A stretch of DNA of 33,715 nt, taken from NCBI GenBank assembly GCA_947089145.1, contig CAMUJH010000046.1, forward strand, positions 1-33,715, in the 5' to 3' direction. The stretch is from an uncultured Hungatella sp. Its GTDB lineage: Bacteria; Bacillota; Clostridia; Lachnospirales; Lachnospiraceae. Shown one piece after another: positions 1-33,715 of this stretch. The notes beneath the pieces are model-generated. The model was not told where the DNA came from. It searched no databases and saw only the letters and a list, made by a program, of their open reading frames with translations. Both the position numbers and the translations under genes were made by a program. Position 1 is the stretch's first letter. Every line of letters starts with the position of its first letter.

Positions 1-11
1 GTAAATGGAAT

Positions 12-42
12 AAAGTGGGGAAAAACCTATAGGTTTTTCCCC
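12..42. repeat. Perfect palindrome, left copy of a promoter-flanking repeat
   Basis: Bases 17-42 form a perfect 26 bp palindrome (arm GGGGAAAAACCTA and its complement). The 19-mer AAAGTGGGGAAAAACCTAT at 12-30 recurs exactly at 199-217. As a palindrome, this copy is both a direct and an inverted repeat of the right copy. It lies just upstream of the best candidate promoter for loaP. No T-run follows, so it is a poor intrinsic terminator. It could be an operator, a recombination site or the end of an upstream unit cut off by the window edge. Confidence 0.8.
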
Positions 43-51
43 GAAAAAGTA

Positions 52-80
52 TTGCAAATTTTTTTGTGGTGTGTTATCCT
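52..80 (+). promoter_or_regulatory. Candidate promoter of the loaP-polysaccharide operon
   Basis: A -35 box TTGCAA (52-57), a 17 bp spacer and a -10 box TATCCT (75-80) fit a sigma-A promoter read on the plus strand. The predicted start near 87 gives a leader of about 270 nt before loaP. A second possible pair, TTGTTC (123-128) and TAAAAT (147-152) with an 18 bp spacer, lies further down, so the start site is uncertain. Both candidates fall inside the segment bounded by the repeats at 12-42 and 199-229. Confidence 0.5.
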
Positions 81-198
81 ATGTCAGTCAGATAAAAATA
101 AAAAAGAACAAATTTTAGTATTTTGTTCACTTTTGTAATAATTATGTAAAATTTTTGAAATAGAATTAATAAGATGTAACAGATATTCCGATTCTCAG

Positions 199-229
199 AA
201 AGTGGGGAAAAACCTATGGATTTTTCCCT
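199..229. repeat. Near-palindromic right copy of the promoter-flanking repeat; leader hairpin
   Basis: This repeats the 19-mer of 12-30 exactly and continues as an imperfect palindrome. In RNA, 204-212 (GGGGAAAAA) pairs with 221-229 (TTTTTCCCT), allowing one G-U pair. In inverted orientation it matches the left copy at 23 of 25 positions by hand count. It lies within the predicted untranslated leader of loaP. LoaP-type antiterminators are known to need an RNA hairpin in the leader of their target operon, so this hairpin is one candidate. It could also be the right end of an invertible segment. Confidence 0.7.
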
Positions 230-356
230 ATGGATAATATGAAAAACCAGAAATACGGGAACCTGGAGCGGCAGAGAAGACGTATAAATGCAGGCATCCC
301 CAATTACGGGACGGGGAAAGGCGTGACAAAGCGTATGAAAAGGAGTTGGTTACCAT

Positions 357-884
357 ATGTGGTGTGTGGTGCATGTGCGAAATGGCGGTGAAAAACATGC
401 GGAAGAATTTGTTTCGGGTCTTCTTCCAGAATGCGTTCATGCGAGATGCTTCCATTTGACCAGGGATAGAAGGAAAAAGTATGAAGGGAATTGGCAGACA
501 GTAAAGGAAGCTTTATTTCCGGGATACGTATTTATCGAAACGGATCAGCCGGACAGGGTGTACCAGGAGCTGAAGAAGACGCCGAAACCAAAGTTGCTGT
601 TCAGTGATGACGAATATGTGGCGGCATTGGCAAAACACGAAACGGATTTTATGGAGAGGATTGCGGACAGAGACGGAAGGGTTGGGATATCCAAGGTAAG
701 AATTGGAGAGGATGGGGAGATCCATTATGTGTCAGGCCCGCTATTGGGAATGGGGGACATGGTGAGGCGGGTAAATCTTCATAAACGGATTGCGGAGATA
801 GAGACAGAGGTTATGGGGGTAAAGAGGATTCTGTATCTGGGGATTGACATTGAAGCAGATGACAGGAGGAGTCAGGCATGTTGA
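357..884 (+). CDS. loaP: LoaP-type NusG paralogue (processive transcription antiterminator)
   Basis: This 175-residue protein is a specialised NusG that binds RNA polymerase and lets it read through terminators in one target operon. It starts MWCVVHVRNGGEK, typical of the NGN domain, and carries LFPGYVFIET near residues 53-62, the conserved core of that domain (about 1-105). A KOW-like segment follows (VSGPLLGMGDMVRRV, about 125-160). LoaP proteins usually head long polysaccharide or polyketide operons, and here the gene is first in a same-strand run of about 17.6 kb. AAAAGGAG (338-345) supports the ATG at 357. RfaH is a related alternative, but the Firmicutes-like context favours LoaP. Family membership is well supported; the target being this operon is inferred from position. 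Confidence 0.9.
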   Translation: MWCVVHVRNGGEKHAEEFVSGLLPECVHARCFHLTRDRRKKYEGNWQTVKEALFPGYVFIETDQPDRVYQELKKTPKPKLLFSDDEYVAALAKHETDFMERIADRDGRVGISKVRIGEDGEIHYVSGPLLGMGDMVRRVNLHKRIAEIETEVMGVKRILYLGIDIEADDRRSQAC

Positions 885-990
885 CAGCAGGCAAAGAAGT
901 TTAGCCCGCTCAGTTTTATCCTGTATGGATGACGAGGAATGGGTTCAGCAGTGCCGAAAGCTGTTGGATGCAGAACCGCCATCCTTTTAG
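859..990 (+). CDS. Possible 43-residue small protein overlapping the end of loaP
   Basis: An open frame starts with ATG at 859, 26 bp inside loaP in another frame, and ends with TAG at 988-990. The product is hydrophilic and contains MDDEEWVQQCRKLL, which looks like a short amphipathic helix. No good ribosome binding site is visible, although translation could be coupled to the loaP stop. I recognise no family. It may instead be the 3' remnant of a gene or a chance frame. The rest of the interval to 1058 shows no gene. Confidence 0.25.
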   Translation: MTGGVRHVDSRQRSLARSVLSCMDDEEWVQQCRKLLDAEPPSF

Positions 991-1058
991 GACAGACTAT
1001 AGCTAGCAATAAGAATACAGACGAAAGAGAGCAAACAAGCAGCAGAGGTCGATGAAAC

Positions 1059-2411
1059 ATGGAAAAAAGAACAATCAATTTTAGTCCGCCGGACATCACA
1101 GAACTTGAAATATCAGAGGTAGCAAACGCTCTTCATTCCGGCTGGATTACAACAGGGCCCAGGACGAAGATGCTGGAGTGCCGCTTGGCGGCCTATATAG
1201 AAACCGGAAAGAATGACGTTGATTGTACTGACAGAGATGCGTTCGCAAAGTATAGTCAGCGTGTGGTTTGCTTGAATTCCGCTACGGCAGCGGAGGAACT
1301 TAATCTTCGTATTCTTGGTATTACTGCCGGTGACGAGGTTATTGTTCCAGCTTACACATACACGGCCTCCGCATCCGCTGCTATCCACTGCGGCGCCACA
1401 GTAAAGTTTGTGGATATTCAGAAGAACGGCGATAAAGATAGCCACGCTCCCGAGATGGATTACGATGCTCTGGAAGCAGCGATTACTCCGAAGACAAAGG
1501 CAATCATTGTGGTAGATCTCGGCGGCATTGTCTGCGATTATGATCGTGTGTTTGAGATTGTGGAGAGTAAACGTTCTCTTTTCACGCCTCTTGACGACTA
1601 CAGTGATCCGGTGGCTGGCTTGGGAAGCAGCCTACAACATTCTATTGGCCGTGTTGCAGTTATAGCTGACTGTGCCCACAGTCTCGGTGCGTCGAGAATC
1701 GTTTCTCACACAGGTGAAGGGGAGATTGAGAAGCAGAGACGGTACTGCGGCAGAATTGCAGATTTTACGTCATTTTCCTTCCATGCGGTAAAAAATTTCA
1801 CTACAGCAGAAGGAGGAGCCGCTGCATGGCTGCCAATAGATGGTGTGGATAGTAAGGAAATCTATAAGATGTATCAGCTTTTGTCTCTACATGGTCAGAA
1901 TAAGGATGCTTTGGCTAAGACAAAGATTGGTGCGTGGGAGTATGATATTGTAGGCCCTTGGTATAAGTGCAACATGACCGACATCATGGCGGCAATAGGG
2001 CTTTGTCAGCTTGACAGGTATCCGGGGCTTCTAGGTAGACGGGCAGAGATTATAAAAAGTTATGATAAGGCTTGTGATAACCTTGGAATCTTACACCTGG
2101 TCCATCACACTGACGTTATGGATAGCTCCAACCATCTGTATCTGATTCGCATGCCGGGAATTGATGCAGAGCAACGGAACGAGATTATTGAGAAGCTGGC
2201 TGAGAGGGGCATTGCCACAAATGTCCATTATAAGCCGCTGCCGATGATGACGGCATACAAAGATATGTGCGGCGGGATAGGAAATTTTCCTAATGCCTAT
2301 GATTATTACCATAATTTGATTACGCTCCCTCTGCACACGATGCTGTCAGATGAGGATGCAGAGTATGTGTGCCAGATGGTGAAGGAAGTTGTAAAGGAGT
2401 ATTTGAAATGA
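1059..2411 (+). CDS. DegT/DnrJ/EryC1/StrS family PLP-dependent sugar aminotransferase
   Basis: The family moves an amino group, usually from glutamate, onto a nucleotide-linked keto sugar in the cytoplasm, giving an amino sugar for glycan assembly. The product has 450 residues, longer than the usual 370-400. Visible marks are LNSATAAEELNLRILGITAGDEVIVPAYTYTA-type substrate and cofactor segments in the first third, ADCAHSLGA before the cofactor site, and the Schiff-base lysine K245 in SFSFHAVKNFTTAEGG. The extra length lies mostly between the VVDLGG strand and the ADCAHS motif (about residues 165-205). No sugar 4,6-dehydratase is in the window, so the keto-sugar precursor must come from elsewhere. 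An AGAGG site sits a short way upstream of the ATG, and the 3' end overlaps the next gene by ATGA. The exact sugar cannot be told. Confidence 0.9.
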   Translation: MEKRTINFSPPDITELEISEVANALHSGWITTGPRTKMLECRLAAYIETGKNDVDCTDRDAFAKYSQRVVCLNSATAAEELNLRILGITAGDEVIVPAYTYTASASAAIHCGATVKFVDIQKNGDKDSHAPEMDYDALEAAITPKTKAIIVVDLGGIVCDYDRVFEIVESKRSLFTPLDDYSDPVAGLGSSLQHSIGRVAVIADCAHSLGASRIVSHTGEGEIEKQRRYCGRIADFTSFSFHAVKNFTTAEGGAAAWLPIDGVDSKEIYKMYQLLSLHGQNKDALAKTKIGAWEYDIVGPWYKCNMTDIMAAIGLCQLDRYPGLLGRRAEIIKSYDKACDNLGILHLVHHTDVMDSSNHLYLIRMPGIDAEQRNEIIEKLAERGIATNVHYKPLPMMTAYKDMCGGIGNFPNAYDYYHNLITLPLHTMLSDEDAEYVCQMVKEVVKEYLK

Positions 2412-2980
2412 TGCCGTTTGATCACATCCGAGTGAGGTATTTTCTGCATTGTTTGCTGCATCGGAATGGCTATGAACATGGAGAATACCTAAAAAAACAT
2501 AACGCATTCCATGGTATGGGAGAGAACTGTTTCTTTCAGCCGTACAATCTCCCTGCAGATGCGAGGTACATAAGGCTGGGGAATAATGTAGTTGTTGCCT
2601 CTAATGTGAGTTTTATTTGTCATGATGTAATCCACAATATGCTGAATCATGCCCCAAAGTATGCGGGGGGGTATACAGCATACTGGGGAATTATTGATGT
2701 GAAAGATAATGTGTTCATAGGTTCAAATACAACGATTCTCTCAAATGTAACAATCGGCTCAAATGTAATCATAGCCGCAGGGAGTCTTGTCAATCAGGAT
2801 ATTCCTGATGGAAAGATCGTGGCTGGGGTTCCTGCGAAAGTGATTGGTGAAGTAGATGATCTCGCCCAAAAACGAAGATTACACAGTGAGAGTCCGATTG
2901 GCAAGATGGGGCGGGATGAGAGGATTAAGTATTTGTGGATGAATACAGGCATTTGCTGCTGTGTGCAAAAAGATGATTGA
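2408..2980 (+). CDS. Left-handed beta-helix (hexapeptide) acetyl/acyltransferase
   Basis: This 190-residue protein belongs to the hexapeptide-repeat acyltransferases, which move an acyl group from acyl-CoA to a sugar hydroxyl or amine. It has isoleucine/valine-rich hexapeptide rungs such as VFIGSNTTILSNVTIGSNV and the typical end VAGVPAKVIGE. The ICHDVIHNM segment holds histidines where the catalytic base is expected, but I cannot assign one. I chose ATG at 2408 because AAAGGAG (2393-2399) lies 8 nt before it and it forms an ATGA overlap with the aminotransferase stop; an upstream in-frame start at 2369 has no such support, and ATG at 2411 is also possible. With the upstream aminotransferase it could acetylate the new amino sugar, as PglD/NeuD-like partners do, but O-acetylation is equally possible. 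Confidence 0.85.
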   Translation: MMPFDHIRVRYFLHCLLHRNGYEHGEYLKKHNAFHGMGENCFFQPYNLPADARYIRLGNNVVVASNVSFICHDVIHNMLNHAPKYAGGYTAYWGIIDVKDNVFIGSNTTILSNVTIGSNVIIAAGSLVNQDIPDGKIVAGVPAKVIGEVDDLAQKRRLHSESPIGKMGRDERIKYLWMNTGICCCVQKDD

Positions 2981-3012
2981 AAATAGTTAAAAGAAGATTG
3001 GAGAAAGTGCAG

Positions 3013-4218
3013 ATGAACAGAGTGTTTATTACAGGTGCATGCCGAACCCCGATGGGCAAAATGGGCGGAGCTTTATCTTCGCTGTCAGCTGTAGAGTTAG
3101 GGGCTTTGGTTATCAGTGAGTCGCTGAGACGCAGCGGCATCCCAGCAGATACTGTTGATCATGTGTACATGGGCTGCGTGCTCCAGGCAGGTTTAGGTCA
3201 AAATGTGGCCAGGCAGGCGGCAATTAAAGCCGGACTTCCAGTGACTGCGACAGCGCAGACAGTCAATATCGTCTGTGGCTCCGGACTTGATTCCGTGAAT
3301 TCGGCTGCCCGGCTCATCCAATCCGGTGAAGCTGATATTGTGATTGCCGGCGGCATGGAATCCATGTCACAGGCTCCGTTTGCTTTGAAAGATGCCCGTT
3401 TTGGGTACCGGATGGGCAGCCCCATGATGGATACCCCGCTTGTAGATACCATGGTGAATGACGCATTATGGGATGCAATCAACAATTACCACATGGGGGT
3501 TACGGCGGAAAACATAGTGGAACAGTGGGGAATTACACGCCGGGAACTGGATGAGTTTGCGGTGGAATCCCAGAATAAGGCAGCAGATGCAGTTGAAAAT
3601 GGGAACTTTAAGGACGAGATTGTCCCTGTTGTTATTAAAAACCGTAAAGGAGAGACGGTGATAGACGCAGATGAAGGACCACGTCCCGGAACAACGTTTG
3701 AGGCTCTTTCTAAGCTGAAGCCTTCATTCAGGCAAGGCGGCACTGTAACCGCCGGGAATAGCTCTGGGATTAACGACGGTGCTGCTGCGGTTATCTTGAT
3801 ATCTGAGGATAAGGTTAAAAAACTGGAATTAATTCCGCAGGCTGAATGGATTGGCGGTGCGCTGGCCGGTGTTGAACCTGAGATTATGGGAAGCGGCCCG
3901 GTAGAAAGCACAAAAAAGCTGTTTAAGAGATTGGGCATGACGATGGATGACATTGACCTTGTGGAAGGCAACGAGGCCTTTGCGGCTCAGTCAATAGCAG
4001 TCAAGCGGGAGCTGAACATTCCGGATGAAAAGCTGAATGTGAATGGAGGGGCTATTGCCCTGGGCCATCCGGTGGGAGCTTCCGGCTGCCGTATTCTTGT
4101 GACTCTTATTCATGCAATGAAACAGAGGAATGCCGCCACAGGGCTGGCAACGCTTTGTATCGGAGGCGGCATGGGGTGCAGCACGGTAATCAAGAGCTAT
4201 AGTGAGGTAAATAGATGA
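3013..4218 (+). CDS. Thiolase (acetyl-CoA C-acetyltransferase type)
   Basis: The 401-residue protein matches the biosynthetic/degradative thiolases, which join two acetyl-CoA into acetoacetyl-CoA or run the reverse. All catalytic elements are present: nucleophile C88 in [11 protein letters not shown]352 in [14 protein letters not shown], and C382 in [19 protein letters not shown] is also there. The ATG at 3013 follows GGAG and begins with the family-typical [15 protein letters not shown]; a TTG at 2977 would add a poorly conserved N-terminus. A thiolase is unusual in a surface polysaccharide operon. It is joined by an ATGA overlap to a 3-hydroxyacyl-CoA dehydrogenase, so the pair should form 3-hydroxybutyryl-CoA for a sugar acyltransferase. 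A housekeeping role in butyrate metabolism is less likely given the location. Confidence 0.93.
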
Positions 4219-5054
4219 TGAGGATTGCAGTAATCGGTACCGGAACTTTAGGGCCATCCATCGCACAGGTGTTTTCTCAATGTGAGAAGGTTGAAAAGGT
4301 TTTTCTCTGTAAAGGCAGAGATTCATCTGAAAGTGACGGCAAGGAAAAGATAAAAACGGCATTTGACAAACTGACAGGAAAAGAAAAGATAACAAGAAAA
4401 GAAGCAAATCACTGCCTTTCAAAGATTTACACAGGAAATAAGGAACTTGCGGCTGACGCAGATCTGCTTATTGAAGCTGTTTCTGAAGATGCAGAGATTA
4501 AGAAATCCCTTTTCAAACAGTTAGATCAGATATGCAGGTCAGATTGCATTTTTGCTACAAATACATCCTCCCTTCCAATTCAGACCATTGGTGAGGGACT
4601 ATCTCGTCCGTTGATAGGTATGCATTTCTTCAACCCGGCGCCAGTGATGAAGCTGGTGGAAGTGATTGCCACTGAGAGAACACCGCACGACATGGTTGAT
4701 TTTGTTATGGAGATTGCCAGGGATATAGGAAAAACACCTGTGGAAGTGCGGGAAGCCCCTGGATTCATAGTGAACCGCATATTGATCCCGATGATCAATG
4801 AGGCGATCAGCATTTATGCGGAGGGCGTTGCGTCAGCAGAGGATATTGATACAGCCATGAAGCTGGGCGCAAATCATCCAATGGGGCCTCTGGCGTTGGG
4901 GGACCTGATCGGACTGGATGTAGTTCTGGCAATCCTGGGCGTCATGCTGAAAGAAACCGGGGACAATCGCTACCTTCCGCAGCCAATGCTGAAGAAAATG
5001 GTAAGAGAAAAGAAACTTGGCCGGAAGACCGGTGTGGGGTTTTATAAGTATTAA
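4215..5054 (+). CDS. 3-hydroxyacyl-CoA (3-hydroxybutyryl-CoA) dehydrogenase
   Basis: The enzyme reduces acetoacetyl-CoA to 3-hydroxybutyryl-CoA with NAD(P)H, or the reverse. Its 279 residues match single-domain HBD enzymes (about 280). The Rossmann motif GTGTLG is at residues 8-13, NTSSLPI follows, the catalytic histidine H137 is in GMHFFNPAPVMKLVE, and the C-terminal domain carries NHPMGPLALGDLIGLD. The ATG at 4215 overlaps the thiolase stop (ATGA), with GAGG a short way upstream; ATG at 4218 is possible. Next to a thiolase and directly before an LpxD-like acyltransferase, it most likely supplies 3-hydroxybutyryl-CoA as an acyl donor. Chain length cannot be read from sequence. Confidence 0.93.
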   Translation: MMRIAVIGTGTLGPSIAQVFSQCEKVEKVFLCKGRDSSESDGKEKIKTAFDKLTGKEKITRKEANHCLSKIYTGNKELAADADLLIEAVSEDAEIKKSLFKQLDQICRSDCIFATNTSSLPIQTIGEGLSRPLIGMHFFNPAPVMKLVEVIATERTPHDMVDFVMEIARDIGKTPVEVREAPGFIVNRILIPMINEAISIYAEGVASAEDIDTAMKLGANHPMGPLALGDLIGLDVVLAILGVMLKETGDNRYLPQPMLKKMVREKKLGRKTGVGFYKY

Positions 5055-5067
5055 GGAGAGGCATTTT

Positions 5068-5973
5068 GTGAAGATTACTGACATTCTTGAATTTTATAAA
5101 AGAACAAAAACAAAATATTCAGCTGACGGCAATGCCGACTTAGGAATAGAAGGATATTCCAGCATTTATCAGTACAAAGACGGCACTGTGTCATGGCTTC
5201 GCAAAATATCTACGCTGGATAACCCCAGATTCAAAATGCCTGGCACATTTACCTGCGTGATTACCCAGGATGGGATGCCACGCATACCTAATGCTAAGTG
5301 CCAGATTTGGGTCGGCAATCCGAAGGATGCTTTTTTCGATGCTCTTGAAGAATTCTGGGGAGAAAAAGCCGAGATATCAATTTCGTCACAAGCTGTCATC
5401 GAGGATGGCGCCATAATAGGGGATAATGTTTCTATCGGGCCATTTACTTATATTTCCTCCAAAACTGTTATAGGCGATGGTACCAGAATAGGTTCAAATG
5501 TGATGATTAAAGGCAAAGTCACAATAGGAAAAGACTGTGTCATTCAAAGCGGGGCGGTACTAGGCGAGGATGGCTTTGCATTCATCAAAGAAGATGATGC
5601 CCAAAAGTTTGTTAAGCATTACGGAGGCGTTACGCTTGAGGATCATGTTTCGATTGGCTCCCAAACCTGTGTCTGCAGGGGAGCAATAGAGGACACTCTG
5701 ATTAAAGAGTATGCGAAGATCGATAACCTCTGCCATATAGCCCACAATGTGGTGATCGGCAAACGGTCAATTGTGGTTTGCCTCACCGCCGTGATGGGGT
5801 CTGTGCATATTGGGGATGACTGCTGGGTAGCTACCAGCATGATCAGGGATCAGCGCCATGTTGGTGATGGCTGCGTTGTTGGCATGGGGGCTGTTGTCGT
5901 AAAGGATGTTCCCGATAAGGCTACAGTGGCGGGCAATCCTGCAAAGCCAATGGAGCGGAAGGAAAAGATATGA
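5068..5973 (+). CDS. LpxD-like hexapeptide N-acyltransferase
   Basis: This 301-residue protein resembles LpxD, which in Gram-negatives N-acylates UDP-glucosamine with a 3-hydroxyacyl chain from ACP. A non-repeat N-terminal domain (about 1-100) precedes a left-handed beta-helix. It keeps the LpxD-like stretch GEDGFAF and the block YAKIDNLCHIAHNVVIG, in which H226 aligns by eye with the LpxD catalytic histidine of QIAHNV. The C-terminus ends VAGNPAKPMERKEK, like sugar acyltransferases. I place the start at GTG 5068 because AAGGAGAG (5053-5060) lies 7 nt upstream; the in-frame ATG at 5017 lies inside the previous gene. The host seems Gram-positive, so lipid A synthesis is unlikely. With the two upstream CoA enzymes, the best guess is transfer of 3-hydroxybutyrate to an amino sugar. 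Confidence 0.85.
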   Translation: MKITDILEFYKRTKTKYSADGNADLGIEGYSSIYQYKDGTVSWLRKISTLDNPRFKMPGTFTCVITQDGMPRIPNAKCQIWVGNPKDAFFDALEEFWGEKAEISISSQAVIEDGAIIGDNVSIGPFTYISSKTVIGDGTRIGSNVMIKGKVTIGKDCVIQSGAVLGEDGFAFIKEDDAQKFVKHYGGVTLEDHVSIGSQTCVCRGAIEDTLIKEYAKIDNLCHIAHNVVIGKRSIVVCLTAVMGSVHIGDDCWVATSMIRDQRHVGDGCVVGMGAVVVKDVPDKATVAGNPAKPMERKEKI

Positions 5974-6632
5974 GCAAGGTACTTGTAATTGCAGCGCATC
6001 CGGATGATGAACTGCTTGGCTGCGGCGGAGCTTTGATTCGGCATGCAGACCAGGGAGATGAAGTCCAGAGCATTATTATGTGTGAAGGTGAATCCCTTCG
6101 ATATGCAGGACAGGAAGTCCATCAACATGAGGCCACAGCCGAGGCGGCGGAGATTATCGGCATATCCAAGACGAACCGCTTTGATTTCCCGGATCAGAAG
6201 CTGGATAAGTTTTCACTGGTGGAGCTGATTACCCCGATTGAAAAAGTGGTAGATGGCTTTAGGCCTGACATAGTATACATCCAGTTTGGCGGGGATATTA
6301 ACCGGGATCACGCACTGACCTTTGAGGCCGCAAACATTGCTCTTAGGCCTACGGCTGATTCTGTCAGGGAGATTTATACGTTTTATACGGTAGGAAGCAC
6401 GGAACTTAAGACTCCTGGCGAGTTTAATCCGAATGTATGGGTTGATATAGAAGATCAGGTTGAAAGAAAAATTCAGGCTTTTTCATGTTATACAAGCGAG
6501 ATCAGGGAGTATCCGCATCCCCGATCGTTGGAAGGCATCAGGAATGTGGCGGCTTTCTATGGCAATCAGTGCTGCCTCAGATATGCGGAAGCGTTCATGT
6601 TAATGAGGAAGATTGCGAGGAAGCAGCCATGA
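5970..6632 (+). CDS. PIG-L family deacetylase (LmbE-like)
   Basis: PIG-L proteins are zinc-dependent N-deacetylases that act on GlcNAc-type groups linked to lipids, inositol or nucleotides. The zinc motif AHPDDE is at residues 9-14, and a second ligand is likely H114 in GDINRDHALTF. The length (220) is normal, and no signal peptide is seen, so it should act in the cytoplasm. The ATG overlaps the acyltransferase stop. In this operon it could free an amine by removing an acetyl group so that a 3-hydroxyacyl or amino-acid group can be attached; the order of steps is inference. Confidence 0.9.
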   Translation: MSKVLVIAAHPDDELLGCGGALIRHADQGDEVQSIIMCEGESLRYAGQEVHQHEATAEAAEIIGISKTNRFDFPDQKLDKFSLVELITPIEKVVDGFRPDIVYIQFGGDINRDHALTFEAANIALRPTADSVREIYTFYTVGSTELKTPGEFNPNVWVDIEDQVERKIQAFSCYTSEIREYPHPRSLEGIRNVAAFYGNQCCLRYAEAFMLMRKIARKQP

Positions 6633-7819
6633 AACGATTGATGGTTATGGGAGCTGCTATAGAGCAGGTTCCGGGAATTAAAAAAGCCAAAGAGATGGGA
6701 TATGAGGTAGCTGTTATTGACTATAACCCTAAGGCGGTGGGGATTGGGCTTGCTGATAAATTCTATAATGTAAGCACCATTGACCCGGAGGGGGTTTTTC
6801 GGGCTGCCCAGGATTTTAAGGCAGACGGATTTTTGACTCTTGCTACCGATCTTCCCATGCGTGCAGTTGCTTACGCAAGTGAAAAATTAGGTATTTTGGG
6901 AGTTTCCCAGCATACTGCACTGCTGGCAACTGATAAAGGTGAGATGATAAAGGCGCTGAAGGAGCATGCTGTTGAATCTCCCTGGTATTACATCATTGAT
7001 ACGCTGGATGATCTGAGGGAGACGGGAAAGCAGCTCACATACCCCTGCATTATGAAGCCTGCAGATAACGCTGCAAGCCGCGGAGTGGCATTAATACACG
7101 ATTATGAAGGGCTGATTGAAAGCTACGGCTACTCCAAAGATGAGTCTCACAGCGGGCAGGTAATTATTGAAGAATATATGGAAGGGCCAGAGGTTAGTGT
7201 TGAAGTCTTGAGCTATAAAGGGGAAGCTTATGTTCTTCAGATCACAGACAAATTGACCTCTGGTGCGCCACATTTTGTGGAAGTCGGCCACAACCAGCCA
7301 TCGCAGCTGGATAAGGAGACAAAGGAGAAGATCTGTGATGTCGCAGGCAGGGCGGTGCAGGCCCTTGGGATCGAGAATGGACCTGCTCATGTTGAGATCA
7401 TCGTAACAACAGATGGGCCGAAGATTGTAGAGCTTGGCGCACGGCTGGGCGGAGATTGCATCACGTCCCATCTGGTATATCTTTCCACAGGCATTGACAT
7501 GGTAAAAGAGACGGTTAAGGTTCTCTGCGGTGAAAAGCCGGATTTAGTGCAGAAATATGAAAAAGGCGCATCCATCCGTTTTCTTACGGGTGAAACGTTA
7601 GGTATTTTTGATCATGTGGATGGTGAAGATGACGCGCGGGCAGTTGACGGGGTAATTGAAGTATCAGACATCATGCACACGGGCGATCTGATTGAGTCCA
7701 TCCGCAGCAGTGATGACCGTGTGGCTTATGTTGTCGCACAGGCGGAGAATGTTCAGGCATCGTCAGCGATAGCAGAGAAAGCCCGGAATATGATGACAGT
7801 TGTGGTGAGAAAGGGGTAA
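6629..7819 (+). CDS. ATP-grasp carboxylate-amine ligase, first copy
   Basis: This 396-residue protein has the three-part ATP-grasp layout: a Rossmann-like N-terminus (MVMGAAIEQVPGIKKAKEMGY), a nucleotide-binding lid with CIMKPADNAASRGVAL near residues 145-160, and the catalytic end with VEIIVTTDGPKIVELGARLGGD, where the acidic and arginine residues bind Mg-ATP. Such enzymes activate a carboxylate as an acyl phosphate and couple it to an amine. ATG 6629 overlaps the PIG-L stop as ATGA; the longer in-frame start at 6485 lies deep in that gene and is rejected. The substrate may be an amino sugar joined to an amino acid or other acid, but this cannot be read from the sequence. Confidence 0.87.
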   Translation: MKRLMVMGAAIEQVPGIKKAKEMGYEVAVIDYNPKAVGIGLADKFYNVSTIDPEGVFRAAQDFKADGFLTLATDLPMRAVAYASEKLGILGVSQHTALLATDKGEMIKALKEHAVESPWYYIIDTLDDLRETGKQLTYPCIMKPADNAASRGVALIHDYEGLIESYGYSKDESHSGQVIIEEYMEGPEVSVEVLSYKGEAYVLQITDKLTSGAPHFVEVGHNQPSQLDKETKEKICDVAGRAVQALGIENGPAHVEIIVTTDGPKIVELGARLGGDCITSHLVYLSTGIDMVKETVKVLCGEKPDLVQKYEKGASIRFLTGETLGIFDHVDGEDDARAVDGVIEVSDIMHTGDLIESIRSSDDRVAYVVAQAENVQASSAIAEKARNMMTVVVRKG

Positions 7820-7826
7820 GGGACAG

Positions 7827-8591
7827 TTGTATCAGAATTATGTAAAGCGGATTTTGGATATTTTCATCAGTCTGATTGCTCTGCCGTTCTTTCTCATTAG
7901 CTTTATATTTATTGCGCCTGCAATTTATCTGAATGACCGCGGCACGATATTTTACAGGGCAGAGCGCCGTGGAATCCATGGGACAATCTTTGAAATGTAT
8001 AAGTATCGTTCCATGAAGATGAATGCGCCAGATCTGAGAAACGCAGACAATTCGACGTTTAACAGCTGGGATGACCCAAGGGTTACGAAGGTCGGCCGCT
8101 TCCTCAGAAAGACTTCAATGGATGAAATCCCGCAGATCTTAAATGTCCTTAAAGGCGACATGAGCATTATAGGGCCAAGACCTATTACGATCAATAAACC
8201 GCTTGAAGAATACGATGAGAAGAGAACAATTCGCCTTCAGGTAAAACCTGGAGTGACAGGATCGGTTCAGGCATATTACAGAAATTCCATAGGGCAGGAA
8301 GAGAAACTGCAGCATGATGCAGAATATGCGCAGAATGTAACATTCCTTGGGGATGTGAAAATAATGCTGAAAACAATCCAGACAGTCCTACAGCGAAAGA
8401 ATATTTATATCAAGCAGGAAAATGTTAAGGATGTCCATGAGGTAAACCTGCATGCGCCCGGCAGCGGAAGCACCGCCGCACATGAAAGCCCGGCGGGCGC
8501 ACTTGGCATTCCAGAATGCATGCCGCCTAATGGGCGGCGGACTTTTATAGCAATAAAAATCCCACATAAAAAAGGAGATTCAAAAAAATGA
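7827..8591 (+). CDS. Priming sugar-phosphate transferase (bacterial sugar transferase, PglC/WbaP type)
   Basis: It moves a sugar-1-phosphate from a nucleotide sugar to undecaprenyl phosphate, the first membrane step of repeat-unit assembly. Only one N-terminal membrane segment is present (about residues 8-32), as in the small PglC-like class. Conserved blocks are YRAERRG, FEMYKYRSM, DDPRVTKVGRFLRKTSMDEIPQ and GDMSIIGPRP. The start is TTG 7827, preceded by AAGGGGTAAGG. About 40 C-terminal residues after NIYIKQENVKDVHEVN are rich in Gly, Ala, Pro and Ser and do not look conserved. They span a GC hairpin (8522-8536), so the gene may have been extended at its end. Confidence 0.92.
   Translation: MYQNYVKRILDIFISLIALPFFLISFIFIAPAIYLNDRGTIFYRAERRGIHGTIFEMYKYRSMKMNAPDLRNADNSTFNSWDDPRVTKVGRFLRKTSMDEIPQILNVLKGDMSIIGPRPITINKPLEEYDEKRTIRLQVKPGVTGSVQAYYRNSIGQEEKLQHDAEYAQNVTFLGDVKIMLKTIQTVLQRKNIYIKQENVKDVHEVNLHAPGSGSTAAHESPAGALGIPECMPPNGRRTFIAIKIPHKKGDSKK
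8522..8536 (+). other. GC-rich stem-loop near the end of the priming transferase gene
   Basis: CCGCC and GGCGG can pair around a five-base loop, in a GC-rich patch unlike the surrounding coding sequence. A CTTTTAT stretch follows, so it may act as a weak pause or terminator inside the operon, of the kind LoaP could override. The stem is short. Confidence 0.3.
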
Positions 8592-9814
8592 ACGTCAAAG
8601 GAAAACGGTTACTCATTGTTGGCGCCGGCCGTGGCCAGGTTGGTCTTTATAAGGCAGCAAAGGAAATGGGGATTCATACAATTGCAGGCACTATGCCGGA
8701 TAACAACCCTCCCGGAATTAAGCTGGCTGACGAAGTCTGCTATATGAATATCGCAAAGCCCGATGAGGTGCTGGAAAAGGCAAAGACGCTGAACATTGAT
8801 GGACTTGCAACAAGCTGCCTTGATACAGGTGTCCCGGCAATCGGTAAGGTGTGCGATGCCCTTGGCCTGACCGGGCTTACGGAGAATGCCGCTGTTATGT
8901 GCGGCGACAAGCTTAAGATGAAGAAAGCGTTCATGGAACATGGAGTCAGCACGGCTCAGTTTGTGGAAATCCACACCCAGGATGAACTGGAGGCTGCACT
9001 GGAGACGCTGAAGCTGCCGGTTATTATCAAAGCGACAGATCTCCAGGGCAGCAATGGTATTTACATTGCAGAGACTCATGAGGCAGCTGTTGAAGGCTTC
9101 CACGGAGCAATGGATAAGACCCGTCGGGACTACTGCATCGTCGAACAGTACATAGAGGGGTATGAGTTTGGCGCACAGGCATTTGTGTATCAGGGAGAGG
9201 TTCTATTCGTAATGCCTCATGGTGATGAAACTTATATGAGCCATACTGCTGTTCCCGTCGGCCACTATGTACCGTTTGAGGGTGATGAGAATATCCATAA
9301 TCAGGCAGAGGAAGCCGTAAAGAGAGCGATTAAGGCACTTGGACTGAATAACTGCGCAGTCAATGTCGACCTGATTCTGAAGGATGACACGGTGTATGTG
9401 ATCGAGCTTACGGGACGGGTTGGTGCAAACTGCCTGCCGGAGCTCACCCAGATCAATTTTGGCATTGAGTATTACAAAATGATTGCAGCAATGGCCTTGG
9501 GGGAGAATCCGTTGGAGCTGTGGGAACGGCGCAGGGACAAGACTTTGGCCGGATATGCGAAGATGATCCTGGAAACGGAGAAATCCGGGGAATTGGAGAG
9601 CATCGAATATAAGGGAAAGGTTGAAGGCGAAGTACTCGAGGTGACATTCTTTAAACATCCCGGTGACGAGATCCGTATTTTCGGGAATTCCAATGACTGC
9701 GTCGGCCAGATTATTGTACAGGGCGACACAATAAATGCCTGCAAGAAGACCCTGCAGGGTGTTCTGGATCAGATTGAGATGAAATTGAAAAGGGAAAAAC
9801 CTATTGCCCTTTGA
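8588..9814 (+). CDS. ATP-grasp carboxylate-amine ligase, second copy
   Basis: A 408-residue ATP-grasp protein related to, but clearly different from, the one at 6629. It starts with a Rossmann-like RLLIVGAGRGQVGLYKAAKE, has the ATP-binding lid LPVIIKATDLQGSNGIYIA (about 145-165), and the catalytic block AVNVDLILKDDTVYVIELTGRVGANCLPEL (about 258-287) with the Mg-binding glutamate and arginine. GGAG precedes the ATG, which overlaps the previous stop. The final 100 residues resemble the C-terminal domain of carboxylate-amine ligases. It probably forms an amide or peptide bond during repeat-unit modification. Whether both ligases act in series or on different acids is unknown. Confidence 0.87.
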   Translation: MNVKGKRLLIVGAGRGQVGLYKAAKEMGIHTIAGTMPDNNPPGIKLADEVCYMNIAKPDEVLEKAKTLNIDGLATSCLDTGVPAIGKVCDALGLTGLTENAAVMCGDKLKMKKAFMEHGVSTAQFVEIHTQDELEAALETLKLPVIIKATDLQGSNGIYIAETHEAAVEGFHGAMDKTRRDYCIVEQYIEGYEFGAQAFVYQGEVLFVMPHGDETYMSHTAVPVGHYVPFEGDENIHNQAEEAVKRAIKALGLNNCAVNVDLILKDDTVYVIELTGRVGANCLPELTQINFGIEYYKMIAAMALGENPLELWERRRDKTLAGYAKMILETEKSGELESIEYKGKVEGEVLEVTFFKHPGDEIRIFGNSNDCVGQIIVQGDTINACKKTLQGVLDQIEMKLKREKPIAL

Positions 9815-9823
9815 GGTACGGCG

Positions 9824-11068
9824 ATGGTGAAAAAATTGCTGGTTTTGGCCAATGAGTTTCCCTACGGAGCCTGGGAGCCTTATATGGAGACAGAGGAGGG
9901 GTATTATTCTGCGTTTGATAAAGTGTGGATCGCCTCACTTCAGCTGAGGAAAGAGCATGCCAAAACAAAAAGAGAGCTGAAAAGCGATGCGGCAGTCATT
10001 CCCGTTCCATACATGTCCAGACTGTTTTATTTTGCTAACAGTTTTTCTGTGCTTGGAGACAGAGAGCTTTATAGGGAAATTTCGGAGCTAAAAAAAAGCG
10101 GACGTTTGTCCTTGGCACGCATTGTTGATCTCTTTGTCTTTCTGAGCAGAGCCCACCATGAGGCCCGAGTGATTGATCGTGCATTAAGAGATGAGGATAA
10201 GGACAATCTGCTGCTTTATTCATATCGCTTTGAGTTTCAACCGTATATTGCGGTTTTGCTGAAGAAAAAATGGAGGAAATCACCGTATATTGTGTCCCGC
10301 GCCCATGGGTATGACATTTATGAGGGACAGCATGCAAATGACTACATTCCGCTCAGGAAAGTTATTCTGGATAACATTGATTATGTCTTTCCATGTTCAG
10401 AGCACGGCGCTAGATATATAGAGGAAAAATACGGCGACGTTAAGGCTAATGTGGAGTGCAGATATCTGGGGACGGTTGATCACAGAGAGCGGTTGGCTCC
10501 CTCTGGAATGAATCCTTTGAAAATCGTGTCCTGCTCAAATGTGGTTAAAGTTAAACGGTTGGAGAAAATTGTAAATGCCCTGTCCTTGATGGATGATGTC
10601 GAGATAGAATGGACACATTATGGGGATGGACCATTGCTGGCGGAAGTGAGGCGGATGGCGGCAGAAAAGCTTGGGAAAAACATAAGAGCTAATTTTCCAG
10701 GCAGTGTTGCCAACACAGAACTGCTAAAGATCTACGGTTCAACTGACTGCCATATCTTTTTAAACGTCAGTTTATCAGAAGGTTTGCCAGTATCTATTAT
10801 GGAGGCCATGTCCTTTGGCATTCCCTGCATTGCTACCGATGTAGGCGGAACAAGAGAGCTTGTAAATGATGAAAACGGGTATTTGCTGGAGGCGGATGCC
10901 GATGACGCAAAGATAGCTGATGCTGTACGCTGCGTTTCTCAGATGGGCATAGATGAGTATCAGGCGTTGAGAGAAGGAGCGCGTAAATCATGGAACAACA
11001 AATTCAATGCAGAGATAAACTATTCAGAATTTCTTGAATTATTAAGCGGGCTTTTAACAGGAATGTAA
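9824..11068 (+). CDS. Glycosyltransferase family 4 protein
   Basis: The 414-residue product has a GT-B fold of the GT4 type. The C-terminal donor-binding half shows KIVSCSNVVKVKRLEKIVNAL, HYGDGP and the signature EGLPVSIMEAMSFGIPC followed by GGTRELV, which includes the conserved E-x7-E pair. The N-terminal acceptor half starts LLVLANEFPYG. It should add one sugar to the undecaprenyl-linked acceptor on the inner membrane face. It starts 9 bp after the preceding gene. Donor and linkage are not predictable. Confidence 0.9.
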   Translation: MVKKLLVLANEFPYGAWEPYMETEEGYYSAFDKVWIASLQLRKEHAKTKRELKSDAAVIPVPYMSRLFYFANSFSVLGDRELYREISELKKSGRLSLARIVDLFVFLSRAHHEARVIDRALRDEDKDNLLLYSYRFEFQPYIAVLLKKKWRKSPYIVSRAHGYDIYEGQHANDYIPLRKVILDNIDYVFPCSEHGARYIEEKYGDVKANVECRYLGTVDHRERLAPSGMNPLKIVSCSNVVKVKRLEKIVNALSLMDDVEIEWTHYGDGPLLAEVRRMAAEKLGKNIRANFPGSVANTELLKIYGSTDCHIFLNVSLSEGLPVSIMEAMSFGIPCIATDVGGTRELVNDENGYLLEADADDAKIADAVRCVSQMGIDEYQALREGARKSWNNKFNAEINYSEFLELLSGLLTGM

Positions 11069-11116
11069 GTTCACGATAATGATGGCACAGAGAGATACGC
11101 CGGGGAGAGTTGATAA

Positions 11117-12541
11117 ATGAGAGTAAGATTAACCAAGATGAATATCTTTGGAGCGATTGTTATATTAGTTCTGTTGATAGCTGGTCTTATTTTAGGAGCG
11201 AATCCTTTGTATTGTCTTGCTCTAATAGCGAACTTGCTTCTCCTTCTGTATTCATACGACAGGATAGAAAATAGAAGCTTGCTGTTCACCTTTGGGGTAG
11301 CATATTTTACTTTTCTGCTGGGAAGAGAATTTTTAGAAGTTTATTTTCAGTACAGGATAGAAAATTACAGTGCAAATATCAACAATCATACGTATTTATG
11401 CCTGATTTTGGGAACTCTTGGGGTATGGATTACATATGCAGTATTTGAACGCAGATCAAATAATAGGAAAATAGAAAGCAAACAAAACTCAATTGTTTTG
11501 GATGACCCATTGGGAATCAGGGTGAGAAAGATAAGCAAGTGGCTGTTTTTTGCATCCATGCCATTCGGATTAATCACGAGATTCGCAATAGCATGGTTTG
11601 TGCGAAGGGCCAGTTACACAGAGTATTATATTGACTTTGTTAACGTCTTATATGGCGGGAACGCTGTTCTGTACATTGTCGGCAGACTTGAGAATGTTAT
11701 GCCGGTTGCATTAGGGATTTTTTTCTCGACACTTCCGTCTAAAAGAGAATCAAAGCCAGTTATGCTGACGTATTTTTTATATTGCGTTATCTCCTTGGGT
11801 GCAGGCAACAGAGGCACTTTTGTTCTTGGCGTATTGTATTTGTTTGTTTTTATAGTGCATATGCAGGGGAAAAGACCAGAGGAACAATGGTTTGAAAAAA
11901 AGATGATGATCTATGCCATAATCTTAATTCCTATTATTGCAGTTGCTGGCTCTCTATATAATCTAATGCGCTTAAATATGGAGACTGCGGGTATCTCCTT
12001 GCTTGACGCTTTCATAAATTTCTTTTATGACCAGGGAGTTACAATCACTGTAATAAAACATGGATATGAACTTGAGGATATGATACCGAAGCAAGGTCCG
12101 TATTTGCTTGAGTTCCTTCATTCAGGAACTCTGGCAAGATTATTAGGCATTCCTGTGTATCATGGCAACACAGTAGAACATGCTTTATATGGCGGCAGTT
12201 TTACGCATTCGCTAGCCTATACAGTTATGATGTCAGGTTATTTAGCTGGCAGAGGAACAGGGACATCTTATATAGCTGAATTGTATTACGATTTAGGATA
12301 TCCAGGCGTGTTTTTTGGAAGCGCTGTATATGGCTGGCTTTTTAGCAAAATACAGAATAGCAGGGCAAACAAGTTATTTGTAAGATCATTGATATTTGTT
12401 TTGGTTACGCAATTTCTATGGGCGCCCAGGGGCAGTTATACCGCATTTATTTCCTTTCTGTCTGCACCAACCACTATTGCGTCATACATCCTGATATGGG
12501 GATTGGCAAAACTCATTCAGTCAAAGTATAGAAACAGCTGA
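11117..12541 (+). CDS. Wzy-type polysaccharide polymerase (multi-spanning membrane protein)
   Basis: This 474-residue protein has about ten or more hydrophobic segments, beginning with IFGAIVILVLLIAGLIL, and a large loop in the second half. It carries GAGNRGTFVLG and GTGTSYIAELYYDLGYPGVF, features of O-antigen/capsule polymerases. Such proteins join exported repeat units on the outer face of the membrane. GGGGAGAG (11102-11109) precedes ATG 11117. The gene is more AT-rich than those upstream, which is usual for serotype-specific polymerases and suggests exchange. Polymerase function follows from topology and its place beside a flippase rather than from a catalytic motif. Confidence 0.82.
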   Translation: MRVRLTKMNIFGAIVILVLLIAGLILGANPLYCLALIANLLLLLYSYDRIENRSLLFTFGVAYFTFLLGREFLEVYFQYRIENYSANINNHTYLCLILGTLGVWITYAVFERRSNNRKIESKQNSIVLDDPLGIRVRKISKWLFFASMPFGLITRFAIAWFVRRASYTEYYIDFVNVLYGGNAVLYIVGRLENVMPVALGIFFSTLPSKRESKPVMLTYFLYCVISLGAGNRGTFVLGVLYLFVFIVHMQGKRPEEQWFEKKMMIYAIILIPIIAVAGSLYNLMRLNMETAGISLLDAFINFFYDQGVTITVIKHGYELEDMIPKQGPYLLEFLHSGTLARLLGIPVYHGNTVEHALYGGSFTHSLAYTVMMSGYLAGRGTGTSYIAELYYDLGYPGVFFGSAVYGWLFSKIQNSRANKLFVRSLIFVLVTQFLWAPRGSYTAFISFLSAPTTIASYILIWGLAKLIQSKYRNS

Positions 12542-12554
12542 GGAGGGAATGGCA

Positions 12555-13550
12555 GTGTACAAGATTGTTTTTTCGATTCCGGTACATGAGTCACCAGAGT
12601 CAGTAATAGATCAAATCGTAAACTACAACACTTTTAACGATAATTGTGCAATTGTTTTGCACATGAGCAAGACGTTTTCATATAAAGACAGCTCCTATAC
12701 AGAAGATTCTTTCATGTCGGCTCTTGACAGTTTTGGGAATGTATTTATTAATCCTAATCATTTAAGGACGGGATATGCGGACATTATCCAAACGCATATG
12801 TCGAATTTTCAACATGCCTGCAATGTAACTGATTTTGAGTATTTCTCTATTGGAGCCAGTAACGACTTGTTTGTAAGAAAAGGGCTCTATGAATTTATAT
12901 CGGACTATGATGCTGGCTTTAGCAGGAAGCACAAGTATACTGATAAAGAGTGGATGTGGAATCCTCAACTGACCACAGATCACGTTATTGACAGTCTCCT
13001 TGAGAAGTATCAGACGATCCCAGCGAATGTGATTATTTGCCAAATAGAAGGCTGCTTTTACAAGAAGGATCTGTTTTCAAAAATAATTGATGATATAAAC
13101 GAGTTCTATGACTTTGAAGATTACGATTTCAAAGGAAAAGACAGGGACAAGGTATATCCAAGAGAGGAAGTATATTTTAGCACGGTTGCGGAAATAATGT
13201 CGAAGTCATATAAAATCTACTATGACAGTTATGCCTATGTGGCGTTTGAGATTCGCATTTCACACATTCCGCTTGTGTCATCTATCAGGAAATATGCGGC
13301 TAAAGATAGTCATATTTTTAACGTTAAACGGTTTAACAGAAAATTGAATGACCCATTCCGGGCTTACGTCAGAGATAACATAGGGCATTACTATGACCAG
13401 GTCAGACAGTACAATCCGGGGACGAAGAAATGTAATTATATCCACCTGTATGCATGGAACGCATGTGTTTATCTTAATAATACGGCTATTGCATATACAA
13501 TGAGACGGGCAGGGCGGAAAATACTAAGACTCGATAAAAAAGGAAGATGA
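12555..13550 (+). CDS. Putative glycosyltransferase, possibly GT14-like
   Basis: A 331-residue soluble protein. The N-terminus KIVFSIPVHESPESVIDQI and the later NPNHLRTGYADIIQTHMSNF recall core-2/I-branching-type (GT14-like) glycosyltransferases, but I see no decisive catalytic motif. FSIGASNDLFVRKG could be the acceptor or donor pocket. I prefer the GTG start at 12555 because GAGGAGG lies 8 nt upstream; the ATG at 12549 is only 2 nt from that site. It sits between polymerase and flippase genes, where serotype-specific transferases are common. A polysaccharide-modifying enzyme of another type is the main alternative. Confidence 0.6.
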   Translation: MYKIVFSIPVHESPESVIDQIVNYNTFNDNCAIVLHMSKTFSYKDSSYTEDSFMSALDSFGNVFINPNHLRTGYADIIQTHMSNFQHACNVTDFEYFSIGASNDLFVRKGLYEFISDYDAGFSRKHKYTDKEWMWNPQLTTDHVIDSLLEKYQTIPANVIICQIEGCFYKKDLFSKIIDDINEFYDFEDYDFKGKDRDKVYPREEVYFSTVAEIMSKSYKIYYDSYAYVAFEIRISHIPLVSSIRKYAAKDSHIFNVKRFNRKLNDPFRAYVRDNIGHYYDQVRQYNPGTKKCNYIHLYAWNACVYLNNTAIAYTMRRAGRKILRLDKKGR

Positions 13551-13552
13551 GA

Positions 13553-15001
13553 ATGTCAAAAGCTAACGCACCATCTTTACAGAAGAATGCCGTTATGAGC
13601 GGCTTGAATATGGGACTGTCTCTTATTTTTCCGCTTATTACACTTCCATATGTTTCACGCGTCCTTGGAGTAGAAAATATCGGGAAATATAATTTCTCTA
13701 ATAACTTTGTCAGTTATTTCATCCTGATCGCCACATTGGGCGTGAATACATATGGTATTAGAGAGTGTGCTAAGGTCAGGGAAGACAGCGATAAAGCCAG
13801 CGCTTTTGTAAGCCAGATATTTTCAATCAATATGGTGACAACATTCGCATCCTATCTTCTTCTGTTCGCCATTCTATTTGGCTTTGAGTCCTTTGCTTCA
13901 TACAGAGGATGCGTCCTGATCTTCAGCAGTACTCTGTTATTTACCGGACTGGGTGTTGAGTGGGTTTATAAGGCATATGAGCAGTTCACATATATTACTG
14001 TAAGAAATGCGGTTTTTAAGTTAGCTGCATTAGGCCTGCTGTTTATACTTGTACACGATGAAGGAGACTATTTAAAATATGCGGCGGTGACAGTATTTGC
14101 AACCTGCGGGTCTTCTTTATTAAACTTCATACACAGTAGAAAGTTTTGCAGGATTCGAATTACCCGGCATATAGACTGGTCTGTCCACATGAGGCCGTTG
14201 ATTATTTTGTCGGCGTCGGCAATTGCCGTTCACATTTACAACAGTTCTGATACGCTCATGTTGGGACTGATAACAAATGAATACTATGTGGGACTTTATG
14301 CAATATCTTCTAAAATCTATTTGATGGCGAAGAGCATTCTATTGGCTTTGTTATCAGTTGCGATTCCGCGACTGTCGATCATGATTTCTGATAGGAAGCG
14401 ATTTGGAGTACTTGTTGGCAAGATAGCAGACGTGATGAACTTTTTTGCGCTGCCTCTGGTAATCGGAATTTTCCTTATTTCGGATGAAATCGTATGTATT
14501 CTTGCCGGACAGGATTATTTAGGTGCATCCCCATCACTTAAAATTCTCAGCATTGCCATTATATGCAGCATGTACGCCTGGATTTCCAGCGAATGCGTCT
14601 TGATTCCCGCAGGGAGGGAAAAAGAATCATTTATTAGCACGGGAATTGCGGCCTGTATTAATATAGGGCTCAATTTCGTGCTTATACCGCTGTGGAATGT
14701 CAATGCTGCTGCTGTCACGACGGTCATTGCTGAAGGTTTTGTGATGGTGTTCTGTACTTTGAAAACCAAAGGTATAGTTAATGTAAAATTCTTTCATAAA
14801 GAAACCGGGAAGGCACTGATGGGATGCATAGGTATAGGAGTGGTGTGCGTCCTTTCAAAATATTACATAAGTAATCTGTTTATTAGAACTGGTGTAGCAG
14901 TGATTGGATCGGGTTTTGCCTATGCAGTTATTTGTTTTAGCTTAAAGAATAAGATGGCACTGATGATAAAAAATAAAGCACTTGTGATGTTTAGAAGATG
15001 A
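13553..15001 (+). CDS. Wzx-type oligosaccharide flippase
   Basis: The 482-residue product has roughly 12-14 membrane segments and the family-typical N-terminus: LQKNAVMSGLNMGLSLIFPL, then ITLPYVSRVLGVENIGKYNFS. Polysaccharide flippases of the MOP superfamily move undecaprenyl-linked repeat units across the membrane. ATG 13553 is chosen since AAGGAAG (13540-13546) sits directly against the alternative ATG 13547 and 6-7 nt from this one. With the Wzy-type polymerase it defines a Wzx/Wzy-dependent pathway. No Wzz/Wzc-type chain-length regulator is in the window. Confidence 0.9.
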   Translation: MSKANAPSLQKNAVMSGLNMGLSLIFPLITLPYVSRVLGVENIGKYNFSNNFVSYFILIATLGVNTYGIRECAKVREDSDKASAFVSQIFSINMVTTFASYLLLFAILFGFESFASYRGCVLIFSSTLLFTGLGVEWVYKAYEQFTYITVRNAVFKLAALGLLFILVHDEGDYLKYAAVTVFATCGSSLLNFIHSRKFCRIRITRHIDWSVHMRPLIILSASAIAVHIYNSSDTLMLGLITNEYYVGLYAISSKIYLMAKSILLALLSVAIPRLSIMISDRKRFGVLVGKIADVMNFFALPLVIGIFLISDEIVCILAGQDYLGASPSLKILSIAIICSMYAWISSECVLIPAGREKESFISTGIAACINIGLNFVLIPLWNVNAAAVTTVIAEGFVMVFCTLKTKGIVNVKFFHKETGKALMGCIGIGVVCVLSKYYISNLFIRTGVAVIGSGFAYAVICFSLKNKMALMIKNKALVMFRR

Positions 15002-15015
15002 AATGGGGGGATGAT

Positions 15016-15093
15016 ATGGGCTGTCATCTGATTATGCCAATGGATGGAGCGGGATCTCATTTTTACAAAAACGGATACATGTAACCGAAAGCC
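15016..15093 (+). pseudogene. 5' remnant of a sugar nucleotidyltransferase gene
   Basis: An ATG after a run of six G encodes LIMPMDGAGSHFYKNGYM and then meets TAA at 15082-15084; reading on in the same frame gives Pro-Lys-Ala and a second stop. This is the start of the nucleotidyltransferase signature (M-x-G-x-G-S-R-F ... G-Y-x-x-P-K-P), with the conserved arginine changed to histidine, a glycine changed to aspartate and a stop just before Pro-Lys. A similar intact signature occurs in the C-terminal half of the gene at 16764. It is best read as the leftover of a lost or replaced gene. Confidence 0.6.
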
Positions 15094-15126
15094 TGATTTC
15101 AGATAAATATTGTGGAGGATTTGCAC

Positions 15127-16764
15127 ATGAGAGAAATCATAATACCATCGGCAGTACTTGTGCCAAGGGAACTGCAAAGGTTAGGTGAGCTGCCGCCTAT
15201 CATATACCCTGTCAATGAAAAAATTGTTTTTGATTTTTTATACAAACAGTACAAAGATGTGGAAGGTTCCATATGCATAACGTGTTATGAAGCTGCAGAT
15301 AAGGTCCATCGGAGATTGGATCGGTACTGCAATGATAGAGTTCGGATTGTGGAATTGGAGAAACTGAAAGATCTGGGGCATACCATATATGAGTCGATTG
15401 GCGATAAGGATATCCCCATCATCATCAATTTCGCTGATACAATTGTCATGGCGGATATTTTTAATCAGAATACAGACTCATTTTATTACCACGAAGATTA
15501 CGTAAATGATCAATGGACTTATTTTGATGATGACAAGGGGACTATATGCAGGATAATTGACAAAAAATCTGTTTTTTCAAATGAAAAAAAGCGGCTATTC
15601 ATAGGAGTATTCCAATTGATGCATTCCGGCGACTTTAAAGATTGCCTTCGAGACGCATTCAACAGGACAGATGAGGAAATCAGTTCATTTTATACTGCGT
15701 TAAAGCTATACAGCAAACGCCACCCAATGAAGCCCATTTATACAGATAACTGGTTTGATATTGGACATCTTGACAGATACTATGGTTCTTCATTGGCTGT
15801 AAAGGCAAGGGAATTCAATCATATCCAAATAGATAAAGAGCGCGGAATATTGAAAAAAACAAGCGCTGACAAGGAAAAATTCATTGGGGAAATCTTGTGG
15901 TACTTAAAGCTGCCTCATGATATTGAATATGTAAGGCCCAGAATATTCCAATACTCTACAGATTACGGTTCGCCATATGTTGAAATGGAATACTATGCAT
16001 ATCATACGGTGCATGAACTGTTCCTTTACAGCGACTTGTCCATAAGCCAGTGGCAGAATATATTTATGAGGATCAAATTTATCTGTGCTGACTTCTCAAG
16101 ATATAAAGTAAAAGATATGCATATAAAGAAAGCATTGGAGGAAATGTACTGTAAAAAAACAAAAGCAAGGCTGTATGACTTGAAGGGGAATGGGCCGTTT
16201 ACAGATTATTTTTCATTACCGTTTGTTGTGAACGGAGTAAAGTATATGCCTCTGGAAAAGATAATTGTAATATTGGAGTCCATGATAACGCAGTCTTTGT
16301 ACGACGTAGAGGAATTCTGCATTATCCATGGGGATTTATGTTTTGCAAATATCTTAGTGGATTCAAATTATAATTTTATAAAAGTGATAGATCCCCGTGG
16401 AAAATTCGGACATTTCGATATCTATGGTGATCAGAGATATGAAATAGCAAAACTATTCCATAGCATTGATGGAAAATACGATTTCATCATTAAGGATCTA
16501 TTTGATTTAAATGTAGACATGAGGAATATGGAGATAGAGTACAAAGTCCAAGACCGGATAATGGGGTTTGATTTATTTGATGTCTTCATGTCTGTTTTTG
16601 AAGACATAATTGGATGCACCAAAGAGAAAATTGAGCTAATTGAGGCTCTGCTGTTTTTAAGCATGATACCATTACATAAGGAAAGTCTGCAACATCAGTT
16701 TGCAATGCTTGCGACGGGGATAACAATCCTCGATAGGATCGCCGATATAAGGGATGATTTTTAA
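15127..16764 (+). CDS. Nucleotidyltransferase-like / aminoglycoside-phosphotransferase-like kinase fusion
   Basis: This 545-residue protein has two parts. Residues 1 to about 240 resemble a sugar-nucleotide transferase fold (IIIPSAVLVPRELQRLG, PPIIYPVNEKIVFDFL, NWFDIGHLDRYY) but lack the canonical GxGxR loop, so this half may be degenerate. The C-terminal half is kinase-like: HGDLCFAN at 401-408 supplies the catalytic aspartate D403 and metal-binding N408, and D422 in VIDPRG acts like the second metal aspartate. Such proteins likely phosphorylate a small alcohol, sugar or amine. GGAGG (15114-15118) lies 8 nt before ATG 15127; GTG 15112 is rejected. It overlaps the next gene by one base, and the two may form one activation pathway. 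Confidence 0.7.
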   Translation: MREIIIPSAVLVPRELQRLGELPPIIYPVNEKIVFDFLYKQYKDVEGSICITCYEAADKVHRRLDRYCNDRVRIVELEKLKDLGHTIYESIGDKDIPIIINFADTIVMADIFNQNTDSFYYHEDYVNDQWTYFDDDKGTICRIIDKKSVFSNEKKRLFIGVFQLMHSGDFKDCLRDAFNRTDEEISSFYTALKLYSKRHPMKPIYTDNWFDIGHLDRYYGSSLAVKAREFNHIQIDKERGILKKTSADKEKFIGEILWYLKLPHDIEYVRPRIFQYSTDYGSPYVEMEYYAYHTVHELFLYSDLSISQWQNIFMRIKFICADFSRYKVKDMHIKKALEEMYCKKTKARLYDLKGNGPFTDYFSLPFVVNGVKYMPLEKIIVILESMITQSLYDVEEFCIIHGDLCFANILVDSNYNFIKVIDPRGKFGHFDIYGDQRYEIAKLFHSIDGKYDFIIKDLFDLNVDMRNMEIEYKVQDRIMGFDLFDVFMSVFEDIIGCTKEKIELIEALLFLSMIPLHKESLQHQFAMLATGITILDRIADIRDDF

Positions 16765-17996
16765 TGGGAAAATATGATGGGTACACATTGGTGTTTGATA
16801 TTGATGGAACTTTATGTCCTGTAAAAAGTAAAAATGAAAAATATGAAGATCTTATTCCATATTGTAACATAGTGGAAAAAATACGTTACTATAAGGGCGA
16901 AGGTGCAAAAATTGTTCTGTTCACTTCCCGGAATATGAACTCGTATAACGGAAATCTCGGGCTGATACATAAAAACACAGCACCTATCTTAATGGACTGG
17001 CTTGAAAAATGGGAAATTCCATTTGATGAGATTTTATATGGGAAACCATGGCCTGGACATAAAGGATTTTATATTGATGACCGTACTGTCCGCCCGGATG
17101 AATTCCTCAGGTATTCTGCGGAAGAATTAGAAGAAATATGCGATGACTCCCATTTAGGCAAATCGGCTGGAGGCTGTATGGACAAAAAATTAAATGTAAT
17201 TATTACAATGGCTGGTGCGGGAAGCCGTTTTAGGAGAGCGGGGTATCATTGCCCTAAATATATGATTGAAGCTAAGGGACGGACACTCTTTGAATGGTCT
17301 TTGGAAAGCCTGAGGGGCTATACTCCTATTGTTTCAAAGTACATATTTGTGGTTCGGTCAGAGGATGGCAGCAAAGGATTTATAGCGGAACAGTGTAAGG
17401 AACTAGGAATTTGTCAATATGAGGTTTTGGAGTTAGACCACGCTACTGACGGGCAGGCAACCACTTGTATGTATGCAATAGGGCATTGTAATCCTGAAGA
17501 GGCTATTCTTGTATATAATATTGATACATACGTTGAGCCCTATGAGATGAAATTTGAGGATATATCAGGGGACGGACATATACCTTGCTTTCATGCGGAG
17601 GGCGAACATTGGAGCTTTGTGAAGGTGGATGAGAGCGGTAAGGCTGTGGAGGTACGGGAGAAAAAGAGAATATCCGATAACTGTACTTTAGGTGCATACT
17701 ATTTTTCATCCGCCAAACTGTATAAAACAATTTATAATGAGTATTATTTAAGTGACTTTCATATGGAAAAGAATGAAAAGTACATAGCTCCAATGTATAA
17801 TTACATGATTGAAAAGGGATATCCTGTTACGATCAGTATTGTTGATGAAAAAAAGGTACATGTGCTTGGCACGCCGGATGAGTTAAAAGAATTTATTGCG
17901 TTATCCTCTTCCGAATCCGGGAATCCGGCAGTCAGCGCTGCAAAGCCTCACAGGAAAAACTGTTTTCCACAACACCTGGAAGAAGGGCATAGATAG
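16764..17996 (+). CDS. HAD-family phosphatase / nucleotidyltransferase fusion
   Basis: Residues 1 to about 130 are a HAD-like hydrolase with nucleophile motif FDIDGT (D12, D14), FTSRNM and YIDDRT, similar to capsule-locus HAD proteins. Residues from about 140 to 380 are a nucleotidyltransferase: NVIITMAGAGSRFRRAGYHCPKYMIE is the nucleotide-binding signature and YNIDTYVEPYEM the metal site. It could dephosphorylate a precursor and then load it onto CTP or another NTP, or the two halves may serve separate steps with the kinase upstream. The last 21 codons run through the 3' end of the opposing HD-domain gene, so the C-terminus (from about SSSESG) may be an accidental extension. Confidence 0.78.
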   Translation: MGKYDGYTLVFDIDGTLCPVKSKNEKYEDLIPYCNIVEKIRYYKGEGAKIVLFTSRNMNSYNGNLGLIHKNTAPILMDWLEKWEIPFDEILYGKPWPGHKGFYIDDRTVRPDEFLRYSAEELEEICDDSHLGKSAGGCMDKKLNVIITMAGAGSRFRRAGYHCPKYMIEAKGRTLFEWSLESLRGYTPIVSKYIFVVRSEDGSKGFIAEQCKELGICQYEVLELDHATDGQATTCMYAIGHCNPEEAILVYNIDTYVEPYEMKFEDISGDGHIPCFHAEGEHWSFVKVDESGKAVEVREKKRISDNCTLGAYYFSSAKLYKTIYNEYYLSDFHMEKNEKYIAPMYNYMIEKGYPVTISIVDEKKVHVLGTPDELKEFIALSSSESGNPAVSAAKPHRKNCFPQHLEEGHR

Positions 17997-18549
17997 AGCA
18001 GCCGATCTCGTGCTCGAACAATGCCTTTATCTCCAAGACCTTTTTCCATCTGTCTACCGTTGCAGGATGGACGCCGTACCGGATGGTTACGTCAACAAAC
18101 CTTTTCTCCAACAGACAGAAACCTGTGGGCAAGGCTAAAGAGTCGCATAATTGTACCAGGCGGTCATAATCATCATAGACAGCATTTGCCACAAATTCTT
18201 TCATAAACAAATAGTCGTCATGGCTTACGTCGAACTTGCCGATTGAAGTTTCAATGTCCTGTATCATAAATGCATGGGAGATGCAGATTTGCGCGGCCTT
18301 TTCCCATCCCCGCTTCACACAGTAACGATAACCGTCTATCAGATGCTTTTCTGAACTTACTCCGGCATAACGTCCAATATCGTGCAGCAGCCCGTAACAA
18401 TATGCCTGTTCGCCAGATAAATTTTTACAGTGCAGAGCAATATTTTTACAGGCTTCTGCCACGTAGCGGGAATGATCCGCCCAAGCTCCCGGATTGGACT
18501 CAGATGCTTCCTGCAGGGCTGATTCAGCTGTATTTATGTTTAATTCCAT
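17932..18549 (-). CDS. HD-domain metal-dependent phosphohydrolase
   Basis: The 205-residue protein has the HD signature: H26 in WADHSRYVAEACKNIA, the H56-D57 pair in YCYGLLHDIGRYAG, and a later aspartate in VQLCDSLALP. HD proteins hydrolyse phosphoesters, often nucleotides; the substrate is unknown. No membrane segment or signal peptide is seen. GGAGAG precedes the start, and a promoter lies at 18673-18701. It faces the polysaccharide operon and shares 65 bp with it at the 3' end, an unusual convergent overlap marking the locus boundary. Confidence 0.85.
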   Translation of the reverse strand: MELNINTAESALQEASESNPGAWADHSRYVAEACKNIALHCKNLSGEQAYCYGLLHDIGRYAGVSSEKHLIDGYRYCVKRGWEKAAQICISHAFMIQDIETSIGKFDVSHDDYLFMKEFVANAVYDDYDRLVQLCDSLALPTGFCLLEKRFVDVTIRYGVHPATVDRWKKVLEIKALFEHEIGCSIYALLPGVVENSFSCEALQR

Positions 18550-18672
18550 GGTATTCTCTCCTGTCTGGCGCCGCCTTTGGCTGGCAGCGCAAATAATTTT
18601 CCCGCATCCGAACCCATGCAGGGAGGATGCAGAGGAAGAGGAAGCCGGTATGGGGCTTTCCTGCCTGAGGCT

Positions 18673-18701
18673 ATTTTATCAAATTTATACAGAGATTTCA
18701 A
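18673..18701 (-). promoter_or_regulatory. Promoter of the HD-domain gene
   Basis: On the minus strand, -35 TTGAAA (18696-18701), a 17 bp spacer and -10 TAAAAT (18673-18678) make a good sigma-A promoter. The transcript would start near 18666 and carry a leader of about 115 nt. Confidence 0.6.
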
Positions 18702-18724
18702 CCAGGGGACCAAGTGATTGGGGC

Positions 18725-18753
18725 TTTTTAATTTTTTCCTTTTCTGCTATGAT
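18725..18753 (+). promoter_or_regulatory. Promoter of the TRIC-family gene
   Basis: An extended -10 TGCTATGAT (hexamer 18748-18753) lies 17 bp after a weak -35 TTTTTA (18725-18730) in a T-rich stretch. It would start transcription about 55 nt before the chosen start at 18817. Confidence 0.45.
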
Positions 18754-18816
18754 GAATATGAGACAGGCAGGAAAGACCGCCGCCTGCATTGTCTGAATAA
18801 AGGCGGTGGGGAGAAC

Positions 18817-19473
18817 ATGATCATGGAAATCCAGGATGTTATTGTACTCTGTATGGAGTTTATGGGGACGGTTGCCTTTGCCGCATCCGGCGCGATGACC
18901 GGCATTAACTGCAGAATGGACGCATTCGGCGTGTGCGTGCTGGGGGTCATTACTGCAGTAGGCGGCGGTATGACAAGGGATGTTATTCTGGGCAACGTGC
19001 CGGGGGCGCTGACAAGGCCTGTGTATGTCCTTGCTGCCGTGGTTACGGCAGCTGTAGTGTTTACAGTCGTATATTTTAAGAAGAACCTATTTCAGGGAAA
19101 TATCGGCATGGTGTATGACAGAATCATGCTGATTATGGATTCCACAGGCCTTGGGATATTTACGGTAATGGGCGTAATGACAGGAATCAGTGAGGGATAT
19201 GTAGAAAATACATTTCTCCTCACCGTGCTGGGAGTGCTAACCGGGGTTGGCGGAGGACTTCTGCGGGATATGATGGCAGGGCAGCCGCCGTACATATTTG
19301 TGAAGCACATCTATGCCTGCGCGTCGGTGGCAGGGGCTGTAAGCTGCGTGTACATATACCGGATATTCGGGCAGATTCCGGCTATGGTTACGGCCTCCGC
19401 GCTGGTAACAGGCATCCGTTTTCTTGCGGCGTACAACCACTGGAACCTGCCCCGGATAACATTGGAGGACTGA
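18817..19473 (+). CDS. TRIC-family (YadS/UPF0126) membrane cation channel protein
   Basis: This 218-residue protein has about seven membrane helices arranged as two similar halves, each with a glycine triplet: TAVGGGMTRDVILGNVPG and TGVGGGLLRDMMAGQPPY. This is the layout of prokaryotic TRIC (trimeric intracellular cation) channels, which conduct mainly potassium. ATG 18817 follows GGGGAG; a longer in-frame start at 18718 would lie within the predicted promoter, and ATG 18823 is possible. It stands alone and converges on the ankyrin gene with a 13 bp gap; a weak GACTG/CAGTC stem spans the gap. Confidence 0.88.
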   Translation: MIMEIQDVIVLCMEFMGTVAFAASGAMTGINCRMDAFGVCVLGVITAVGGGMTRDVILGNVPGALTRPVYVLAAVVTAAVVFTVVYFKKNLFQGNIGMVYDRIMLIMDSTGLGIFTVMGVMTGISEGYVENTFLLTVLGVLTGVGGGLLRDMMAGQPPYIFVKHIYACASVAGAVSCVYIYRIFGQIPAMVTASALVTGIRFLAAYNHWNLPRITLED

Positions 19474-19486
19474 TGTTCATAACAGT

Positions 19487-21556
19487 CTATTGAATATCGG
19501 TCATAAGCTCCAGCACAGTATCATAACCATTTTCCACAGCCAACTGGACAGGGGTTTCTCCCTGATTGTTGGGCCGGTTGTAGTCAGCGCCTTTTTTGAT
19601 AAGGTACCGTGCCGCCTCCACATCCCCGGACTGGAGGGAATAGTATAAAGCCGTATTGCCTTCATTATCCGCCATGTTGATATCAGCCCCGGCCCGGACC
19701 ATCAGCTTGATGGTATCTTTAAAGCAGGAGTTTTCTGCATGAAGCATCAGGGCTGTCCTGCCCTGGTTGTCTGTGCGGTTCATATCCGCACCTCTGTCAG
19801 AAAATACAGGGAACAGCTCCCTGGTGGACAAAAAGTTTAGAAGCTGTGCCAGCATCAAAGGCGTTTTGCCGTCTTCGCGGGGGATATCCAGGTGCTTCAA
19901 TTCCTTTAAAACGGCGATTTTCCGCTCAGTGCCCAGCTCTCTGCCAAATTCTTTGGCCAGTACCGCACAGTGAGCCGGCGTTTCGCCGTTTGAATTTTTC
20001 AGGGTATCGTCAGCACCGGCATTTATCAACAATTTTACCACCTCACTGTGGCCATGAATGCATGCCTCGTGAAGCGGCGTTGTCCCGGGCTGGGCAGGCG
20101 CGTCCTCTGTAAGGTTTACATCCACGCCTTTTTCTATCATGACAGCCACCATTTTTTCATGGCCGTTTTGGGCGGCTATATGTATGGCGGCCCGGCCGCT
20201 TATGTCAGGCTGCTCCATGGATTCTTTTGACAAAAGCTCTGCCGCTTCACGGAAGAAATCATCATCTTCCCCAGATGCCGGGGAGCTTTTTCTTTTGGAA
20301 GCTATGATGCTGGCAGGAGTCTGTCCCTTTATTGCCCCGCTATCCATATCCACGCCCAAATCCGCCATTTTCCTGATAACATCGGCTCCGTAATATACGT
20401 CAAGACAATTGTCCCGCAGACAGGTTATGCTGCCCTGAAAATGAATGGGCATGGTAAAGTCAAGACCTGCTTTACGGCATGTGTCCAGCACCTGGAATTT
20501 CTTGTCGGCTCTAAGGGCGTTGTGAAGAATGTCCGTGACATATCCCAGCTCATCGTCGTCATCTGCATCTATCCGGCTGATGAGTTTTTCCGTCAGGTAC
20601 AGGGCAAGGCTGATGCCGTCCTGATCTTGGTCGGAGCGGGTACAGAAGGCGTTGCTGGCAATGCGGCTTAAATCGCTGATGTCCATAGAGGAAAAGGAGG
20701 AAGGAGGAGCCCCGCAGTCTTCCAGGGCAAGGCAAAGCCCTTCGTTTCCCCAGCTTTGGGAGTGCTGGATAGGGGTTATCCCTTCCTTGTTTGCCACATG
20801 AACCAGTTCCTTATGACGGTTCATCAGCTGGAGTGCGCCGGTTAAGTGGCCGTTTTGCAGAGCCAGCATCAGCAGAGAGTTGCCGTTTTCGTCCACATAG
20901 TCTGTCTCGGCGCCTTTGTCCAGAAAGACCTCTGTCAGAGGCCAGGTAAAGTCAGAGCAGTAGGAGGAGGACATAAGGCGTGCCAGAGGGGTAAGCCCCT
21001 CCTGATCTCTGTGGTTGATGTCACATGTTAAAAGCCGGGCAATGGAAGCCCTCTGTTCTGCAGTATATTCCCTGCATTGGCTAACAAGCCCTTCAAATCG
21101 GGCATATGCCAGGAAATGGAAGGCGTTCATGCCCCGCTTGTCAAAAAGGCTGCAGTCAGCTCCGTGATCCAGCAAGAGCCTGGCCATGGCCAGATTTCCG
21201 CAGCAGCAGGCCAGCAAAAACGGGGTAAGGCCATAGCCCTTATGGTCAGGCTGGTCAACATCTCTGCCGGATATCCTTTTGTCCTCCAGCATGGTTTTAA
21301 CGGCATCATAAAAATTGTGCCATACCAGCAGGTGAAACAAGGTAAGCCCATAGCTGCCGTAAATGCCTGGGGCCAGCAGCGTTTCTGCAGAACACCTGGC
21401 AACGCAGTCCTGTATATCTGCGATGACATTTTCCGGGAAAATGTCATACCGGTAGATGCAGTTTTCAAAATCATCCTTCCACCAGGGGATGAATTTGCTC
21501 TCATTGATCCGGGTGGCGGACGTGGTCAGCAAAGTGGTCAGTTCTTTTACATCCAT
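19487..21556 (-). CDS. Large ankyrin-repeat protein
   Basis: The 689-residue product consists of a short unique N-terminus (about 1-65) and many ankyrin repeats. Clear ones include GLTPFLLACCCGNLAMARLL, GTTPLHEACIHGHSEVVKLL and GNTALYYSLQSGDVEAARYL, with repeats in the middle that are degenerate (about 270-400). No signal peptide or membrane segment is seen, so it is probably cytoplasmic and binds a protein partner. AGGAG (21566-21570 on the plus strand) precedes the start. It diverges from a second ankyrin gene at 21940, with 383 bp between. Ankyrin proteins in bacteria range from effectors to toxin-protecting partners; the role here is unknown. Confidence 0.85.
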   Translation of the reverse strand: MDVKELTTLLTTSATRINESKFIPWWKDDFENCIYRYDIFPENVIADIQDCVARCSAETLLAPGIYGSYGLTLFHLLVWHNFYDAVKTMLEDKRISGRDVDQPDHKGYGLTPFLLACCCGNLAMARLLLDHGADCSLFDKRGMNAFHFLAYARFEGLVSQCREYTAEQRASIARLLTCDINHRDQEGLTPLARLMSSSYCSDFTWPLTEVFLDKGAETDYVDENGNSLLMLALQNGHLTGALQLMNRHKELVHVANKEGITPIQHSQSWGNEGLCLALEDCGAPPSSFSSMDISDLSRIASNAFCTRSDQDQDGISLALYLTEKLISRIDADDDDELGYVTDILHNALRADKKFQVLDTCRKAGLDFTMPIHFQGSITCLRDNCLDVYYGADVIRKMADLGVDMDSGAIKGQTPASIIASKRKSSPASGEDDDFFREAAELLSKESMEQPDISGRAAIHIAAQNGHEKMVAVMIEKGVDVNLTEDAPAQPGTTPLHEACIHGHSEVVKLLINAGADDTLKNSNGETPAHCAVLAKEFGRELGTERKIAVLKELKHLDIPREDGKTPLMLAQLLNFLSTRELFPVFSDRGADMNRTDNQGRTALMLHAENSCFKDTIKLMVRAGADINMADNEGNTALYYSLQSGDVEAARYLIKKGADYNRPNNQGETPVQLAVENGYDTVLELMTDIQ

Positions 21557-21580
21557 AGTCCAATTCTCCTTTTTGCATAG

Positions 21581-21743
21581 ATGTACTCTCGGGATCTCTG
21601 GTGCACCTGCCTCCGGGGCTGACTTTCCGTCATATGAACATAAATTTAATCAACAAGCGTTCCATGTGCGCCTCATGAATTTATGCACATCCGACAAAAA
21701 ATCATCTCGCGAAATCAGGCACAGAGAGACTCCGAGAGTACAT
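21581..21743 (-). promoter_or_regulatory. Inverted-repeat leader segment upstream of the large ankyrin gene
   Basis: ATGTACTCTCGG (21581-21592) is matched exactly in inverted orientation by 21732-21743. Extended to 20 bp, the arms agree at 17 positions by hand count. Inner partial pairs include CATAAATT/AATTTATG. The minus-strand transcript would start just upstream, so the arms can fold in the mRNA, ending about 10 nt from the ribosome binding site. It may be a structured leader, an operator pair or a small palindromic element. Confidence 0.5.
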
Positions 21744-21758
21744 ATGGCTTTTGAGGAT

Positions 21759-21787
21759 ATTGTAGCACAAAAAACGGGGAAATGACA
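21759..21787 (-). promoter_or_regulatory. Candidate promoter of the large ankyrin gene
   Basis: On the minus strand, -10 TACAAT (21759-21764) lies 17 bp from a weak -35 TGTCAT (21782-21787). The transcript would start near 21752 and have a leader of almost 200 nt. Confidence 0.4.
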
Positions 21788-21813
21788 GGGAAAATCCGAA
21801 AAACGGGTATGGC

Positions 21814-21842
21814 TTGACTTGCGCGGCCTAAGGAGATAAAAT
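21814..21842 (+). promoter_or_regulatory. Promoter of the smaller ankyrin gene
   Basis: TTGACT (21814-21819), a 17 bp spacer and TAAAAT (21837-21842) make a strong sigma-A promoter about 90 nt before the gene at 21940. Confidence 0.65.
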
Positions 21843-21939
21843 GAACATATGATTTTGCGAAAGGGAGATAAGGACCAGGAGGCATCCGGAATCGGAGCTT
21901 GGTACTTTCACATAAAATAAGAAAAAGGCGGGAGAACAT

Positions 21940-22923
21940 ATGCAGCTTGACAATATGCTGTTGCAGGCATGTAAAAATAACAAAAAAAGCGTGGTGCAGA
22001 CATTTCTGAAACGAGGCGGCATGGATGTGAACAAGCGGGATGAGTCCGGCAACACCCCCCTTATTTATGCGTGCATGAAAAATGCCAGGAATTTGGTAAA
22101 AATGCTGCTGGACAATGGAGCGGATGTGAATCTGGGCAACCAGCAGGACTGCCTGCCTCTCCACTTTGCGTCAGAGGCAGGCAGCCCGGAAATTATCGAA
22201 CTGCTGACCGGGGCAGGTGCGGATGTAAACTGCATGGATAGGAACGGAAGAACGCCTCTCATGGTTATGGCCCGGCATGGAAGGACAGACGCGGCGCTGA
22301 AATTTATCCAAAACCCTGATGTTGACAGAAAGATTAAAGATAATGACAACCATATGGCTATTGACTATGCCACCTATTCCGGCCTGCGGGAACTGGTAAA
22401 AGCCCTTTCCCAGACAGAAGAGAACCACACTGACGCCTATGGAAATACCACGCTTCACCATGCCTGCTGGAATGAACAGGGCCAGGTGGTGAAGGTTTTG
22501 CTTGAAAAAGATAAAGACAGCGTAAACAAGCTGAATGATGACGGAGAATCCCCCCTGATTTTAGCGGTAAAGAGATCCAACCTGGTTATTACGGACCTGC
22601 TTCTTTCCGCAGGGGCGCAGCCGGAGTGCGCAGATTTAAACGGCGTTATGCCGCTGCACATTGCGGCCGAAAACGGGGACTTGTTTGTGGCAAAGTCTCT
22701 GCTTGAGGCCGGGGCGGGCATTGACGCTAAGACCGGAGAAGGGCAGACTCCACTGATTCTTGCGGCAGGAAAGGGCAGAAATGATTTTACGGCAATGCTC
22801 ATTGAGGCAGGCGCGGATGTGAATAGCGTGGACAACAAACAGCACAGCGCATTGTATTATGCGGCAGAGGCTGGATTTACGGAGATTGTGGAGCAGCTTC
22901 TTATGGCTGGGGCCGAAAACTAG
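21940..22923 (+). CDS. Ankyrin-repeat protein, about ten repeats
   Basis: All 327 residues are built of ankyrin repeats, about ten by eye, with clear cores such as GNTPLIYACMKNARNLVKML, GRTPLMVMARHGRTDAALKF, GNTTLHHACWNEQGQVVKVL and GQTPLILAAGKGRNDFTAML. No signal peptide is present, so it is likely a cytoplasmic binding protein. GGCGGGAG sits just upstream of ATG 21940. It is divergent from the larger ankyrin protein and probably a distant paralogue. Its TAG stop lies inside the left arm of the 167 bp hairpin element that follows. Confidence 0.9.
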   Translation: MQLDNMLLQACKNNKKSVVQTFLKRGGMDVNKRDESGNTPLIYACMKNARNLVKMLLDNGADVNLGNQQDCLPLHFASEAGSPEIIELLTGAGADVNCMDRNGRTPLMVMARHGRTDAALKFIQNPDVDRKIKDNDNHMAIDYATYSGLRELVKALSQTEENHTDAYGNTTLHHACWNEQGQVVKVLLEKDKDSVNKLNDDGESPLILAVKRSNLVITDLLLSAGAQPECADLNGVMPLHIAAENGDLFVAKSLLEAGAGIDAKTGEGQTPLILAAGKGRNDFTAMLIEAGADVNSVDNKQHSALYYAAEAGFTEIVEQLLMAGAEN

Positions 22924-23086
22924 TACAGCATTGCTTAAATTTCGGTGAATAAATTGCTTGATGTCAGTGTCATCTGTGCGTCTGCGAAGCGACGGCGCAG
23001 TGGTGCCTGCGTCTAGCTTCGCAGACGTGCTTAAGGCGCTGATAGCGGGTAATTTATTCACCGGAATTTAGGCAAGGCAGTACTAG
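22920..23086. repeat. 167 bp hairpin-forming repeat element (MITE- or REP-like)
   Basis: The ends pair over about 37 bp: the left arm begins CTAGTACAGCATTGCTTAAA and the right arm is its imperfect complement ending GTACTAG. Nested inside is a perfect 12 bp inverted repeat, CGTCTGCGAAGC (22979-22990) with 23016-23027. Several arm mismatches would be G-U pairs in RNA, so the transcript could fold into one long hairpin. There is no reading frame of note. It begins at the ankyrin stop codon. It may be a miniature mobile element, a strong bidirectional terminator or a structured RNA. Confidence 0.75.
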
Positions 23087-23109
23087 CGGCAGTCCGGTTT
23101 TAAGGCTTT

Positions 23110-23141
23110 GCCAAACGATGCAAAGGGCAGGAGCGTTTGGC
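23110..23141 (+). promoter_or_regulatory. Stem-loop in the leader of the AAA-ATPase-like gene
   Basis: GCCAAACG (23110-23117) and CGTTTGGC (23134-23141) are perfectly complementary around a 16-base loop. The stem ends a few bases before the ribosome binding site GAAAGGGG and could affect translation. Confidence 0.4.
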
Positions 23142-23163
23142 TTGCAGAAAGGGGCAAAGGCGG

Positions 23164-24882
23164 ATGGAAGGCATCAGGAGAAAAAAAAGGCTTCCCATAG
23201 GGATTGAAAGCTTTGAGAAGATTCGGAGAGAAGGTTTTTATTATGTGGATAAGACAACTATGATTGGGGATTTGCTCTGCCACTGGGGGGAGGTCAATCT
23301 GTTTACTAGGCCCCGCCGATTCGGAAAATCTCTGAATATGAGCATGCTGAAGGCTTTTTTTGAGATTGGGTGTGACAAAACGCTGTTTGACGGCCTGGCG
23401 ATTTCTAAAGAGACAGAATTGTGTTCAGATTATATGGGCAGGTTTCCCGTTGTGTCGGTCAGTTTAAAGGGCGTGGAGGCGGACAGTTATGAGGCGGCCC
23501 GCAGCATGATGGTTAGGGTGATTAACCGGGAAGCGAAAAGGCTGAAAAGCCTTCTGGACGGCAGCAGGCTTTCCTTGGATGACCAGAAAATGCTTGCCTC
23601 CCTAATGGAGAGCAATATGGATGATGCAGCTTTAAATTACAGCTTGTATGAGCTTACTGAGCTGCTGCATAACTATTATGGTTTGAAGGCTATTATTCTG
23701 ATTGACGAATATGATATCCCCTTGGCCAAGGCCAATGCAAAAGGATACTATAGGCAGATGGGCGCCCTGATACGGAGTATGTTCCATCAGGCCCTTAAGA
23801 CCAATGACAATCTGTATTTTGCCGTATTGACTGGCTGCCTGCGGGTTGCCGAGGAAAGTATTTTTACAGGACTGAATAATCCCAAGATATTTTCCATTAC
23901 GGCTGTCCGGTTTGATGAATACTTTGGCTTTACAGATGAAGACGTGCGGGAAATGCTGAGATATTATGGGTTGGGAAAACGGTATGATACGGTGAAGGAG
24001 TGGTATGACGGTTACCGTTTTGGAAATGTGGATGTGTACTGTCCGTGGGACGTGATCAATTACTGTGATGATCTGGCTGCTGATCCGGAAACGGAGCCAA
24101 AGGACTACTGGTCCAACACCAGCGGCAATGAGATCGTGAGGCGCTTTCTGGCACAGGCGGATAAAGGGCTGGCAAAGGGGGAGATAGAGGCTCTGATCGC
24201 AGGGGAGACGGTGACAAAGGAAATCCATGAGGATCTGACCTATGATAACCTGTACAACTCAGGAGAAAATATCTGGAGCGTGCTGCTTGCCACTGGTTAT
24301 CTGACTATGCGGGGAAAAGGGCCGGGGAAGAATATCCGACTGTCCATTCCCAACATGGAGATACGGAATATTTTCACAGAACAGATTATGGCCGTGTTTC
24401 GGGAGAAAACCAAAGAGGACGGAGATCGGCTGGAGGAATTCTGCGATGCCTTGAAGACGGGAGACGGGGAAGCGGTGGAGAGGCTGCTTAATTCCTATTT
24501 AGGCAAAACTATCAGCATCCGTGATACTTTTGTCAGAAAGCCTTTAAAAGAGAATTTTTACCATGGCATTCTGCTGGGTATCCTGGGATTGAAAGGGGGA
24601 TGGTATGTAAAGTCCAATGAAGAGTCTGGATATGGATACAGCGATATTCTGATTAAGATTGAAAATGAAGGTATTGGAATTATCATAGAAGTGAAATACG
24701 CAGAGAAGGGGACCCTTGATTCTGCATGCAGGGAGGCAATAGGGCAAATCGAGAAAAAAAGGTATTGCGATGGATTAAAAGAGGATGGGTACTGCACGAT
24801 TTTTAAATACGGGATCGGGTGTTTAAAAAAGAAATGCAGAATAACAGTGGAGAGAGAAGTGTGCAGGCCGGGAAGTGTCTGA
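23164..24882 (+). CDS. AAA-ATPase-like / PD-(D/E)XK nuclease-like protein (PF09820 + PF08011 type)
   Basis: The 572-residue product has an N-terminal ATPase-like domain starting LPIGIESFEKIRREGFYYVDKT, a Walker A-like TRPRRFGKSLNMSML (G54-K55-S56) and Walker B IILIDEYD (D181-E182). The C-terminal part is a restriction-endonuclease-like fold with D494 in YSDILIKI and E509-V510-K511 in IIIEVKYA. Such proteins occur in many near-identical copies in gut Clostridia and Bacteroides; their function is not established. ATG 23164 is chosen over TTG 23137 for its ribosome binding site. The flanking hairpins suggest a mobile or duplicated unit. Confidence 0.9.
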   Translation: MEGIRRKKRLPIGIESFEKIRREGFYYVDKTTMIGDLLCHWGEVNLFTRPRRFGKSLNMSMLKAFFEIGCDKTLFDGLAISKETELCSDYMGRFPVVSVSLKGVEADSYEAARSMMVRVINREAKRLKSLLDGSRLSLDDQKMLASLMESNMDDAALNYSLYELTELLHNYYGLKAIILIDEYDIPLAKANAKGYYRQMGALIRSMFHQALKTNDNLYFAVLTGCLRVAEESIFTGLNNPKIFSITAVRFDEYFGFTDEDVREMLRYYGLGKRYDTVKEWYDGYRFGNVDVYCPWDVINYCDDLAADPETEPKDYWSNTSGNEIVRRFLAQADKGLAKGEIEALIAGETVTKEIHEDLTYDNLYNSGENIWSVLLATGYLTMRGKGPGKNIRLSIPNMEIRNIFTEQIMAVFREKTKEDGDRLEEFCDALKTGDGEAVERLLNSYLGKTISIRDTFVRKPLKENFYHGILLGILGLKGGWYVKSNEESGYGYSDILIKIENEGIGIIIEVKYAEKGTLDSACREAIGQIEKKRYCDGLKEDGYCTIFKYGIGCLKKKCRITVEREVCRPGSV

Positions 24883-24907
24883 AAATTCATTCCCGGCATC
24901 TGCACAC
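24859..24907. terminator. Large inverted repeat overlapping the end of the AAA-ATPase-like gene
   Basis: GTGTGCAGGCCGGGAA (24859-24874) pairs with TTCCCGGC and CTGCACAC (24890-24907), broken only by two unpaired bases. The stop codon lies in the loop. There is no T-run on the plus side, so it is not a textbook intrinsic terminator, but it sits between two converging genes and may end both transcripts or protect the mRNA. Confidence 0.6.
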
Positions 24908-24935
24908 CCGATTTGGGTACGATGAGCCCTGACGG

Positions 24936-25283
24936 CTATTCCTGAGCCTCCGTGGTGACGCTGGCGTGGTCCATCTGATAGCGCTCATAGACCTTGGGAC
25001 CATACATGATAAACATCAGCACAAAAAACAGGATTGTCAGGGCAACGCCCCGCTTCCAGCCATAAGGCTCCCAGCCGGTCTTTTTGCGCTCTTTCTTTTC
25101 CACAGGCTCATAGGCAATCCTGTCCGGCACAGGGGTCAGCCGCAGCTTTGCCTCTCCAGTGGCCTCAGAGTGGATCTTCTGAAACGTATAAGTTTTGCTG
25201 CATTGCCTGCAGACCTCTATGTTGGGGTTTTTTCTGTCAGCCTCCAGCTTTCCTCCGCAGGAGGGGCATGTTAATTCTTTCAT
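24936..25283 (-). CDS. Small zinc-ribbon membrane protein
   Basis: The 115-residue product begins with a zinc ribbon (C6-P-S-C9 and C25-R-Q-C28), followed by a charged linker and one membrane helix, VALTILFFVLMFIMYG (about 81-96), with a short polar tail. It is probably a cytoplasm-facing zinc finger anchored in the membrane; its function is unknown. GGAG lies 9 nt before the start. It is downstream of the membrane protein at 25358 on the same strand, 74 bp away, and may be co-transcribed. Confidence 0.75.
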   Translation of the reverse strand: MKELTCPSCGGKLEADRKNPNIEVCRQCSKTYTFQKIHSEATGEAKLRLTPVPDRIAYEPVEKKERKKTGWEPYGWKRGVALTILFFVLMFIMYGPKVYERYQMDHASVTTEAQE

Positions 25284-25327
25284 CGTTTATTCTCCTATAT
25301 CTGGTTCTTGCTTTTCAGACATAATCT

Positions 25328-25349
25328 GACGGGCCGGGCAATACCCGTC
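25328..25349. other. Stem-loop between the two minus-strand membrane protein genes
   Basis: GACGGG and CCCGTC pair around a 10-base loop. It lies in the 74 bp gap and lacks a following T-run on the minus strand, so it may be a pause or mRNA-stability hairpin. Confidence 0.35.
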
Positions 25350-25357
25350 CCGTACGT

Positions 25358-26089
25358 CTATTGTTTCCCGTACACCCGTTTGTGAAGGCGGATAACTTCC
25401 TCTGGGTTTCGCACCGCATCATACTCTTTCCCCTCATAGGAAAAGAAATGGTCTGTAATGATTTTCGGATTGCGCTGGCGGATGGCATTTACAATGGCTA
25501 TGCTGGCTTTTTCCGGGGGGTCCCTGTGGAGAACGCCCAGCTCTCCATCCGCAATATAAGCCACCAGGGCCCGGTCATATCCCCCATCCTGGCAGAGGTA
25601 TTTCTTTGTGTAGAAACATGCCACCAAATCCTCCAGGCGGAAGACGCATGGCTCCGTAGACGGAAATTTCACATAGCTGTCTGTAATGAAGCCCATTTTT
25701 TTCAGGCTGTTGGTATCTTTTCCCTTATCCATAGAGATCAGAACAGTGCCTGGCTGTCTGAATTCCTGCTCGATCTGGCGCAGATCCTGCTCAGACAGGC
25801 CGGTTTTCATGTATGCCGCAGCCCAGCCCTTCTCCTTTTTCTGCTGCATAAAGATTCCCAGCACAATCAGCAGAATACCGGGAACAATCATGGCTGCTGC
25901 AAACGTGACAGCCCCCTGAGTTCCCATGGTGTTAATCAGCACGGCTGCCAGCGCCGCGCCGATTATGATCAGCATGGCACCCATGGCAGCAAGTCCCTTT
26001 CCAGCCCCTGCCACGCTGTACATGTACTGAAGCACGCTGCCGTTCTTGGTCATTTTTTGCTTCAGCTGATTATCCGGTTCAAATATCAT
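25358..26089 (-). CDS. Conserved-type membrane protein of unknown function, two helices
   Basis: The 243-residue product has a polar N-terminus of about 30 residues, two adjacent membrane helices (about 33-54 and 60-81), and a soluble C-terminal domain of about 150 residues without any motif I recognise. The tail is rich in charged residues. A good promoter and leader hairpin precede it. It may be in an operon with the zinc-ribbon protein. I cannot name a family. Confidence 0.7.
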   Translation of the reverse strand: MIFEPDNQLKQKMTKNGSVLQYMYSVAGAGKGLAAMGAMLIIIGAALAAVLINTMGTQGAVTFAAAMIVPGILLIVLGIFMQQKKEKGWAAAYMKTGLSEQDLRQIEQEFRQPGTVLISMDKGKDTNSLKKMGFITDSYVKFPSTEPCVFRLEDLVACFYTKKYLCQDGGYDRALVAYIADGELGVLHRDPPEKASIAIVNAIRQRNPKIITDHFFSYEGKEYDAVRNPEEVIRLHKRVYGKQ

Positions 26090-26127
26090 AGCATTTCCCT
26101 CCTGACACTATACTTTAGAATCACTTT

Positions 26128-26150
26128 GGGAATCTGCCCCGCAGATTCTC
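26128..26150 (-). promoter_or_regulatory. Leader stem-loop of the minus-strand membrane protein operon
   Basis: GGGAATCTGC and GCAGATTCTC pair over 10 bp (one G-U pair) around a CCC loop, in the leader between promoter and ribosome binding site. It may be an operator or mRNA-stabilising hairpin. Confidence 0.5.
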
Positions 26151-26159
26151 ATAAAAGAC

Positions 26160-26188
26160 ATTATATCTCAATTTATCATATACGGCAA
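26160..26188 (-). promoter_or_regulatory. Promoter of the minus-strand membrane protein operon
   Basis: On the minus strand, -35 TTGCCG (26183-26188), a 17 bp spacer and a perfect -10 TATAAT (26160-26165). Confidence 0.65.
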
Positions 26189-26361
26189 TGAAATGATAGA
26201 AGAAAAAGACTGTTTTTTCCAATTAACTGATATCTTTTTTCCATTTATTAATTCTGGAAATTTAATATAATAAATGTATTCAAAGCTGATACAGCGGCAA
26301 TAATATATGAGAAATGAATGTTAAACGGATAGAAGCCACAGGAAGAAAGAGAGGGAAAACT

Positions 26362-26589
26362 ATGAAGTCTATCAGAGTAAGATTTAAACAGGTAAAGGAT
26401 ATCGTTGATTTTGTCAAAACCGCCAGCAGATACAGCTATGATATTGACGTGAGATGCGGCAGCGTTGTAGTGGATGCCAAGTCCATAGTAGGCGTTATGG
26501 CAGTGGCTGACAGAAAGGTTGTTGAGGTTGTGGCACATACGGAGGAATGCGGGGAACTGCTTGAAAAGGTAGCCTGCTATGCGGCGTAA
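26362..26589 (+). CDS. HPr-like protein lacking the active-site histidine
   Basis: This 75-residue protein aligns by eye with HPr of the sugar phosphotransferase system: VKTASRYSYDIDV matches the region after the active site, and DAKSIVGVMAV keeps the HPr block with the regulatory serine (Ser46 in HPr). The phosphorylatable His15 position appears to be glutamine (near Q10), and the usual GIHARP motif is missing. It is likely a regulator rather than a phosphocarrier, in the way Crh lacks the histidine. ATG 26362 follows GAGAGGGAAAA. A -10-like TATAAT at 26266-26271 lies upstream without a good -35. Confidence 0.75.
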   Translation: MKSIRVRFKQVKDIVDFVKTASRYSYDIDVRCGSVVVDAKSIVGVMAVADRKVVEVVAHTEECGELLEKVACYAA

Positions 26590-26616
26590 ACGAGACACAT
26601 GACGAATAAAGACAGA

Positions 26617-26649
26617 GCCTGATTCCTTTGCTGAAGCAGGCCCTTTTTT
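26617..26649 (+). terminator. Intrinsic terminator after the HPr-like gene
   Basis: GCCTGATTC pairs with GAAGCAGGC (one mismatch) and is followed, after CC, by six T (26644-26649). It closes the HPr-like transcription unit. Confidence 0.75.
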
Positions 26650-26666
26650 GATTGAGGTGAATCATA

Positions 26667-27176
26667 ATGGAAATACGACAGGAAAGACAAGAAGATTACA
26701 AGGCCGTGTACAGAGTAGTGAGAGAGGCCTTTGCAGATACGCAGCACAGTGACGGCGATGAACATAACCTGGTGGTCAGGCTGAGGGAAAGCGGTTCATT
26801 TATTCCTGAATTATCCCTTGTTGCACTGGAAGAGAATCAAGTGGTGGGGCACATTCTTTTTACGAAAGCGCTGGTGGATCACACTGCGGTGCTGGCGCTT
26901 GCGCCGCTTTCCGTAATGCCCCAATATCAGCGCAGAGGCATAGGGCTGTCTCTGATAAAGCAGGGCCATGCCTCTGCCGCGCGTTTGGGATATGGGTATT
27001 CGGTTGTTTTGGGCCATGAAGCCTACTATCCAAAAGCGGGGTATGTCCCGGCCAGCCGCTATGGCATCCGGGCGCCTTTTCAGGTTAAAGATGAAAATTT
27101 CATGGCAATATGCCTTCAAAAGACAGCAGACAGATTAAATGGCGTTATTCAATATGACAGCGCATTTGGCATATGA
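26667..27176 (+). CDS. GNAT family N-acetyltransferase (YhbS-like)
   Basis: The 169-residue protein has the GNAT fold: an N-terminal IRQERQEDYKAVYRVVREAF, a central VVGHILFTKALV strand and the acetyl-CoA loop QYQRRGIGLSLI. The segment VVLGHEAYYPKAGYVPAS is typical of YhbS-type acetyltransferases. The substrate is unknown. GAGGTGA lies shortly before the ATG. It converges on the AraC-type gene with an 8 bp gap and no obvious terminator between them. Confidence 0.88.
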   Translation: MEIRQERQEDYKAVYRVVREAFADTQHSDGDEHNLVVRLRESGSFIPELSLVALEENQVVGHILFTKALVDHTAVLALAPLSVMPQYQRRGIGLSLIKQGHASAARLGYGYSVVLGHEAYYPKAGYVPASRYGIRAPFQVKDENFMAICLQKTADRLNGVIQYDSAFGI

Positions 27177-27184
27177 TTTAAACC

Positions 27185-28165
27185 TTATTCTCCATCCAGC
27201 ACCCCCATGTACTCCTTCAGTTTTTTCCTCAAAAAATCATCATGGAGGGAGATGTAATTGCGGGACTGCCCGGGAAAACCGTCCCCATTCTCTGCGCTGA
27301 ACACCCGGTCCGGCGACAGCTGCGTGCGGTACTGGGCAGGAGTCCGGTGAAGGGTTTCCCTAAACCGGGCATTAAAGGATTTTAAATCCGGGAATCCGTT
27401 TCCCACGGCGATTTCCGTCAGATTCTTCTCGGTGGCGGCCAGCTCCAGCAGGGCATTCTGAAACCGCACCCGTGTCAGATATTCATGAAAATTGATTCCA
27501 ATGGTATTTTTAAACAGAGTGGAGACATAGGTCCGGTTATATTGGGAAAACCGGGCCAAATCTTCCAGAGATATCTTTTCCCTGTAATGTTCTTCTATAT
27601 AGCCAATAAGCCGCTTTACGGTTTCCTGATGTTCCATGTCTTCCTCACCCGGATTCCTGACAGCCTGAGGCTCAAACATAGTGCAGAGGGTAGCAAGGAG
27701 CAGTTCCAGGCTGGCTTTTGCAGTCAGTCTGGAGTAGGGGCCGTTTTCCCACATGGCCTGGAAGATCTGTCCTGCATAGAACCGTATCCGGTTATATCCG
27801 GGATGGTACCGGTTCTCAGGAACAGACTGGCAGGAGTGAAAATGGTATGCGTACCCTTTTTTCACAAAGGGTTTGAAGGCAGAGGAGGAAAAATGCACTA
27901 CCAGCGCTCTGGTATTGGCCTGAGGCGCAAAGGAGGCATGACCCATGCCAGGATTAATAAGCAGCACGTCGTCTTCTTGGAGAATATAGGTTTCCGTTCC
28001 AATGCAGAATTCCTGGCTTCCGTGAAGCAGGATGTTCAGCTCATACTCCGAAGCGTGCCAGTGATAGCGGTAGTTCATAATCTCATGGGCAAAGCCGGAC
28101 AGAAACAGGTTGTCCCTCGGCCACTGCATTTCAAAATACGCCTGCTGAACCTTAGCTTGTTTCAT
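27185..28165 (-). CDS. AraC-family transcriptional regulator with cupin-like sensor
   Basis: The 326-residue protein has an N-terminal cupin-like domain (YRYHWHASEYELNILLHG near 30-50) that likely binds a sugar or sugar acid. Its C-terminal double helix-turn-helix (about 185-285) includes ISLEDLARFSQYNRTYVSTL and TEIAVGNGFPDLKSFNARFR. I chose the ATG at 28165 because GGAGAA lies 8 nt upstream; a longer frame to 28210 has no such site. It is divergent from the permease operon and is the probable activator of it. Confidence 0.9.
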   Translation of the reverse strand: MKQAKVQQAYFEMQWPRDNLFLSGFAHEIMNYRYHWHASEYELNILLHGSQEFCIGTETYILQEDDVLLINPGMGHASFAPQANTRALVVHFSSSAFKPFVKKGYAYHFHSCQSVPENRYHPGYNRIRFYAGQIFQAMWENGPYSRLTAKASLELLLATLCTMFEPQAVRNPGEEDMEHQETVKRLIGYIEEHYREKISLEDLARFSQYNRTYVSTLFKNTIGINFHEYLTRVRFQNALLELAATEKNLTEIAVGNGFPDLKSFNARFRETLHRTPAQYRTQLSPDRVFSAENGDGFPGQSRNYISLHDDFLRKKLKEYMGVLDGE

Positions 28166-28254
28166 ATGGATGTTCTCCTTTAAAAAATAAAATCCAAATA
28201 TTTCCCTCATGATAAATGTTCAGATGCCTGCCAGCCATACGGCGGACTATCTTA

Positions 28255-28283
28255 AGGATATAAGGAAAAAACGGGATTGTCAA
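28255..28283 (-). promoter_or_regulatory. Promoter of the AraC-type regulator
   Basis: On the minus strand, a consensus -35 TTGACA (28278-28283), a 17 bp spacer and -10 TATCCT (28255-28260), about 90 bp from the start codon. The rest of the 448 bp gap to 28613 holds the permease promoter and two short inverted repeats (28342-28348 with 28381-28387; 28410-28416 with 28428-28434) that might bind the regulator. Confidence 0.7.
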
Positions 28284-28481
28284 TGAGTTATTTCTAAGAA
28301 TTCCAAGTGTTTTTAATATGTAATTGTGCAGAATGCCTAAAATCCGAAAGATAGATCTGACAGATTAGACAGGGGAAATATTCGGATAATACGACAGCGC
28401 TTTTTGGGAAAGAGGGACAGAAAGAACCCCTCTTAGGAATGGAATTTAGCATAGGACTCTGGAAAGAGACGAACATTTTCA

Positions 28482-28510
28482 ATGACAGCTATTGGCGGTC
28501 CTGCTATAGT
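28482..28510 (+). promoter_or_regulatory. Promoter of the permease operon
   Basis: ATGACA (28482-28487), a 17 bp spacer ending in TGC and TATAGT (28505-28510) form an extended -10 promoter about 100 nt before the permease start. Confidence 0.6.
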
Positions 28511-28613
28511 AGGGGTACAAAGTTCAGTGATGTACAGGCCTGGAAAGCTGACAAAGCAAGAGAAATTTTGGGAAGAAATTCTAAAACCTGAAAAAGAAAG
28601 GAAATAATACATT

Positions 28614-29906
28614 ATGTCAACCCAAATGATGATTTGCATGGCTATTTTTGCGGTTACCCTGGTCAGCTATATGTTAAATAAGATACCTATGTGGCTTACG
28701 GCCATGTTTTCCATGGCGGCTCTGTATATTACAGGGTGCATTGACGCTAACGGCGCACTGGCGGGATTTTCAAACACCAATACCATTTTGATGGCAACTA
28801 TGTTTATCGTGGCTGCAGGATTCCGCAGGACTTCTATGGTAGACAGCATGTGCAGCGGCCTGATGAAAATGACTCACGGCTCATTTCGCATGGCCTACCT
28901 GGGATATCTTCTTCTGGCGGCGCTGCTGACTAATTTTATTGCCAGCCCCATGGTGGTCTATGCCATTGTGTCGCCGCTTCTGGCCGCTCTCTGCGACAAG
29001 ACGGACAACAGCCGTTCCAAGTATATGTTTCCCATTATGGTGGTGTGCGTGTCCTGCTGCGGGATTCTGCCCTTGCCCACGGCAATCCAGCAGGCAGGGC
29101 AGTTCAGCGGATTTATGGAAACTTATGGGTTTGGCGGGATGGTGATGCGTCCCATTGATTTTTTAATCGGCGCATGGCCTATTCTTCCGGTTGTGATTTT
29201 GTGGGCGCTGTTTCTGGGGCCAAAGTCCTGCCCGGATGAGCCGGTGATGCCCATTGAGGCAAGGGAAAAGGCGAAGCAGGGAGGAGGGGCCAAGCTGTCT
29301 CCTTTTGTGGATAAGATTGGGATTGTGATTTTCTTTGTAACGATTATCGCCTTGATATTTTCGGCGCAGCTTAAGATGACCACATGGTTTATAGCCCTGG
29401 TTGGAAGCCTTCTGATGGTGCTGTTCGGGGTGGTTGATCAAAAGACGGCGCTGCGGGACATTCCCTGGGACATGCTGATGCTTTTTGTGGGAGCCTTGGC
29501 CCTTGGGTCTGCATTGACCAATACCGGGGCTGGTGATATGATTGGAAATGCTTTGGCCGGCGCTGTGGGAGGCACCCACAACAATTACGTTCTTGGGGCG
29601 CTGTTCTTTATCATTCCGTTTTTATTGACTCAGTTTATGCTAAATCGGGCAGTTTCAGCTGTGTTTGTGCCTATCTGCCTTCTGACCTGCTCTGCCCTTG
29701 GGGCTAATCCCATCGGCCTGATCCTTCTGGTAAATGCAGGAAGCCTGACAGCATTTTTGACTCCCATGGCCACGCCGGCAGTGCCCATGTGCATGGCTGA
29801 CGGAGGGTATGATTTGAAAACATTGATGAAAAGCGGCATCGTGATTACCTTGATTTTGCCGGTTATCTATATTTTCTATACCATGACTGTGCTGCCGGCG
29901 TTTTAA
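28614..29906 (+). CDS. SLC13/DASS-type anion permease
   Basis: The 430-residue protein has about eleven or twelve hydrophobic segments and SLC13/ArsB-like features: GFSNTNTILMATMFIVAAGFRRT, the SPMVVYAIVSPLLAAL segment, and the later NAGSLTAFLTPMATPAVPM, where short polar motifs likely bind substrate. Such carriers import di- or mono-carboxylates with sodium. AAAGGA precedes the start. With the MBL-fold and enolase-superfamily genes downstream, a sugar acid is the likely cargo. Confidence 0.88.
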   Translation: MSTQMMICMAIFAVTLVSYMLNKIPMWLTAMFSMAALYITGCIDANGALAGFSNTNTILMATMFIVAAGFRRTSMVDSMCSGLMKMTHGSFRMAYLGYLLLAALLTNFIASPMVVYAIVSPLLAALCDKTDNSRSKYMFPIMVVCVSCCGILPLPTAIQQAGQFSGFMETYGFGGMVMRPIDFLIGAWPILPVVILWALFLGPKSCPDEPVMPIEAREKAKQGGGAKLSPFVDKIGIVIFFVTIIALIFSAQLKMTTWFIALVGSLLMVLFGVVDQKTALRDIPWDMLMLFVGALALGSALTNTGAGDMIGNALAGAVGGTHNNYVLGALFFIIPFLLTQFMLNRAVSAVFVPICLLTCSALGANPIGLILLVNAGSLTAFLTPMATPAVPMCMADGGYDLKTLMKSGIVITLILPVIYIFYTMTVLPAF

Positions 29907-29971
29907 ATGGGCTGGTACAAGGGGACGGCCGTGAGGAAAACAGATGGAAAAGACACGGACAGAGAACAAAT

Positions 29972-29991
29972 AGACTGCCAGCCGGCAGTCT
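29972..29991 (+). other. Stem-loop between permease and MBL-fold genes
   Basis: AGACTGCC pairs perfectly with GGCAGTCT around an AGCC loop. No T-run follows, so it more likely affects RNA processing or stability within the operon than ends it. Confidence 0.5.
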
Positions 29992-30021
29992 GAGAGATAA
30001 TTTCGGAAAGGGGCAAATCGG

Positions 30022-30891
30022 ATGGATACTATGCTGATGTTAGCGGAGAGTGTTTCGTTTCGGTGGATAAACTGCCAGTGTTTTGAGATAAAGCTTCCCA
30101 ACGGGAAGACAATCCTTACAGACCCATGCTACGATTACAAGGCAAACCCCAATGCGCCGGTGGCGGATTTATTCCGGCTGCAGGGCTTCGGGACAAAGGA
30201 TCTGGAGGGCTGTGACTATGTGATTTTAAATCACACCCATGGAGATCACATTGCCAATTTGGGACAGGTGATTGACCGATTTGCCCCAAAAGTAATCTGC
30301 CATAGCGGAGTGGCCGGGGAAATTGCCCAGACTTATGAGGATATGGAGCTGACCGACATTTACCCGGTGGACTATGACGGGACCTACTATTTGGACGGGT
30401 TTAAGCTGGAAACGTTTCATGGAGAGCACAAGCCACAGCGGTTTACCTGGAGACGCACCATGGAAGAAGGCGACGTGATTTCCCAGGACCCAAGGCTTAC
30501 CCGTCTCCATGCCCTGGGAGGCCTTTACAACATGAATTACCTGCTGACTTTTGATAATGGGTTCCGCATGGCTTTTGTAGGCGGGACAAACGACGGCATG
30601 GAGGAACGTCTGCGCCGTTTGCGGCCAAACATGGTTCTGCGCAACAAACTTGCCAATGACATGGATGTGGAGGCGGCGGCCGGTGACTGGCTGGGATTTA
30701 TGGAGGAGAGTTATACGCAGTTTGTAGTGCCTATGCACTTTGAAGTGTGGGAAAACCAGAGTCCGGGTTTTTCGGATAAGACCTTTAAACGGGCTAATGA
30801 GATGGCTAAAGAGCATGGCTTGGTCTGCCGGATTTTATCTCCTAAGCGGACGGAATGGTACAGAATATTGGTAAGCGTTCAAAGCAGGTGA
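30022..30891 (+). CDS. MBL-fold metallohydrolase
   Basis: The 289-residue protein shows the metallo-beta-lactamase fold motif H71-T-H73-G-D75-H76 in LNHTHGDHIANLG, preceded by KTILTDPCYD. It lacks a signal peptide and should be cytoplasmic. The family includes UlaG-type lactonases acting on ascorbate-6-phosphate; in this operon, between a permease and a dehydratase, a lactone hydrolase role is attractive but unproven. AAAGGGG lies before ATG 30022; an ATG at 30031 is possible. Confidence 0.87.
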   Translation: MDTMLMLAESVSFRWINCQCFEIKLPNGKTILTDPCYDYKANPNAPVADLFRLQGFGTKDLEGCDYVILNHTHGDHIANLGQVIDRFAPKVICHSGVAGEIAQTYEDMELTDIYPVDYDGTYYLDGFKLETFHGEHKPQRFTWRRTMEEGDVISQDPRLTRLHALGGLYNMNYLLTFDNGFRMAFVGGTNDGMEERLRRLRPNMVLRNKLANDMDVEAAAGDWLGFMEESYTQFVVPMHFEVWENQSPGFSDKTFKRANEMAKEHGLVCRILSPKRTEWYRILVSVQSR

Positions 30892-30942
30892 AAATTGGCT
30901 TGGAAAGTGTGAAAATCCGCCTGCATTAATAGGGAAAAGGAA

Positions 30943-30968
30943 TATAATTTTGAAGCGTTTTAAAACGC
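30943..30968 (+). promoter_or_regulatory. -10-like box with adjoining perfect palindrome before the dehydratase gene
   Basis: TATAAT (30943-30948) is followed at once by the perfect 14 bp palindrome GCGTTTTAAAACGC (30955-30968). No good -35 is seen. The pair could be an internal promoter with an operator, giving the dehydratase separate control. Confidence 0.4.
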
Positions 30969-30992
30969 ACAGTTTAAAAGGAGGACTGGTTT

Positions 30993-32141
30993 ATGAAGAT
31001 CACGGATGTGAAACTGATTTACGCAAAGCATTATCTGTTCGTACATATTTATACGGATGAGGGGATCGTGGGCCTTGGGGAGGCAGGAAATTGGGGATAC
31101 CTGGATGCTACGGCGGCGGCTATCCGAAAATTTTCTTCATACCTCATTGGCTGTGACCCGTTTCGGATTGAAGACATTAACCAGAATTTTTACCGCTCCG
31201 TTTACTTTAGAGGCTCTGTAATCATGAGCGCAATTTCCGCTGTAGACATTGCGTTATGGGATATTAAGGGAAAGGCGCTGGGGGTTCCGGTGTATGAGCT
31301 TCTGGGGGGAAAGACCAGGGAAAAAATCCGGGTGTATGCTTCTGTCATGACTAAGACTGAGGATTTGAAGGAGCTGGCAGAAGGGTACTGCCAGTTAAAG
31401 GATAAAGGATTTACAGCGGCAAAGATTTTTGTCAACGGCCCGGTAAAGACCAGGAATAACGGTCAGGATGAATTTTTCTGCGGGCGGGTGGAAGAGGAAC
31501 TGGAAAAGGTGCGCATCTGCCGGGAGGCTGTGGGATATGATTTTGATTTTGTGCTGGAAGCCCACCGTGGCATGACCGTGCCGGAGGCCGTGGCTTTTGG
31601 GCGGGAGGTTGAAAAGTACCGGCCCATGGTATTTGAGGACCCTGTTACGCCGGATAATATTGACTCTATGGCTTATATTGCCGGGAAGGTAAATGTCCCC
31701 ATTGCCACCGGGGAGCGGTTTGTCAATTTAAAGGAGTTCGAGATGGCCATGTCCCGTCATGCCTGCCAATATGTCAGACCGGATGTGTGCGCCGTGGGGG
31801 GAATTACCACCAGCAAGAAGATATGCGCCCTTGCGGAGGCCAATGACGTGCTGGTGATTCCCCACAATCCTTTGGGGCCAGTGTCTACGGCGGCATGCCT
31901 GCAGATCTGCGCGTCCATTCCCAATCTGGGAATACAGGAGCTGCCGGGATTCTGCCTGAACGGGGCCGAGGACGGGATGGTGAAGGAGCCGCTGCGCTTC
32001 GAGAACGGTTGCATGGTGATTCCGGAGGGGCCGGGAATCGGAGTGGAGCTGGCGGAGAATGCGGCAGAATTGTATCCGGCTGCAGAGCGGGGGAGCAACC
32101 AGGCCAAGAGAGGGTTCGACGGGGCGGTAAAAGACTGGTAA
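30993..32141 (+). CDS. Enolase-superfamily (mandelate racemase / sugar-acid dehydratase type) enzyme
   Basis: The 382-residue protein has the N-terminal capping domain (about 1-110, with GSVIMSAISAVDIALWDIKG) and a barrel of the mandelate racemase group. Putative metal ligands are E189 (VLEAHRG), E215 (VFEDPV) and E241 (ATGERF), and H291 in IPHNPLGPVSTAA is the likely base. In the related D-galactonate and mannonate dehydratases the first ligand is usually aspartate; here glutamate occupies the position. AAAAGGAGG precedes the ATG. Dehydration of a sugar acid is the best guess. Confidence 0.88.
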   Translation: MKITDVKLIYAKHYLFVHIYTDEGIVGLGEAGNWGYLDATAAAIRKFSSYLIGCDPFRIEDINQNFYRSVYFRGSVIMSAISAVDIALWDIKGKALGVPVYELLGGKTREKIRVYASVMTKTEDLKELAEGYCQLKDKGFTAAKIFVNGPVKTRNNGQDEFFCGRVEEELEKVRICREAVGYDFDFVLEAHRGMTVPEAVAFGREVEKYRPMVFEDPVTPDNIDSMAYIAGKVNVPIATGERFVNLKEFEMAMSRHACQYVRPDVCAVGGITTSKKICALAEANDVLVIPHNPLGPVSTAACLQICASIPNLGIQELPGFCLNGAEDGMVKEPLRFENGCMVIPEGPGIGVELAENAAELYPAAERGSNQAKRGFDGAVKDW

Positions 32142-32172
32142 GGACATGGATTCCTGCTTCGATATGGAAGAA

Positions 32173-32205
32173 GGCTATGGGCAAAGCACTGTCCATAGCC
32201 TTTTT
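32173..32205 (+). terminator. Intrinsic terminator of the permease-dehydratase operon
   Basis: GGCTATGG and CCATAGCC form a perfect 8 bp stem around a 12-base loop, followed by five T. On the minus strand the stem is followed by TTCTTCC, so it may also help to stop the converging MATE transcript. Confidence 0.88.
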
Positions 32206-32253
32206 ACATGGGTAATCCGTACACGAAAACGAAAAGCAGGCTTACTGCCTTGC

Positions 32254-33654
32254 CTAAACGCCGCCGCTGCGGGAACTGCCGTCATTTTTCCCGCTGAGTT
32301 CCGGCCACACGGTAACCATCATAGTGCCGAAACAGGCCAGCCCTCCTACAAAATTGGAGACAGGCTCTGCCATAAAGATGCCGTTGACACCAAGGCCCAG
32401 GAGTTTGGGCAGCAGGATTATCATGGGGATTACAATAATAACCTTCCGGAATATGGAGAAAAAAACGGCATTTTTCGATTTACCCAAGGCCACGAACACG
32501 GACTGCCCGGCAAACTGCAGCGACATCATAAAAAAACCGAAATAGTAAATCTGCATAGCCGGGATTCCCGCCTCCACCATGTCGCCTTCGCGGTTGAAAA
32601 TCCGGATGAAATACTCAGGAAAGCCGTGAACCAGGCTCCACATAAGAGTGGTGTAGGCCACGGATACCACGGACATAAACACAATGGCCTGTTTAACACG
32701 CTTATATTCCCCGGCTCCGTAGTTAAAGCCCATAACCGGCTGGGCGCTGTTGGTCAGGCCGCTGATAGGCAGGGAGACGACCTCCCGGACAGAGTTGATT
32801 ACCGTCATGATACCAACATACAGATCCCCGCCGAAACGGGCCAGGCTGGCATTGTACATGATCTGGACCAGGCTGTTGGTTATGGCCATGGTAAAGCCGG
32901 ACAGGCCCAGGCCCACAATGGCGAGGAGCCGCCGCAGGCTTAAGCGGAAGGCTTTTTTTCTCAGTTTTAAGATGGCCTTATCCCCTGTGAGAAACCGTAT
33001 AATCCAGGCGGCGGAGATGCCCTGGGAGATGATGGTGGCCCAGGCAGCCCCCTGTACGCCCAGACGGAAGGTGAAGATAAACAAGGGGTCCAGGATAATA
33101 TTTGCGGCTGCCCCTAAGAGAACCGTAAGCATTCCGATTTTCCCGAACCCCTGGGAATTGATAAAGCTGTTCATGCCCAGGCCGGTCATAACGAAAACGC
33201 TGCCTAAAAGGTAGATAGTTATGTAGGAATCCGCATAGGAGATGGTTTCGTCGGAAGCGCCGAACAGATACAGCATGGGACGCTTCAGCAGAAGCCCCAA
33301 AATGGTCAGGATCAGCCCGCTTAACACCATCATCACAAAGGAATTGCCCATAATGGCCTCAGCTTCCTGTTCATTTCCCCGCCCCCGTTCAATAGAGCAC
33401 AAAGGCGCCCCTCCCATGCCGAACAGGTTGGCAAAAGCTATGACCATGGAAATAATAGGAAGACACAGTCCAAGGCCCGTAAGGGCCAGGGTGGCATCCC
33501 TTGGAATCCGTCCGATGTAGATCCGGTCTACAATATTGTAAAGCACGTTAATAAGCTGGGCCAGAGTCATTGGCAGGGCCAGGTTTAAGATGTTTTTAAT
33601 GACGCTTCCCTTGGAAAAGTCATTTTTGGTATCTGAATTTGTGGAGGAAGACAT
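32254..33654 (-). CDS. MATE-family multidrug/metabolite exporter
   Basis: The 466-residue protein has about twelve membrane helices and MATE features: VIKNILNLALPMTLAQLINV at the N-terminus, VDRIYIGRIP, and PISGLTNSAQPVMGFNYGAG in the second half, which repeats the fold. MATE proteins exchange sodium or protons for drugs or metabolites. AAAGGCGG lies 8 nt before the start. The gene converges on the dehydratase operon. Its substrate is unknown. Confidence 0.92.
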   Translation of the reverse strand: MSSSTNSDTKNDFSKGSVIKNILNLALPMTLAQLINVLYNIVDRIYIGRIPRDATLALTGLGLCLPIISMVIAFANLFGMGGAPLCSIERGRGNEQEAEAIMGNSFVMMVLSGLILTILGLLLKRPMLYLFGASDETISYADSYITIYLLGSVFVMTGLGMNSFINSQGFGKIGMLTVLLGAAANIILDPLFIFTFRLGVQGAAWATIISQGISAAWIIRFLTGDKAILKLRKKAFRLSLRRLLAIVGLGLSGFTMAITNSLVQIMYNASLARFGGDLYVGIMTVINSVREVVSLPISGLTNSAQPVMGFNYGAGEYKRVKQAIVFMSVVSVAYTTLMWSLVHGFPEYFIRIFNREGDMVEAGIPAMQIYYFGFFMMSLQFAGQSVFVALGKSKNAVFFSIFRKVIIVIPMIILLPKLLGLGVNGIFMAEPVSNFVGGLACFGTMMVTVWPELSGKNDGSSRSGGV

Positions 33655-33686
33655 ATAAAATACCGCCTTTTTTCATATATATGTCA

Positions 33687-33715
33687 ATTTTAGCACAATG
33701 TTTTTTATGGTTCAA
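33687..33715 (-). promoter_or_regulatory. Promoter of the MATE gene
   Basis: On the minus strand, -35 TTGAAC (33710-33715), a 17 bp spacer and -10 TAAAAT (33687-33692), ending at the window edge. Confidence 0.6.

Follow-up and report, generated by a model that had tools for sequence, protein, structure and literature searches.

A surface-sugar operon in a Gram-positive relative of gut Lachnospiraceae appears to house a 3-hydroxybutyryl-CoA mini-pathway together with amino-sugar acylation

In the LpxC-LpxD step of lipid A synthesis, a deacetylase and an N-acyltransferase together add a 3-hydroxyacyl group. The viosamine island of Pseudomonas syringae pv. tabaci, as far as the source describes it, comprises vioA, vioM, vioT, vioS, vioB, vioR, and acp, and its sugar, Qui4N(3-hydroxy-1-oxobutyl)2Me, is missing in a vioR deletion mutant (PMC3927599). 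Parts of three papers on Acinetobacter baumannii K loci report QuiNAc4N(S-3-hydroxybutanoyl), Leg5Ac7(R-3-hydroxybutanoyl), and Pse5Ac7(R-3-hydroxybutanoyl) (PMC9676051, PMC3726653, and PMC3628348); the word "thiolase" occurs 0 times in their main texts, and "3-hydroxyacyl" 0 times in the main texts of the first two. The anthrose of Bacillus anthracis BclA, in the portion of the source covered here, carries 3-hydroxy-3-methylbutamido on a 4-amino-4,6-dideoxy sugar (PMC6222408). Among the matches listed from the open-licence PMC literature, there was no lead on LpxD with 3-hydroxybutyryl-CoA, LpxD in Gram-positive capsules, 3-hydroxybutyryl-CoA dehydrogenase (HBD) in polysaccharide biosynthesis, or an anthrose N-acyltransferase operon, and these matches do not contradict the claim of an earlier, sequence-only reading that no Gram-positive capsule operon with thiolase, HBD, LpxD-like acyltransferase, and PIG-L deacetylase had been described.

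The window, i.e. the whole 33,715-nucleotide stretch analyzed, contains a LoaP/Wzx/Wzy-type surface-sugar operon, the genes of which all lie on the + strand. A LoaP-like antiterminator (357..884; NF033641, E 5.2e-35, 121.0 bits, slightly below the cut-off of 125) is followed by a PseC-like DegT-family sugar aminotransferase (1059..2411; PF01041, E 5e-75; TIGR03588, 247.4 bits, below the cut-off of 423.5), the product of which is likely a 4-amino-4,6-dideoxy UDP-sugar, and by a short hexapeptide O- or N-acetyltransferase (2408..2980; PF00132, E 6.1e-11 on frame 2369-2980), which starts with an ATG at 2408 that shares bases with the stop codon of DegT. The thiolase (3013..4218), HBD (4215..5054), LpxD-like acyltransferase (5068..5973), and PIG-L/LmbE-family N-deacetylase (5970..6632) genes come next, all open, full length, and consecutive, with a 4-bp overlap between the first two, a 13-bp gap before the acyltransferase, and ATGA junctions on both sides of the PIG-L gene. 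The coordinates, domain scores, motifs, and an order kept in a second species confirm the four complete genes in a row, with overlapping or very short junctions, of the sequence-only reading. Downstream lie an ATP-grasp ligase with a LAL_C2 domain (6629..7819; PF13535, E 3.6e-24; PF18603, E 1.3e-14), an initiating phosphoglycosyl transferase (Bac_transf, 7827..8591; PF02397, E 2e-58), a second ATP-grasp ligase (8588..9814; PF13535, E 1.3e-13), a group 1 glycosyltransferase (9824..11068; PF00534, E 9.8e-22), a Wzy-type polymerase (11117..12541; PF14296, E 2.8e-88), a possible glycosyltransferase that matched nothing in Pfam or NCBIfam at E 0.001 (12549..13550), a Wzx-type flippase (13547..15001; PF01943, E 8.6e-24), an APH-like protein with a weak match only (15112..16764; NF033068, E 6.5e-5, 22.5 bits, cut-off 205), and a nucleotidyltransferase (16764..17996; PF12804, E 5.4e-5, below cut-off) with an N-terminal HAD-like part judged by eye. 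Rfam gave 0 matches on the window, L035, and L036.

As the best explanation of the locus as a whole, we consider it probable that the cassette makes 3-hydroxybutyryl-CoA, with which the LpxD-like enzyme N-acylates a UDP-amino sugar for a capsule. The thiolase would join two acetyl-CoA to acetoacetyl-CoA, which HBD would reduce to (S)-3-hydroxybutyryl-CoA, and the LpxD-like enzyme would move the 3-hydroxybutyryl group from CoA onto the amine of a UDP-linked amino sugar, this amine arising from deacetylation of an N-acetyl group by PIG-L and/or from the DegT aminotransferase. Bac_transf would then attach the sugar to undecaprenyl phosphate for export and polymerization of the glycan by Wzx/Wzy. 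The whole would be the capsule-synthesis equivalent of the LpxC-LpxD lipid A step, but short-chain and fed by CoA. The substrates, stereochemistry, acyl position, and order of deacetylation in this scheme are those that we infer.

The LpxD-like gene starts with GTG, has a ribosome binding site (aggagag) at 5054-5060, and encodes a protein ending at residue 301, which scores 205.4 bits with PRK00892 (cut-off 207) and 198.4 bits with TIGR01853, short of the LpxD equivalog cut-off of 242.5. By sequence, the N-terminal LpxD domain PF04613 is absent from the window protein, and it matched 1/31 members (E 0.0087). The best structure model (pLDDT 94.7; the other four of five reached only 64-74) matches LpxD over both of its domains but has no C-terminal tail, and, among the best 50 structure matches listed, LpxD, an N-acyltransferase, alone matched the full two-domain chain. 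For sequence comparison, we used a set of 40 loci, 39 of them distinct (L092 and L161 encode an identical protein, on contigs that by eye have the same length, 17762; L046 and L047 were left out), into which 12 of 80 loci from one search entered (11 clostridial-labeled and L070, "Bacterium D16-56"). The tree and column counts cover 32 of the 40 (leaving out L090, L091, L166, and L172-L176), and the comparison rows are the first 45 of 60 eligible others, a mixed set with some archaeal members. The conserved histidine context seen by the earlier reading was borne out: His226 (His227 in structure-alignment numbering) aligns with the LpxD His of 3eh0 (Ala in the 4ihf chain), corresponds to the catalytic histidine at E. 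coli 239, and is kept in 32/32 glycan-locus rows and 45/45 others. The second conserved LpxD histidine is missing from the window protein and is kept in 1/32 glycan-locus rows versus 33/45 others. The C-terminal helical tail of LpxD binds ACP; only 1-23 residues follow A292 in the 32 glycan-locus rows and 4-52 follow this position in the others, three of which have under 16, and L170, L171, and L180 belong to the short-tail group yet stand beside ACP-like genes. Window position 253 (E. coli M266, aligned by hand) is aromatic (F/Y/W) in 29/32 glycan-locus rows versus 10/45 others, which could shorten the acyl pocket. In the tree, the glycan-locus proteins form a separate branch (SH-aLRT 92). 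We rejected a plain lipid A LpxD on the basis of the sub-cut-off scores, the lack of PF04613, the short tail, the lost second histidine, and the separate branch. AntD, the acyltransferase carried by the anthrose operon, was unnamed among the best 60 of 83 sequence relatives and the best 50 matches listed in each of two further comparisons. An LpxD-fold acyltransferase is apparently placed in Gram-positive glycan assembly.

The PIG-L protein exceeds the PF02585 cut-off (E 9.8e-22, 78.3 bits), has the HPDDE metal motif and NRDH, and counts diacetylchitobiose and bacillithiol-pathway deacetylases among its PDB relatives; bacillithiol synthesis (BshB1) was rejected (TIGR04001, 77.0 bits against a cut-off of 182.5). 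In 21/39 distinct loci, PIG-L and the LpxD-like gene are no more than about 3 kb apart. Within 5 kb, PIG-L (21/39) and a Wbp-type pair (7/39) never occur together (Fisher p 0.002, for loci that are not independent); within 8 or 10 kb, a single locus, L083, has both (p 0.015, with the same dependence), and the PIG-L-like gene there shows just 27% identity. This avoidance fits deacetylation as a source of the amine. It is nevertheless conceivable, at rather less than an even chance, that PIG-L acts in an unrelated step, e.g. on an undecaprenyl-linked sugar, and that N-acylation by the LpxD-like enzyme is confined to the amine that DegT, the other candidate amine supplier in the window, provides, as in A. 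baumannii QuiNAc4N(3-hydroxybutanoyl). In favor of this, L186 in the same genome pairs PIG-L with Bac_transf, a sugar transferase, without an LpxD-like gene, and the A. baumannii QuiNAc4NHb module (qhbCB/gdr), in the parts of the sources covered, consists of dehydratase, aminotransferase, and acyltransferase with a deacetylase unnamed (PMC9676051 and PMC3628348). Against it stand the closeness of PIG-L to the LpxD-like gene, its separation from the Wbp-type pair up to 5 kb (L083 has both within 8 kb), and its presence in 7/7 distinct loci whose cassette includes a thiolase or an SCP2-thiolase (L092/L161 counted once). Which amine becomes acylated and what PIG-L deacetylates we infer. The sequence-only reading proposed that an acetyl group is removed and replaced with 3-hydroxybutyrate; its operon-borne supply of 3-hydroxybutyryl-CoA next to an LpxD-fold enzyme is well supported by the genomic data, but the replacement step is backed indirectly, by the avoidance, and has the L186 pair and the DegT amine source against it.

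The thiolase gene starts with ATG, and its product exceeds the TIGR01930 cut-off of 240.55 (E 1.2e-143, 478.7 bits), carries a 19-residue motif and CIGGGMG, and aligns over nearly its full length with 4n44, an acetyl-CoA acetyltransferase of solved structure (E 4.5e-145). The family score and the catalytic Cys/His/Cys are those of an acetyl-CoA C-acetyltransferase. HBD contains the 3HCDH domains over cut-off (PF02737, E 4.1e-50; PF00725, E 4.3e-36), the catalytic His motif HFFNP, and NTSS, as in a 3-hydroxybutyryl-CoA dehydrogenase, and its top-scoring NCBIfam model is PRK05808 (E 8e-100, 333.7 bits, below the cut-off of 408); its cofactor is probably NADPH because it reads LCKGR at the site of LCDIK in 9w15, a relative of solved structure. 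Among the window genes scanned (Pfam and NCBIfam), we found this thiolase, which also gives a weak ketoacyl-synthase match, and HBD, but neither KASIII nor FabG nor ACP as a gene of its own. Thiolases and HBDs are able to take other chain lengths, and a sister locus in the same genome has an SCP2-type thiolase, so the same architecture could instead install acetoacetyl, 2-methyl-3-hydroxybutyryl, or some longer 3-hydroxyacyl chain. We regard this as unlikely, since the nearest solved relatives of the thiolase are the acetyl-CoA acetyltransferases 4n44, 8jg3, and 4dd5, HBD scores best with PRK05808, and the aromatic residue at 253 could shorten the pocket. An O-3-hydroxybutyryl ester in place of the amide is very improbable, given that LpxD was the sole full two-domain match among those listed and that amine-generating enzymes are encoded on both flanks of the acyltransferase gene. 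With regard to stereochemistry, the HBD family makes the S form of 3-hydroxybutyryl-CoA whereas the 3-hydroxyacyl chains used by lipid A LpxD have the R configuration, which counts against N-acylation by the cassette as proposed above. So does the Vibrio cholerae NRT36S locus, which has an HBD-annotated gene and a capsule whose two amino sugars are assigned, in the part of the source covered, as N-acetyl (PMC1847822).

We found no usual butyrate or β-oxidation exit for 3-hydroxybutyryl-CoA because crotonase and acyl-CoA dehydrogenase, the two usual onward enzymes, each had 0 matches in the genome, although this is not absolute for a genome of 87% completeness in which the genome-wide search covered these two enzymes and not MaoC-type hydratases. 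A butyrate or β-oxidation operon was rejected on these grounds. In Clostridia, both families mostly belong to butyrate or fatty-acid pathways, and the family matches alone agree with such a role, but that thiolase and HBD serve it here and sit in a glycan locus by accident is scarcely credible in view of the missing exit enzymes, the translational coupling to the acyltransferase, the gene order retained in a second species, and the thiolases at E<=1e-80 across 26 genomes of the genus, 4/4 of which lie in glycan loci (a count of canonical thiolases that leaves out weak C8 and C20 matches, E above 1e-5, the latter being an SCP2-type gene).

A congener (L162) keeps the order thiolase-HBD-LpxD-PIG-L-ATP-grasp-sugar transferase, and its first ATP-grasp ligase is 74% identical; its contig ends inside the thiolase, which was compared over 251 residues only, with the upstream genes outside the contig. 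For six gene pairs between the window and L162, silent change is near saturation and replacement change is low, and, because the order has survived this, the arrangement is more than chance. Fortuitous insertion was rejected on account of this order and the glycan-locus thiolases of the genus. Two further LpxD-like loci occur in the window's own genome; the first combines a thiolase of 71% identity with an SDR reductase, and the second (C20) combines the SCP2-type thiolase with a distant HBD. Another congener has a thiolase-HBD pair inside a nonulosonate (NeuB/NeuC/NeuD) locus. A dedicated acyl-CoA supply beside the acyltransferase is well supported on genomic grounds by the congener order, the sister loci, and the unmatched exit enzymes.

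The acyl-supply genes vary around clostridial LpxD-like genes (thiolase, MaoC, FkbH, and KASIII/ACP types). A supply gene (thiolase, SCP2-thiolase, HBD, MaoC, FkbH, or VOC) lies within 5 kb in 15/39 distinct loci, and also in 15 within 10 kb; three more (L170, L171, and L180) have ACP/ligase-type genes, L171 being judged by eye. With the reference set used, no supply cassette was seen in the other 21/39, and so many LpxD-like loci without a visible cassette count against the proposed N-acylation. A gene-order search gave at least 15/392, a lower bound because five candidates per genome were scored; the distances between Bac_transf and thiolase, like the sum of 136, were derived by eye. We give an even chance to a broader reading, namely a swappable N-acyl "writing" system on the surface sugars of gut-group Clostridia, in which an LpxD-fold transferase, often with PIG-L, would be fed by interchangeable cassettes: thiolase and HBD for S-3-hydroxybutyryl, thiolase and SDR for R-3-hydroxybutyryl, and SCP2-thiolase and HBD, MaoC, FkbH/VOC, and KASIII/ACP types. 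One genome could then decorate its capsules with several different short hydroxyacyl groups, even mirror images of each other, and the system would be what deacetylation and reacylation are to lipid A, but in Gram-positives, short-chain, and CoA-fed. Under the proposed N-acylation, Lachnospiraceae-type capsules should bear 3-hydroxybutyryl-amide sugars with defined stereochemistry that differs among them, and the genes offer markers for recognizing these sugars. Further, thiolase and HBD, usually read as fermentation genes, are apparently capsule genes in a genome with no match for the two enzymes that would follow them toward butyrate, which matters for automatic metabolic annotation.

Compared with lipid A synthesis, the locus likewise combines a deacetylase with an LpxD-fold N-acyltransferase, with the two-domain fold and catalytic histidine in common, but PIG-L replaces LpxC, the tail is short, the second histidine is missing, the supply is a short acyl-CoA, and the enzyme belongs to a separate branch in a glycan locus. 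The A. baumannii K loci resemble the proposed system in the 3-hydroxybutanoyl amides on 4-amino and nonulosonic capsule sugars, and a dedicated acyl supply is not described in the parts of the papers covered (PMC9676051, PMC3726653, and PMC3628348). Anthrose, as its source describes it, resembles the proposed product as a 4-amino-4,6-dideoxy sugar that bears a hydroxyacyl amide in a Gram-positive glycan but differs in its acyl group and in belonging to a spore glycoprotein (PMC6222408). The viosamine island, as described, is likewise a glycan locus with a built-in 3-hydroxybutyryl supply, an aminotransferase, and an acyltransferase, its supply genes being 3-oxoacyl-ACP synthase III, 3-oxoacyl-ACP reductase, and ACP; it differs in being a Gram-negative flagellin glycan locus with ACP chemistry, the VioB acyltransferase, a dTDP sugar, and no deacetylase among its seven genes (PMC3927599). 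Its layout, with supply genes beside the aminotransferase and sugar acyltransferase, recurs in the window as consecutive DegT, hexapeptide acetyltransferase, thiolase, HBD, and LpxD-like genes, whereas KASIII, ACP, and FabG supply genes are found not in the window but in L170 and, by eye, L171. The idea is therefore already known, in ACP-based form, from Gram-negative flagellin sugars, and the version seen here, with thiolase and HBD acting on CoA, an LpxD-fold enzyme, PIG-L, and a Wzx/Wzy-type locus, looks new.

The sequence-only reading had described a complete thiolase (3013-4218), a complete 3-hydroxybutyryl-CoA dehydrogenase (HBD; 4215-5054), an LpxD-like acyltransferase (5068-5973) and a PIG-L deacetylase (5970-6632) in a closely packed row, and this was confirmed: the genes are intact and coupled, and their catalytic motifs present. 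They lie on one (C46) of the 127 contigs of a 4.46-Mb genome (G000) with an estimated completeness of 87%. All genes of the locus are on the forward strand, the first half encoding a LoaP-like antiterminator, a DegT aminotransferase, a short hexapeptide acetyltransferase, the four proteins just named and an ATP-grasp protein, and the second half an initiating sugar transferase, an ATP-grasp protein, a glycosyltransferase, Wzy, an unknown protein, Wzx, an APH-like protein and a nucleotidyltransferase. In the window HBD and in both of its orthologs, LCKGR occupies the site of LCDIK in a solved relative, which suggests that the window enzyme uses NADPH. The 333-aa protein between Wzy and Wzx (12549-13550) had no Pfam or NCBIfam match, is weakly related by BLAST to an ORF of another locus, L043 (24.6% over 122 aa, E 4e-6), and is perhaps an uncharacterised glycosyltransferase. 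Downstream of the glycan locus are genes for two ankyrin-repeat proteins, at 19487-21556 (reverse strand) and 21940-22923 (forward strand). Upstream of the LoaP-like gene, the 14-mer GGGGAAAAACCTAT forms a perfect inverted repeat (17-30/29-42) and recurs at 204-217; a fourth copy, with one mismatch, lies at 9791. Allowing up to 2 mismatches, the window holds 4 matches compared with 0.19 expected. The upstream repeats are possibly leader hairpins; Rfam gave no match in this region.

In a second species of the same genus (G321, locus L162), the order thiolase-HBD-LpxD-PIG-L-ATP-grasp-sugar transferase is identical to that of the window, with the contig end falling inside the thiolase; beyond the sugar transferase the two loci diverge. 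G321 appears to be an assembly of an uncultured Hungatella sp. (Lachnospiraceae, Bacillota), since the LpxD-like protein on its contig C77 is identical to one from a contig so labelled. For the six gene pairs, silent differences are near saturation (pS 0.75-0.84) and replacement differences are low (pN 0.085-0.22), so each of the six genes looks to be under purifying selection. Past the conserved genes, L162 (2-2590) carries a NeuD/PglD-like gene, a small ACP-like ORF, an SDR and an AMP-ligase-like ORF (all but the SDR assigned by eye), perhaps a second acyl system within one operon.

Further, G000 contains two other LpxD-like genes, on contigs C51 (L035) and C20 (L036). L035 is ordered LoaP, LoaP, LegC-like aminotransferase, thiolase, LpxD-like, SDR reductase, sugar transferase and PIG-L, a layout also found in L069; its thiolase is 71% and its LpxD-like protein 34% identical to those of the window, and its SDR is of the FabG/acetoacetyl-CoA-reductase type. 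The replacement of HBD by an SDR beside a closely related thiolase is as expected if the function is conversion of acetoacetyl-CoA to 3-hydroxybutyryl-CoA. HBDs yield the S form and PhaB-type SDRs the R form, and the window and C51 loci may thus supply mirror-image acyl groups. L036 is ordered LoaP, LoaP, LegC-like aminotransferase, distant HBD (PRK05808, E 2.3e-36), SCP2-type thiolase (PRK06289, E 2.2e-169, above cut-off), LpxD-like, sugar transferase and PIG-L, as are L107 and L161, the latter being one and the same as L092. In the L036 thiolase the first Cys and the GHP His are conserved, the second Cys of the window enzyme is missing, and HDCF stands where the window enzyme has NEAF, a pattern typical of SCP2-thiolases; the acyl group predicted for this locus is possibly branched. 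We note that L035 and L036 each start with two LoaP-like genes, one conserved and one divergent, and that the window has one.

At least one gene for a thiolase, SCP2-thiolase, HBD, MaoC, FkbH or VOC protein was found within 5 kb of the LpxD-like gene in 15 of the 39 distinct loci. In three further loci (L170, L171 and L180) the set is of the ACP/AMP-ligase type and in two cases includes KASIII (called by model match in L170 and by eye in L171); in the remaining 21 the reference set used detected no cassette. Mapped on a tree of 32 glycan-locus rows plus 45 other sequences, the labels for cassette type require 14 changes, compared with a minimum of 9 and a mean of 30.7 for shuffled labels, indicating that cassettes in part follow lineage and in part have been exchanged. 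Near their LpxD-like genes, L170 (1972-7373) and L171 carry KASIII, a FabD-like protein, two small ACP-like ORFs, an SDR and an AMP-ligase (in L170, KASIII, ligase and FabD by model match and the ACP-like ORFs by eye), as if the locus itself carried a small acyl-ACP pathway.

The thiolase-HBD pair also occurs in another setting. In L179 (genome G304), such a pair (75% and 73% identity) is flanked on one side by two acyltransferases of the NeuD/VioB type, which score above the TIGR03570 cut-off, and on the other by NeuB and NeuC, which also exceed their cut-offs; a LegC-family aminotransferase that falls just short of its own is close by. By gene content this is a locus for nonulosonic acid. 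The pair does not adjoin an LpxD-like gene, the nearest on the same contig being ~20 kb off. Nonulosonic acids with 3-hydroxybutanoyl groups are known from A. baumannii capsules (PMC9676051). Across the loci compared here, the five thiolases share 68-75% identity pairwise and the two LpxD-like lineages only 32-34%, which points to a thiolase that moved between transferase lineages or to transferases that were swapped.

PIG-L genes lie within 5 kb of the LpxD-like gene in 21 of the 39 distinct loci and a Wbp-type pair (nucleotide-sugar dehydrogenase plus Gfo/Idh) in seven, and no locus has both (Fisher p 0.002, loci not independent); at 8 or 10 kb, L083 alone combines a PIG-L-like gene (only 27% identity) with a Wbp-type pair (p 0.015, again for non-independent loci). 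In Wbp-type loci the amine is made by transamination, so a deacetylase would not be needed there. Every one of the seven distinct loci that carry a thiolase or SCP2-thiolase also has PIG-L. The PIG-L/Wbp exclusion and the seven thiolase loci support deacetylation followed by re-acylation. PIG-L might instead act apart from the LpxD-like step: L186, on contig C1 of G000, encodes LoaP, a PIG-L protein that shares 75% identity with its L041 counterpart, a sugar transferase and a long dehydratase of the CapD/PglF type (646-aa frame), with no LpxD-like gene in the 19 kb examined. This dehydratase could supply a keto-sugar to the DegT enzyme in trans, and more than one amine is accordingly a candidate position for the acyl group. 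Within the proposed deacetylation and re-acylation scheme, removal of an acetyl group by PIG-L before acylation is a putative step.

Among 26 genomes of the genus, four thiolases were found at E≤1e-80, in three genomes, all four in glycan loci. LpxD-like matches (E≤1e-25) occurred in six genomes, including all three with a thiolase, and none of the 20 others had a thiolase (Fisher p 0.008, uncorrected for kinship). Five of six HBD matches (E≤1e-10) were in glycan loci, the exception (G303) having 34% identity. Three of the 136 matches to Bac_transf, the initiating transferase (summed by eye), lay no more than 10 kb from one of these thiolases, and each of the three likewise adjoined an LpxD-like gene (comparison by eye). 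A role for thiolase and HBD in butyrate formation or beta-oxidation is unlikely, since G000, at 87% completeness, had no crotonase (PF00378) or acyl-CoA dehydrogenase (PF00441) match. Given that completeness and a genome-wide search of those two families, the lack of an exit for the CoA ester is not absolute, and a MaoC-type hydratase might provide one.

Among the matches listed for open-licence PMC papers, we found no Gram-positive locus with the thiolase-HBD-LpxD-PIG-L set. In V. cholerae NRT36S, one paper (PMC1847822) reports an HBD-annotated ORF in the polysaccharide region, yet both capsular amino sugars are assigned as N-acetyl, which cautions against taking an HBD gene by itself as proof of product; "thiolase" is absent from the paper's main text. 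In the P. syringae viosamine island (PMC3927599), the genes vioS (KASIII), vioR (reductase), acp and vioB are proposed to be responsible for forming the 3-hydroxybutyryl group of modified viosamine and linking it to the sugar, and a vioR mutant lacks this sugar. The concept of a built-in 3-hydroxybutyryl supply has a clear precedent in this island. The sequence-only claim of an operon that supplies its own acyl-CoA and re-acylates an amino sugar is largely right at its core, but less unprecedented than stated. Unlike the viosamine island, the window has CoA chemistry fed by thiolase and HBD, an LpxD transferase fold with PIG-L, and a Gram-positive host with a different export route.
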